Positions 1 through 64,000 of a stretch of DNA of 64,000 nucleotides are shown here, piece after piece (the first letter of the stretch is position 1; the number at the start of each line of letters is the position of its first letter). Made by a program: the position numbers and the translations under genes. Source of the stretch: Agarophyton chilense (taxonomy: Eukaryota > Rhodophyta > Florideophyceae > Gracilariales > Gracilariaceae); contig JARGXX010000115.1 of NCBI GenBank assembly GCA_030374765.1, forward strand, positions 1,341,501 to 1,405,500, written 5' to 3'. The notes below the pieces were generated by a model. The model worked only from the letters and a program-made list of their open reading frames with translations, was not told the DNA's origin and did no database searches.

Positions 1-144
1 TCCACATTACTGCTAGACATTCCTTCTCGGTTACCTTGTAGTTCTGCTCTGCCTCATTCATAGCTCGGCTTCAGTACCTTAGAGGTAATTTGTCTCCGTT
101 GTGCTGCTCCTGCATGAGACAACAACAAATTTGGGCATGGGATG
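1..144 (-). pseudogene. Element 2 RNase H fragment (distal part)
   Basis: Read on the minus strand, this stretch continues the RNase H domain of element 2 and matches the region of element 3 starting near 45690. Shared words include CLMQ, NEAEQNY and VTEKECLAV, the last being a typical Ty3/gypsy RNase H motif. The upstream half of the same pol gene lies at 12173-14221, and the two halves are separated by element 1. An in-frame stop is visible shortly after the junction. The rest of element 2 lies left of the window. The identification rests on alignment to element 3 and is secure. Confidence 0.9.
140..144. repeat. Target-site duplication of element 1 (left copy)
   Basis: GGATG occurs here and again at 12173-12177. 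Removing element 1 and one copy restores continuity with the homologous RNase H sequence in element 3. A 5-bp duplication is usual for Ty3/gypsy integrases. Confidence 0.92.
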
Positions 145-1066
145 TGTAGTGCAACGCCAAGGGCGGCGGAAACACACGAAGATGTCCGAGTCTTCCTCCA
201 AGGAGGGTAGCACGGCGACGGAGCCTCTCCGGAGTGAACACGACTACGTCGGGGTGTAAGGCCGAGGTTCACCGGCACGCCAAGCGGGGAGAGTGCGGGA
301 TGCTAGAAGGGAGCAGACCGGGTATGAGCTGTATTCCACGGAAGTGGGCAAGTCTCGAGATCGAGTAGTGTACCCACGGGAGTGGCGGTAAATACGGTAA
401 GCCGGCGCGCGACGAACGCGGGAGCGGCACGAACAACCACCCACAAAGCGAAAGGGGGAGCTACCACGAGAGTGGGTAAGCGATAAAGGGGGGACCACCC
501 AGTGGGGGCGATCGGGGGCATGGGCCACGAGAGCCAAAAGAAATATGTAGTAAACCCAATACTGGGGCGAGAACACGGCAGTCGTATGAACAATATACAG
601 GCTAGAAGCGGTGACTCTCCTGTTGACGCAGGGTGGATAAGTCTACCGTTAGTAACGCGGCTTCACCTCCGTAGAGTGTGGAAGACTCGCGAAAGCGGAA
701 AAAGACTTAGAGCCAAGAACCCTGGTTGGAGAGGTTTACTGAGTGTCAGGGCGAGATCGCCCTGGCACTATATAGTGTAGAATACTCTAAGGAGCTCCCT
801 AACCTAGTGTAATAAATCTAAATAAATAGAGAAATATCCAGCTATGCTGTGCCAACCTGTCCTGGGCCACCCGTGGTACACGTGGGTAAGTCGCACCCGA
901 ATCGGGGCCACGGCGCACGTCCGCCGGTGCACTTCGCGTACAACGCGTATACACCTGGCTACGCCAGCCCGCTAGTAGCGGTATTACTCATAGATCTCAC
1001 AAGTATCGCCCGAGGCGGAAAAACAACCAAGTCCTGGAAAACGGCCCTCACGAGGGTTGCACTTCA
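145..1066 (-). repeat. 3' LTR of element 1 (family A)
   Basis: This 922-bp terminal repeat has a partner at 11251-12172. It contains a perfect 12-bp TATA palindrome at 766-777 next to an 18-bp inverted repeat at 747-764, described separately. On the plus strand the LTR lies just upstream of the antisense ORF start at 1102, so it may act both as the 3' end of gag-pol transcripts and as the promoter of the antisense gene. Confidence 0.95.
747..777. promoter_or_regulatory. Palindromic TATA module in LTR A
   Basis: CAGGGCGA-GA-TCGCCCTG (747-764) is followed one base later by the perfect palindrome CACTATATAGTG (766-777). The TATA sequence reads the same on both strands, so it could position transcription toward gag-pol or toward the antisense ORF about 325 bp away. 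The same module is at 11853-11883 in the other LTR, and the 12-bp palindrome recurs at 28160-28171. The promoter role is inferred. Confidence 0.6.
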
Positions 1067-1082
1067 TATCCCCCTCCTGAGG
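1067..1082 (-). other. Polypurine tract of element 1
   Basis: Directly inside the 3' LTR the minus strand reads CCTCAGGAGGGGGATA, a purine-rich tract of the kind that primes plus-strand DNA synthesis. Its position abutting the LTR is the diagnostic point. Confidence 0.85.
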
Positions 1083-1101
1083 CGCGAGTAAGACATCCGT
1101 G

Positions 1102-3039
1102 ATGGTGGGCGCCGCGCCGAGACGAATGCATAAGAGTGCAACCAGCTCGCTGGGATCTACTTCATCCGATGCCAACAAACGCAGTGCGGCAAAACTCCAG
1201 TCTCCTGGCAACAACCGTTCTCAACGTTCCATCTCAACCGAATCCGCATCCTTGCGTGCCAGTCCTCCGATTCCTCGGCATCGTCTTCCGCTTCGCCGGT
1301 CTGCTCTTCCGGTCATCCGGCCTCTTCGCTCACCGATGAGCAACCAAAACAATCAACCCAACCGTCTCCCTGCGGGGTACTTCTCCGGCCTCCGGTGCAC
1401 TCCGCTTCCGCAAAGCGCGTCATCGGCTGCGCCGCAGATTCCTATCGCAAACGCGGCTGCTGCTCCGTACGGAATGCTCCCCCCGAGAGGGTGGCCGCCA
1501 TACGACATGCTTTTCGGGCGCCATCCTGGGCATCATGCGTCCGTTCTCCGGCTTGCGCCGTGGTTCCACCCGATTGCGGTGTTAAACGAAGCGCTCATAG
1601 CGATGTTCACCGATGGAAACGGGATGCTTTCGGGCGATATTCCGGCCGTGGTGACAACTTCGTTGGATTGGCAACGCCGCGTAGCGGTTCCGGTCCACGC
1701 TGTGGCGCGCCGGGGTAGTGGAACCTCCGCTTCCGCTCATGCGGCCTTCGTCCTTCTTGGCCATCAACGGCTTCGCCGGGCTCCTTTCGAATATCCTATC
1801 CCCGATGGTCTCGGCACCGACATTCGGCTTTACCGCACTCAAGGTGAGATTGGTTACGTCGATCGCCTGGCGGGTTTGGAAACACTCTCGTGGAGGGGCG
1901 TCCCGATAGCACGGCAGGAGGCCATGTGCCGGACGCGACCGATTATCCGGGCAGAATTCCGCTACATGCGTCGACTTGCGCGGGCCAACTTCCTCGCCCT
2001 GATCCGCTTCGAGCGTCGAGCACGATCCCGATTCGGGTATTTGGTCCCGTATCAGAACGTGGAGATCGAACGCCTTCGCGTGGCCGACCGACGGGGTCGC
2101 TATGTCCTCATTCCACCGTGGTGGTCGAACCTCGAGACCTGCCGGGGCTGTTACATCGAGCTACCACCAGTCATCACGTATTACGGTTCGTACCTCATCG
2201 AGGATCCCGAGTCCGGACTGTGGTCGGTGGTGATTACCGAATGGGCAGTCCGCGCGGCGGTGTTCATCCTCTGGGAGATGTATGACCAGTACAGACTGTG
2301 GTTTCTCCCGTTCCGGTTGAGGTCCGCGATTCGCAGCCTGGACCTGAGCATCCTACTTGGTGGAGTGACCAACGCCAAAGAAGTGGCAGGTCTTCTCGAT
2401 TACATCTACCAGTTAGACTGGACCACCGTTCCGATTGAACAAAGCGGGCGCACCGTGAGTAGCCGTGGTCAAGACCTGTCACCAGGAAGGCGTACTCCCT
2501 TGGGAGGTGATTTCGTATACTTCGACCCTTGGGAAGGGCACGAAATCTCCGCGGAGGAAGCGAACGAACTCCGGTTTGCACCACACCATATCCCCGAGGG
2601 GCATCCGATTGGTTTCGCAGACGCGGATGAATATTACCACGTCTACGACGGCGACGATCCAATGGTGGACAACGAACCCGACGACGGGGAAGCGTACGCC
2701 GAGGCGGAGGTCGAGGGATCCGACGTGGAAGGTCCCTATAACGCGGGGACGCCAGCCACGCCTTACGTGGATTTGGATAACCCCGGGGGGGCTGGGTCGG
2801 AATACGCGGTAGCTGGACCACCTCCGGTTCCACCGGTGAATCTCCCAAGTGGTGGGGCGTCCGCCCCAGACGATGCGAGCTCCGCTCCGGTGGGTCAAGC
2901 GGCCGTGATCTCCCAGTTCCTGCGACAGGTGGGGCTGGGGACCAACACAGCGAGTGGCGATGTTGCCGCGATGCGCGAGGCCTTGATCACCCGCCTCCAG
3001 GGAGGTAACCAACCTGGTGGCGGTGATCCGAACCCGTGA
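1102..3039 (+). CDS. Convergent antisense ORF (aORF) of family A, intact
   Basis: This 645-codon ORF is opposite to gag-pol and ends tail-to-tail with pol, about 180 bp apart. The ATG at 1102 is the first in frame; an upstream GTG is not credible in a eukaryote. Residues 1-120 are Ser/Pro/Arg-rich and look disordered. About 148-157 carry LRLAPWFHP. About 295-405 form a conserved core with YVL-x-P-x-WW, then PPV, then an amphipathic hydrophobic helix with a central Glu-Trp. After 465 the protein is acidic and Pro/Gly-rich, ending in a short leucine-rich segment. Homologues sit in the same place in elements 3, 4, 5, 6 and 7. I recognise no known domain and assign no function. It has no stop or frameshift although gag-pol of this copy is broken. 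Confidence 0.85.
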   Translation: MVGAAPRRMHKSATSSLGSTSSDANKRSAAKLQSPGNNRSQRSISTESASLRASPPIPRHRLPLRRSALPVIRPLRSPMSNQNNQPNRLPAGYFSGLRCTPLPQSASSAAPQIPIANAAAAPYGMLPPRGWPPYDMLFGRHPGHHASVLRLAPWFHPIAVLNEALIAMFTDGNGMLSGDIPAVVTTSLDWQRRVAVPVHAVARRGSGTSASAHAAFVLLGHQRLRRAPFEYPIPDGLGTDIRLYRTQGEIGYVDRLAGLETLSWRGVPIARQEAMCRTRPIIRAEFRYMRRLARANFLALIRFERRARSRFGYLVPYQNVEIERLRVADRRGRYVLIPPWWSNLETCRGCYIELPPVITYYGSYLIEDPESGLWSVVITEWAVRAAVFILWEMYDQYRLWFLPFRLRSAIRSLDLSILLGGVTNAKEVAGLLDYIYQLDWTTVPIEQSGRTVSSRGQDLSPGRRTPLGGDFVYFDPWEGHEISAEEANELRFAPHHIPEGHPIGFADADEYYHVYDGDDPMVDNEPDDGEAYAEAEVEGSDVEGPYNAGTPATPYVDLDNPGGAGSEYAVAGPPPVPPVNLPSGGASAPDDASSAPVGQAAVISQFLRQVGLGTNTASGDVAAMREALITRLQGGNQPGGGDPNP

Positions 3040-3122
3040 CGGGGCACGCGATCCCGATGAGGAGTTTTCCCTTGTGACTTAGAGTAGTATCCCGAGTGCT
3101 CGGTATTCCATCGATAGCTTCG

Positions 3123-3128
3123 AATAAA
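3123..3128 (+). terminator. AATAAA poly(A) signal for the antisense ORF
   Basis: AATAAA lies about 84 bp after the aORF stop, in the short gap between the two convergent genes. Its placement suits 3'-end formation of an antisense transcript. Single AATAAA motifs also occur by chance, so this is suggestive only. Confidence 0.4.
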
Positions 3129-3218
3129 AACCAAGTGACTTGTGTAACCCAAAACCTTCCTTCACCAGTCTGTTCTCAAGCAAACCTATTTCTCTTTTCT
3201 CTTCCACCGAGGTGGGTG

Positions 3219-5216
3219 TTATCCCACCTGGGCTTTAACAACCGATGCTGGGATTCCCGTCCGCGTTCTGCGGTGATATGACACCACCTTCGAACGTGGG
3301 AGGTGTTCCATCGGCTCATCCGAATCCCATTCGGGCCCTCAACCGTACCAACGGACGAGGTATTGAATATAACCATCCGGATGGTATGAGTGCTCCACTA
3401 TGTGGTCGACCACGAACTCCTTCTCGTAGACTTCCCGCCCTTGCGGTGTACGCGTCACCGGACCAAACCGGTGTACGCCCGCAGGTGCGTGTGGGCTACT
3501 GTGCCCTTCCCCCGAGGGGTCCATGGGCTGGAGTTGCCTTTCCATGCCCTGGGTAGGGGAACGAACCGGGTTCCGGGTTGCCTTGGCCGCTTGGCGGGTT
3601 GCTTCCGCCAAGGCCTCATGACAAAGAGCGTCAGTTCGACGGCTTCGGCCGGAGGCCTTCCCGTGGGGCAATTCTCCCAGTTTTTGGGTCGGAATGCTTT
3701 CCGAGAGTTCTCGTGCAGAGGCCACCCTTCGGGGGAACGCGAACTCATCCCAAGGCTGGGTTTCGCGGTCGCGTTCCGCGAGTCGTCGGGGTGAAATCCG
3801 TCGCGACGGTGCTGGAGTTGACGCGGGAGGCGGTTTCATCACGGGGCGTCGTGCCTTGCCAAGTGAGCCGCCTTGGGCGTTGATTGGCGTATCTCCCGAG
3901 CCGGGTGCTGTCTGGTCACGTGACACGTCCGACTGATGGCTGGGAGTACTCCGCGCCGTGCTGCGTTCCGCCTCCTCACGTGAGGGCGTGTGCAACGGCG
4001 CTGCCGGTATGTCTGCTCGCTTGGGCGACAAAGTACCGCGACGGGCGTGCAACTCCGGGTCAACCGTGCCTTCCTCACCGACGGGCGGCGAAGTGCGCGG
4101 CGACGAAACCCTGCGGGGAGCGAGTTCGTCCTCAACTATCCCTTTCGAGGGTTCAACTTCACTCGGCGACGAGGTGCTTCCGTCCTTGACGGGCACATTC
4201 TCCGGGGTGACCGGTGCGCCTTCGACAACGCTGTTGGGGTTAACCGAGACACTCGGAGTGCGTCCGCCACTGCGCGCGGGTTCTGAACCAGCGTCGAGCG
4301 TGCTGGGTGTGAATCTCCCGTCTGCTACGGTGTGCTTGCCCGGCTTAGCCGGTGTGTCCTGCCGTACAGTACGAGGGACCACTTCCGATCGATTCGGTCT
4401 AGAGGGGCCTGCGAGGGCGTGCTCTAAGTTTTCCAGCGTAGCTGGTGTCGACGAACCGTGACCCACGGGCTGCGGGTAAACGCTCGACGGCACAGCCGGT
4501 CCAGTATCGCAAGGGCGAACAGCATCCTGCGGCGTTTTCGATTTCGCTTCGGCGAGAGGGTTTCCACTACGTGGTGCGTCCTGTCGAGTATAGTCCCCGT
4601 GGGGAGTTCGATCAGACGCAGATACGATGGCGCTTCCCATAGAGGGTTCAGCAACGGCTGTAGCGCGCCAATGCGGAGATGGCACGTCGGTAGACGGGAC
4701 ATCCGGATCACCGTTGTTCTTGCTGGTGTGTCCAGGAGTCCGTGCACCACGGTTGTCATGACGCGACGAAGCGGTTTCCGTCTCTCGACGAGAGTTATGA
4801 GCTTCCTCCCCCTCCTGAGACGGAGCGGCATGGGGAGTGGTTGAAACGCCCAACGGGCGGGGGTAGACACCGCGCCGTGGCGTGAGAGAAGAGAGGCCAT
4901 TCTGGCCTTGGTCCGATAAGATCGGCAAGTCAGAGAGTCCCCGGGTAGGGTGTGGTAACGCAGAAGGTCTGGAAACCACGGCAGTGGGCTGAGCCACTGT
5001 TGTGTGCCGAGCACCATCATCCTCAGAGAGGGACTGTTGACCCATTTCGGTTACTTCCAACGTCGGTGGCGGGGCGAGTACAACGCCGTCGCGGGAGATC
5101 CGCTCATGAGCGTCGACAATTTCCACCACGATGGTGTCGTCTTTCACCGAAATGACTTTGTAAGGACCGTCCGCGACGGAAGAAAGCTTGTGCTTCTTTT
5201 CCTTTTCAGGGTTCCA
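3219..5216 (-). pseudogene. pol: Element 1 pol: disordered tail and chromodomain
   Basis: Pol continues in the integrase frame as an unusually long Pro/Ser/Thr/Arg-rich segment of about 550 residues with no visible fold, then a chromodomain with the words YLVRWYG and, after a TGA at 3339-3341, GPEWDSDEP and SYHRR. The chromodomain aligns with that of element 6 near 63170-63330. In chromoviruses such a domain is thought to direct integration by reading histone marks. The frame ends at TAA 3219-3221. The stretch opens after a TAG at 5217-5219 that separates it from the integrase, and the TGA cuts the chromodomain, so this copy could not make a complete tail. Confidence 0.82.
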
Positions 5217-6035
5217 CTACTCCTTACGGACGAAGACGAAGTCACCGGCTTTGATTGGCGGGGCCTTACGGCGTACGCGAGAGTCGAAATCACGCTTGTA
5301 AGCGGCTTGGGCACGAGCCATCGAGCTTCGGGCAACCGGGATCAGCTTCGTAAGCCACTCTTTCCACTTGTGGCGATATTCCTTCACGGAAGGGAACGCA
5401 TCCAGCGTGGGCTGGGGTTCTAACGCGACAGCGGGTGGAGGGCGGGATAGGACCAATTCAAATGGAGTTAAACCCGTAGTACGGTGTACCTGCGTACTGT
5501 ACGCGAACGTCAAGGCGTCGGTATATAAATCCCATGTCTTTGGGTGATCGGCAACGTAAGAACGGAGAGACGCTATTAGCGTTCGGTTAAACCGCTTCAC
5601 TTGCACATTACACTGGGGGTGATAGGTCGTTGTGAACAGGTTCTTGATGTCAAGAATCCTGCACACGTCCTCGAAGAATCGCGGTGCGAACTGTTTTCCG
5701 TTATCGAATAGAAGATTAACCGGCGGGCCGTAGACGAATACCCAATGGGTTACAAATGCTTGTGCAACCGTGAAAGCGGATATCTTCCGTAGAGGTACGG
5801 TCCGAACCAGTTTTGAGAAACGATCCGTGATAACGAGTAAAAACTTATGTCCACGTCGTGTGGTGAGGAGCTTACCGAGAATGTCAATGGCGACAAACTC
5901 GAGAGGAGCCCGTGCCGGGAATAGTTTCAACTTCGTTGAGTACTTGCGAAGTTTCACCCGATTCTTAGCACATTCTGTACAAAACCGCACCGTTGCGTAG
6001 CAATCCACCGCCATGGCGGGCCAGTAGAAATTCCT
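5217..6035 (-). pseudogene. pol: Element 1 pol: integrase
   Basis: The segment holds the Cys pair of the zinc-binding HHCC domain (CTEC), the catalytic core with FVAIDILG and LLFDNGKQF, and the downstream LTPFELVLSRPPP region. The first two acidic residues of the DDE triad are present, but the expected glutamate in the NGQVERFNR-type motif is lysine (codon AAG, near 5600). It is in the same frame as RT and is separated from it by TGA 6036-6038, at a position where element 6 has arginine. Known family role: insertion of cDNA into the chromosome. This copy is predicted inactive because of both the stop and the missing glutamate. Confidence 0.88.
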
Positions 6036-7880
6036 TCACAAAGTGAGGTAGAGCTTCCGTCCACCGGCGTGTCCACCAAGTTTTGCATAGTGCGATAGAT
6101 GCAAAACTCTAGACTGTAGAGTATGCGGCACCACGACTTGTGGGGATGACTGAACCTTCCTGACGAGGTATCCAAGATCGTTCACCTCGAAAGGGAGTTG
6201 TGCACCGCCATTAAGCCAGGCGCGAATCTTCGTACAGAAGGGGTCACCCTGCTGTTCTCTGACCATCTCCTCCGGGGGTATCGGCACAAAATTACCCGGC
6301 GGGGGTTTCTCTGAGTCGTCCGAGACGAGCAATGCGTCAATATCATCATCCGATTCTGGGCCTTCGTTCCATTTATCGTGTAACCAATCCAGGTCCTCCG
6401 GTGTTCCATCGTCTACGACGAAGCAAGGTATATCCTCGTCATCGACGGCTAGAGCTTCCCCATTCGTGGGTAAACGCGAGAGCGCGTCCGCTTGCGCGTT
6501 CTGAGTGCCCTTCTTGTAGATCACATCAAAGTCATATTCCGCGAGGCGGAGTCTCCAACGCATTAAGTGGCCTGACGGTTCCGAGATGGTCATGAGCCAT
6601 CGTAGGGACGAGTGATCCTTGTAAACGGTAAAGTGCACACCCATGAGGTAGGGGCGGAGTGTAGAAAGGGCCCACACAATTGCGAGGCACTCCTTCTCCG
6701 AAACGGAGTAGTTCCGCTCGTGGACATTGAGCCAGCGTGACCAGTACCCAATGGGTTTGCGTTCTCCTTCGGGAGTAGTTTGAAAGAGCGCACAGCCTAC
6801 CTGGTAGTCGCTAGAGTCCGTGTCCACGGAAAACGGTAGTCCGGGTTTCGGTAACGATAGAATCGGTGCTGATGTGACAGCCTCCCTAAGGGAGTTAAAA
6901 GCATCCGTCTGGACGGACGTAAAGGGGTCCAGTTTAGGTGGTTGAACTTTCCGCAGAAGCGCGTTCAAGGGGGCCGCGATGTCAGCGAAGTTAGGGATAA
7001 ACCGTCGGTAGACGTTGACCAATCCTAGAAAGGAGGGCAGTTCCGTCTGGGTAGCGGGTTCTTTCGCCTTGCGAAGGGACCTCACTCGAGCTTCCTCGAT
7101 CATTACATGTCCAGGACGGATAATGTGCCCGAGATACTTCACAGTATCCGTAAAGAACTCACATTTCCTCAGTTTGAGGGTTATTCCAGCATCACGTAGC
7201 GTGGTCATTATGTCCCTGACATGGGTGAGATGGTCATCCAGATTGTCTGAGAATACAATGATATCGTCCAAATAGACGAGGCAAGTACACCACTTAAAGC
7301 GGGCCAACAAAATGTCGATAGCACGCTGAAAGGTAGCGGGAGCATTGGTTAGACCAAAGGGCATCCGTTTGAAACGGTAGAGTCCCGAGTGACAGACAAA
7401 CGCAGTCTTATCTTGGTCCTCCTCCCTAACGGGAACCTGCCAATATCCCCAATTGGCGTCCAAAGCCGTGAACACGGTAGCAGTGCCGAGAGAGTCGATG
7501 TACTCATCCATTCGTGGGATCGGATACACGTCCTTGACGGTAACATCATTCAAGCGACGGTAGTCGATGCAAAAGCGCCAGGACCCATCGGGTTTCGGAG
7601 CCAGTACCACTGGGGATGCCCACGGCGACTGAGCCGGTTCGATCACTCCAGCTCGGAGCATTTTGTCCACTTGGAAATGTTCCTCTTCTCGAGCCTTGGG
7701 GCCTGCCCTGTAAGGGTGTTGAGCCACCGGTCGGGTGTTCGGCATTAAATCTATCCGGTGTTCCGTTGTATTTATCTCACCAAGAGAGCCATCCCACATT
7801 GTGGTAAACTCCCGTAACATCTCACGCAGACTTTCACGGTGTGACTCCGGTACATGACCGAGGTCGAGTTCCTCGAGTTC
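6036..7880 (-). pseudogene. pol: Element 1 pol: reverse transcriptase and RNase H
   Basis: Typical Ty3/gypsy order is visible: the RT entry motif with RFCIDYRRLN, FTALDANWGYWQ, KRMPFGLTNAP, the catalytic YLDD near 7265, then the RNase H words DTDSSDYQVG, SEKECLAIVWAL and DALSRL. The RT catalytic aspartates are intact. The segment is open for almost 600 codons but is bounded by a TAA (7881-7883) on the protease side and a TGA (6036-6038) on the integrase side, both in the same frame. These are single-base nonsense changes in one long pol frame rather than gene boundaries. Confidence 0.92.
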
Positions 7881-8972
7881 TTACACGGGGTCTACCCGGT
7901 CGTAACTCGTCGGAACGGGCTTCTTTTCTGTTCCGGCAGGTTGCGATTCCGAATCATTCGGTGATTGGACGGCAGTTTCCTCCCCCTCCTTAGAGTGAAC
8001 GAGACCGAGGACTTCGGCAGCGGTCAGCCTAGTGGGGACCGTCGCGGTGGGGTGAGGCATTACCGATCCAATATCTTGGTTTTTCACCAGTGACTGGGGG
8101 GTGAAGCCCAGATTGGCAACGAGCACGGTGAACGGCTTGTCTTGGACAATCTGCGCGACTCCATTCGCCACGGCGAGTTGATATCCATCGTACAGAGATG
8201 AGAGAGGCTGAATGACTCGTAAACCGTGTTGACGGGAAGTGACACACACCCATACTTGGGACTCTGGCGGGGTTCGGACAGACGCAGCCACTCGGAGCTT
8301 GGTAGACTCCCGAGAAGCGGGTGGAGGTTCCTGCGTGGCAGGAAGCGGTACGTGCTTCTTGGAGGCACGCCGCAGCGGACGACGGACAATCGGGACCGAC
8401 GAGCCGTCTTCCATCTCAACACGCTTTAAGCGGGGCCTTATGGCGTCAACGAATCTGTCATAGAAGTCACATCCCAAGATGATGGGGGCAGCCAATTTCC
8501 GGCATACAATAAAGTCGAGTTTCACCACGAAGGAGCCCAAGCGAACGACGAGAGCGACGGTTCCAACCGTTGACAACCGGTTGTTATTCGCGTCCGCGAC
8601 GTCGGGCGCCCCGCCAAGGCGGATCTGAGACCGCAAGGGCGGGGGCAGCAGCGACTCCACGATGAAATTCGGACCAGCACCTGTGTCCAAAACAGTAAGG
8701 ACTCGAACCATAAACTGGGTAGAAAGGCCAAGGTCGGCATACACCTTGTAATTGCGCTTGGCCATTACTAAGACTCTATCCGGGAACCGGCGGTTAAGAA
8801 CACGTTTCCACGGTCGACGTAGAACACCAAAGTGTTCAGAGTCCACGTCTGAGACGGCCTGTTTCCTCGTGAGGATTGTGACCGGGGAGCGAGGCGGAGA
8901 CGCCTTGGGCGTCGTCAACCTCACTGTTGGGGACGCCTCTCCCGAAGGGGAGACTCCCGAAATCAGTTTTCC
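7881..8972 (-). pseudogene. pol: Element 1 pol: N-terminal region and aspartic protease
   Basis: The protease active site VLDTGAGPN is intact near 8685, followed by ILGCDFYDRF, the second conserved loop of gypsy proteases. The reading frame is open across the gag stop and is -1 relative to gag. It starts without an ATG, so expression is expected through ribosomal frameshifting at GGAAAAC (8966-8972 on the plus strand coordinates). Homologous sequence starts the same way in element 6. A TAA at 7881-7883 interrupts the frame before RT. Confidence 0.88.
8938..8972 (-). promoter_or_regulatory. Candidate -1 frameshift signal, gag/pol of element 1
   Basis: In minus sense, GGAAAAC (8972-8966) directly precedes the gag stop TGA, and pol is open in the -1 frame from the heptamer onward. 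After a 12-nt spacer comes a perfect 6-bp hairpin, TCTCCC-CTTC-GGGAGA (8953-8938). The same heptamer and a GC-rich hairpin at the same 12-nt spacing occur in element 6. The heptamer is not the textbook X-XXY-YYZ form, so the mechanism is inferred from conservation and frame. Confidence 0.6.
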
Positions 8973-11090
8973 TGAGTCCCATCCGCCTGGGGTGGGGCCT
9001 CAGAATCCTGAACCACTAGCAATGGGGCGCCAGCGGCGGGGTTTGAAGGAACGGGGGGGTGGTCGGGAGCCTGCTCGGCAGGGTAAAGCAACGCATTGCG
9101 CGGTTTCGCCTCCGGAATACTCCGTGGAAAATCGATCTTCGCTCGAAGATACGACGTCATCGGAACAATCCGCTTTTCCACTGGGGTCAACGCCTCATAA
9201 TTACCGATCACTCGGGCTACTTCTCTCATGGTGAGGATACAGTCCGGTGAAATGTGACCGTGTTCGTAGCATATGTAGCATATGAGTCCGGGGCGCGAGG
9301 GCTGCAAACCGGAGCGAGCATCCGTGAACTTCACCGCTTGGCGGGGATCATTGCATCCAGGGCGACTCTGTCGGAGCGCACCGTTTGAATACGGGATGCG
9401 GGATCCGTAAACACGGGGAGAGTCTGCATACAGCAGGGGTCCATCCTGGGCCGTGTCATATGAGTCGTCCGTCGTAGACGGTAGTTCGGTTGTCGGGACC
9501 GAATAGATATCGCTTCGGGCGAAGTGTACGTTGTAGTACTCCTGTTGAGGGCGCTCACTCGCAACCAGCGATAGGGATGGCGACTTCATTTCCATCACCA
9601 ACGCCTTGGCGGTTCGCGACCTGTGTCCAGGGGCACGAGCTCTTAAAGAGTCACCTTCCGCTTGCGCGTGTTGGACCAACTCCAGATACGTTGTCTTCCT
9701 TCGGTCTTCCCGGTAACGGGTCACAAGTGTTCGGATAGCGGGGTCCAGTCCATCGATGAACATGGTGCAGCGCTCTCCGGCGGAGTGTACGTTCCCACTA
9801 CGGTGCAAAGCCTTGTTCAGGCGCACCGAGAATTCGGTTTCCGTTTCTCCAGACTTCTGGCACGTATCGCGAAGAGCGAGAATAGCCGACTGAATCGCGT
9901 GATTAGTGACGTAGGATCTCAAGAGGTATTGTACTGCTTTTGGCCAGCAGGTTACCCCTCCTTCGGAGGCTCTAGACGAACCTCTTACAGAGTTGTATTG
10001 ATTTTCGGCGAGGCCTTTCATAAAGTAAGGGAGTGCAATAAACGCCTATCCTTCGGTCATACCGAGAATATCCGCTTCGGCGACGAACCTCGCAAGGAAA
10101 TCCAACACCAAAATGGGGTCTTCTCCAGAAAAGCTCTGGTTCCTGAGGGACAGTTGCATACGCTTTATGCAATCTTTCACTCTACCTGTGCCACGGGGCG
10201 TGCGATCCAAAGAGGAGTTCTCTAGCCGATAGTATCGGTAAGAAACCACCTTCTTGTACAGGGGGTTGGTGCATTTCAGCTCCTTCAACCCGGAGTGTTT
10301 CCTTCCCTTCTCGCGGGCACGGATCACACCTTGGGTGGCAGACGACCGTTTAGAACGGGATGAACGCCTGCGATGACCATCGTCAGAAGACGAATCTGAC
10401 GAGTCCGACCCATTTGAATGGTGAGAGCCACGCAACGACCATGAGGAGTTCGACGAATCCGAGTCATCGCTGTCATGCTTTCCACGCCGACGGCGGGTAT
10501 CGTCCTTTATCTTCTCGTGTTTCGCTTGGTGCGACACAGCAACCGGCTTCTCCGGGACGTCTCCCATCAAGATGGTTTGCTCTAACGTCTGGAGACGGGC
10601 GCTAACACGATTGAATCGGGTCTCGACACCTTCTACGTAAGCGGCGGGACCACAAAACATTCCAACAGGGTGTCGACGTCCGCCCGCAACAAGCGGAGGT
10701 CGTCAATCACTTCCTTCATAGAAGAGCCATTACACCTGGAACGCAGGGCTTCGAACTCTTCCACGAAGGCATTGTGCGCTTCCCGCATTACGCGGATCTG
10801 CTGCCTCACACTTGAGTTGGTGTCGATGTGGAACTCGTTTTTCCGGTCCTTTTCGTCGGCGGGGCCGGGTCATCCACGGCAAGGGCCAGTCCAGCACCAG
10901 AATTGGGTCCATTCTTCGACGCCTCAGGCTGTAGCTTGTTGTTTTTGGAGGAGTTCGACCCCTTACCCTTTCCTTTCGGAGCGGCTTGAGGTAACAGCGG
11001 GGGAACCCTTCCAGGGTCCGCAGGCATCACGTCATTGACGGAACGGCTCAGCGTGATCGCCGGTTCCGCTTCCGACGGTAGTCGTGACAT
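8963..11090 (-). pseudogene. gag: Element 1 gag
   Basis: The likely start is the ATG at 11088-11090, beginning MSRLPSEAEP. The protein has a variable Lys/Ser N-terminus, a coiled-coil-like stretch, an acidic Ser/Asp tract next to an Arg/Ser/Lys tract (near 10300-10450), a capsid-like region that includes VQYLLRSY, and one zinc knuckle CYICYEHGHISPDC (C-x2-C-x4-H-x4-C) near 9275. Reading moves through three frames, with frame changes near 10800 and near 10660, and a TAG at 10046-10048 where element 6 has glutamine. Gag would form the particle and bind RNA; this copy cannot encode it in full. Confidence 0.87.
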
Positions 11091-11229
11091 GGTTGTAGCG
11101 TTGACCACTAAGAATAGGACAACAAAAGCTTCTACCAAGTGGGTCCAAACCAAAAAATTGGAAAGCAGATCTCGACGAGAGAAGACAGCACAGCAATGTG
11201 AAAACAACCAAAACCAGGTCCCCCTAGCC

Positions 11230-11247
11230 TTCTAAGTCGGGAGACCA
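11230..11247 (-). other. Primer binding site of element 1
   Basis: Three bases inside the 5' LTR the minus strand reads TGGTCTCCCGACTTAGAA. Its complement fits positions 59-76 of a tRNA: invariant C61, acceptor bases pairing to C1-G72, A73 and CCA. C1-G72 with A73 is the eukaryotic tRNA-Tyr identity set, so tRNA-Tyr is a candidate primer. The same site is in elements 2, 3 and 6. Confidence 0.75.
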
Positions 11248-11250
11248 GTT

Positions 11251-12172
11251 TGTAGTGCAACGCCAAGGGCGGCGGAAACACACGAAGATGTCCGAGTCTT
11301 CCTCCAAGGAGGGTAGCACGGCGACGGAGCCTCTCCGGAGTGAACACGACTAAGTCGGGGTGTAAGGCCGAGGTTCACTGGCACGCCAAACAGGGAGAGT
11401 GCGGGATGCTAGAAGGGAGCAGACCGGGTATGAGCTGTATTCCATGGGAGTGGGCAAGTCTCGAGATCGAGTAGTGTACCTACGGGAGTGGCGGTAAATA
11501 CGGTAAGCCGGCGAGCGACGAACACGGGAGCGGCACGAACAACCAACCACAAAGCAAAAGGGGGAGCTACCACGAGAGTGGGTAAGCGATAAAGGGGGGA
11601 CCACCCAGTGGGGGCGATCGGGGGCATGGGCCACGAGAGCCAAAAGAAATATGTAGCAAACCCAATACTGGGGCGAGAACACGGCAGTGGTATGAACAAT
11701 ATACAAGCTAGAAGCGGTGAGTCTCCTGTTGACGCAGGGTGGATAAGTCTACCGTTAGTAACGCGGCTTCACCTCCGTAGAGTGTGGAAGACTCGCGAAA
11801 GCGGAAAAAGACTTAGAGCCAAGAACCCTGGTTGGGGAGGTTTACTGAGTGTCAGGGCGAGATCGCCCTGGCACTATATAGTGTAGAATACTCTAAGGAG
11901 CTCCCTAACCTAGTGTAATAAAGCTAAATAAATAGAGAAATATCCAGCTATGCTGTGCCAACCTGTCCTGGGCCACCCGTGGTACACGTGGGTAAGTCGC
12001 ACCCGAATCGGGGCCACGGGGCACGTCAGCCGGTGCACTTCGCGTACAACGCGTATACACCTGGCTACGCCAGCCCGCTAGTAGCGGTATTACTCATAGA
12101 TCTCACAAGTATCGCCCGAGGCGGAAAAACAACCAAGTCCTGGAAAACGGCCCTCACGAGGGTTGCACTTCA
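11251..12172 (-). repeat. 5' LTR of element 1 (family A)
   Basis: This is the 922-bp partner of 145-1066. It contains the same palindromic TATA module at 11853-11883, which in this copy would drive gag-pol on the minus strand. The right end abuts the GGATG target duplication. Confidence 0.95.
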
Positions 12173-14221
12173 GGATGCATCTGTATCCAGCGTGTACGGT
12201 AGACCTGTTTTCAGTAGCGCTAAGATTGGTGGCGACAACAGCGCTCGTTCCAATTCCTTAAAGGTTTCCATTTCGTTGTTCGATATATTCTCAAACCGTT
12301 CAAGTTCACCTTTCTGGAGCTTCTTGTTGAGGAAAGCCGCTATTTTCGCGAATCCCTTCACGAAGCGACGATAGACGTTACATAAACCTATAAAGGATCC
12401 TACGTCTGTCTGGGATCGTGGTAAACTGACCTCCTGTACGGCTCTAATGTTGCTCGGCGCAACCTCTAGGGTACCAGGGCCTATGATGTGGCCCAGGTAT
12501 TCAACCGTTCTGGTACAGAAGACGCATTTTCGGAGCCTCAACGTCACCCCCGCCTCAGCTAGAAGGGTTAGTACGTTGCGTACGTGTGCAAAATGCTCTT
12601 CTACCGATCTGGAATAGATGATTACATCATCGATGTATACCAAGGCGGTTGTCCATTTAACCTTCGAAAGGATTATGTCCAGCGCCCTTTGAAAGATGGC
12701 TGGAGCATTGCACAACCCGAAAGGCATCTGCGTGAAGCGAAACACACCTGCACGGCACGTGAAGGTCGTTTTGTCTCGATCTTCCTCACCTACAGGTACC
12801 TGCCAATATCTACAATTGGCACCCAACGTGGTAAATATCTGCGCATCTCCCAAGCAGTCGTTGCACTCATCCATTCTAGGTATCGGAAACGAATCCCTGA
12901 CGGTCACGCTATTAAGCCTCCTGTAGTCCACACAGAACCTCATACGGTTATCCCCTTTCTTCTGAACCAGAACCACCGGACTAGCCCAATCTGAGTTGGC
13001 TAATTCAATTACACCTTCTTGGAGCATTCGCTCCACTTCTTTGAGTTCTACATCTCTCGCCTTCAAATCTGCACGGTATGGTTGCTGATAAATCGGCTTC
13101 GAGTTAGGGAGGAGCTCGATGCGATGCTGTGTGGCCTTAATTCGGCCCAGATGACTTGACCACGTGGTTTCGAACTCTTCCAGAAAGTCGATAATACGGC
13201 CCCACAGTTGGCCGTTTTCTTCACCGATCTGGAACGTATCTTGCCATTGCCTCTCAGGATCAGGTTCCTCTTCTTTGTCTACCGATGCCGTATCGGTTGG
13301 ATTTGATCCCAGGTTGTTGTTTATCGATACCTTTGTGGTTGTAAACGCATTTACACACCCCCCTTCCTTATCGAGGGCGACCTCGCCGAGATCAGTGTGA
13401 GCTACAGTGACGACCCCTTTTGGTGCCGGTTGTGCGATCCCAACACTGGTATTTTTCGCCATCTTCACGTCGTGACTGCTGAAGTTGCTGAGACACACCT
13501 TAAAGCGTTGATTTGGGATGTTGTCGACAATCCAGTTGGCCATCAAGGTGAGGTGTCGATGTGCTGACCTCGGATGGTTTTGTAGTATGACCAGCCCGGG
13601 GGTCGCACACAACACCGGTACCAATATTTGGTGCATTGGCGTGATAACAACCTGTTTGGTAATGCGCACTTTGTTTGGGACCGTTTCGGTGGATATCCTC
13701 TTCTTCTGTTTGACGAACCATTCCCGTTTGGTTTCCGTACTACTTAAAATGGCAATTCGTCCCCCGTGACGTAAGGCGACGGTCCGGGAACCAGAAAGGA
13801 TTGCTTTGACATATCTGTCAATGAAGTTCGTCCCTAGTAGGCAGTCTGTTGGTAAACAGTCGTCAACAAATAATTGCAGTGTTACCTTGAGGTGTCCGAG
13901 GCGCACCACAGTGGTGAGCATACCTCGAAGGTTTAATGGGCGCTCATTTTCATCCACCAGCGGGTTTTTGTCGGAACGTCGGCTCAAGTTCCGAAGTACT
14001 ACCTCAGGTATGACGCGGAAGTTCAGGACGTTTGGGCTGGCCCCCGTATCCAACACGCAGGTGACCGGAACCGCAAGCCGATCGGAGAAACACATTGAAG
14101 CACGTACTTTGTAGTTGTTGTACTTCATATGACAAACCGGAACTGGTTGTGACGTGTTCTCTTCAACCTTCAAGGTTCTGGGTATCGATTGGCCTTCCGA
14201 TCGCAGGTTGGGTTCGGCCAT
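12173..14221 (-). pseudogene. pol: Element 2 pol: protease, RT and start of RNase H
   Basis: About 683 codons are open without any stop, from the ATG at 14219-14221 to the point where element 1 is inserted. The protease motif VLDTGASPN, the RT words RFCVDYRRLN and FTQMPFGLCNAP, and the catalytic YIDD are present. The sequence is closely similar to element 3 pol. The ATG overlaps the gag stop as TAATG, with pol in the -1 frame relative to gag. The remainder of RNase H is at 1-144. The gene was broken by the insertion of element 1 rather than by point decay in this part. Confidence 0.92.
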
Positions 14222-16431
14222 TACGCCAACCGTGAGGTGTTTTCCTCCTGTACGGGAGGGGTTGAGTCCAAGTTTGGTGTTTCTTCGATGGTATTGACCT
14301 CTACCGGTGTACGGGGTTGGAACCTATTTGGTGCTTGCCTTGAAGACCCACAGAGGCGTTGGTGATTCTGCATGCGAGCCTGACTCAACTGGTCTCTCAT
14401 CCATGGAGGTAAGTTAGCGCCATTGTTTGCCAAATGGTCTGTCGCGAGACAAAACCAGCAAACGAGGCCTCCAGTTTGTGGGTCTTGCGTTACCATTGAG
14501 GGGGGCCTCGAAACCTGGTTGGTAGGAGCAGTTGCGTAGGACGTGGGTGGCGAGTTATGGGATCTCGCTCCCTGCATCCTATGCGAGCTCACCGCACTTC
14601 GCGGCGATTGTACCGAGTGTGGTGTACGCGTTGACGACCAATTTCCTCCCGTCAAAGGTTTCGAGAACCGCCCCTGGGTCGCTATCAAGTGAATAGCGGT
14701 CCCTGTAGGTACTTCGAGGTGCGAGCTACCCTCTGAAGTTGTGGTATCTTCAATTTCCAAGACCGACCTTTTCGGTTTATCCTTCGAAGTTAGAGGCATG
14801 GCCGGTCACTTTCCAAGCCAAAGGGTATCTCCAAGGCCCTGGCAGTATCGAGCCAGCGCATTGTAGTCTACCTTTCGGTTAGTGGCCAGGTAGTTGCGTA
14901 CATGGTAACAGATCGCTTTGTGGACATTGTCGGCAAATAGCGACTTTAACCGAGAGGTAGTGAACACATTACAACAGCGGGTTGCCAGATTCCACAGAGC
15001 GAGCGAAAACTCCGATTCGGTTCGCCCAGACCTTTGATGGTAGGCGAGGACTTCCGAATAGGCCTCTTGGATAACCTCATCGGTGGCGTATGCTTCCAAA
15101 GGGACATTGACCACTTTTGGGTATGACTCCAACATCTCTGTGCTATCCTCATCCATCGCTAAGATATTGCCGCCAAGCCTACCCTGCAGCAAGTAGTATG
15201 CTCGTCCTTTCAGATAAAACTGAAATAGCCACATAGCAGCGCCCTCGAAAAAACCATTTTGGTGACATGCAAGCTTGAACTTCTGTAAAAACTCAATCAC
15301 CGCAATAGGATCCGTACCTGTGAAGGTTGTGTCACTAATTTGGAAGCTGAGCTTTTTGTGGTGCTTAGTAATCTTCTGAGAAACCTCTTGGATAAATTCA
15401 GAAGACTTGTTGATCAACCAATAAGCCCTGCAATCAACCGCTTTGGTGCACATATCGTTCAACGGTTGGTGCACCTCCAGTTCCATTTCGGTGTCTGTCT
15501 CAGAGTCGGGCGCCTCTTTGTATCTCTTTTTACCCTTTCGGTTCTTTTTCGACGACTTCTTCCTCGAACTGTTCGGTTTCTTCTTCTTCTTACCTTTACG
15601 GTCATCATCCGACGATAAACTTGTATCGGAACTGGAGTCTGACGAGTCGGGGTCTGAATCATCCTCTCGATTCTTTCCCCTCTTCGTCATCCGCTTCTTC
15701 TATTTTCGGTTTCTTCGTCGCTCATCCAACGAGTCAGACGAATCGTCCTTGGGACCACCTCCATGGGTATCATTTTGAACGAAACCAGTAATTGGTGGCA
15801 GATAAATGTCTTGAGGATCTACCTTCCCCGGGACCTCTTGACTTTGACTTGGACCTTGTAGGTACTCACTGTCAGTAGATAAGTGTTTGGAATAGGTGGA
15901 ATGACCCATTTGGAACCCTTGTGGTATGCGCTTTGCGATATTCACCTGTGTAGGTCGGACTTCTGCGAATCCCTCGGAAACCCAAAGGTCCTGCACAGCG
16001 CGGTAAACATGCTCCCTAGCATCTGTAAAGAGATACTGTTTCACCATTTCAGGTATCCTTTCAGACAGCTCTTGAGCTGCTCGGTCAACCACAATACGGG
16101 TAAATGCATCGACGTCCATTGAGGGCGGTACCATCCGGGTATCTGACTTCTCCATGACGGTGAATGCATTCTCGAATGCAAGGGTGACGAGCGCTTTCGC
16201 TCGCTCTTCGAGCTGAGGCCATAGCTCCTCCGCTGCAACCTCAATTGGTAACTCCCTTTGAGGTTCCATTGCCAAAGGTGGCAGACCATGTACCTTTACG
16301 GTTTTGTCCCGATGATGCCGGAGCAGCTCCTCGGTGTTTTCCAGAATCGGCTGAGCCGATGGGGCTCCTTTAGGACCTTCATGGCTTGCCGGGGCGCTCG
16401 CACCACGCGTATCCCTTGTAGGTTGTTCCAT
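14221..16431 (-). pseudogene. gag: Element 2 gag
   Basis: One frame runs from ATG 16429-16431 to TAA 14222-14224, interrupted by TAG 15700-15702 and TGA 14806-14808. The N-terminal third holds conserved family B sequence (ELWPQLEERAKALVTL). The middle has an acidic Ser/Asp tract followed by a Lys/Arg tract (near 15500-15690), then a capsid-like region (VLAYHQRSGRTESEFSL). The C-terminal zinc knuckle begins CWFCLATDH but the fourth ligand is glycine, not cysteine; element 3 shows the same. GGAAAAC lies at 14239-14245 (reverse sense) shortly before the stop. Confidence 0.88.
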
Positions 16432-16578
16432 TTGTGACGAATAGTGGTATCCTGTATTGCTTTGCGGGATTTCCTGAAACCAAATGGGTGTACGATCGTC
16501 CGATCCTTCTCAGAATCTCGTGTGAACCGTGAAGGTACGACAAAACCTAAAAATACCTTCTAAGTCGGGAGACCCAAA

Positions 16579-17187
16579 TGTCGTACAATCACCTCTGGGG
16601 TGTTCTACTGTCTTGTCTCGGGAGCGTGTTGACGCTCAACCTTAGAAGGTAAAAGTAGTAAACCTCGATGGTAACAGGGCAACATGAAAACCCGCAGGGG
16701 CAAACGGCGGGGCAACTAGCCTATACCGCGTAGGTGAACGATGGTAGGCGTCGACGCGCGGGAAAGCCTGTGTGGTAGTTGAGAAACGATGAACCAAAAG
16801 GTATAGTCGTGACCCAAGGGGTGCCTGTCTTTATCAGATTAGGATGGGGGAGGTGCAGCTCCCTATATGCAGTGGACTGCACTCTCCAGATCACCCGGGA
16901 GGTGCCAGCAACGCACGGTCTCTGACCTAGTGTCAGAGACCTGGCTAGCACTGGCTACAGTGCCAGGTGGCCACTCCACTACTGTACTAAAGTAAATATA
17001 ATTACAATTACAAGTACTAACAACTTCTCAACCAGAAGGTACAGGTCAACACTACACGTGGCAGACAACACCTAGATGGTAGCTCGCCCGGAGCTGCATG
17101 GCCGATGATCCCTCGCATCCATCACCTACAAGGTCAGTGTAGTATATTGACAACCTCAAACGTCAGCCCTTCCGCAACTATACGACA
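16579..17187 (-). repeat. 5' LTR of element 2 (family B)
   Basis: This 609-bp LTR has TGTCGTA/TACGACA ends in plus reading and the same length as the 3' LTR of element 3. It carries the GTGCAGT/GCTGCAC-type inverted repeat around a TATA-like sequence, and the long GGTCTCTGAC/GTCAGAGACC inverted repeat, both seen in element 3. Confidence 0.92.
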
Positions 17188-17477
17188 GAATAAACATCAG
17201 AAGGCAATGTAAACCGCGTGCTGTGTGGACCTAAGGGTCTGAGATGAAGGTTTTGAATGTGTATCTGAAGGTTCTTGGCTGTAGATGGTAGATCAGAACC
17301 TTTTCGTTGCGGGTGACGCAAACGAGCACGAACTACCGGGTGAAAGTTGCCGGAGAATTTCATTCTAAGCAGGGTTCTTCCAGCTGTGAAAATGTCAAGC
17401 TGTTTCGAGAATGGCAACGTGGGCAATAGAACTTGAGATGCTGGGAATAATGGGAACAAACGGGAGCTTTGTCGAGA
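17188..17477. other. Unassigned spacer between elements 2 and 4
   Basis: About 290 bp lie between the end of the family B LTR and the first clear match to the family C LTR. No coding signal, tandem repeat or match to other parts of the window is evident. It may be the missing distal part of the family C LTR, too diverged to align by eye. Confidence 0.4.
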
Positions 17478-17716
17478 CGAAGGGTGTACCTAACGGTGCC
17501 TACCTGATTCTTAGGGAGAAGCGTCACTCGAGCCAAGTAAGTATCAATGGCGAGGCGCTGATATATCCCTTGCACTGTAAAGCTATTCTATCACACTAAA
17601 TAAAATAAAACAAATTTCTAAATATTTCCAATTCAGATCGGCCAGCCCGCGTGGCGTCTGTAAGATACCTCAGGGCCTGGCGGCCTACAAAACTCAATAG
17701 TGATCGTTGCTCCTTC
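17478..17716 (-). repeat. Partial 3' LTR of element 4 (family C)
   Basis: The plus-strand right end, TGCTCCTTCA, is the reverse of the LTR start TGAAGGAGCA, and the next bases are the polypurine tract. The sequence matches the LTRs at 52443-52876, 21320-21755 and 40261-40635. The distal half is missing or too diverged to see. Confidence 0.75.
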
Positions 17717-17734
17717 ATATATCTCTCTCCTTAG
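17717..17734 (-). other. Polypurine tract of element 4
   Basis: The minus strand reads TAAGGAGAGAGATATA directly before the LTR. Element 5 has the equivalent tract at 52877-52894. Confidence 0.7.
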
Positions 17735-18241
17735 GATTCGACCGTCACGGCGAAGTACAAATTGCCTCACACCTTCCTGGGGGTCTGGCCCTTATTGGAT
17801 TTATAGGTGAATACCGAATTTTTCCTTTATGGTAAGAACCTCGTGATTATCAGCATTCTCATGGCATAGATACTAGCGTTGCCGTTTCCGACATGTCGGC
17901 ATCTCATGAAAAATCCAGAGGACGGGAGTTCTTAGTTTTTCTTGTTACAATTGGGCGCGACGGGGCATCGCATCGCCACCATCCTCGAAAGTATGAGTTC
18001 GTATGAGCTACCCCTTGGCGCTTGGTTGGAAATTAATTCACCTACGGTACTGTACGCGTACCAGGGGGGTGTCATCGACGCTTTCCCTATTCCCCGCTAT
18101 TCTTTTGGCGACCCTACGCGCGTCTTCCGCCGTAAACTACGGTGCGCGCTTCGTCCATTAGGGCTCACGTTGGTCATCCGGCCCGATTCGGTTCCATTTT
18201 CTCTCCTTCCCGTCGTTGTATTCCTCAATTAGTCGTGCGCG

Positions 18242-20321
18242 ATGCCGAACTCACCTTATAATACCGTCAGATATGCCACTATCCTTCCGGACTTTGTGGC
18301 TTCCGTCGGTTCCCCTGCTGATTTTCCGGCGGACTAACCTGTGGGCAGCGGCGCGGTGGCTTCGAACAACCAAGTGGGGACCTCCTCGGGATTCCAAGTA
18401 GGTCATGAGCGCCACCGGGACCGTTATAAACATACCATCGTACGAGACCCATGGGCAGTGCATCATGCCATTCTGCCGACCTCTGTGGAAGAATACCAGA
18501 AGTGTTTTTACGTTTATCTCGGTGCCCGGAGGTTTGCTAAGATACCCGATTTTCAGAGGGACAATAAGAACGCGCGCAACGTTTCATGGTATAGCCGTTG
18601 TTTGCATTGTTCTGTGGATCAGCGTTCAGAGACGCGCTGTCATACCTTCATCCAGGCGGACATGCCGTATGTCCGTTGTGAGGAGGAAGCAGAGTACCAG
18701 GTTAGGGTGAACAAACTCCTTTCCGACCTATAAGAGGACTTCATCTCGCCTCACGTGAGCTTTCCTCCGGCTAGTCAAAACCTCTTGGCGCTCATGTGCT
18801 TCAGGTTGCCGTATGACCGCCTGTTTTGGATGTCCAATAGGGCCTGTGGGAACGAGATGCATGAGCCCGATGGTAGTTTGCTCTAATCCCTTGAGTTCTT
18901 CTTCTGTTAGCACCAGTTGAAGTTTCACGACATGAGCGCAGACAAACGTCCTTAGCTACACTTATCGCTTCCTGCGTGGATGAGAACCAATTGGCCATGT
19001 ACTGGCGTATCTCGCCGCTTCTTTTAATTAACACGCCGTCCATAGTGGCGTATCATTTGTCCCAACTTATGGGTGATGACAACGACCGAAGGTCTTGGTT
19101 GTCCTCGCAGGTACTCTTCGTTGAGTTCGGCGTGATGTCCCTTATGGCCGTCTTGGATACCGCGAAGTACGGAATCCGTGGTAATTTCTGTTTGGATGAT
19201 TGGAGGGTATGACACGACGAGAACATACCCGGTCCTAGAAATCGTCTAATCCCGCTTCCAGACATCATAATCCGTTTCCTAAGAAACATAGGCATACAGA
19301 ATATCGTCCGAGGAACCTTGTTTGCCGTCGAGGAGACTGCGACCCTTTCAGATCATGTCCTACAGGTAAACTTGAGCAGGACTCCCAGGTTTCTTCGGTA
19401 TGGTCACGATTCCGACTCGTTCACGCTGACTCCGCTTCATCCGCAGGGTAGGGATGACACTCGTCTGTATCCCTTCAATCATTTGAGGAGTCAACCATTG
19501 GAAATTCCGAGGCGTCATGTGCCTGACTAGTACCCGAAGGCCATTGGTTTTGATTGCCTATGCTTGGAGCCCGATTTGGAGGCCACGACGTTGGTTCCTG
19601 CTGGTATGTCCTGTGGAGAGTCCTTCGGTGAAGATCCCTTCATCATACCCGTGGAGGGCGTTAATCTTCCGGTCGAGTCCACTGTTGTGTTTCCGACCGC
19701 CTCCTCTCTTCCAGCTCCTCCAAACGCTGCTCCCTATGATGAACTCTCATATGAGCCGCCCGTCTCCCAAATGGACATCTCTCCTGGAGAGGTTACTGTC
19801 GAAGCCGCTAGTCCTTAGGTGATGTGATGGGTCAGACTTCCACTGTGAACGTGGACACCGCTCAGTCCTCTCCAATGTCGCATTTTCCCGCTTCGGTCAC
19901 GGCTGCTGCCCCGGATCTCCGTCATGACTGCCGTACCATTGGTATTACTGCCTCGATGGACATTGCGATAGTACTGAGAGATGCTTTCTCCTTGGTGCGT
20001 CACTCGGCGCGCTACACCTCGATTGTTCAGCAGGGTGAAGATCTAAAGACGTCTATGTTCAATCTCCTGCAGCAAAATGCACAAATGATGTCCAAGAGAG
20101 CTACTGCCGACTTGGATGCCCGGTATGGTCTATATTTGAGAAACCGGGAGGCTTCCAAGGGTGACAATAGTTTCTCAGGTGGATCTCCGCCGAAGAAGCT
20201 TCCTCGGCTTGCTGATGCCGGTCCTATTGGTTCAGTATGCTCTTCGGGTGATCCTAGCCCCGGTTTTGCTCCTGCAGATTCCAATGAGGACGACGGGGTT
20301 ACTCTTGCGCCGCCACAGTGA
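18242..20321 (+). pseudogene. Antisense ORF (aORF) of family C, decayed
   Basis: This plus-strand coding remnant is opposite to gag-pol of element 4. It starts at ATG 18242 (MPNSPYNTVRYATI), which aligns with ATG 53387 in element 5. Recognisable words follow in shifting frames: FIQADMPYV with a downstream E-rich run (near 18650), matching YIQPMYPSDLPYV of element 3; TPSIVAYHLS and a hydrophobic stretch VLFVEFGVMSLMAVLD (near 19030-19170), matching the core of the family A and B aORFs; and a C-terminal coiled-coil-like part (DLKTSMFNLLQQNAQ, near 20040) ending at 20321. Stops and frameshifts break it. The function is unknown. Confidence 0.72.
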
Positions 20322-20476
20322 GTCCTGTTGGTGTTTGGAGCACTTGCGAGAAACTAGAGGTCATGGTGAGGGCTGTTGGCCCTCTGCTAGTTTGTCAAAT
20401 AGAATAATGCTTGTGCTATCCCAATTTCAATCCTGTATTTTTCAAACGTGCGTGCTTCCGGATGCCGTCCGAACAT

Positions 20477-21319
20477 TCAGAGCTTCTTCAGGTCTTCTTC
20501 AGGTGTCGCCTGAGGAATGACGTTTTTGCCTGATGTGGGAACTACGTCGAACTGTCGTTTCGGGAGGCGTTTCGAGAAGCGCTTTGGTGTTACTCGGGCC
20601 AATGGTTGCCCCCTTCTACAGGCTGCGCTCCTTTCTTCCGATTTTGAGGCAATAGCGGGCGATAAATTCTGCCGGAATGGTTTGAGTCTTTTTCCAAGTG
20701 TCTTCCTTGGAAGTGTAGCCAAACCAACGGACGCGATAGCGCATTAGCCAATCTTCTCTCTGACTGGCGGAGATGATTCGTTCAATAACGTAATCCTATT
20801 GGTATTCCTCCACCGAAAGGAGAGTGCGGTCCAGAGAGGCGAATCCATCGGCATCGGTTGGGAGAGATGCGGCATCGTCATTAGCATTGATAAATGGTTC
20901 TATTGGGACAGTCGGGTCCGCATCTTTTGCCTTAGGAGCTGTGGGGACCTGAGCCTCAACCTGAGATCGTGATGATTCCGTTGGGCCAAGGGGCTGGGAC
21001 TTTGGTGGTCCGGGGGAACTGGGTGCTCGTGTCACGCGATCAATGAACAGGGTGTCCTGTAGACCATTAATTGGTACCGTAATTGCGTCTTGACTGGCCG
21101 TAAGGACTTATATGGTTCCGTCGAGTGGGGTAGTAGTTTCCGCGTAGTATCTTCGAGGTCATCACTGTCTTTCAGTGGCCGGTCCAGGTGAACCAATTCT
21201 CCTTCCATAAAGGTAGGTGTGTTCCAGACGGCTCTGTCGAAATTAACCTTGTAACGCTGTTGGACAATGGTCAGTACAGCTCTAGCGGATTGGATATTGC
21301 AGTAAATGTGTCAAGGCAA
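20477..21319 (-). pseudogene. pol: Element 4 pol: tail and chromodomain
   Basis: In minus sense, the end of the integrase linker (21061-21319) is followed by a Pro/Ser-rich segment and a chromodomain with YRVRWFGY and EDTWK near 20700. It aligns with element 5 at 54186-55050. A stop near 20796 separates the tail from the chromodomain. Confidence 0.72.
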
Positions 21320-21755
21320 TGTGAAATAGCAACGATAGCGGTTGGGCCCTGTAATCTGCATGGGCCTGAGGGATCTTACGGACGCCACGTGGACTGGCAG
21401 ACCTCAGCTAGACTCGTTTAGATTATAAATTTATTTTAATTAGTGTAATAGATCAGCATTACAGTGCCAGGGAGATCCCAGCGCCTCGCCATTACTATTT
21501 ACTTGGCTTGAGTGACGCTTCTCCCTTAGAGTAAGGGAGGCACCGATACGAAACTAAATAACCCCCTTTGGTAAATTAGTTCCGCCAATTGGTCTTCAAG
21601 CCATCATTTCAGTAGCTCCGACATGTAGGACTACACAGTAAACGCCAGCCCATTGCACAAAGTACTCTAGGAGTGCTGCCGTAAAGTATTCGAACCTTAG
21701 GAACCGCTCTACCACTCTACCACCGGTCGAGAACCGTACGCTGACCCACCAGTCA
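21320..21755 (+). repeat. Solo family C LTR inside element 4 integrase
   Basis: Sequence starting TGTGAAATAGC matches the family C LTRs and interrupts integrase sequence that is continuous in element 5 (about 55000-55050). It is in plus orientation, opposite to the host element. The right boundary is approximate and a clean target duplication could not be read. Confidence 0.75.
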
Positions 21756-22660
21756 TTGCGTAGGAGCCATTCCATTGGTTTTATCCTGCGGTATAATGGA
21801 CTCCTGAAGGTAAACACCTATCGGCGGTGGCGATCTCGTTAGTTTTAAATCAAAAGGCGTTGTCCCCTTGGAAGCGTGTACTTGCATGTTGTAGTCATAA
21901 ACTAGTATCTTAACGTAGACGTATCACTCCAATTGGTACTCTGATACATAGTGTGCCAATCGGCCCGGAAAAAACGGTTGAAGCGTTTGGCTTGGTGATT
22001 GGGGTGAGGGTGGTATGCTATTTTAGTCACATGTTTGGTACCTAAGGTAGCACAAACGTTCGAAAAAGAATTTGGATACAAACAGGCTGCCATTATCCGA
22101 AAGGAGGTAGAGTGGCATGCCATAGGGATATACCCAGTTCGACAAGATTGCCGTGGCGACATCCGTGGCTGTTGTCTTCTCTAGAGGTAGGGCTCGGGTA
22201 AGTTTGGGGAACCTATCGGTTAATACCAAGACAAACAGTTTCGCATGGGACGACTTGGGCAAAGGTCCAAGTATATTCATTGCGAACCATTCCGTCGGGC
22301 CTGCGGCAAGGAGCAGTTTCAAATTGGCCCGATGGATGGCGCGAGACCCTCGAGTTTGTGCGCACGAAGTGCAGTTCCGTGCGGTTTTCCATAAGTCCTT
22401 TACAATGAGTGGCGAGTAGAAGAACTTCCTCAAGGTCTGGTTCATTCGTCAGTCCCCAGGGTGACCAGCCAAGCGAGGGAAATGGGCGAGGTAAAAAAAT
22501 CGCGTCCTCAGTGACCTTGATACTATCCGTTGGAGTGCCGCATCCAGTGGTGAGCGGCAAGACAATAGTCCGAATCGGTCGTAGTCGAATAAGCTTACAG
22601 GGGTTCCTACCAATTGGGCCGTATCCTTGCAGTACTCGTATTCCACCTGCGCCTGTAGGA
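21756..22660 (-). pseudogene. pol: Element 4 pol: integrase
   Basis: The zinc-binding part ends in CTSCAQ, and the core contains FAMNILGPLPK, VLTDRFPKLTRAL and LLSDNGSLF. The first catalytic aspartate is asparagine (AMN for the usual MD), and the third-position region reads HQAKRFNR, with lysine where glutamate is expected. At least one frameshift (near 22025) and one stop separate the parts. It is a dead integrase. Confidence 0.78.
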
Positions 22661-22727
22661 GCTCCTTAACAGTTTTAAGGAGGAGCTCTTTTTCCTATTG
22701 GGTTATTGCGTGAACCTGAGGTGATGT

Positions 22728-24121
22728 CTAATTGGGCGGTTCTGTCTCCCAGTCCAATAGGTACACTTCGTTCTCTTTTACCTCAAAATCATCCACTTTG
22801 ACCGTACTCCTAAGGTAATCTGTTTCCCTATTAACTTGAGGTCCATCATCTGTGAAAGGAGTAGGAATGAAGTGGTCCAATGGCGTATCATCAATTCCGT
22901 CGGCAATGACTCGCGAGAGGGCATCTGCTGTCTGGTGCTTGATGCCTGGCCTATAAGTTATATCATAGTCATGCTTTGACAGGCTAAGGCGCCAACGAGC
23001 GATGCGACTTGATGCATCGGTCATATTGAGTAACCAGCTGAGTGAATCGTGTTCTGTCCAAATGGTAAACCGAGATCCCTCGAGGTATGGTCGGATTTGT
23101 TCATGCAGACCATACTATATCGAGACATTCCTTTTCAGTAGTACTGTAGCTTCGCTCCGCGCTGGTGAGCGTTCTGCTTCAGTATCCAAGAGGTCGATAA
23201 TCTTTTGGTGAATCTTGTTCCTCTAGCAGTGCACATCCCACTTGGACATCAGAAGCGTCTGTGTCCAAGACAGAGGGCCTATTGGGTTTTGGTGAAGCCA
23301 GTATGGGTGGGTTCAGCAATTTGTCCTTTACGGTATGAAATGCCTGATATTGGTCTTCGGTATGGTATTAAAACTCCGAATGTGTTTTCTTCTTCAACAT
23401 TACGTTGAGAGGGGCTGATATTTTAGCGAATTCTTGGGCGAAACGTCGGTAAGAATTGCACAAGTTCAAGGAGGTTCGTAGTTCCGTGTCGATTCTGGGA
23501 GTTTCGACCTAGCGGATCGCATCCGTTGTCCGTTTCAATACATTTAACTTTCCTGGGAGGACGACGTGACCGAGATAGTCCACTGGGGCCTGTAAGAAGG
23601 CGCATTTGAATAGTTTCAGTGTTATTCCAGCGTCCTGTAGAATTGTTAGCACAGTCCACGCGTGGTGAAGGTGTTTTTTAGTGGTTCTTGAGAAAAAATA
23701 CTACGTCATCCAAATAGACCAGGGCGAATTTCCATTTGACTCTGGACAGTATGATGGCCATTGCCCGTTGGAAGGTTGCTGGCGTATTCCATAAACCAAA
23801 GGGCATACGAGTAATTCTGAACAGACCTTCATGGCTGGTGAAGATTGTCAGCACTCTCGCATCCTCACCCATAGGGATTCGCCAATACCTGTAATTAGCG
23901 TCCAGTGTGGTAAATACGGCAGTTTCATCCAAGGAATCTCGACAGTCATCCATATGGGGTATCGGGTATGAGTCACTCTTGGTTACTGCGTTCAGCTTCC
24001 TGTAGTCGACACAGAACCTGACGGAGCCATCCATCTTAGCCGCGAGGACAAGCAGACTTGCCCATTCGGATGGGTTTGGAGGCGCCGGCTCTATGGCGTG
24101 AGCTTTGCACATTTTGTTCAT
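22728..24121 (-). pseudogene. pol: Element 4 pol: reverse transcriptase and RNase H
   Basis: RT words VRFCVDYRKLN, FTTLDANYRYW and TRMPFGLWNTP, and the catalytic YLDD (near 23710), are intact up to a stop near 23678. The connection domain and RNase H follow in broken frames, ending with DITYRPGIKHQTADALSR near 22940. The order is standard for Ty3/gypsy. Confidence 0.82.
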
Positions 24122-25062
24122 CTGGTAGGCGACATTTCCCTACCCTCCAGGCCTGTACGGTATGAGTGCTGGAACTGTGGTCTAGCATCATCCAGAAGTT
24201 TAATGCGGTTTGTAGTGGCTCTGGTTTTGTCCAAACAACCTGAACACATGGCCTGGTATTCCCTGAGGATATCAAGTACCTGGGGCCTACACGATTCGAA
24301 TTCTGCTCCGATAGCAACTGTCCCCTCCCAAGAGTCGACGTCCTCGTCGGGAGTTGGCGGTGAAAGGATATCTAATTGGGCCTCCAGAATGGCCACAAGG
24401 GCAGGTAGAGTGATGCCAATCATTATACCTTTAGATAAAAGTACGTGCCTATCTTGGAGGTTGCTGACTGTGACCAAGAAGGACCTGTTGGGACGGATGT
24501 CCATTAATCCATTGGCCATTAAGATGAGGTGTTTCAGAACCGTTTTCGTGCGGTTCTGTATCGCCACGTGACCTGAGGACTGGGAACGGACCGATATAGA
24601 TATTTGGGTCGTCGGGGGTATCGTTATGGCCTTCGACTGGCGACCCTCATTGGACTTAGTATCTTTGGAGATAATTGTTCGTTTGAGGTTAGCTTCTGGC
24701 CCTGGGTCGGAACCAATTATGGAGATGGAAGGTGCGCGATAGAACGAGACTTTCCTAAGGCCTGGATAAATGGACTTAATGTATCGATCGATGAAGGAGG
24801 TCCCTAAAATTGCGTCAGCGCACAAGCTAGGACATACGAGGGACCATGTGCGGACTTTGAAACGTCCTCAGTGTACGTATAGTGGTACTGCACTTTTAAG
24901 GTCCGTTGGTCTACGTGATGCATCGGTAATTCTGGGGGTCTTCCTTGCCTGAACGAAATTTGGCCAACCAAGTGGGAAAAGCTTAGAATGGATCAATTTG
25001 GGACCAGCGCCTGCGTCCAATACGGCTGTGGCCACCTGGGAGCGGTTGGAACATAGTCCCAT
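24118..25062 (-). pseudogene. pol: Element 4 pol: protease and linker
   Basis: The protease active-site motif is VLDAGAGPK (near 25010), so the usual D-T/S-G-A has alanine in place of threonine. A later segment has ILGTSFIDRYIK, matching LLGTNFIDRYVK of element 2. The linker to RT contains CSGCLDKTRATTNRIKL, the counterpart of WSGHLGQIKAKQHRIEL in element 3. Frame is lost more than once. Confidence 0.72.
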
Positions 25063-25298
25063 GGTTTCCCAAACTTTATAATTCTCCTTCCTGAGGGGAC
25101 AGACACGGTCGTTACTGTCTTCCAGTTCTGGTTCATTCTGAGTGTTCCAATGGTTGTGGTTTTTCTTGGAAGGTGAGGAGCACTTTGGCTCCTGGCTGTT
25201 CTTGTGGTTGAGGAATGGGTTTAATGAGGGAGGGTTTGCCTCGCGTTGACCCTCTAAGCGTTTTCCGATGGGGTTTCCGTTTCTTCCTGAGGATAAGT

Positions 25299-26196
25299 TT
25301 ATTCTTCGGGGTCGTCCATAGTGTTTACAATGGCATGGATCTGTGGGGATTTCATTGGGGTATCCTGAGGTGTGGCATAGCGGGAGATTCCAGGTGTTTC
25401 TGTGGCTCGTTGCTGTGCCCTGTTAAACATTTCGTCGGATATTCGCACCTTTTCATTCTCTTCCCTTAAGGCTAGGAGATGTTTGCGTGCCTTCTCAGGC
25501 AGATACTTCGTGCAGTCACAGATTTGGACCATGAAAAGACAGGGGAAGCAAGCCTTTGGTGAGCGAACATAAACGTCTTTCTGGGGTGGAAAGGGCGAAT
25601 ACTTTGGTATGGGTGTTCCAGTGGTCGCTGTAGTTCACTGGGAGGTAAATGATGGGGGCCCACACGGAGGGGCCCTGAAAAAACCCGCGAGGATATCTCC
25701 CAGGTCTGCATAATGGAGTGATGAAACCATATCCGATTCCGTGGAGAAAACCAAATTGGCTTTGTTTCGATTTTCGCAATGGAGTTGCATGTTCTTTAGA
25801 TATATCAGAATTGTGCCTTGAAGTCCTGTATGTTTTTCCGTAACCTTCGCCATAGGTGAAAAGCCTTCGGATGTAGTATTGTGGGATTTCCGTGTGGTAA
25901 TTACGGACATATGTCCGAATGGCAAGGAGTAAGGCCGTTATGAAACGACGTTTGAGCCGTTCTTTGGAGAATATGTTTCCACATCGGTAAGCCTTCTTCC
26001 ATACGTCGGCTGCGAAAGCCGATTTGGTCATGTTGGAGCTCTGCCTAAAGGATATCGCTTCCTGTTGAGCATCCATTATAACGTCATCCTTGGCAAAGGT
26101 TCCCAATAGTTGATGAACAACCTGAGGATTTGAGCTAAGAAGCTCTCGGTCTTGAGCATCAACGAGGTCAGTTGCGCCAGATATTTTTGAAACCAC
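25299..26196 (-). pseudogene. gag: Element 4 gag fragment
   Basis: This capsid-like segment (SAFAADVWKKAYRCGNIF, AIRTYVRNYH) aligns with SEFSLALWNLATRCCNVF of element 2. The N-terminal half is absent, because the sequence runs into the end of a family D LTR at 26225. The downstream part, from about 25532, is Arg/Glu-rich and ends at a TAA near 25299. No zinc knuckle is seen. Confidence 0.68.
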
Positions 26197-26224
26197 TAGG
26201 TCACATTCCTGTCATGTGAGAATG

Positions 26225-26787
26225 TGTAGTATCCGCTCTACAGAGAGAACAGACACCTGCGACAGTGTTCGAGACTTCCAAGTGGGTGCTTGCGACTAAG
26301 GTGAAGGTGTGGTAGAGCACAACACTAGAGACCTAGAATGGGGGTTGTAAGGCCCCACATGCCAATGAGGGTGATTGGTACTATCGAACGGACAACTAAT
26401 TATTTTAGCTTGTCCGGATCTCCGGTTAAGGAATCCGGAACAAGGAACAAGTGAGTTGTGAACCCATTTGTTGTCTCCTTTACTTTGGAGTTGGCGCTCC
26501 CCTCTGTGCCCTAAGTACTGTGCACATGAGTGAGCGCCGCACATAATAATATCTAGATATAAACTTGGTTAGCCGATTAACACCTCTACAGTACAAGATA
26601 ATGTTTGCCACGTGGCTACTGACTACTGTATATGCGCCGTTGCCAATCCGGTGCTTCCCTACAAAGGGTCGAATCGGATGCGCCGTGGCAGACCGAGATC
26701 CCACGTGTAACATACCACCTCACGGACCATCTGCGGGGTGCCGCTTCATGACTTCATCCTAGCCGTTGAACTCACTTATGAGTATCA
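26225..26787 (-). repeat. Family D LTR (diverged)
   Basis: In minus sense it starts TGATACTCATAAGTGAG and ends AGCGGATACTACA, matching the 5' LTR of element 6 (55591-56200) along its length, including AAAGGAGACAACA and TTAACCGGAGATCCGGAC. No primer binding site follows, and gag of another family abuts it. It is therefore a solo or truncated copy. Matching 5-bp flanks were not found. Confidence 0.78.
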
Positions 26788-26869
26788 TTATACTTAGCCA
26801 AAAAAGTATTCTATCGGTGTTCCGACAGTGCAAAAAACTACAACAAGATTCGAGATACTATTACCAAAA

Positions 26870-27740
26870 TGGAATAGGAACCTACCGATTGCTTTTTTTG
26901 GTCCCACAAATGCGTTCAATATTCACGTTTCGGTATGGGAGTGTACACCGGATCCGCAATCGCGCTAGCCTTCCAAAGCGCATCATTGCCAAAAGATTCG
27001 AAAGCTTCAATAGTTGTATAAAATGGAACTCAGCCGGAATTATCAGCCGGACCAAGAAACGGCGCCCTGTTGCATAAATAGAAGCGCTCTCCATGGGAAA
27101 GTTTGCAAACCCGCTAGGCAGTTGAAAGTACCAATTTCACCTTGGGGGCGGTACAGCTTGATGTCAAAGTCCAGACCATTGGGTTTACGAAACTCAAACG
27201 GAGCCCAGTGAAGCTGTGAATTTTCATGGAGAAAGAAAGTCGCAATGCGCGAAATGTACCAATTAGCTGCTGTTCTGGCTTATCTTATGAAATGAAATCG
27301 CTACAGGGTTTCCCACAGCCTTCACAGTGGTTGCGGGGACCGAAATATCTCCCGGTAATATTTTGATTCGATTGGTGTACATCGCAAAACCTACATTTTT
27401 GAACAACGCATACCAGTGGAAGCATGGCGCCAGCCGCAGGATAGGGGCGTCCAAGGTAGTTTGAAGACCGACAAGCTGCTTATACGATTGCTACACCAGA
27501 TGTGGGTATTGTTCCACCAAATCGACCCCCGTGTTTGTGACTCGTGCAACTAACGCTTCTGTGGTCGCACCACTCTGCTGTGAGGGCACCGAAAGAAATC
27601 TCACGGGACGGAATCCGGAGAAATCTTTTGGCAGGTATTGTTGGTCTGATCGGAGATGTTGTTGTTCTCGCCAATTGTACGGAATGTTGTTCATAGTTTT
27701 GGAGACGTTGAACGAGAAGCCGCTAGTGAACGCCAAAAAT
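26870..27740 (-). pseudogene. aORF remnant of element 7
   Basis: Three blocks align in order with the family A aORF: YLPKDFSGFRPVRFLSVPS (near 27640) with RLPAGYFSGLRCTPLPQS; ILRLAPCFHWYALF through ILPGDIS (near 27370-27450) with VLRLAPWFHPIAVL through MLSGDIP; and LAMMRFGRLARLRIRCTLPYRNVNIER (given here in part, near 26890-27000) with the ALIRFERRARSRFGYLVPYQNVEIER region. Stops and frame changes lie between blocks. No gag-pol of this element is visible. The block order makes the homology firm. Confidence 0.78.
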
Positions 27741-27929
27741 TCGTGTAAATTAATTGCAGAGGTTTGTAGATCGTGGAAACGAAGTTTGAGTTTGTTCTCT
27801 ATCAGAATACTTTAGATTCGCTGTTGCAAGTTTGTGCACTAATTGAAAAGCATGAACAGAGACAAAGACTTTCTTATCTGTGCGATCTTAGCTGCTTTGC
27901 TTACAATTGCAGATGTCGTACTCGCAGCT

Positions 27930-28395
27930 TAAAAGGGGGATGTAATGTAAAACCTTGGGGAAGATGGTTTCTTACGACTTAGATATTTTTCCTCTTTTAC
28001 GTTTTATGAGTTTTCTCTCTCGTTTAGAGAGCATCTTTGCCTGAAGCACTGGTCATGAACACGAGGTCTACACTTTAGCGTCCGGTACTGCTGAATTGTT
28101 AAAATATTCTATTTTCTATGTTATTTCTATTAAATTAGAACTTATACTGTAGTTCCCTACACTATATAGTGGTTCGGCTAGCTCTCGTTTTCGCTGAACA
28201 TATCTTCTCGAACCGGTTTTTTGTGGCTCTATAACTCTATCGGTGGGTGTCGACGCTCCAGTCGTCTTCGTGAAGGGCCTCTATTTCTTTTGTGACACTT
28301 TTGTGTTTTGTTACACTTTTAACACCAGAAATATTTGCCTGATTTCTTTTACCCTACTATTTGCGCTTTCCTTGGGCACTTTTTTCGGGGTTACA
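27930..28395 (+). repeat. Polypurine tract and candidate LTR of element 7
   Basis: AAAAGGGGGA (27931-27940) is followed at once by TGTAATGTAA. A TG start and the inverted TGTAA/TTACA ends at 27941 and 28395 give a 455-bp LTR. The perfect palindrome CACTATATAGTG lies at 28160-28171, exactly as in the family A LTR. The right boundary is tentative because no partner LTR is in the window. Confidence 0.58.
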
Positions 28396-28625
28396 CCCCG
28401 AAGTTGTCATTTATTCTCAAAGAGGCTGCGTTCCTAGGCTATCTTCAAAATCCAAAATTATGAACGTCTTCGTATTGTGTGAACTCCGGAACTTGCATCA
28501 TTGTTAGATCTACAGTATATTGAGAACGCTTGAGATAAAGCAAGTCAATAATCGCTCGACATGTCACTTTTGTGATGCAGTCATATTTGATCGGCATTTT
28601 GACAATCAATGTAAGGGCTTTGGTA

Positions 28626-30166
28626 CAGTGCGCCAAATTTGGATAAAGCCACCACCCTATTCCTCCTTACTGCCATCTACAGTCGGCAACTGGGACTTTT
28701 ACCGTAGTCAGTACTTAGAAAACCATTAAAAACTAGTTTCAGAGCTTTGCAGAACCAGACCTATCCCACAGTTTTCTGAACTTTACAAAATCTTGAACAA
28801 GATAGCGAAATCTAAATAAAGGCCAAAACAAAGAAGCACATTTATTTCATTCAATACTTAGTCATTTCACCCTTTTTCTCTACCACTTGAATACAGCGCT
28901 CCTGTATAGAGCTGTAAGGTGATTTAGTAAACTCTTCGCTCGAATTATTCCAACATTCAGTCACACATTCCACAAGCGTTCCAACATCTTGGAATTGGCG
29001 CTGATTGGCATAAACGCGGCGTGCTAAAACCCCCCAAATGCTTTCCATAATTTTCAAGTCAGGTTACTTGGCTGGCCACTGTAGAACATTAACATTATGA
29101 TCAGCCAACCACTTTGTAGTATACACTGAACAGTGTATAGAAGCCCCGTCTTGCTGAAAAGTAAAACTTTCTCCGATTGTTTCCGCCGCAAATGGAAGCA
29201 ATTCTTTCTGCAACACCTTGCAGTACTTCATGGAATCATTTTACCGACGCAAACAACCAGATTACTTAAACCATAGTAGGAACAAGCACCCCAAAGCATC
29301 ACAGAATCCCCTTCATTTTGTCGCTTAGAAAAATTAATCTCTTTCTTCCTTTTATCATGCCAATAATGGGCATGTCCATCTGGTCCATCTAGGTTAATTT
29401 TATTTTCATCGAAAAAAATAGGTTTCTTCCATTTCGTCATAGAAAAAGTCATCTTCCCTCGAGCCAAAATAAACCTTTTCTTTTTATGCATTTTCTTCAT
29501 CATTGGTACTTTCTTCATCTTCTTATAGATTAAATTTGGATCATTATGTAACACTTGTTGTATGCGCCTGATAGAAACCGAGAGACAAAGATCTTTACGG
29601 AGTTTTCTTTCGGAGCTAGGTGAGTTTAATGCAGAGCGAAAAAGAGCTGTTTTAGCCGTCAAACTCATTTTGTTATTTTTAGAGCTTTTATAACGTTTGT
29701 TGTAGTTTTCGGGATCTTTGGAGGAATTTTGGACCACAGTGCCAGAGCGTCCAATGTTTTGAGCAATCTCTCTTTGGGGAAAGCAATGAAATGAAGCTGC
29801 AAGTATCATACCTTTTTCCTTATCCGTTAAAGGTTTTCCACGGCCCATTGTTATGTTCTTGGACTTTGATTTGAAGTTGTAGAAAGTGTTGAGGAAAATT
29901 TTGTTAGAGCCTTCGTTTTATTCAAAATGCCCGCGCGTTTTTTCAAAGGAAAAAAATACTGTAGTGGACTTTAATTAGATTTAGAGGGTGTTTTTTGTAC
30001 ATAGTGTTATTGACAGTGTAGATAAGTAGAAAAGTTTTATTAATGGCGTCTTAAGTGTTTCATTCGTTCTTTTTAAGCGGTACTAGAGAGAAGGTTGAGA
30101 GGAACATGAGAGAAATGGAGCGCATCAACGAAAAGGGGGGTGGCTTTAATTGGATTTCGCGCACTG
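28626..30166 (-). mobile_element. Mariner-like element 1 with terminal inverted repeats
   Basis: TA dinucleotides (28624-28625 and 30167-30168) flank a 1541-bp element whose ends, CAGTGCGCCAAATTTGG on the left and the reverse CAGTGCGCGAAATCCAA on the right, continue to a shared TAAAGCCACC. The inverted repeats are about 28 bp with roughly 5 mismatches. A decayed transposase fills the minus strand. Confidence 0.9.
28851..29848 (-). pseudogene. Mariner-like transposase (DD34E), decayed
   Basis: It starts MGRGKPLTDKEKGMI, followed by a helix-turn-helix region (REIAQNIGRS) and the catalytic core: FFDENKINLDGPDG with the first Asp, FTFQQDGASIH with the second, and PDLKIMESIWG with the glutamate in register. 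I count 34 residues between the second Asp and the Glu, giving DD34E. The LDGPDG and YWHD words are typical of a mariner/Tc1-type clade found in diverse eukaryotes. One frameshift lies near 29228 and a TAA replaces a residue before PDL. The family cuts and pastes DNA at TA; this copy is dead. Confidence 0.88.
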
Positions 30167-30504
30167 TACCTTTGTCACATTCGTACTCATCCTAAAACTC
30201 CAAAATGTACTTCAGAATAATTTTCTGTTTTTTTGTTTCGGGTTAAATAATTTTTTGTACTTTTTATGCGTCCATATAATTAGCCTTAAGTTTAACCCGT
30301 TTAACCTCTATGATCCCGAAAATTCTCTCAAAAGGCAGAAAACTCAATAATATGTTACCGTTATGTGAAGCTTGTAGATGTCATTTATTGCGGAAGTACT
30401 ATGAAATAAAAGTTGGCCTCATATGAGGCCATCGGTCCAGTAGACACTAGCTACCGACTTTTTTTAACGAACTCTCCCGGCCAAAACTTTTTAAAGATAA
30501 CAAG
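30167..30504. other. AT-rich spacer, no gene seen
   Basis: AT-rich sequence lies between the right end of mariner element 1 and the mariner fragment. A short inverted word, GGCCTCATATGAGGCC (30416-30431), is a perfect palindrome. No coding signal is evident. Confidence 0.5.
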
Positions 30505-30725
30505 ATACCGAACTGCTCGAGTGGCATGCCAACTTACTTGATCTCAATTCAATTGAGAAGCTGTGGAGCATTTTTTCTGTCCGTGTTTATGCCAATAATC
30601 GTCAGGTTGTTCAAAACAACAGCTCAAGGTTTTATGGACGGAATGGGCCAATACTGACATATATGTGCGCAGAAAGCTTTCTAAAAGCATGCTGAGACGT
30701 TGCCGGCTACGACAAGAGCCAATAG
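30505..30725 (+). pseudogene. Mariner-like transposase C-terminal fragment
   Basis: The plus strand reads LLDLNSIEKLWSIFSVRVYANNRQ, which aligns with PDLKIMESIWGVLARRVYANQRQ of mariner element 1 and contains the DLNxIExLW catalytic-glutamate motif. Only the last part of the gene is recognisable, and no inverted repeat could be assigned. Confidence 0.72.
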
Positions 30726-31290
30726 TAAGAAAACTTAGTATTAAATCAATCCCGTGCTTGTTTTGTAAGCAAAATGAAATATCTTATTTTCTTGGTCGTC
30801 GGCGTTGCTTGCGTTTTGTCGTGAATCTGTTCTGGATGCAGTTGCCGGGTTCATAATTATGCGTACAATGTGTGGCCAAAAAAGGAGGTGTGCAAAGGCC
30901 AAGGTCTGCCACGAGACGGTTCTTTTCGGCATCATCGAAGCTGGCGTGGCGATCCTCATAGGTCGTAGCACCTCTTCTCCGGGGCTTCTCCACTTGGGCG
31001 TCCTAGGAGGCGAGCTCAAGTGCATCTCGACGTTGCGGAGATAAGGAGCGAGGTCTACAGTAAAGTACATTGTTCTCTCGCTGGCCTTCAGGAAAAGGAG
31101 GTCAGTGAGGGGCACCAACTTGGTTTCTTTCCTTGCCTCGCAACAATTGCTTCATACTCTACTGCGCTTCGAGCACTCGTACGATGTACGCCGTTGTAAA
31201 TGGCGTACTTGGGTAACAATGCCTAATGAGGCTCTCTGTGCTCAAATGGAACATGAGCCTTAAACATATGTAGAATTGTGCAGGGCATGA
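30726..31290. other. Unassigned region with an unrecognised minus-strand open stretch
   Basis: A minus-strand open stretch of about 125 codons (30741-31118) has no recognisable motif and no clear ATG context. It could be chance or part of a host exon. No repeat or transposon match was found. Confidence 0.3.
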
Positions 31291-31439
31291 GGTTAATGTG
31301 CTCGACGGGAATTGACCGGAAGGAATATTTGTTTGTTGTGAAGTACATTAAAGACCTGAGAAGGTACGTGAACTAGGGCGAAGAGGTGCAAGCGGTTGGA
31401 CACGAATAAAGCGTTGCGATATGTGACATTGCGCAACGG

Positions 31440-31965
31440 CACGCAATAATGACGTCCGACTTGACGCCTTGAGAGTTGTGCAGAGGAATACAGCGATATT
31501 GCGTGTTGTGTGCCGCTGACGTTTTGAGGGGCGAGCTCGAGTGCACTACGTGTCCACGGCGCGAGCGAAACCGAGGGTGGAGGCGCACTCACAAGCGCGT
31601 GGCGCGCGGTGTGGAGTTAACACGACGGATTTTTGTGATGCACCTCGCACGATTTGGCATTCCTTTCATTGGGGCGCGCTCCAAGCGCCCTGACGCCTCT
31701 TGTGCAGACATCTACGCACGGATGGATATCGTTCGCACGCTGCGGCGTGAAGCGCAACGCAGCGCTCGCGACGTTTCCGAAAGCGGAGCGAAACGAGCAG
31801 CGAAATGCGGAGCGAAATTAGCAGCAAAACACACCCTTCCAAGCGCATCAGCCCCAACCGCAAGGTCGCGCCCGACGCCGCCAAGCGAAACGACGCTGTA
31901 AGCCGTTTGTCCGCTGGGTGCCGCCGAGGCACGTCGTCTCTCAGCCCTCAGCCCAGCTACGAAGG
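31440..31965. promoter_or_regulatory. CpG-rich segment with repeated GCGAAA words
   Basis: GC- and CpG-rich sequence stands out from the AT-rich surroundings. GCGAAA occurs repeatedly (near 31562, 31788, 31798, 31811 and 31882), a word resembling E2F-type sites. It lies just upstream of the only plausible host ORF. A promoter role is inferred from composition and position. Confidence 0.35.
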
Positions 31966-31980
31966 GTACGTATTACTGCC

Positions 31981-32799
31981 ATGCGCCCGTCTCCGTGTCT
32001 TTTATGCTTCGCAGGCGCGAGGTGTTCTCTCGAGTTTGTCGTGCCATTCTTGGCGGCCCCCTCGCCATTCCGCCCTCGACGCGTCTTCGCGGCGTCGCCC
32101 TTTACAACCTCTCTCCTACTCCCCCCTCCCCTGCCAATGTCTCATCGAAGATCGGCCGTGGCCGCCGCGCATCGCGAGCCGCAGCGTCGCCACAACTATG
32201 CGCAGCAGCGCCAATCAAGCCGTTCGAATGTCCCCGACAAGCGCGAGCTCACTGCCACTCAACTTATTCTCTTCAAGCTCTTCGGTTGTTTCTCCGCCCC
32301 GGATGATTTACCCCCGCCCGACCTTAACAAGCCCATCTACCAGGCATCCAAGTCCGCCACCTCAACCACCATCAGCGCCCCTTACCGCTCCAGCCCCGAC
32401 TCGAGCGACTTTTCGCGGAAGAGAAGCATTTCCTCCACCAACACTGCCTCCACCGTCACACAAACATCGCGCCACAACGCCCCTCACGCGGCCACCAAGC
32501 AGCAATTTCCTCGAGTCATGCCGCTTGACACGCCCGTGGCTCATTTCGCATTACCCACAGTGCAAAGCCAGAATAACTTGAGGCAAACCCCGCCCACGAA
32601 GCGAGCTCAGCAACATGTCAACACTTCGCCCATTTCCGTACTACAAACCAACTCAACGCGTCCAATTTCCGCGCTTTCTCCATCGGCTTCGAATCATCAC
32701 CAAATATTGCAGTCTATTCCCCCTCCGTCCAGCAATATCACTCCGCATCACGAAGCCTCTTCATCCGTCTCCCGTCTTACCTCAATGTTCGAGCAATAA
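31981..32799 (+). CDS. Hypothetical Ser/Pro/Thr-rich protein, possible host gene
   Basis: An open frame ends at TAA 32797-32799. Two starts are possible: ATG 31981 (272 codons) or ATG 32137 (220 codons, MSHRRSAVAAAHREP). A possible 49-bp intron from GTACGT at 31966 to CTTCGCAG ending at 32014 would remove the first ATG and argue for an upstream exon. The protein is Ser/Thr/Pro/Gln-rich and looks disordered, with one hydrophobic patch (LTATQLILFKLFGCF). I recognise no domain. Support comes from length, a GC-rich upstream segment and lack of transposon similarity. It may be one exon of a longer gene. Confidence 0.4.
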   Translation: MRPSPCLLCFAGARCSLEFVVPFLAAPSPFRPRRVFAASPFTTSLLLPPPLPMSHRRSAVAAAHREPQRRHNYAQQRQSSRSNVPDKRELTATQLILFKLFGCFSAPDDLPPPDLNKPIYQASKSATSTTISAPYRSSPDSSDFSRKRSISSTNTASTVTQTSRHNAPHAATKQQFPRVMPLDTPVAHFALPTVQSQNNLRQTPPTKRAQQHVNTSPISVLQTNSTRPISALSPSASNHHQILQSIPPPSSNITPHHEASSSVSRLTSMFEQ

Positions 32800-34604
32800 C
32801 TTCGTCTTTACATATTGTTGCTTCTTTTCTATTTGTTCTGCTGGCGCTGTGTCATCTGCGAGCGCGTTCTGGTTCGCGACTCAACTGTTTTTCCTCGTGC
32901 TGATGCTGCATGGATTAGCCATTGCATCTGTCGCGTCTACAACATCATAATACTCATTACTGTGTTTATCCTTCGACTAGAAACGTAAACAGCACATCAA
33001 AACATAACATATATCTACACACCTGCCTTTATGCGCTCGATTGTCGAGTTTTATTGATGGCGTTCATCGTTCTTCCATACAGCTTACATTCGAATCAATC
33101 CCTCACAAAAAGTCTGCAGCCACTTATAGTTCCGTTCTTGAGTCAATGATGCAAATTGCCTTGGTCGCACCTTCTCACTCGTGTCCGTTTCATTTTTTCT
33201 TTCCAGACAAACCTTACGTGCAAGCTACCGCAGTCTCATCGAGCCCAGCTGATTGCACCCAGAACTAAAGTACAGTCTCCCGCTCTCCTATTTTCAACCA
33301 AAAAACCTTCCACTCCATACGTTCTTCATTTTCCCATGCGGATACCCGTCCAACACCACAACTTCTTTCTCACCCGGTTCATCTTCGAAATGGCTTACAA
33401 TAATAAACTATCCCAAATACCAAGTGCTGCAAAAAAGCCCACATATTCTCCGTTTCCTACGGTGAATCGTATCCCTCCGCTATATCTTGCTTCCGAAAGG
33501 TAAAAGTTTTTTTTTAGTTGTGATCAAGGCGCATGCTTCTATTTATCATTTTCAACCTGATTTCGCAGCCCCATTTCCATATGTGGGCAGATGTGACGAA
33601 TTAAGGGCGTCAATATCAGCAAATGCGGTCCCAAGTTCTCAGCCCTGTACGATGCAAAAATTCGCATGTACAACATCTTCATCTCCTTACGCATTGTTCG
33701 ATAGGTCTATATGCAGTCTTTTCTCGGGATCGAATTTTTATTGCTCGATGCTTTCGAAATCTAAAGGATAAGGTCGGGAAAAAAGAAGCTCGTTTTAGAT
33801 TGGCGACACAGAACAATTTTGAAACTTGATTGAAACAGAATTTGTCCTGGTTAAGGCAGGCGCAATGGTTTTTTTTAAGAATAAACCATAGATCAGCCCA
33901 TTTGCATCTCGAACCGTATCAGACATCTTTCCATTATTCGCAGTTTCCTCTTATTTCTTCACTGACCCTTTAGTGGCAAAGAGACGGACGGCTGCACTCA
34001 CCCGAGGACGGATTTGTTACTCTTAAAAGAGTGATTATATTCCTGAGGCAACATTCAAAACGAAAGGGTATGATTACAATACCAGACAGCCTTCACATTC
34101 CGCATTGAACACTAACGTCTATTTGCATCTCTCCTCCAACGAATTTGGTTCCACATCATTCCGTTTCTCTAATCTATCCATGCCTCCCAAAAGCAGCATA
34201 GATGTCCATTTAAAAGATAGAGCACTGGTTCACGCGAAAGATTCTCGAGTAGCAATTTCTCTCGAATGCTAACGAAAGTTTCAAAGGCAATGAAAGTCCA
34301 GGAGATACGATTGAAAGATTGAATACACTATCAAGAAAACAATTATTAAAAGGAACTGAACCTATCTCAACGTAGCGTAGACTGTAGGCTGGAAATGCTG
34401 GCGAAAGGTGTTATTCTAAGGTCACATCAAAACAGTTTTACACCAAAGCATCCAAAATATGGCTGTTATAATGTGCTTTCAATTGCAGCTCATTGTAATG
34501 TGTCAAGAGTCAGGAACAATAATCGGGAACAACACGCTGTGTATTCGACAAAGCTCCATTTTTTACACCAGTTTGACAAAAAGACCGATTAAATGCCATA
34601 GAAT
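32800..34604. other. Intergenic region without a supported gene
   Basis: AT-rich plus-strand sequence has short open stretches only. A possible splice pair (GTAAAAG near 33503 and TTTCGCAG near 33568) is visible, but joining the flanking frames meets a stop soon after, so I do not call a gene. No transposon similarity was found. Confidence 0.4.
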
Positions 34605-34757
34605 GGTTCTGTTATCTTCAAGGTTCTGTTAGCTTCAAGGTTCTGTTAGCTTCAAGGTTCTGTTAGCTTCAAGGTTTTGTTAGCTTCAAGGTTTTGTTAG
34701 CTTCAAGGTTCTGTTAGCTTCAAGGTTCTGTTAGCTTCAAGGTTCTGTTAGCTTCAA
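34605..34757. repeat. 17-bp minisatellite, nine units
   Basis: GGTTCTGTTAGCTTCAA is repeated nine times head to tail in exact 17-bp register. The first unit has A-T-C for A-G-C, and units five and six have TTTTG for TTCTG. No coding role is apparent. Confidence 0.97.
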
Positions 34758-35621
34758 GGTACCCTTCTGAAAGGCTTTATTTGGGCCCCTTAACAAACAA
34801 ATAAAAATCAATTTACTTGAATGGATGTACGAAGGGTAATTCAATTGGTGTGCACTTAGCCATATCATCGCCAATGAGACGGTTATCACCTCTCCCCACC
34901 CCACGCCAATCTCCATTTCCATGAGGAAGGCACGAGTCATATTTGAGACAGCTGATCTCAGGCGTCCCGTCGCTTCCCGCGTCGTCTACTGCCTCTAAAA
35001 CAAGTAGAGCACTGAACTGATACAACCGCTTTGGGGTTTTCTTGACTTTCAAAATTGCCTTAGTTCCACCACCACCTGTTTCTGCTGTTGTCTACGTTTG
35101 AACATCATACGAGTATCTCTTTTATACGCAATTCGTTTCAACTACTACTGTTTCCATAGCAAGATGTAAAGACTGATAAGACGCAGAGTGGCTGCGGTGG
35201 GTTCGATGCCCCTTCTGTTTACTGCGGGGAGGGAAAAAGCTTTTTCCGATATCCTGTGCTAACGGTACCTTGTCATGGCGACGTCTGTCTTGGATTTCAA
35301 AAATGCTTTCGAACCAGGACACACCCGTTCGGACGTTTTCTATTCTAGCCTATCTCCCAAACGGAAGGTTCTGAAACCAACTGCAGTTCGTATTTTGTTA
35401 CACTCCCCTCTTTCAAAGCCCTAAAAGGCTTTTGGCTTTTTGAATTAGATATGGAAGAGTGCTGTTTCTGTTGATAAGAGCAAGTCTACCAGTGTGTTAA
35501 AATATAGCAACCCGACTTCAAAATACCTTCCAGGGCTGGGTATTGTGGAACAGCTTTGACCCAAAGCTCACGCAGGGTAATTCATTTTAAATGCAAATCA
35601 ATAAAAAAAAGGCTTTATGTA
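34758..35621. other. Unassigned spacer
   Basis: A minus-strand open stretch of about 79 codons (34813-35052) is unrecognised. No repeat, RNA gene or transposon match is seen before the mariner element at 35622. Confidence 0.4.
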
Positions 35622-36866
35622 CAGTGCCTTTCAAAAACAAATCCCTTTACAAAAACTGGGCCAAAAAGGCATTTCACGTACTGTAGAGCACATTTCACGA
35701 CAACTAAAAACAACCAAGTCAATAACACTGTTTCAAAAGTATATCCTTTATACAATCATTAGCTCAATTATGGCTCGTGGCGCACCTCTGACACGTTCTG
35801 AACAGCTGGAAATCATGGAATTAGTAGGTAAGGGTATGATTTCAGCAGATATAGCCCGAAAACTCAAGCGCAGCCCAACAACAATCATCAACTTCATCAA
35901 AAACCTCGCTACATACGGGACAAAGAGTTCAACTGGCCGTCCTACGTCACTATCCCCGGACGATAAGCGTATAATTAAGCAAGAACTATGCCGGAACACT
36001 TCATCTTGCGGAAACCTTGACAAAAATCTTATTTTTCCTCGATCAAGATCTATAATATGAAGTAAAGTCAACCGTCAAAATTGTTCAAGTACACAAAAAT
36101 GAGGAAAACTTTTTTTAAAAGATAATCACAAGAATATAGAATATTCGAGTTAAATGTTGTGCTCAAAAGGCTTATTGGAAAACGAAATGGAATAATGTTA
36201 TTTTTTCCGACGAAAAAAATTTTAACCTTGATGGTCCTGATTTCTATTAAAATTATTGGCATGATCTACGAAAAGAAAAGAAAGAATTTGTGACCAGGAA
36301 TTCAGAAGGCGCATCAGTAATGGTTTGGGCTGGAATCTACACAAAAGGAGCAACTGATATGGCTTTTGTTGAAACTACAATGAACTCTGAGAAGTATGCT
36401 GAGGTTCTAGAAAACTATCTTTTACCTTTTTCATACTGTATGCACGGAGAAGAATTCATTTTTTAGCAAGATCATGTACCTGTGCATAAGTCTAATTCTA
36501 TGAAACAGTGGTTCAATAGTCTAAATATGTCGGTTATGGAATGGCCTGCGCGCTCTCCTGACCTCAACCCTATCGAAAACGTTTGGAGAATGTTGGCCCG
36601 AATGATTTATGAGAAGGAAAAGCATTTTGATACAGTTTTTGTTCTAAAAAATGTATCAAAGATTGCTGGGAAAGTATTGACTGTAATGCCATCAATTCTT
36701 TTATAGAATCAATTCCAAAGCGTTTTTATAAGTGTTATGCAGGCTAAAGGAGCAAAAATAAAACACTGAACTCGCGATAGAATATAAGGGATGCAATGAA
36801 TGTTATGTTTTTGAAACAGTTTTTTTACTTGAAAATTTTTTCCCACTGATTTTGTTAGGTTTACTG
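35622..36866 (+). mobile_element. Mariner-like element 2
   Basis: TA at 35620-35621 and 36867-36868 flank about 1245 bp. The left end is CAGTGCCTTTCAAAAACAA; the right end in reverse is CAGTAAACCTAACAAAATC, only partly matching, so the inverted repeats are diverged. The length is normal for mariner. A decayed transposase occupies the plus strand. Confidence 0.75.
35770..36769 (+). pseudogene. Mariner-like transposase 2 (DD34E), decayed
   Basis: It starts MARGAPLTRSEQLEIMELV and has a helix-turn-helix (ISADIARKLKRS) followed by a GRPTSLSPDD linker. After frame loss near 36010 the core resumes with IFSDEKNFNLDGPD, then QDHVPVHKS and SPDLNPIENVW. Thirty-four residues separate the second Asp and the Glu. 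Stops occur within the YWHD region, before QDH and near 36704. It is related to element 1 at 28626 but is a separate, diverged copy. Confidence 0.87.
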
Positions 36867-37879
36867 TAGCCAGAACCTGGATTTTTGGAAAATTTGCGAG
36901 AGGGATATGACTTTGAAACAGACTTTACGTGGAACATTTGGCCGGACTTTCATTTTGTGAGGCCTTAGCTTTGATCCTCCCGAGTCATTTTTTCTCTGGA
37001 CCCTCGGTTATGGCCTTTTCAAGACGTCAAGGGCATTGGGGAACATTTTTTTTCCTTGGCGAGGAGAATCCAGTGACTCCATTGCGGGTCGTCGAAACAC
37101 GATCGGTCCCTCCTGGATTATTTATAGACTAGCTCATAAGTACAAGGCAATTCTTAAATTCATGTCGTGAAATGTCAGCAACCCTTGGAGGCAACAATCT
37201 TATTCCAGGTCAACATTTTTCACACAGTCAACCTCATCATCTCAACTCTTATTTTTACCGACAGTCGTTAACCCTCTATTGATCACACCCGCCGGGAAGT
37301 TCTCAGCTACAAACGCATTAGAAATGTAGCAATTGATCATCTAAAAAAAGTGTTTGTGCTGATGATCCAGGATCATTTCAAGAGTTCTGCCTAATCTTCT
37401 GTCGTTTCTTCCAGCGTGCACTATCTGTACATTTGCACTATACTTGAGGTTTTGTTTCCTTTCGAACAGGCTTTTTCTATCTCTCTCTTAAAGTTTTTTT
37501 CGCGCTCCTTTGCTCACTCTTGCAGCTTTCGTTTTTGTTTCTTTTATTCAAGCAAACGATTTTGAGCTGCGTTTTTCTTGCACTTGGCCCTGCGATTTTT
37601 CTCGTTTCTCGCTTTTTTGAATTATTTCTTCCAGATTCGATTCGATAACCTCTTCATGATTGAATTAAACGGAGTAACTTCCTTTCGATAGAACTGTAAT
37701 GTCCATGATGGTGACTTTAATCTTCACTATTCTTGTTCTGTTGGTGTTTTACCAACAGATATGAGCTCTACACCTTCGTTTACGAAGCGTACAATGTCTT
37801 TGATACCAGTGATGCTCTCCGATATCCTATTTTTCTTATAAACCATGCCAAGGATGTTTCTTTTGGTTTTCAAGTCAGC
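36867..37879. other. Intergenic, no supported gene
   Basis: AT-rich, pyrimidine-rich sequence with no long open frame on either strand and no match to the elements in this window. Confidence 0.45.
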
Positions 37880-39277
37880 CTGTCTCTGGGATTAACGTCT
37901 ACGCCCGTCGAATTCTACGTATTTTTCTCCATTTTCTTTGACCCAGTAGAGAAAGCGTAAATCCGTTGGCCACAAATCAAATGCACAAAATGCCTTAATC
38001 ACCAAAGGCATTGCCACCGCCCTGCATCCTGCTTCTCACAGTTTCAGCTTTGTTTCGAAAGCACTGAAGTCAACGAAAGAAAACTGGTTCAGATTGGCGT
38101 AGGTCAGATTGACCGTCTCTTTGAACCGATTGTTATTCGACTTATCATAGGTTTGCAAGAAATGAGATGTGTTCGAAAGACTTTGATGTTGGTTCCTTTG
38201 CTGTACTCAATCATGCACCACCGTTTCTTGACTTATGCCCTGCCAATCAGAGCAACATTATCTTACCATTCATTTACTTCTCTGCATACCGCCTAACATT
38301 ATCAATGACAACTGGAAATGTAGTAATTGGCATAGAGCTATTCTTTGTTCTTACAATAAAAATATTCTTTGGGAACCAGTCCTCTTGTGAAAACCAGTAC
38401 GGCTTACGAGTTGGATCTTTAAATAAGTAGAATATCTGCGGCTCAAAACATCGCGTCATCGTTTGAATTCCGGAGAAAATATAGAAAAGATGCAAACCAT
38501 GACCTGATGAAAAAGCAGTAACAACAGCTGTCAGTTGCCTCGCCCGACTGTCCCATGTTATTTTGAACCCTCCATTGTTAGTATTGCATGCGACAAAAGC
38601 CTTTTCTGTCTTCGATTCTTTGCTACTTACCAATTTTCCATCCATGTTCCAGATACAGTCCGGGTCATCCAAAATACCCGGGTTTTGTTTGTTTCATAGT
38701 TAAATGGCATTTATAACTGGCTGGACATTTTCAGGATCTTTTGCAGCGAGCTTGGCTCTTCCTTCTCCTTCCATCTTCCTAAATTTGACGTCCAGATGTT
38801 CGGAACGAATGGGTCCGACCAATTGATCAGACAGGCATCCTTCCGGAAACCATTCAGTTCCGTCGTTGGAAATGCCTGCTAAAATTGCATTCAATGTTTT
38901 TTTGAGACCGCGAAGCAATGATTTGCAATCATGAGATCCCCAAATTCCCGCTCTTGATAATATCTGAGCATAGTCTTACGTTTTCTTGTGATATGGTAGA
39001 AGGCATCGTCATATATTTTGCCTTCAGTTTGGCCCCTTGCTACTTTGACTTTGAGCCTCGAAAGTGTTCCGTGCCCAAGCTTGGTGATAGAGGATATAGG
39101 ACGCAGTCCTACTGGCTGAGTCAAAATCGCAATGGAATTCTGTCGCTGGGCTCCGATCTCATCTACTGAAGTTGTTCGAAGCTTTATTTTAAACTTTTGC
39201 TTTCTCATTGACGGTGTGACTATCTTCAAGATTGTGCTGCAGTTTCCTGAAGATGAACATGCCGCATATTTCTGCAA
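37880..39277 (-). pseudogene. CENP-B/pogo-like DDE transposase, decayed
   Basis: In minus sense the order is a putative HTH segment (GLRPISSITKLGHGTLSRLK, near 39080), a second DNA-binding-like part (RYYQEREFGDLMIANHC), then the catalytic-like IWNMDGKLV near 38650 (the usual word is NMDET), a downstream QLTAVVTAFSSGHG strand and FYIFSG, a GHKSRN segment near 38240, FLQTYD with a following FK (usually LQPLDV..F..K), and AFCAFDLWPTD near 37960. This block order is that of DDE_1-type transposases and their domesticated relatives. The conserved glutamate after NMD is replaced and several stops are present. The identification is by motif order, not overall similarity. Confidence 0.6.
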
Positions 39278-40260
39278 TCACCATTTGTATGATTCGGTCA
39301 TATCAGTTTTGGGCTCTTTTCAATTGAATTTTGGTGTTGTTTGCCTCTTCCATTGAATGAAATTCTTGTAAAATTAGATCAAGTATCATTGTTGCATTTA
39401 CCGATCCATCTGAAAAAGAAAGCGAGCTTATTTCTTCAAATGCAAAACTGATAGGGCTTCAAAGACATCAAGGAGGGTTTTCTACGAGCTTTGATGGCTA
39501 TTAGTGGATATAGCGGTCTCTCCATGGTTAAAAGCACAAGCTTCCCAAATTAGGCTTGATCCATACTGACCTTCACTGAGAGGTACAAAGAACTATAGCG
39601 ATGTGCCTAACGAGCAAGAATACCAGACGGGTGCCATTTGTCTCACATTGACAATAGCCCTCCTTCTCTTTGTTTAAAGTCTGCCAACCATTTTGCGGAC
39701 TGCTTACAAATAACAAAAAAGCCAAAAGGCATTTATCCTTGTCCGCATGACGCTCGCAAACTACTGCTTGTGCCAAATGATCTCCATCCTCCGGATTTGG
39801 CCATTATTTGCATCAAAATTGCCGTGAATAGAGAAAATGAAACATTTTTCGCGTATGTCCGGACCCGTAGAGCAGCTGTTGTTGCGTTACTTGAAGTTAA
39901 ACCCATAATTCAAAATAATCACAAACCGAAGCGCAAATGCTGAAAACCAGGTACGCAGAACTTTTATAGGGGTCTTTGCATTTAAAAATAAAGATTTTCT
40001 TCGCCCCCATTCTGTGTACTCTCTTGAATATTTTTGGCATTGTTTTTTAGTTTCTCAAACTGTGTTCTAAAATCTTTTACATGATCTAGCTTTTTCATAT
40101 CCAAAAACTTGGGACCGTTCAAGTAATTTTGTTTTAAGAAGGAGAATTAAGCCCGAAAATAAGCTACTCGCCTGTTTATTGCTTCTTGATACAGGTAGAT
40201 CTTTCAACGATTTAGACCATGGTTATCATATGAAATCGGAAACTACATGAAAGTACTTCG
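39278..40260. other. Intergenic, no supported gene
   Basis: About 1 kb without a recognisable gene or repeat. A plus-strand open stretch of about 100 codons (39638-39943) has no motif. Confidence 0.4.
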
Positions 40261-40635
40261 TGTGAAGGAGCAACAATAAGCCACAGTCACCGGGGCCAGA
40301 GGTATCTTACAGACGCCACTTGGATGGCCGACCTCAGCTGGGCTCATTCAGACTATTATTTTATGTTAATTAGTGTAATACACTAGCTCAACAATACCAG
40401 GGAGATCCCAGCGCCTCGACATTGCAATTTTTTGGCTCGAGTGACGCTTCTCCATTAGAGTAAATTAGACACCGTCAGAATACTAAATTAGCCCCTGTGG
40501 TACACTAGTTCTACCAATTGGGTTTCAAGCCATCGTTTCCGTAGCTTCAGTATGTAGGACTTCGCAGTAAACGCCAGCCCATTGCCCCAAGAACTCTGGG
40601 TCCCTGCCTTATATTTTGGTCCTACAGCTTAGAAT
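40261..40635 (+). repeat. Partial family C LTR
   Basis: It starts TGTGAAGGAGCAACAA and matches the other family C LTRs for about 340 bp, including GGTATCTTACA, TTAGTGTAATA and AGTGACGCTTCTCC. The distal end is missing where element 3 begins, and the expected continuation was not found beyond 51446, so the LTR was truncated before or at that insertion. Confidence 0.8.
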
Positions 40636-41269
40636 TGTCGTATGGTGGCAGAAGGTTTGACCTTTGGGGTTGTCGATATACTACACTGGCCTTGAAGGTG
40701 ATGGATGCGAGGGATCATCGGCCATGCAGCTCCGGGCGAGCTACCATCTAGAAGTTGTCAGCCACGTGTAGTGTTGACATGTACCTTCTGGTTGAGTAAT
40801 TGCTAGTAATTGTAATTGTAATTATACTTATTTTAGTACAGTAGTGGAGCGGCCACCTGGCACTGTAGCCAGTGTTGGCCAGGTCTCTGACACTAGGTCA
40901 GAGACCGTGCCTTGCTGGCACCTCCCGGGTGATCTGGAGAGTGCAGTCCACAGCATATAGGGAACTGCACCTCCCCCATCCTAATCAGATAAAGAGAGGC
41001 ACCACTTGGGTCACGACTATACCTTTTGGTTCATCGTTTCTCAACTACCATACAGGCTTTCCCGCGCGTCGACGCCTACCATAGTTCATATACACGTTAT
41101 AGGCTAGTTGCCCTGCCGTTTGCCCCTGCGGGTTTTTACGGTGCCCTGTTACCATCGAGGTTCACTACGTCTACGTTCTAAGGTTGAGTGTCAACACGCT
41201 CCCTACGGTTGAGCGTCACTACGCTCCCGAGACAAGACAGTAGCATAGCCCAGAGGTGATTGTACGACA
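40636..41269 (+). repeat. 5' LTR of element 3 (family B)
   Basis: This 634-bp LTR has a TATA-like CATATAG at 40954-40960. Near the 3' end GGTTGAG-CGTCA-CGCTCCC-type sequence is duplicated in tandem, accounting for the 25 bp by which it exceeds the other family B LTRs. Confidence 0.93.
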
Positions 41270-41272
41270 TTT

Positions 41273-41290
41273 TGGTCTCCCGACTTGGAA
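41273..41290 (+). other. Primer binding site of element 3
   Basis: TGGTCTCCCGACTTGGAA starts three bases after the LTR and differs from the element 1 site by one base. The same tRNA-Tyr-like primer is inferred. Confidence 0.78.
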
Positions 41291-41416
41291 AGTATTTTTA
41301 GGTTTCGTCGTACCTTTACGGTTCACAGGAGATTCCGAGAAGGATTGGACGCTCGTACACCTATTTGGTTTCAGGATATCCCGCAAATCAATACAGGATA
41401 CCACTATTGGTCACAA

Positions 41417-43630
41417 ATGGAACGACCTAAAAGGAATACGCGTGGTGCGAGCGCCCCGCCAAGCCATAAAATTCTTAAAGGAGCCCCGTCGGGTCAGCCG
41501 ATTCTGGAAAACACCGAGGAGCTGCTCCGGCACCATCGGGACAAAACCGTAAAGGTACATGGTCCGCCGCCTATGGCAACGGAACCTGAAAGGGAATTAC
41601 CAATTGAGGTTGTAGCGGAGGAGCTATGGCCTCAGCTCGAAGAGCGAGCGAAAGCACTCGTCACCCTCGCGGTCGAGGATTCACTAACCGTAAAGGAGAA
41701 GTCGGATACCCGGATGGTTCCGCCCTCAATGGACGTCGATGCATTTACCCGTATTATGGTTGACCGAGCAGCTCAAGAGCTGTCGGAAAGGAGACCTGAA
41801 ATGGTGAAACAGTATCTCTTTACAGATGCTAGGGAGCATGTTTACCGCGTTGTGCACTACCTTTGGGTTTCCAAGGGATTCGCAGAATTCCGACCTACAC
41901 AGGTGAAGATCGCAAAGCGCGTATCACAAGGGTTCCAAATGGCTAATTCCACCCATTCCAAACACTTACCTACTGATAGTGAGTACCTACAAGGTCCAAG
42001 TCAGAGTCAAGAGGTCCCAGGGAAGGTAGATCCTCAAGACATTTATCTGCCACCAATTACTGGTTTCGTTCAAAAGGATACCCATGGAGGTAATCCCAAG
42101 GACGATTCGTCTGACTCGTTGAATGAGCGAAGAAGAAAACGAAAAGGGAAGAAGCGGAGGACGACGGGGGGAAAGAATCGAGAGAATGATTCAGACCCCA
42201 ATTCGTCAGACTCCAGTTCCGATACGAGTTCATCGTCGGATGATGACCGTAAAGGTATGAAGAAGAAGAAACCGAACAGATCGACGAAGAAGTCGTCGAA
42301 AATGAATCGAAAGGGGGAAAAGCGATACAAAGACTCGCCGGACTCTGAGTCGGACACCGAAATAGACCTGGAGGTGCACCGACCTTTGAACGATATGTTC
42401 CGCAAAGCGGTTGATTACAGGACTTATCGGTTGATCAACAAGTCTTCTGAATACACCTAAGAGGTTGCTAAGAAGATAACTAAGCACCACAAGAAGCTCA
42501 GCTTCCAAATGGATGACACAACCTTCACAGGTACGGATCTTATTGCGGTAATTGAGTTTCTACAGAAGTCCAAGCTTGCATGTGACCAAAATGGGGTTTC
42601 CGAGGGCGCTCCTATGTGGATATTTCAGTTTTACATGAAAGGAAAAGCATACTACTTGCTGCAGGGTAGGCTCCGCGGCAATACCTTAGCGATGGATCAG
42701 GATGGCACAGAGATGTTGGAGTCATACACAGAAGTGGTCAATTTCCTTTCGGAAACATACGCCACCGATGAGGTTATCGAAGAGGCTTATTCGGAAGTTC
42801 TCGCCTACCATCAAAGGTCTGGGCAAACCGAATCGGAGTTTTCGCTCCCGCTGTGGAATCTGGCAACCCATTGTGGTAATGTGTTCACTACCTCTAGGTT
42901 AAAGTCGCTATTTGCCGACAATGTCGAAAAAGCGATCCGTTCCCAGGTACGCAATTACCTGGCCACTAACCGAAAGGTAGACTACAATGGGCTGGATCGG
43001 TACTCCCAAAGCCTTGGAGATACCCTTCGGTTGGGAAAGAGACCAGCCGTGCCTCCAACCTCGACGAAGGATAAACCGAAAAGGTCGGTCTTGGAAATTG
43101 AAGATACCACAACCTCAGAGGGTAGCTCGCACCTCGAAGTACCTACAGGGACCGCTATCAACTTGGTAGCGACCCAGGGGCTGTTCTCGAAACCTTCGAC
43201 GGTAGGAAATTGGTCGTCAACGCGTACACCAAACTTGGTACGACCGCCGCCATGTGCGATGAGCTCGCAGAGGATGCAGGGAGCGAGCTCCCATAACTCG
43301 CCACCCATATCCTATGCCACTGCTCCTACCAACCAGGTTTCGAAGCCCCCCTCAATGGTAACACGAGACCCCCAAACTGGAGGCCTCGTTTGCTGGTTTT
43401 GTCTCGCGACAGTCCATTTGGCAAACAATGGCGCTAACTTACCTGGAGGAATGAGAGACAAGTTGATTCACGCTCGCATGCAGAATCACCAATGCCTTTA
43501 TTGGTCTTCATTGCAAGCACCAAATAGGTTCCAACCCCGTACACCGGTACATGTCAATACCATCGAGGAAACACCAAACTTGGACTCAACCCCTCCCGTA
43601 CATGAGGAAAACACCGAACAGTTAGCTTAA
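41417..43630 (+). pseudogene. gag: Element 3 gag
   Basis: The start is ATG 41417 (MERPKRNTRGAS), aligned with the element 2 start MEQPTRDTRGAS; an upstream in-frame ATG at 41285 overlaps the primer binding site and is unlikely. There is one nonsense change, TAA 42458-42460, where element 2 has CAA. The acidic Ser/Asp and Lys-rich tracts are at about 42100-42340 and the capsid-like region at 42500-43000. The zinc knuckle CWFCLATVH (near 43390) again lacks its last cysteine. The stop TAA (43628-43630) overlaps the pol ATG. Confidence 0.88.
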
Positions 43631-43632
43631 TG
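43606..43632 (+). promoter_or_regulatory. Gag/pol coupling signal of element 3: GGAAAAC and TAATG
   Basis: GGAAAAC (43606-43612) lies 15 bases before the gag stop, and the -1 frame is open from there through the pol ATG. The stop and start overlap as TAATG (43628-43632). Element 2 has both features. Either -1 frameshifting or termination-reinitiation, as described for UAAUG in the SART1 retrotransposon, could express pol. Confidence 0.55.
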
Positions 43633-46067
43633 ACCGAAGCCAACCTGCAAGTGGAAGGCCAATCGATACCCAGAACCTTGAAGGTGGAAGAGAACAGGTC
43701 ACAACCAGTTCCGGTTTGTCATATGAAGTACAACAACTACAAAGTACGTGCTTCAATGTGTTTCTCCGATCGCCTTGCGGTTCCAGTCACCTGCGTGTTG
43801 GATACGGGGGCCGGCCCAAACGTCCTGAACTTCCGCGTCATACCTGAGGCGGTACTTCGGAACTCAAGCCGACCTCCCGACAACAACCCGCTGGTGGATG
43901 CAAGTGAGCGCCCATTAAACCTTCGAGGTATGCTCACCACTGTGTTGCACCTCGGACACCTCAAGGTAAGGCTGCAATTCTTTGTTGACGACCGTTTACC
44001 AACAGACTGCCTACTAGGTACGAACTTCATGGACAGACATGTCAAAGCAATCCTTTCTGGTTCCCGTACCGTCTCCCTACGTCACGTGGGGACGAATTGC
44101 CATTTTAGGTAATACGGAAACCAAACGGGGATGGTTCGTCAAACTGAAGAAGACGATGTACACCGGAACGGTCTTTAACAAAGTGCGCATTACCAAACAG
44201 GTTGTTATCCCGCCAATGCACCAAATATTGGTACCGGTGTCATGTGAGACCCCCGGGCTGGCCATACTACAAAACCATCCGAGGTTAGCACATCGACACC
44301 TCACCTTGATGGCCAGCGGGATTGTCGACAACATCCCAAATCAACCCTTCAAGGTGTGTCTCCAACTTCAGCAGTCACGACGTGAAGTTGCCGAAAATTA
44401 CCAATGTTTGCATCGCACTACCGGCACCTCAAGGTGTCTTCACCGTAGCTCCCACTGATCTCGGCGAGGTCGCCCTCGATAAGGAAGGAGGGTGTGCAAA
44501 TGCGTTCACAAACACAAAGGTATCGATAAACACCAAACTAGAATCAAATCTAACCGATACGGTATCCGTAGACAAAGAAGAGAAACCTTACGACCCTGAG
44601 AGGCAATGGCAAGATATAGTCCAGATCGGTGAAGATAACGGCGAACTGCGAGGCCGTATTCTCGACGTTCTGGAGGAGTTCGAAACCATGTGGTCAGGTC
44701 ATCTGGGCCAAATTAAGGCCAAACAGCATCGCATCGAGCTCCTCCCTGACTCGAAGCCGATTTATCAGCAACCATACCGTGCAGGACCAAAGACGAGAGA
44801 AGTAGAACTCCAAGAAGTGGAGCGAATGCTCTAAGAAGGTGTAATTGAACCAGCCAACTCAGACTGGTCTAGTTCCGTGGTTCTGGTTCAGAAGAAAGGG
44901 GATGACCGTATGAGGTTCTGTGTGGAATACAGGAGGCTCAATAGCGTGACCGTCAGGGATTCGTACCCGATACCTAGAATGGATGAGTGCATCGACTTCT
45001 TGGGAGATGCGCAGATATTTACCACGTCGGATGCCAATTGTGGTTATTGGCAGGTACCTGTAGGTGAGCAAGATCGAGACAAAACGACCTTCACGTGCCA
45101 TGCAGGTTTGTTTCGCTTCACACGGATGCCATTCGGGTTGTGCAATGCTCCAGCCACCTTTCAAAGGGCGCTGGACATCATCCTCTCGAATGTTAAATGG
45201 ACAACCGCCTTGGTATACATCGATGATGTAATCATCTATTCCAGATCGGTAGAAGAGCATTTTGCTCACGTACGCACCGTACTAACCCTCCTAGCTGAGG
45301 CGGGGGTGACGCTGAAGCTACGCAAATGCGTCTTCTTTACCAGAACGGTTGAATACCTGGGCCACTTCATAGGCCCTGGTACCCTAAAGGTTGCGCCGAG
45401 CAACATTAGAGCCGTACAGGAGGTCAAGTTGCCACGATCCCAGACAGACGTACGATCCTTTATAGGTTTATGCAACCTCTATCGTCGCTTCGTGAAGGGA
45501 TTCGCGGAAATAGCGGCTCCCCTTAACATGAGGCTCTAGATAGATGAACCTGATCGGTTTGAGAATCTATCGAACGACGAAATGGATGCCTTTGAGGAAT
45601 TGAAACGAGCGCTGTTGTCGCCGCCAATCTTAGCGTTACCGGGAACAGTTCTACCGTACACGCTACATACGAAAGCATCCCATGCCCAAATTGGTTGTTG
45701 TCTCATGCAGGACCAGCACAACGGAGAAAAATTACCTATAGGGTACTGGAACAGCGCTATCAATGAGGCGGAGCAGAACTATACGGTAACCGAGAAGGAA
45801 TGTCTAGCAGTAGTGTGGAGCATGTTGATGCTCCGTCCATACCTTTATGGTGAGCGCTTTAAGTTGCGCACGGACCACGACGCCTTAAAGTGGATCCTCG
45901 AGCTCTCAGATGCGTCTGGTAGACTCGCCGGTTGGAGGTTGAGACTGTCGGAGTTGGAATACGACGCACAGTACCGTCCAGGTATCAAGCACAACATAGC
46001 TGATGCTGTGTCACGCTTAAACACCTCAGGGTTAGAGACAGAATCTGTGGACGATTACATCCCTTGA
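43630..46067 (+). pseudogene. pol: Element 3 pol: protease, reverse transcriptase, RNase H
   Basis: The protease VLDTGAGPN is intact near 43797. Frame changes near 44090 and 44362 disrupt the protease-RT linker. RT has RFCVEYRRLN, FTRMPFGLCNAP and the catalytic YIDD near 45221. RNase H follows with SEKECLAVVW-type sequence (VTEKECLAVVW) and ADAVSRL. Stops at 44832 (TAA, glutamine in element 2), 45537 (TAG, glutamine in element 2) and 46065 (TGA) are single-base changes in one frame. Confidence 0.9.
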
Positions 46068-47360
46068 TTTTTGGTGTCATCAAACCAAAATGGTACCGGC
46101 AAACACCAAGAAGAATGTTGGGACCTACCTGAAGAACGTGCTTTGCGGAACACTGATATGGCAACGCAGATACTGACCCTAGAAGAAACGAACATAATGC
46201 CCGAAACCCGAGAGGAGTTTCTACAAGAACAGGCCCAGGATGCGTACTGCAGAACCCTGGCTGACCAAATTGGTTTCGAAGGATCGCCGTTCGATATGGA
46301 CCACAATGGGTACATCGTGAGAACGTCAACCTTGGATGGTAGCCTTCAAAAGGTGATTGCGAAGGCGCTGCGCCCGAGAGTCTTGTATCTCACGCACTAC
46401 CAGCGACTATCGGGACACCCCGGTGCCACCAGGGTGTATTACACCTTGAGGCAACAGTTCTACTGGCCTCATAAGGCCCATGATGTCTATACCGTTATAG
46501 GTCAATGCGAATCCTTTGTTCGTACCGGCGGTGGTAATCGAAAGCATCGAAAGTACCCCAAGCTGTTTCCATTAGCGGGTCCGATGGAGGGTGTTGCGAT
46601 AGACCTTCTAGGACCACTTCCCAAGACCAAGAAGGGGTATCAGCACATTCTAGTGATCACCGATAGGTTCTCGAAGCTCAAGAGAGCGATAACTTTAAAG
46701 GATACGAAGTCAACAACGCTGGCGATCGCGTTCCTCAACAATGGGGTCTACCCGTATGGCACACCACTGTACCTATTCATCGATAATGGTTCAAACCTGG
46801 CATCAAAGTTCTTCGAAGCAGTCTGTAACCTCTTGGGTATCAAGCACTATTTTGCGACTGCCTACCACCCGCAGACTAACGGAAAGGTCGAGCGCTTTAA
46901 CCACGCGTTGGCATCGAGGCTACGGCACTATACGGAATAGCACCAACCTGGGTGGGATGACCTGGTGCAATCACTCACCTACTCATATAATCTTCAGGTA
47001 CACCGGTCAACACAGACCACTCCCTTTGATTTGGTTCTTTCGCGACACCCCCCAGGTATTGTAGTGAAGGGAGATCATACCACCAGCACTGCAGCTGGCG
47101 CTCTGACCCCTGCCCAGGCCAAGCGAAATACCATTGTGAGGTTGAGGAGGGCCCTCAATTATGCAGAGAGCCGCCTCACCGCAGTCCAGAAGTGGTACAA
47201 GGCCGACTACGACCGTAGGGTAACCAAAGTGGTCTCTGTATCTTCGGGACAATATGTTTTCATAGATAACCCACCCTCAGGTAAAAGACCAAGACCGGGT
47301 GATGAAGCGGACGATGAAGCCATTGATAGAGATATCAATTCGAAGCTTCTACCCAAATAA
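46068..47360 (+). pseudogene. pol: Element 3 pol: integrase
   Basis: The HHCC domain is recognisable (LTHYQRLSGHPG), but the CxxC pair reads CESF, so one zinc ligand is lost. The catalytic core keeps all three acidic residues: VAIDLLGPLPK, FIDNGSN and TNGKVERFN. A TAG at 46938-46940 and a TAA at 47358-47360 break the frame. The C-terminal part contains DLVLSRHPPG and a charged helix, as in other gypsy integrases. Confidence 0.88.
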
Positions 47361-47921
47361 GTGGGACCTTATAAGGTATTGATCACATCAGACCACACTG
47401 TTACGGTTGAACAAGATGAAATACCGAATATGATATCAATTGACCGTATTACGGTAGCACCTGAAACGGTTCAACATCGCATTGAGGCAGACACCTCAGC
47501 CCGAGAGCCCAGAGCTGTAGCTCTGCGCACTCGACCCTCGGAGGACCCCACCTTAATTGAGGTGAACGATGACCTTCAACGTGATGATCCGGATTACAAC
47601 CCTCTAACAGGGACGAAAATTGAACCTCAAACGGTAACAGCGGGAGCTCCCGACCTGGCTCCCACACACGAAGGTCCCAACTCGCAACAAATGAACCCTC
47701 GAGGTAGCGTTCCCCCGAAGGATCAGGACCAAACGTCAGATTAATTTCCCGTTGACCGTCTGGTGGGCCACACGCGAACCAGTAATGGTCTGAAGTACAC
47801 CGTAAGGTGGTACAGCTGGGGGCCAGAAGGGGACGCCCTCGAACCCCCAGTCGCAATACCCCCACACTTCCGTATCAGGTATTGGCGCCGTCGTAAAGAG
47901 CAGATGCCTGCAGAAGGCTAA
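47361..47921 (+). pseudogene. pol: Element 3 pol: tail and chromodomain
   Basis: The same frame continues as VGPYKVL and an acidic/Pro-rich linker, is broken by TAA 47742-47744, and ends in a chromodomain-like segment with YTVRWYSWGPEGDALEP (47820 region) to TAA 47919-47921. The linker is much shorter than in element 1. The aromatic residues of the chromodomain cage are only partly recognisable. Confidence 0.75.
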
Positions 47922-48157
47922 CCTTAGACCTTCGTGGTACTCAGGCCCAAGGAAGGGGGAGAAAAGACGTCGTTTTCAGCAGAATGGTGGACGCCTATGC
48001 GTGTCAGATTACCCACAAGGGAGGACACGAAAGAACAACCGAATGTAACAGTAGAAGAGACAGGAAGAGACAAGAATTTACTTTAAGAAGGAAACACTAA
48101 GGAAGTCAAGTTGCAGGCGGCCGCCGCAAGAACCTCAAAGGTGAAGCGACAGAAAGT

Positions 48158-50640
48158 CTAGCCCCCGAATCCGGGAGTAGAAGAACCTGTCGGTTGAGGA
48201 GCAGTGGGATCAGGAGGACCCGTGTTACTGACTACCCACGAAGGAAAACCGACAGAAATGTTGAAAGACATCGACCTAGGAGGTAGCAAAGGAGCGGTAG
48301 CCTCGCCACTGGGGAGAAAAGTTGAAACCAACATAGGTTGGACGGGAGGAACCGCCGGAGCGGGTTGCAAAACCGCAGGGTTCAAGTTAGCACCTAGAAG
48401 GCGATCCGTCAAAGGATCAGATGGCGCAGCAGCAGAGATGCTTGCCAGATTGGCAACCTGACGGGTGGCCAATTGGTACACGTCCAACTGAAACTGATTC
48501 CGGAACTCACCAAGTTGGTTCAACGCCTTCATTTATTGCGCATGGCGCGGCAGAAAACCTTCAAGGAGCGTTAGTGCCGCAACCATGGAGGTAGGCCCAG
48601 CCCTCTAAAAGTTGTTGACGCAAGCCTGGCGAATTCGAGCCAGCAAACCGACCACGGCCGGAGAATCCATCATACGGTGAGGCGGAGGACGAGCAATACC
48701 CGCCAACAGAGGTCGAACCGGACCAGCAACCCGCGAGGAGCTCGGTTGAGTAGGAGTCACACCCGTAGGGATAGGCGACTTACGACCTTGAGGTAACGGC
48801 TCGGACGGGAAGGGACCAGCATAACAACCAACCGGTGTCTCCGTGGTACCTTGATACCGTTCGGGGCTCGCGGGAGCCCCATGAACAGGAGGCTCCCCGG
48901 GATAATATTGGGCGTGGCGAGGCACATTCTCCCAAGTTGCGGGATCGAAAGGCTCCCAATCCTGATGAGAATCCTAATGGTAATTCTTGCTCTGCTCGAG
49001 ATACGATTGTAAATTCTTAACGGTAAAATCGGTCCCCTGAACGATGTTCTCGTAACGAAATCGGAAAATATCCTGGACAACTCTCGAAGGTATGAAGAAG
49101 ATGGGGCCTACAGGTTGAACACCATCTCGGTACATGTCAGAGTCGGGACTACGACAATCCCAATCGATACCGTAAAGGGCGGCCTCCAGAGCCAGGATGG
49201 CAACCAACACGGTCCACTCCAAGAGGGAAATCGACCAAATGAGATAATACCGCTCTAGGTTCCGGGAAATATGACACCTGAAGTACGCCAAAACCGGCGG
49301 AGTGGGCACGCTCAGCGACAACGGAACCTCATAGGACTCCCACCAATCTGGTCGAAGCACGTACCAATCGCGTCTACCCTTCGTAGGTTGTGAGAAGTAC
49401 TCGACGTTATGAAACATATGCATAACGCGAGTGAAAGAGTTGCGAGTGCGAACGCGACTCTCCGTCGCTGCATCCTCGCCCCACCTACTTTGGTCAGCCC
49501 CATTGATAGTTGTGAAAGGCCGTTTCAGGGAAACGAAGTCAGGTGAAACCGGAAGGTAAGTTTCCGGAATAGACGGGTACTGGCACACTCGCACCACCAA
49601 TCGACGGTAATAATCCAGCTCCGGTTCGATGCACACATACGGCAAGTCGCTCGGATACATCGGCTGGATGTAATAGCTCAAAGTTGTATGACGTGCCGAC
49701 TGTGGTAATATTCCATTCGACCCTGACGAGGTTGAGACTCTTGGTCATGTTTCTTCAAAAGCAATGGAACGGAGCGAAGGCGCTCGCAGTCCCAACGGGA
49801 CAAACCCAAGTAGGTATCCAATTGTGGTCTGGTAAAAGCTGCCGGCAGTGATGAATTCCCCATCGCCACAGGCCAATCGTGCTTCAACAGGTCATTGTAA
49901 GTCACCTGGTCGAAGGCAATACCAAAAGGTCCATACTGATTCGTTGTCCGGTCCGCCGCACCAAACGCGGGATTATGAGCCCAATTGGTTCGTGTGGTCG
50001 GAGGAAGTCCACCACTGTGTTGGTATGGGTCAGCCAGAGTACCAGGGGAGAACTGTGTCGCAGGGACAGGCACGCTGCGAAAACCAATGTTGGTAGGCGT
50101 TCGAGAAGCCGAGCGAGTCACCCTCTTAGTAATACCATCGCGTCCACGGCCACACGATGGGCCGCTACCTGACATGGTTAGGAAGGCAGAAGCTCGAACC
50201 GACGAACGAGGTGATGACTCGACCTCCATCGCCGCGTGGAACACCAGCGGGTGTTCATCCTTCTTAAGTGACGCCTCCTCGGTCCGTTCCGAGGAGAAGG
50301 CAAACGTATCCAACCTTTCCGGTAGTACAGACATCGACCTTTCAGGTGCAACAGTTGCCATTGTACGGGCGCGAGCGACTCCAGACATTTGAGGTATCGT
50401 GAAGCTGGACCAATACAATCTTAAGGGCATAACTTCAGGCGTATAAATCCCCTCGGAATCGCCGACTTCTTTGACCTCAATGGTAACCGGCCCCTCCCGT
50501 CTCTCGAGCGCTGGTGCTGCCTGTGGGGACGACCCACCCCTTCGAGGCATCGGTGGCGAATCCACGATACGGCGCGAGGTGCGTCGACGTGGCACCGAAT
50601 GGGTTCGCACGCATGAGTGGAGGCGTTGCGATCCTTTCAT
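48158..50640 (-). pseudogene. Antisense ORF (aORF) of family B, decayed
   Basis: The start is ATG at 50638-50640, just inside the 3' LTR, on the strand opposite gag-pol. The N-terminal 320 codons (to about 49680) are Arg/Ser/Thr-rich. After a frameshift near 49680 the core reads YIQPMYPSDLPYV, then WYVLRPDWW, PPVLAY, and a hydrophobic helix WSISLLEWTVLVAILALEA (49150-49680), aligning with the family A and C aORFs. The rest stays in one frame, with stops at 48974, near 48605 and near 48533, and ends at 48158. It converges with pol, about 240 bp apart. About 825 codons before decay; no known domain. Confidence 0.8.
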
Positions 50641-50820
50641 AGCCTTGGAGGTAAACTGGAAGGCAAAACCGGAAAAAGGTCGCGCAATTACCTCTCAAGG
50701 GAGTGCGCGTCGCGCACCGTGAAGCAACCGCCGGCGGACACCACTTCGGTGCCCGTGCCGCTGTCGCTCGCTATACCTTTATCGGTTGATGGAAGGAGAC
50801 ACGGGGCGTGTCTCACAGGT

Positions 50821-50832
50821 AGGAAGGGGGTC
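50821..50832 (+). other. Polypurine tract of element 3
   Basis: AGGAAGGGGGTC directly precedes the 3' LTR start at 50833. Confidence 0.85.
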
Positions 50833-51441
50833 TGTCGTATAGTGGCAGAAGGTTTGACCTTTGGGGTTGTCGATATACTACACTGACCTTGTAGGTGATG
50901 GATGCGAGGGATCATCGTCCATGTAGCTCCGGGCGAGCTACCATCTAGAAGTTGTCAGCCACGTGTAGTGTTGACATGTACCTTCTGGTTGAGTAATTGC
51001 TAGTAATTGTAATTGTAATTATAATTATTTTAGTACAGTAGTGGAGTGGCCACCTGGCACTGTAGCCAGTGCTTGCCAGGTCTCTGACGCTAGGTCAGAG
51101 ACCGTGCCTTGCTGGCACCTCCCGGGTGATCTGGAAAGTGCAGTCCACTGTATATAGGGAACTGCACCTCCTCTATCGTAGTCTGACAAGGACAAGCACC
51201 ACTTGCGTCACAACTATAACTTTTGGTTCATTGTTTCTCAACTACTACATAGGTTTTCCCGCGCGTCGACGCCTACCATCGTTCACCTACACGGTATAGG
51301 CTAGTTGCCCCGCCGTTTGCCCCTGCGGGTTTTCACGGTGCCCGGTTACCCTCGAGGTTTATAACGTCTACCTTCTGAGGTTGAGCGTCACCACGCTCCC
51401 GAGACAATACAGTAGCATACCCCAGAGGTGATTGTACGACA
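50833..51441 (+). repeat. 3' LTR of element 3 (family B)
   Basis: This is a 609-bp LTR. A TATA box (TATATAG, 51151-51157) lies between perfect inverted repeats GTGCAGT and ACTGCAC (51138-51167), and a perfect 10-bp inverted repeat GGTCTCTGAC/GTCAGAGACC lies at 51079-51103. On the minus strand a second TATA-like word (GTATATCG, near 50870) points toward the antisense ORF start at 50640. Confidence 0.93.
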
Positions 51442-51446
51442 AGAAT

Positions 51447-52442
51447 CTCTTTGGAATACTTGAACGGAGTACTGGAACAAAGAATTATCCGGATTCTAAA
51501 TTTTGGTTTAATTCTCCAACGGACCAGAAGTGCAGGAGAAACCGCCATTGTAGTACACCAAGTGGCCAGCGACAACGTCCGTACGGATAGGACTAAGAAG
51601 CCTAAAAGCCACACACATAAGGAGCGGGAGCGACGACGGGGGAAGACCAGAATGGGGATCCGCAAACACCAAGCGGAGAGGGGGTTCACTGGGCGGACGA
51701 TAATCCTGCAGGCGCTGCTATGACTCGCGCTGGGTATCGGCGGCTTAGAAACACACCGAAAGGAGTAGTTGATAATAAATCTTTAAGGGGAGATTCACGA
51801 GGTTGAACTTGAAGGTCAGGAACAAGCCTCGAGGGTGCTTGGTTTACTTTCCCAAGGGTGGCGCTCCAGCGAGAGACTATATGCGTCTCCGCGAGCTGCG
51901 CGCCCGTAGTCCCTGCTGTAAGGGCTCCAAGTATCTACTGTACGCTACGCGAAAAATAAATAAATAAATACCACAAACTAGACCTTCGCCACCTGCAGGT
52001 GCCGAGCCACACGTGGCACCCGGTGCCGCTCTCCTCGCTTTCACCTCAGGTATTCCCTATCCTCTTTCCTTAGGAATCCACTGTACTACAGCCATAATGG
52101 ATGCAAGAAACAAATCCAACCGACTAGACTATAAAACTCCTACGGGAGGACCAGTCGCCACTTCAACGCCGACAATGTCCGCTGAACTACAGGTTGATAA
52201 TTTTAGCGACCGCAGAAGCACGAGAAGCCAGCCGCAAGAAGCACTGACTTCCCTGGACGACCCTGAAAGGATTCGCCGAGAACCCACGGTAGCAGCGCGT
52301 TTACGGGAACGCCTCACGAGGGCCACATCTAGGCCAGGAACATTCCAAGGAGAACCTTGTAAGGCCAAAGGAATTAGAGAGAACATTCCCTTAGGTCTCG
52401 TGGACCTTATCTAGGCCCGTCTCCGTGAGCTCTCTTGAGCCC
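51447..52442. other. Unassigned kilobase between elements 3 and 5
   Basis: The sequence does not continue the family C LTR found left of element 3. It contains open stretches on the plus strand at 51451-51723 (Arg/Lys-rich) and 52097-52414, and an AATAAATAAATAAATA run near 51955. It may be part of another retroelement leader, but no LTR ends could be fixed. Confidence 0.35.
52097..52414 (+). CDS. Unrecognised 105-codon ORF, possibly a truncated gag start
   Basis: ATG 52097 opens a Ser/Thr/Arg-rich stretch (MDARNKSNRLDYKTPTGG) ending at TAG 52412-52414. The opening vaguely resembles the element 6 gag start (MPNTRSKSSTGRPGP) in composition and spacing of charged residues, which is weak evidence. 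It is followed immediately by the family C LTR of element 5. Confidence 0.25.
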   Translation: MDARNKSNRLDYKTPTGGPVATSTPTMSAELQVDNFSDRRSTRSQPQEALTSLDDPERIRREPTVAARLRERLTRATSRPGTFQGEPCKAKGIRENIPLGLVDLI

Positions 52443-52876
52443 TGTAACGCAATGAGTGGTGAGTCAGCGTACTCGTCTTAACCTGCGGTAGAGTGGTAGA
52501 GCGGGTCCTAAGGTTCGAATTATTAACGGCGGCACTCCCAGAGTACTTGGTGCAATGGGCTGGCGTTTTATGCGTAGTCCTATAGGTTAGATCTACGAAA
52601 ACGATTGCTTGAAGACCAATTGGTAGAACTAAAGTACCAAAGGGGGTAATTTAGTATCCTAACGGTGCCCACCTTACTCTAATGGAGAAGCGTCACTGGA
52701 GCCAGGTAAATAACAATGGCGAGGCACTGGGATCTCATTGGCACTATAATGCAAATCTATTACACTAATTAAAATAAAATAAGGCCGCCTGAGGTCAGCC
52801 CGTTCATTTGTCGCTTGTAAGATACCTCCGGCCCCGGTGGCTTACAGGGCTGAACCGTTATCGTTGTTCCTTCACA
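52443..52876 (-). repeat. 3' LTR of element 5 (family C)
   Basis: This 434-bp LTR in minus sense begins TGTGAAGGAACAACG and ends GCGTTACA. It is the most complete family C LTR in the window, and the polypurine tract abuts it at 52877. Confidence 0.85.
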
Positions 52877-53386
52877 TATATCTCCCTCCTTAGGATTTGG
52901 GCATCACGGCGAAGTCCAAATTGCCTCACACCTTCCTGGGGTCTGGCTTTAATTGGACCTATGGGTGAGCCTCAAATCTTGCTTTTGGGGTCGAAACGTC
53001 GTGATCCTCAGCGTCCTATTGGCCTGGACACGAGCGGTGACGTGCCCGACATGTTAGCGTCATATGACCAATCCGGGGGTCAGTTGCTCTCGTTTCCAGT
53101 GGGCACGGAGCGTCGTATCGCCACCATCCTAGAAGATACCTGTTCGTAAGAGCTAACCCTTTACGCCAGGTTGACAGTTAAGTCACATAAGGTACTGTAC
53201 GCGCACTGGGGGGGGGTTCCTTGCCGCTTTTCTTATCCTTCGCTTTTTCTTTGGCGACCCTACGCGCGTCGTCCGCCGTGAACCACGGTGCGCGCTTCGT
53301 CCATTCGGGGTCACGTCGGTCATCCTGCCCGATTCGTTTCATCTTTTTTCCTTCCCGTCGCGGTATTCCTCCATTGGTCGCACACG

Positions 53387-54012
53387 ATGCCGCAATCGCC
53401 TTATGAGCCCGTCGGATATGCCAGTCTCCCTACGGACTTTGTCGCTTCCGTCGTTTCCCCTTTCCGTTCCACGGCGGATCTGCTCGAGGGCAGCAGCGCC
53501 ACGGCTTCGAGCGACCAAGTGAGGAGCTCTTCGGGATACAAAATGGCTTATGAGCGCCCCGGGGACCATTACGGCCATATCATCGGACGAAACCCACGGG
53601 CAGTGCGTCACGCCATTCCCCCGTGCCATTGATATTACTTCCTCGATGTACATTGCGACAGTCTTGAGTGAATTTGGCTCCTGGGCGCGTCGTTCGGCGC
53701 GTTACGCCGCGGTTGTCAAACAGGGTCAGGATCTGAAGACCACCATGGTCAATTTCCTGCAGCAGAATTCCCAAGTGATGTCGTAGAGGGCTACTGCCGA
53801 CTTGGATGCCCGGTATGGTCTAAAATTGAGTGACGGGGAGGCTTCCGATAGTGACAATAGTTCTTTAGGTGAATCACCGCCGAAGAATCGTGCTCGGCTC
53901 GCTGGGGCCGGTCCTAGTGGTACAGTAGGCTCCTCGGGTGACCCTAGTCCCGGTTTTGGTTCCTTCAGGTTCCAATGAGGACGACGGAGCTACTCCTGCG
54001 CCGCCCGAATGA
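53387..54012 (+). pseudogene. Antisense ORF of family C with internal deletion
   Basis: ATG 53387 opens MPQSPYEPVGYASLPTDFV, aligned with the element 4 aORF start. After about 80 codons the sequence jumps to the C-terminal coiled-coil-like part (DLKTTMVNFLQQNSQ, near 53735). The whole conserved core present in element 4 between about 18476 and 19935 is missing. A TAG at 53784-53786 and a 1-bp insertion near 53965 follow. The junction carries a short CCATT microhomology. Confidence 0.75.
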
Positions 54013-54185
54013 GTCCTGTTGGTGTTCGGAGCGCTTCCGCGAACCTTGAGGTTATAGTGAGGACTTTTAGGCCTCTGTCAGCTAGTCAAATAAAGTAATG
54101 CTTGTGCTTTCCCAAGGTCGCTCCTATATCTCAAACTTGCGTGCCCCTGGACTTCTTGCAGCCTTGAGAGCGTCTCAGTTCTTCG

Positions 54186-55050
54186 TCAGGTGTGGCCGAA
54201 GGAATGATTTTGTTCCCTGATGCATGAGTTACGAGGAACCGTCGTGCTTCGGCGAGCCGTCGTGTCGGGAGGCGTTTTAAGAGGCGTTTCGAGATTATTA
54301 GGGCCAATTGCTGCCCCCTTCTGAAGGCTTCGCTCCGTGCTGCCCATATTGCGCCAATATCTGGCGGCAAATTTAGCGAGAATGGTTTGAGGCTCTTTCC
54401 AAATGTCTTCTTCAGCTGTGTAGCCCAACCAACGGACGCGATAAAGCATAGTTCCATCTTCTCCCCGACCGGCGTAGATGATGCTCTCAATCAAATATTC
54501 TAGTTCGTCTTCATTCTCTGGAAGGAGAGTGTTGTCCAGAGTACCGAATCCATCGGAGTTGGTTGGAAGAAATGGGTCATCGTCATTGGCATTGACTCGG
54601 GTTCATGGGGCTAGTCGGGTCCACAGGAACTGTCTGAGGGGGTGTGGGGACTTGAGCATCGACCTGAGGCCGAAGTGATTTCATTGGACCAGGGGACTGG
54701 GAGTTTGATGATTCGAGGGAGCTGGAGGCTCGTGTCACCTAATCAATCGATACGGTGTCCTGTAGGCCGTCAATTAGTAACGTAATGGTGAGTTGATTGA
54801 CCTTAAGAACTGTGTATGGTTCCGTAGAGCGGGTTAAGAGCTTCCGCGTAGTGTGCTCGAGTTCTTTACTGTCCTTCGGTGGCCGTTTCAGGTAAACAAG
54901 TTCTCCTTTCCCAAAGGTCGGTGTGTCCCAAACGGCTATGTCGAAATTGACCTTGTAGCGCCGTTGGGCTTTGGTTAGTAGAGCTCTGGCCGAGTGGATG
55001 ATGTGGTCGATGCGTCGGCGCGAGTAGCCGGTCGCCTGGGTAGGAGTCAT
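54186..55050 (-). pseudogene. pol: Element 5 pol: tail and chromodomain
   Basis: The integrase-distal linker (QRRYKVNFDIAVWDTPTFGKG, near 54940, given in part) and a Pro/Ser-rich tail lead to a chromodomain with MLYRVRWLGY and EEDIWKE near 54420. Frames are broken between 54494 and 54739. Confidence 0.8.
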
Positions 55051-55083
55051 TCCTTCGGTTATGTCCTAGGGTATGGTAGACTC

Positions 55084-55590
55084 CTAAAGTTCAACAGCTA
55101 TCGGCGGCAGCGCTCTCTTTATCGTTAAGTCGAACAGTGTTGTCCGTGTGGAAGCGTGAAAATGCGTGTTAGAGACATAAACCAGTGGCTCAACGTAGTC
55201 GTCCCATTCCAATTGGTGCTCCGATACGTAGTGTGCCAATCGGTTCAGAAGGGTGCGGTTGAAGCATTCGGCTTTGCCATTTGCCTGCAGATGGTACGCC
55301 GTGGTGGTCACATGTTTGATGCCTAAGGTAGCACAATTGTGTGAGAAGAATTTGCATATGAACTGGCTGCCCTTATCCGTTAGGAGGTAGAGTGGCATGT
55401 CATATGGATATAACCAGTGGGACAAGAACACCGTGACGACATCCGTGGCTATTGTCTTCCCTGAGGGTAGGGCTCGGGTAAACTTGGTAAACTTATCGTT
55501 TATATCAAAGACAAACCGTTTTCCATGGGACGATGTAGTTTTCTACTATGTCGGGGAATCCGATGGGATGATTTTTCGCGAAGTCGCAGT
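55084..55590 (-). pseudogene. pol: Element 5 pol: integrase C-terminal half
   Basis: The second Asp region reads LLTDKGSQF (usual DNG changed to DKG) and the glutamate motif NGKAECFNRTL is kept. The N-terminal half is absent because element 6 starts at 55591. Confidence 0.82.
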
Positions 55591-56200
55591 TGGAACTCAT
55601 AAGTGAGTGATGTCATCAAATTTGTGATATGAAACGGCACACCGCGTAGAATGCCAGGAGGCAGGGTACATTAGTGGAACACGTGGTACCACGAGTGAAC
55701 TGGCTTGCAACGGCGCATGTAGTGGCGATCCACGTGGCAGGTTTCACTACCCTTTGTAGCTAGACGTCCATTAGGTACCATTCCCATACAGTGATTTGGC
55801 TAAGTGGCTGAGCACTGGGTATTATTTATATATTAATTTGGTCACTGACCCTGGCACACAGTACATAGTGTACCAGAGGTGAGCGCCGACTCTAAGTAAA
55901 GGAGACAACATGGGCATCATGGTTATTCTGTTCCTCGCTTAGGATTCCTTAACCGGAGATCCGGACGAGCTATAATAGATAGTCAGCCCCCAACCAATTC
56001 ACGAGCCGTCTTGTACCTACGTTCTATCAACGTTTTACAGTTGCACTCTTCACCCTCGCTGGCGAGTAGTGTCCTTACATCCCACTTCCGTCTCGCTGGT
56101 GTTGTAGCTCTACCACCCCTTTTCCTTCGCCGCATGCGACCCGTCGGCAGTCCGAACACTGTGGCAGGTGTCTGCTCTCTCCGTTAGAGCGGATACTACA
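55591..56200 (+). repeat. 5' LTR of element 6 (family D)
   Basis: This 610-bp LTR starts TGGAACTCATAAGTGAG and ends AGCGGATACTACA. A TATA box (TTTATATATTAA, 55825-55836) is followed by the imperfect inverted repeat CTGGCACAC/GTGTACCAG (55851-55876, one mismatch). A diverged relative is at 26225-26787. Confidence 0.88.
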
Positions 56201-56202
56201 AG

Positions 56203-56220
56203 TGGTCTCCCGACTTAGAA
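56203..56220 (+). other. Primer binding site of element 6
   Basis: TGGTCTCCCGACTTAGAA starts two bases after the LTR and is identical to the site in element 1. Confidence 0.8.
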
Positions 56221-56412
56221 CCACTGTGGTCAGCTGCACTGAACAATTCGTTCCTGGAACGTGGAATCGATATCGGTACTTGGAACAAGTGGAATCACTA
56301 CAGTTATTGTTTATCAAACCACCTCCGGCAATTACGGATTTCATAGTGGTTGAACACGTGGTCGAGAAGCCGAAGACACCATTTGGTTCGCACCTTGACT
56401 CAGGTTTGGTCT

Positions 56413-58569
56413 ATGATGCCTAATACCCGAAGCAAGTCGAGTACTGGTCGCCCCGGTCCTGCGGGACCACCCCCGAAACCGAGGCTCGCCTCATCTGTTG
56501 AAGCCGGAGAGCGGCTGTATCGTCAAGCGATGTCGTGCTCGCGCTCGGTGAATGATGAACGAAATCTCTCGGATGTACCGGCCTCTATGGCAGCGGCAGT
56601 CACGCCCACCACAGAAGCCGTAGTTGACCCTGAGGTTGTCGGACCTCAAGAAGAGGATGATTTGCGCAGGGAAGTGCGTCGTCTCAAGTCTGAGTCAAGC
56701 GCTTCGCGTGTGCGCATGGTTGCGTTGGAATCGCAGATCGCTGCTCTTATCGCTGATGTCGAAGAATTACGCAGTGCGCAGCAAGCACTCGTTCGTCAAG
56801 ACGATGGGAAGCAAGTCTCTGCATCAGTGAAAACACTACGTGAGGATTTGAACCATCTACTGGAGAGTTACGGGAATACGCCCGATGCGCTACCCTGCTT
56901 AACCGTGGATGTATAGGAAGTCCTCACTAGAGTTAACCCTCGCTTAGAACGCCTGCAGGAGGCAGTTCATGCGCAGACTGCTGCTAAACCAGTCGTGCTG
57001 GAAGAGAAAAGAGCTCCTTTGGAGGAAGCTCGTTCGAAGAAGTCGAAGTCGCGACGTAAGAAGCGGAAGTCAGCACGTGATTCGAGTGATGAATCGTCAA
57101 GTACGGAGGGCTTCAGTTCCAGTACTGATGATTCTGATGATTCAGATACGTCAGATGACGACGACAGTGATGATGGTTATCGAAGGTTCCGATCTCGGAA
57201 GAAGAACACGTCTTCGTGGTTGATGAGAAAAGAAGGCTCACATTACAGAGGATTGAAGGTGCTCCAGTGCACGAATCCGCTTTATCGGAAGGTCCTGAAT
57301 TACAGGTACTACCGTCTGAAGGTGAAGAGCAAGAAGCGCTCAGGACGCGAAACCGCGAAGGTGATGGATCACATCAAACGATTGAAGATCGGCCTTAATG
57401 ATTTAGTATTTGACAAGAGAACCCCTATTCTCGTTATCGACTTTCTCACTCGATTCGTTGCCGAAGCAGACACTCTAGAGATGAGTGAACCACAGGCATT
57501 TGTGTCTTTACCACACTCCCTGAAGGGTTTTGCTTTGGAGCAATATCGTTCCGTATGCGGATCATTGACAGCCGATGAAGGCGGCGTTACCTCATGGCCA
57601 GAGGCGGTGCAGTATTTGCTGCGCAGTTACGCGACATCGAACGCGATACGTCAGGCGATCCTGGACCTAAGGGATGTGACCCAAAAGCCTGAGGAGGGCG
57701 AAGCTGAGTACAGCTCAAGGCTTCACAAAGCTTCAGTCCGCGGTGGGAACGTCCACTCGACGGAGCACAAGATTACCTTGTACACCGACGGGCTGGACCC
57801 GAGCATCAAGTCGTTAGTAGCTCGATATCGAGAGAAGCATGGTAGAGTCTCCTTCTTGGAGTAAGTTCAGTTTGCAAAAGCTGAAGGAGACGCGGCCAGA
57901 ACGCGTGGTAGCCCCCGTCGTTCAGTGGCTTTTGAAACCTCAGTGGGTAAGGAGAAGGTCTCCGCCAGAGTTAATCAGCGCAGCAAACTGCTACATCTGT
58001 AATCTCCAGTTGACTCGCGAGATTCGTCGTTGGCACCCAAAAGGAGTGACTCGCATGAGAAGGCGGTCCATTTAATGGAATATAGGGACTCTTCTGTACC
58101 TACAGTGGATCTCCCACACTCGGAGTCTCAGGACGAGGAAGCCCTAATGGCTATGGAGAACTGTCGCCCTATGTACCGTCCCTACACGGTGCCACCACAA
58201 GGAGGTTTTAAGAAGGGGAAACCCGGATGGGTGGATACTCGCACGGCATACCGTTCACAACCTATGTGGACCAACCGTCGTGACGGTTTGATATGTTATT
58301 CATGTTATGGAAAACACCATTTGAGTGCAGAATGCACGCTTCCTGCAAAGGATCTGAGTCGTATCATGACGAATTATGAAGCACTCTCAGAAGAGGAAAG
58401 AAGCCGCGTACCGGCGGGCATGTATTGGAAAGCCAAAAGTTGGTTTTCTCAGACACCAATGGGCCGGACGGACAAGCCGGTTGCTCAGAATTCTGAAGTG
58501 TTACAACCCGGAACCCCGGTAGGAAGAGGCGCCTTTGAGGCGAAGCAGCCGGTGCAACCGGAAAACTAA
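56413..58569 (+). pseudogene. gag: Element 6 gag
   Basis: Two adjacent ATGs (56413 and 56416) start a single frame ending at TAA 58567-58569, interrupted by TAG 56914-56916, TAA 57862-57864 and TAA 58000-58002. The N-terminus is basic/Pro-rich, followed by a coiled-coil-like stretch (about 56660-56850), an acidic Ser/Asp tract and basic tract (57060-57220), a capsid-like region with VQYLLRSYAT (57610), and one zinc knuckle CYSCYGKHHLSAEC near 58300. It is closely related to element 1 gag. Confidence 0.9.
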
Positions 58570-58591
58570 GTGAGGGAGCCCCTAGGGGGTC
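58560..58591 (+). promoter_or_regulatory. Candidate -1 frameshift signal, gag/pol of element 6
   Basis: GGAAAAC (58560-58566) directly precedes the gag stop TAA, and pol is open in the -1 frame from AAA at 58563. After 12 nt the GC-rich inverted sequence CCCCTAGGGG (58579-58588) can form a short stem. The layout matches element 1. Confidence 0.6.
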
Positions 58592-61367
58592 GGCACTAGT
58601 CGATCCCGTGGTGCTGACCAGGGAGAGCTCGCCTCCCTGCTCCTGCGCTTGGAAGCCCAAGATTCTCTTGAGGCCTCCTAAATTTCCGCCGTACGGAATC
58701 AATCCGCCGGACGGAAAGCGAGTACAGTTTGACTGTGAATTACATCGTCCTTGGAGACGTTATACTTGTCCGTCAAAACGGGAAAGCTACCTCATGGTAA
58801 TGGCTGAAAGAAACTATAAGGTCTATGCCGACATCGGCTCTGACAGGAATCTGTTATCTCGTCGATTGACTATCCGTGACACAGGTGCTGGTCCGAACTT
58901 TATACGGGAATCGGAGCTCGCTTCTGCTGACTTAGAACGTATTCGATACGGTCCTTTACCGGACATCCAGGATGCCAACAAAAATGCTGTGAAGACACTG
59001 GGAGCAGTTCGACTCGTTGTGCGTTTGGGACGCTTTGTAGTCCTAGTCGACTTCATCGTTTGTAAGACGTTAGCTGCACCAGTGGTACTGGGATGTGATT
59101 ATTGCGACAAGTTTGTCGAAGCCATTCGCCCGCGAAGAAAACTAGTCGAACTAGATGATGGATCAATGGTACCAATTGTTCGCAAGCCAATGCGTCGTTG
59201 CCCCGAAGCACCTCCACTTCCACCATCTATGGAATACGGGAAATCCCGAGGACGTGTCTCGCCGAGGATTCGAGTAGCGAAGAGTGCCATGCTGAAGGCG
59301 CAAACCCAAACTTGGGTTCAAGTAAGAACAGAACGACACGGACTCGTGGTAATTCAACCGACTAATCCGATGTACGAATCCCGTGGATTGCTAGTCGCTA
59401 ACGGCACTGCTCAGGTTGATTTTGGTAGCCCCTTTTGGATACTAGTGAGTAACTTCACCGATAAAGAGTATCAGATACCGGAGAATCAGGTTGTTGCAAC
59501 AGCTTTGCCTCATCCCACAGTGGTGGTCCCTACTCATATTTGTACTGCAGAAGTATTGGGATTAACCCATGTCGGTGACACAGACGAAGAACTGCAAACT
59601 CCGTCTGGAGATCAATTGCAAACGGCAAAGGATCCAGAGAGCCTGGTCGATGAGCTAGACTTAGCACATGTGTCGGAACACTACAGAACGAAGATCAGGT
59701 CTATGCTGAAGAAGTATACATCCATGTGGAGTGGAAAACTAGGAGAGATCTACGCTACGGACCACCACATTGATTTGGTCCCAGTGTCGCGACTCATCTC
59801 CCAACCACCCTACAGGACGAGACCGCGAACTCGCCAAATCGAGAAGGAGAATGTCAGCAAAATGCTGGAAGAAGGAGTAATCGAAGCAGCTCAATCTGCT
59901 TGGGCCTCAACAGTGGTGCTGGTTCCGAAACCTGATGGTTCTTTACGATTCTGTATCGATTATCGAAAACTGAACGCAGTTACAGTTCGGGATATATACC
60001 CGTTGCCTCGAATAGACGAATGTATTGACAGCTTAGGAGAAGCGAACGTGTTCACCACGTTGGACGCCAACTCTGGCTATTGGCAGGTGCCTGTAGCGGA
60101 AGAAGACCAAGATATAACCGCATTTGCGTGTCACGCCGGTCTCTACCGTTTCAAAAGGATGTCCTTTGGCATAACGAACGCACCGGCTACTTTCCAGCGT
60201 ACTCTGGACATCTTGCTCTCAAGATACAAGTGGAAGACTTGTTTAGTCTATTTTGGCGATGTGATCATCTTTTCCCAGGATGTGGAAAACCATTTACGGC
60301 ATTTCGAGGAGATCCTCGAAGCGCTGCAGAGCGCAGGTATCACCTTGAAGTTCAAGAAATGCAAATGGTTCGCTGGCACCGTCCAGTACTTAGGACATGT
60401 GATCAAGACGGAACAGCTTGCCATTCAAGAGGCACAAACAGCGGCTCTCCGCGAAGTACATTCTCCGTCGACACAAAAGCAATTGCGTTCTTTCCTCGGC
60501 TTGTGCAACGTCTACCGACGATTCGTGCCGCGATACTCGCATATAACAGCACTGCTCAACGCAAAGCTGCGTAAAGAACAACCAGTACATCTGGAACAAT
60601 TCAGACAAGCTTAAGTGGAAACATTCGACATGCTGAAGGAAAAGATTATTACAGCCCCAGTCTTGGCGCTGCCCATCCCCAACCTGCCATAATCAGTGGA
60701 TACAGACTCTAGCGAGTACCAAGTAGGGTGTGCCCTTTTTCAAACACACCCTGATAGTGAACGCAAACCCATTGGTTACTGGTCAAGATCGCTGAACGCA
60801 GCTGAGAAGAAGTATTCAGTTTCAGACAAGGAATGCCTTGCAGTCGTTTGGGCTCTAACCACATTGCGACCGCATTTCCAAGGAGAACGTTTTACCGTCA
60901 ACACGGATCATTCGTCTCTACGATGGTTACTGTCCATTACAGGCCCGTATGGTCGTCTCACACGATGGCGCTAACGCCTTTCTGAATTCGATTTCGAAGT
61001 GAAGTATAAGAAGAGATTGGCCAATGTCCAAGCTGACGCGCTATCGCGACTCAAAACACTGGGCGAAACCCAAGGCGAAACCGATGAAGAGATACCTTGC
61101 TTCTACATGGACACCCATTCACCATCTTTTGAAGACGAAGAACAAGAGACCCTTGAAGATTATTCGGATGCAGAGCCGTTCCTTGCATTAGCAGACACTG
61201 ACCCTTCAGTTCAACTCGAGCGAATCTCGTGCACTGAGCTCCTCAATGAGCAACACGCCGATAAGTTTTGTGCGTCGATACGCTCTCGTCTTAACGGGGG
61301 GGAGGAGCTCCCCTTTTCACTCGATTCAAGAGAAATACTGTTAAGAAATGTCGAAAAGCATGATTAA
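58563..61367 (+). pseudogene. pol: Element 6 pol: protease, reverse transcriptase, RNase H
   Basis: The protease reads IRDTGAGPN near 58880. RT has RFCIDYRKLN, FTTLDANSGYWQ and KRMSFGITNAP, but the catalytic box is YFGD (near 60250) in place of YxDD: the first aspartate codon has become GGC, which should abolish polymerisation. RNase H has VDTDSSEYQVG, SDKECLAVVWAL and QADALSRL. Stops are at 60612, 60690, 60972 and 61365, all in one frame. Confidence 0.92.
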
Positions 61368-62276
61368 ATCATGATTCAACACGTCTTGAAGAGTCGAGTA
61401 CTCCATCTGGCACACTACAGCAGACTGTCTGGTCATCCAGGAGGAACGAAGTTGTTCATGACTCTAAGAAGAGATTTTTACTGGCCTACTTTGGCAATGA
61501 ACTGCCATGCTACAGTGAGGTTGTGTACAACATGTGCGAGGAATCGCGTGAAGCTTTACAGGAAGCGGAAGCCGATGACGTTATTCCAGGCGAAAGCGCA
61601 TTTACAATACGTCAGTATCGACATCCTAGGGGAATTGATTCGCTCAAGGCGAGGTTATCGCTACCTATTGGAAATCACCGACCGCTTCTCGAAGCTAGTG
61701 CGGACTTTGCCGCTGAAGCGAATAACCGCAACCGTAATCGCACAGGCGTTTATCAAACATTGGGTATTTATATACGAACCACCAGAAGTTCTGTTATCAG
61801 ATAATGGGAAGCAATTCGTTGCGAAGTTCTTTCAAAATGTTTGCCGCATTATGGGCATTCGAAATGTGTTTACCACGACCTATCATCTGCAATGCAACGG
61901 TCAGGTGCAGCGTTTCAACCGCACGCTTATAGCAGCATTACGCCACTACATCGCGGACCACCCGAAAGAATAGGACATGTTTACAGATACTCTGTGCTAC
62001 GCGTACAATACGCAAGTGCATACCTCTACAAAGACGGCACCGTTCGACCTCGTGCTCTCACGTAACCCTCCGGCTTTACCGGTTGCGCTCGACGACGAGA
62101 CAGAATTGGACGCGCCGATCGCGGCTAAGTACCATCTGAAATAGAGGAATGACCTGAAGGCCAGAGCGGAAGAAGCCGCTCAAGAGTTATCGGAGACGCA
62201 AGCTCGCTATAAGCGAAAATATGACGCCAGAAGCCGAAGAGGAAATCCGGCAATCCGAGTAGGAGATCACGTCTTC
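61368..62276 (+). pseudogene. pol: Element 6 pol: integrase
   Basis: The zinc-binding HHCC domain looks complete (HLAHYSRLSGHPG, LCTTC). The core has VSIDILG and LLSDNGKQF, but the glutamate motif reads NGQVQRFNR, with glutamine (CAG) for glutamate near 61906. TAG 61971-61973 and TAG 62142-62144 fall where element 1 has tryptophan. With the lysine in element 1, both related families lack the third catalytic acid in these copies. Confidence 0.88.
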
Positions 62277-63389
62277 GTGCGAGTTGAAAAACCGGACAAA
62301 CAGGAAGAATCTCGTCATCAGTTGTTGCCGATAGCGGCTGGACCCTTCAAAGTGGTGGACCTTGATGAAGACACAATGGTCATCAAGACAGGTGAGGACG
62401 TTGAACGTGTATTGCGCGATCGCGTTGAAGTCGCGCCTAACCCGCGAGTGGAAGTCCAGGTATCTGGTAGAACTAAGGATGCAAGTGCGACGGAACGTCA
62501 AGGCAAAAGCCAAAGTGACTCTGGGGAGAGTGAACCGTCACCAATGGCTCGAGCGGAGGAGAAAGCTCCTGATCTCCCACCACCGGCGGTTGCGTACGCC
62601 AATCACGGACAGCTTCCGAAATATCGGGATATGCCCCGTGGCACGCACACACCCGTAAGTACAGAAATGGAACCTGAAAGCAGGAAAGATGTTTTGGAAT
62701 TTGGCCCCAAGGACTTGGAAACGAGTGCACGCAAAAACGCGCCTTTGCCGCTTCAGGCTGAACCGTCAGGTGAAGCGCCACTCGCTGTTCTGCCGATATC
62801 GGCTCCCATCCTTCGTGGGCAGGAAGAAGAAGAGGTATCGCCTCCTGTCGTGGTGCAAGCACCATCGTCCCCCGAACAGCGGTCAGAATCGGATAAACCG
62901 AAGGAAGTTCATCCACGAATGGAATTGAGAAGTAGCAAGAAGTACGCGTCTTTGGAACCTGGAAAACGGGATAGCTCTTTATCTGAGAAAGGTTCTCAAG
63001 GAATGAGTACACTGCCCCTGAGGGCAGAACGACAGTTAGTCGACGAGCGAACGCTTAGCGACGCTGAGACTGCTAACACAGAAACGCTTGGGTCAGCCCT
63101 AAGGCATTTCAAACCTGTTAACAGGAGTCTCGCGCCAACAGCGAAAGCATTGGGAAACGCCCAGGAATATGTTATGGATCGCATATGTGAACATGGCGAG
63201 CATGAAGATACCAGAGAATTACTGTATCGAGTCCGTTGGTACGGTTTTCCTCCGGAAGCGGATACGTGGGAAGCTATAGCTCATATCCCCCGTTCGCAGC
63301 TCGTGCGATATCATCGACGCATGCGATTACCACTCCCCAGGGAGATCGACTCCTCGATAGTCGGGCTCATCGGCGTATCCCATTTTTAA
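62277..63389 (+). pseudogene. pol: Element 6 pol: tail and chromodomain
   Basis: This is the in-frame continuation of pol. A short folded part (GPFKVVDLDEDTMVIK) is followed by about 220 Pro/Ser/Glu-rich residues and a well-preserved chromodomain with LLYRVRWYGFPPEADTWE near 63220-63270, ending at TAA 63387-63389. The segment itself has no stop, but it is cut off from upstream pol by the TAG at 62142. Confidence 0.88.
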
Positions 63390-63412
63390 GTATGGGCTAC
63401 AAAGGTAGTAAA

Positions 63413-63557
63413 AACTCGAAAGGCGAGAAGAAAACAAGAAGTCATGTGGAAGAAAATTGAAAACACGTAAGCACAGGACATTTACTGATTATCACCTAGG
63501 ACAAACTCAAGAAGCGAGAAGAAGAAGTTAATAACTCGAGAAGCGAGAAGAGATGAA
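63413..63557 (+). repeat. Three imperfect purine-rich repeats between convergent genes
   Basis: AACTCGAAAGGCGAGAAGAA (63413), AACTCAAGAAGCGAGAAGAA (63503) and AACTCGAGAAGCGAGAAGAG (63533) are variants of one word, placed between the chromodomain stop and the antisense ORF stop. A 3'-end or secondary priming role is possible but unproven. Confidence 0.7.
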
Positions 63558-63660
63558 GACTAGAAGATAAGGAGGGAACGTGAAGACACGAAGTCACCGG
63601 GGTTTATGGGTATCAAGTCATCACCGCAAGGGTGTTGACTAGGAGTCTTTTCTAGGATTA

Positions 63661-64000
63661 TCAAAGAGACGTGCGAGCACGCAGGTTCGCAAGAAGCTGT
63701 GCGCGATCACCCTCAACTTGGTCCACGGGAAAGCTCGCATCTAAGAAGAACTGCCTCAGCGGATCCAAGCCTGGATCTTCGACCGTCACTGCACTCGGTT
63801 GTTGGGTAAACCCATGAGAGTACTCTTGAGCAACTCCCGCCGCTGCGGATTGATCGACGGAAGTCGCTTTGCCTGCCAGCTCTGGCTCGTCCTCGTAACC
63901 GAGTTCAGCCTCAGCTCCCGGCGCTTCCTCATACGGTTCCTCTCCGTTCTCGGATGGAGTAGCGTCGTACACGTATCCAGTAAGCTGGTTCGGTGGCATG
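63661..64000 (-). CDS. Antisense ORF (aORF) of family D, C-terminal part
   Basis: The minus-strand frame enters from beyond the window and ends at TAA 63658-63663 region (stop at 63661). The visible 112 codons are acidic (VYDATPSENGEEPYEE), as in the family A aORF (VYDGDDPMVDNEPDDGE), and end in a leucine-rich segment (LRQFFLDASFPVDQ through LLANLRARTSL) that aligns with the end of the family A aORF (ISQFLRQVGL through REALITRLQGG). It converges with pol, about 270 bp apart. No stop is seen in the visible part. The start lies outside the window. Confidence 0.8.
   Translation of the reverse strand, partial: MPPNQLTGYVYDATPSENGEEPYEEAPGAEAELGYEDEPELAGKATSVDQSAAAGVAQEYSHGFTQQPSAVTVEDPGLDPLRQFFLDASFPVDQVEGDRAQLLANLRARTSL

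What the first reader, a model, noticed from the sequence alone, without database searches (positions are those of the whole stretch)
1102..3039. A conserved convergent antisense gene in four retrotransposon families
Every element whose 3' end is visible (1, 3, 4, 5, 6, 7) has a large ORF on the strand opposite gag-pol, starting next to the 3' LTR and ending tail-to-tail with the chromodomain gene. The proteins share motifs across families: YVL-x-P-x-WW, PPV-x-x-Y and a hydrophobic helix with E-W. Extra antisense ORFs are known in some plant gypsy elements, but this protein matches no domain I recognise. Conservation over diverged families suggests a real function in the element life cycle.
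Basis: partly seen in the sequence, partly recalled or inferred. Interest (0 to 1): 0.88.

Follow-up and report, generated by a model that had tools for sequence, protein, structure and literature searches.

The report
Antisense third gene in seaweed retrotransposons
Chromodomain-bearing jumping genes in a red-seaweed genome carry an extra protein gene on the opposite strand, kept by natural selection across at least eight families; similar antisense genes exist in plant and fungal elements, but this protein matches no known one and its job is untested.

Summary
Window ORF 1102-3039 (645 aa) lies 36 nt inside the 3' LTR of a complete chromodomain Ty3/gypsy element (145-12172, 5-bp target duplication) and converges on the chromodomain. 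The genome holds at least eight diverged families (A-H) with homologous proteins. Of 74 reverse-transcriptase matches, 55 have a listed antisense match nearby; five of the other 19 were read and all five hold the gene (most of them damaged). Within-family pN/pS is about 0.47, close to one RT control pair (0.56); between families synonymous sites are near saturation while protein identity is 19-53%. Four families are in the window, but only one window copy is intact and one has lost its core, so "every element has a large ORF" is wrong. Relatives were found only in Gracilariales and two unsourced proteins. No Pfam, PDB or fold match. Antisense genes between pol and the 3' LTR are known (Grande, RIRE2, Retand, PvRetro13, Boty), so the kind is known; the protein family and host lineage appear new in my searches. 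Best reading: an accessory protein made from an antisense transcript begun in the 3' LTR, acting on the element's expression or chromatin. Expression and function are untested.

The parts
1102..3039 (+). Family A antisense gene, 645 aa, intact (P0001)
145..1066 (-). 3' LTR of element 1; the antisense transcript is inferred to start here or just inside
   Evidence: 97.9% identical to 11251-12172; GGATG on both sides of the element
1067..1078 (-). Polypurine tract (sense AGGAGGGGGATA), between 3' LTR and antisense ATG; a like C-rich tract precedes the ATG in families C, D, E, G (by eye)
11251..12172 (-). 5' LTR of element 1
3222..3428 (-). Chromodomain of element 1, tail-to-tail with the antisense gene; the window copy has an in-frame stop at 3339
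5217..10660 (-). gag-pol of element 1 in several ORFs (integrase, RT/RNase H, protease-like, gag-like)
   Evidence: RT used as query
48158..50640 (-). Family B antisense gene of element 6, broken into pieces (49678-50640, 48974-49660, 48158-48532)
47745..47915 (+). Chromodomain of element 6, convergent with the family B antisense gene
18149..20312 (+). Family H antisense gene of element 3, nearly full length, frameshifted
20652..20795 (-). Chromodomain of element 3
53243..53960 (+). Family H antisense gene of element 5; only the two ends left, core deleted
54345..54500 (-). Chromodomain of element 5
63661..64000 (-). C-terminal part of family G antisense gene of element 7; continues beyond the window (L056)
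63159..63368 (+). Chromodomain of element 7 (Pfam Chromo 29.6 bits, cut-off 25.1)
26843..27622 (-). Unassigned fragment of a family-A-like antisense gene

Best explanation
A chromodomain Ty3/gypsy lineage in Gracilariales red algae carries a third gene, antisense to gag-pol, between the chromodomain and the 3' LTR. Shown: its position, homology over eight families, purifying selection, presence in most copies looked at. Inferred: an antisense mRNA starts in the 3' LTR (in families A, C, D, E and G the ATG lies about 15-90 nt after the PPT tract), is translated into a protein with a folded helical core and disordered tails, and that protein acts in the nucleus on the element's own DNA, RNA or chromatin, regulating expression, silencing or integration. 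In outline it works like the antisense accessory genes of Grande and Retand, with a protein that shows no relation to TRP28.
For: Homology: A-D 53%, A-E 46%, A-C 37%, A-G 36%, A-B 22% over aligned codons; H-B E=2e-17, H-A E=2e-5; B+H profile against the rest E=1e-12. Selection: pN/pS 0.465 (CI 0.36-0.61; 8 of 68 family A matches), 0.486 (0.40-0.60; 24 of 30 fetched B copies), 0.546 (0.39-0.76; D, 3 copies); one RT control pair, dN/dS 0.56. Presence: 55 of 74 RT matches by the lists, and 5 of 5 read among the other 19. A chromodomain on the opposite strand follows in A, B, G, H, C and D; in F integrase and a 31-residue chromodomain-like match; E was not looked at. The Gracilariopsis protein groups with family E (support 0.96), so, barring horizontal transfer, the families are older than that split. 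Helical core 127-500, disordered tails. Nuclear site: weak hint only, a basic run (PPKKRARL) near the C end of H, and the reported nuclear localisation of Grande gene 23 (PMC7264820, passages read).
Confidence: 0.55

Rival explanations
1. The protein is an unconventional structural or entry factor (Env-like, or a particle component) rather than a regulator.
For: It sits where env sits in retroviruses; it has a conserved hydrophobic helix with E-W (373-395).
Against: Antisense to gag-pol, unlike env; the best 19-residue hydropathy is 0.88-1.75 over eight proteins (two of them partial), no clear membrane span; the helix lies inside a predicted folded core.
Confidence: 0.15
2. The antisense RNA is the function: it pairs with genomic RNA and tunes silencing or copy number; the protein is secondary.
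For: The gene overlaps the 3' part of the inferred sense genomic RNA; antisense RNA effects are discussed for such elements (PMC7264820, passages read).
Against: Synonymous sites change faster than nonsynonymous ones within and between families, and the protein is conserved where synonymous sites are near saturation.
Confidence: 0.12
3. The protein counters host silencing or another element-directed defence in trans.
For: Present in most copies seen, and faster-evolving than RT (A-E: RT 79-80%, antisense 51-55%), as expected of a factor in conflict with the host.
Against: No match to any known family; faster change also fits weaker constraint.
Confidence: 0.15
4. Chance open frame, or the mirror of a sense-strand gene.
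For: One sense frame, which shares the wobble column, also shows dN/dS 0.56; some copies have opposite-strand open frames of 238-306 codons.
Against: No minus-strand ATG ORF of 110 aa or more lies within 1102-3039; homologous proteins are open in the antisense frame in eight families; Gracilariopsis and Agarophyton relatives are recorded in this frame.
Confidence: 0.02

Closest known systems
Retand lineage antisense ORFs with Transposase_28 (PF04195), flowering plants
   Same: [quoted passage not shown] protein function unknown (PMC11963269: abstract, Background, Discussion and passages read)
   Different: Plant elements are non-chromoviruses; protein has PF04195, which no member here matches; POL-3'LTR region there 2.9-6.6 kb, about half with tandem arrays
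Maize Grande gene23 / rice RIRE2 aORF-3R
   Same: Antisense gene between pol and 3' LTR; Grande gene23 is transcribed from a promoter upstream of it and its protein is nuclear (PMC7264820, passages read)
   Different: Different host kingdom; protein sequences not compared here; transcription and localisation untested here
Botrytis Boty brtn
   Same: Antisense additional gene of a gypsy element outside plants (named in PMC7264820 and in the Methods and reference list of PMC8365987, passages read)
   Different: Sequence not compared here
HTLV HBZ and APH-2 (deltaretroviruses)
   Same: Antisense gene; antisense promoter in the 3' LTR (PMC7264820 passages, PMC11963269 Background read)
   Different: No bZIP or other Pfam domain here; that HBZ is bZIP is recalled

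Membership tests
[quoted passage not shown]
   A with both LTRs; B with LTRs in the window; for the others only the pol side or the PPT side was read
Antisense aORF between pol and 3' LTR (aORF-3R, a positional class) | Antisense to gag-pol | tested here: met
Antisense aORF between pol and 3' LTR (aORF-3R, a positional class) | Present in most copies, not a one-off transduction | tested here: met
   55 of 74 RT matches by the lists, 5 of 5 read among the other 19, 14 not read
Antisense aORF between pol and 3' LTR (aORF-3R, a positional class) | Antisense transcription | not testable with these tools
   no RNA data at hand
Retand / TRP28 | Transposase_28 domain PF04195 | tested here: not met
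   0 of 20 members match any Pfam family at E<=0.1
Retand / TRP28 | Non-chromovirus element | tested here: not met
   chromodomains in the elements; no RT phylogeny was made
Chromodomain Ty3/gypsy element | LTRs, 5-bp TSD, PPT, RT before integrase, chromodomain | tested here: met
   element 1; Pfam Chromo above cut-off in element 7
Env-like additional ORF | Sense orientation | tested here: not met
Env-like additional ORF | Transmembrane span | tested here: inconclusive
   hydropathy only; maximum 0.88-1.75 over 19 residues
HBZ-like antisense regulator | bZIP domain | tested here: not met
   no Pfam match

The most novel reading that the evidence does not exclude
The antisense protein is an obligatory trans-acting factor of this element lineage (anti-silencing or control of integration), with a fold not yet described, and an antisense third gene next to the 3' LTR has been invented independently in retroelements of red algae, flowering plants, fungi and deltaretroviruses, so it answers a general need of LTR elements.
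Probability: 0.25. Interest if true: 0.85.

Novelty: new variant of a known kind. Interest (0 to 1): 0.62.

Why it matters
Antisense additional genes of LTR retrotransposons are known mostly from flowering plants, and their function is an open question (PMC7264820, PMC11963269). A protein with no match to theirs in Pfam, in the same place, in red algal chromodomain elements, under selection over families that appear older than the split from Gracilariopsis, makes convergence likely and gives a second system in which to test what such genes do. It also touches annotation: relatives sit in public Gracilariales records as a 'hypothetical protein' and an 'unnamed protein product'.

Tried and rejected
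Rejected: chance ORF (eight homologous families); Env (orientation, hydropathy); TRP28 (Pfam negative). Lead only: a palindromic TATA, CACTATATAGTG, whose TATATA starts 333 nt before the ATG, in 8 of 8 family A copies; the exact site is not in the flanks read for B, C, D, E, F, G (E and G flanks were only 150-380 nt), though the B flank in the window and the F flank hold other 12-bp palindromes with TATA. Led nowhere: viral contigs, PDB sequences, fold comparison, literature on antisense retrotransposon genes in red algae (searches: no report seen in the listings; most subscription papers are not held). Singletons against shared variants: nonsyn:syn 99:78 and 23:15 in A, 123:58 and 41:30 in B; over the expected ratio of sites this is 0.43 and 0.52 in A, 0.62 and 0.40 in B, so no clean split. 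Five codon blocks of A give 0.30-0.55; single pairs range 0.30-0.68 in A and 0.17-1.32 in B. The samples are small and are the copies closest to the query (A: first 8 of 68; B: 24 of 30 fetched, six dropped for unequal length). A first dN/dS run had three A copies in the wrong orientation; one search replaces it. A control on the chromodomain gene of the same copies was prepared but not computed, because its frames differ between copies. The RT control is one pair of 209 codons. A core-only model (alignment A6) and the Foldseek PDB search could not be run: queue full.

Full report
What is there. The window lies in a 79.8-Mb, 135-contig genome. The ORF's best relative is a hypothetical protein of Gracilariopsis chorda (P0002, BWQ96_03215, 44% identity over 95%); further relatives are a 211-aa unnamed product of Agarophyton chilense (P0004) and two unsourced proteins (P0003, P0005). 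Size and contig number resemble published Gracilaria assemblies (G. chilensis 76.07 Mb, 138 contigs; PMC10388701, passages read). I infer a member of the Gracilariales, species not determined.

Element 1. ORF 1102-3039 lies in a complete minus-strand Ty3/gypsy element, 145-12172, with 922-bp LTRs 97.9% identical, a 5-bp target duplication GGATG, a polypurine tract touching the 3' LTR and a primer-binding-like stretch after the 5' LTR, not checked against a tRNA. It is inserted in a family B element (12173-17187 continues at 1-144). The antisense ATG is 36 nt from the 3' LTR. The stop faces the chromodomain across about 180 nt. The window copy's chromodomain carries an in-frame stop at 3339. 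In families A, C, D, E and G a C-rich tract like the PPT complement comes about 15-90 nt before the ATG (read by eye; LTR ends outside A and B were not checked with a second LTR).

How many families. Searching the genome with the window protein gives 68 matches (25 of 68 without an internal stop by my count of the rows); with the window's family B piece 151; with family D 71; with family G 108; with a family H piece 150. The tool calls such counts lower bounds. Reading representatives gave eight families: A (window), B (L026), C (L039), D (L040), E (L051, L054), F (L043), G (L058, L056), H (L057, L059). A, C, D, E, F and G are 32-53% identical over aligned codons. B (19-23%) and H (about 21-25%) are far but significant: A-B E=5e-13, H-B E=2e-17 and H-A E=2e-5, and profile against profile 97.8% probability over 247 columns. 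Over 20 aligned members E321, P355, Y360, W374, L390, D395 and G420 (window numbering) are invariant where present.

Is it always there? I matched 74 RT rows (75 listed; the last, a fragment of the copy before it, was left out) with 75 antisense rows (68, 7 added) on the opposite strand within 9 kb. 55 of 74 have one, most at about 6.7 kb from antisense start to far RT end. Of the 19 without, I fetched the expected place for five: all five hold the gene, three as truncated or frameshifted family A copies and two as a new family E, whose RT is 79-80% identical to that of A; one of these two (L051) has a stop inside. The other 14 were not read. Downstream flanks of C and D show integrase and a chromodomain on the opposite strand; for F, integrase and a 31-residue chromodomain-like match. 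E was not read there.

Window elements. Element 6 (family B) has the gene in three pieces. Element 3 (family H) has nearly all of it, frameshifted; element 5 has only its two ends, core deleted. Element 7 (family G) starts beyond the window and has a stop inside. So in this window only element 1 has an intact gene, and 'every element has a large ORF' does not hold; conservation rests on the genome-wide families.

Selection. NG86 over family A (8 of 68, 28 pairs): dN 0.025, dS 0.055, ratio 0.455; codon-resampled pN/pS 0.465 (0.36-0.61). Family B core (24 of 30 fetched copies): 0.486 (0.40-0.60). Family D (3 copies): 0.546 (0.39-0.76). One RT pair of family B elements in the window gives dN 0.059, dS 0.106, ratio 0.56, so the antisense gene looks about as constrained as RT, on a thin control. 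As frame control, two of the three sense frames and both other antisense frames of A give 0.90-1.18; the third sense frame gives 0.56 because it shares the wobble column. Between families dN is 0.44-0.80 among A, C-G and 1.17-1.30 against B, while dS is 1.9 or more or saturated. Copies decay neutrally after insertion, so within-family ratios should overestimate the ratio in the active lineage; but splitting singletons from shared variants did not show this in A.

Age. In a tree of the core the Gracilariopsis protein and P0005 join family E (support 0.96), nested among the families: barring horizontal transfer, the families split before these species did. Antisense and integrase/chromodomain identities agree at the extremes (A-D highest, A-B lowest) but A-G does not fit, on regions that differ, so joint descent is plausible, not proved. 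The antisense protein changes faster than RT (A-E: 51-55% against 79-80%).

How it most likely works. Shown: a coding gene, antisense, convergent, next to the 3' LTR, inherited with the element. Inferred: in family A only 36 nt separate the ATG from the 3' LTR, so the antisense transcript most likely starts in the LTR, as reported for HTLV; Grande gene23 uses a promoter upstream of the gene (PMC7264820, passages read). The protein then acts in trans. The nuclear regulatory reading rests mainly on analogy with Grande and Retand; I hold it at about even odds, and hold 'a real protein gene under selection' at about 0.95.

Compared with what is known. [quoted passage not shown] PMC11963269). The positional class fits. 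The protein does not match TRP28 (PF04195), and the elements have chromodomains, unlike Retand. My literature searches listed no report of such a gene in red algae; papers outside the open library were not seen. Hence: a known kind of arrangement, with a protein family and a host lineage that appear new.

Noticed in passing
window 766-777 (LTR of element 1): Perfect 12-bp palindromic TATA (CACTATATAGTG) in 8 of 8 family A copies and in both LTRs of element 1; could serve both directions. Exact site not in the flanks read for other families, but B (window) and F flanks hold other palindromes with TATA. 2.2% of 2000 simulated sequences hold such a palindrome.
   Followed up: partly
window 145-1066: The LTR ends form an inverted repeat of 11 bp with one mismatch (TGAAGTGCAAC / GTTGCACTACA), longer than the usual TG..CA.
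   Followed up: no
ends of 3' LTRs, families A, C, D, E: Just before the PPT complement there is a short inverted repeat (CCCTCACGAGGG and variants, weak in C) whose loop changes while the arms stay (by eye).
   Followed up: no
window 53618-53621 versus 18473-19931: Element 5 lacks about 1.46 kb present in its relative element 3, which removes the core of the antisense gene; possibly a non-autonomous derivative.
   Followed up: partly
window 29228-29848 and 35617-36060: ORFs that look like Tc1/mariner-type transposase pieces (recalled resemblance, no family search made).
   Followed up: no
G000 C22:1515165-1534305: Three family A RT copies with very long open frames (1805-1842 aa) on the same strand, 7-10 kb apart, perhaps a tandem or nested array.
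   Followed up: no
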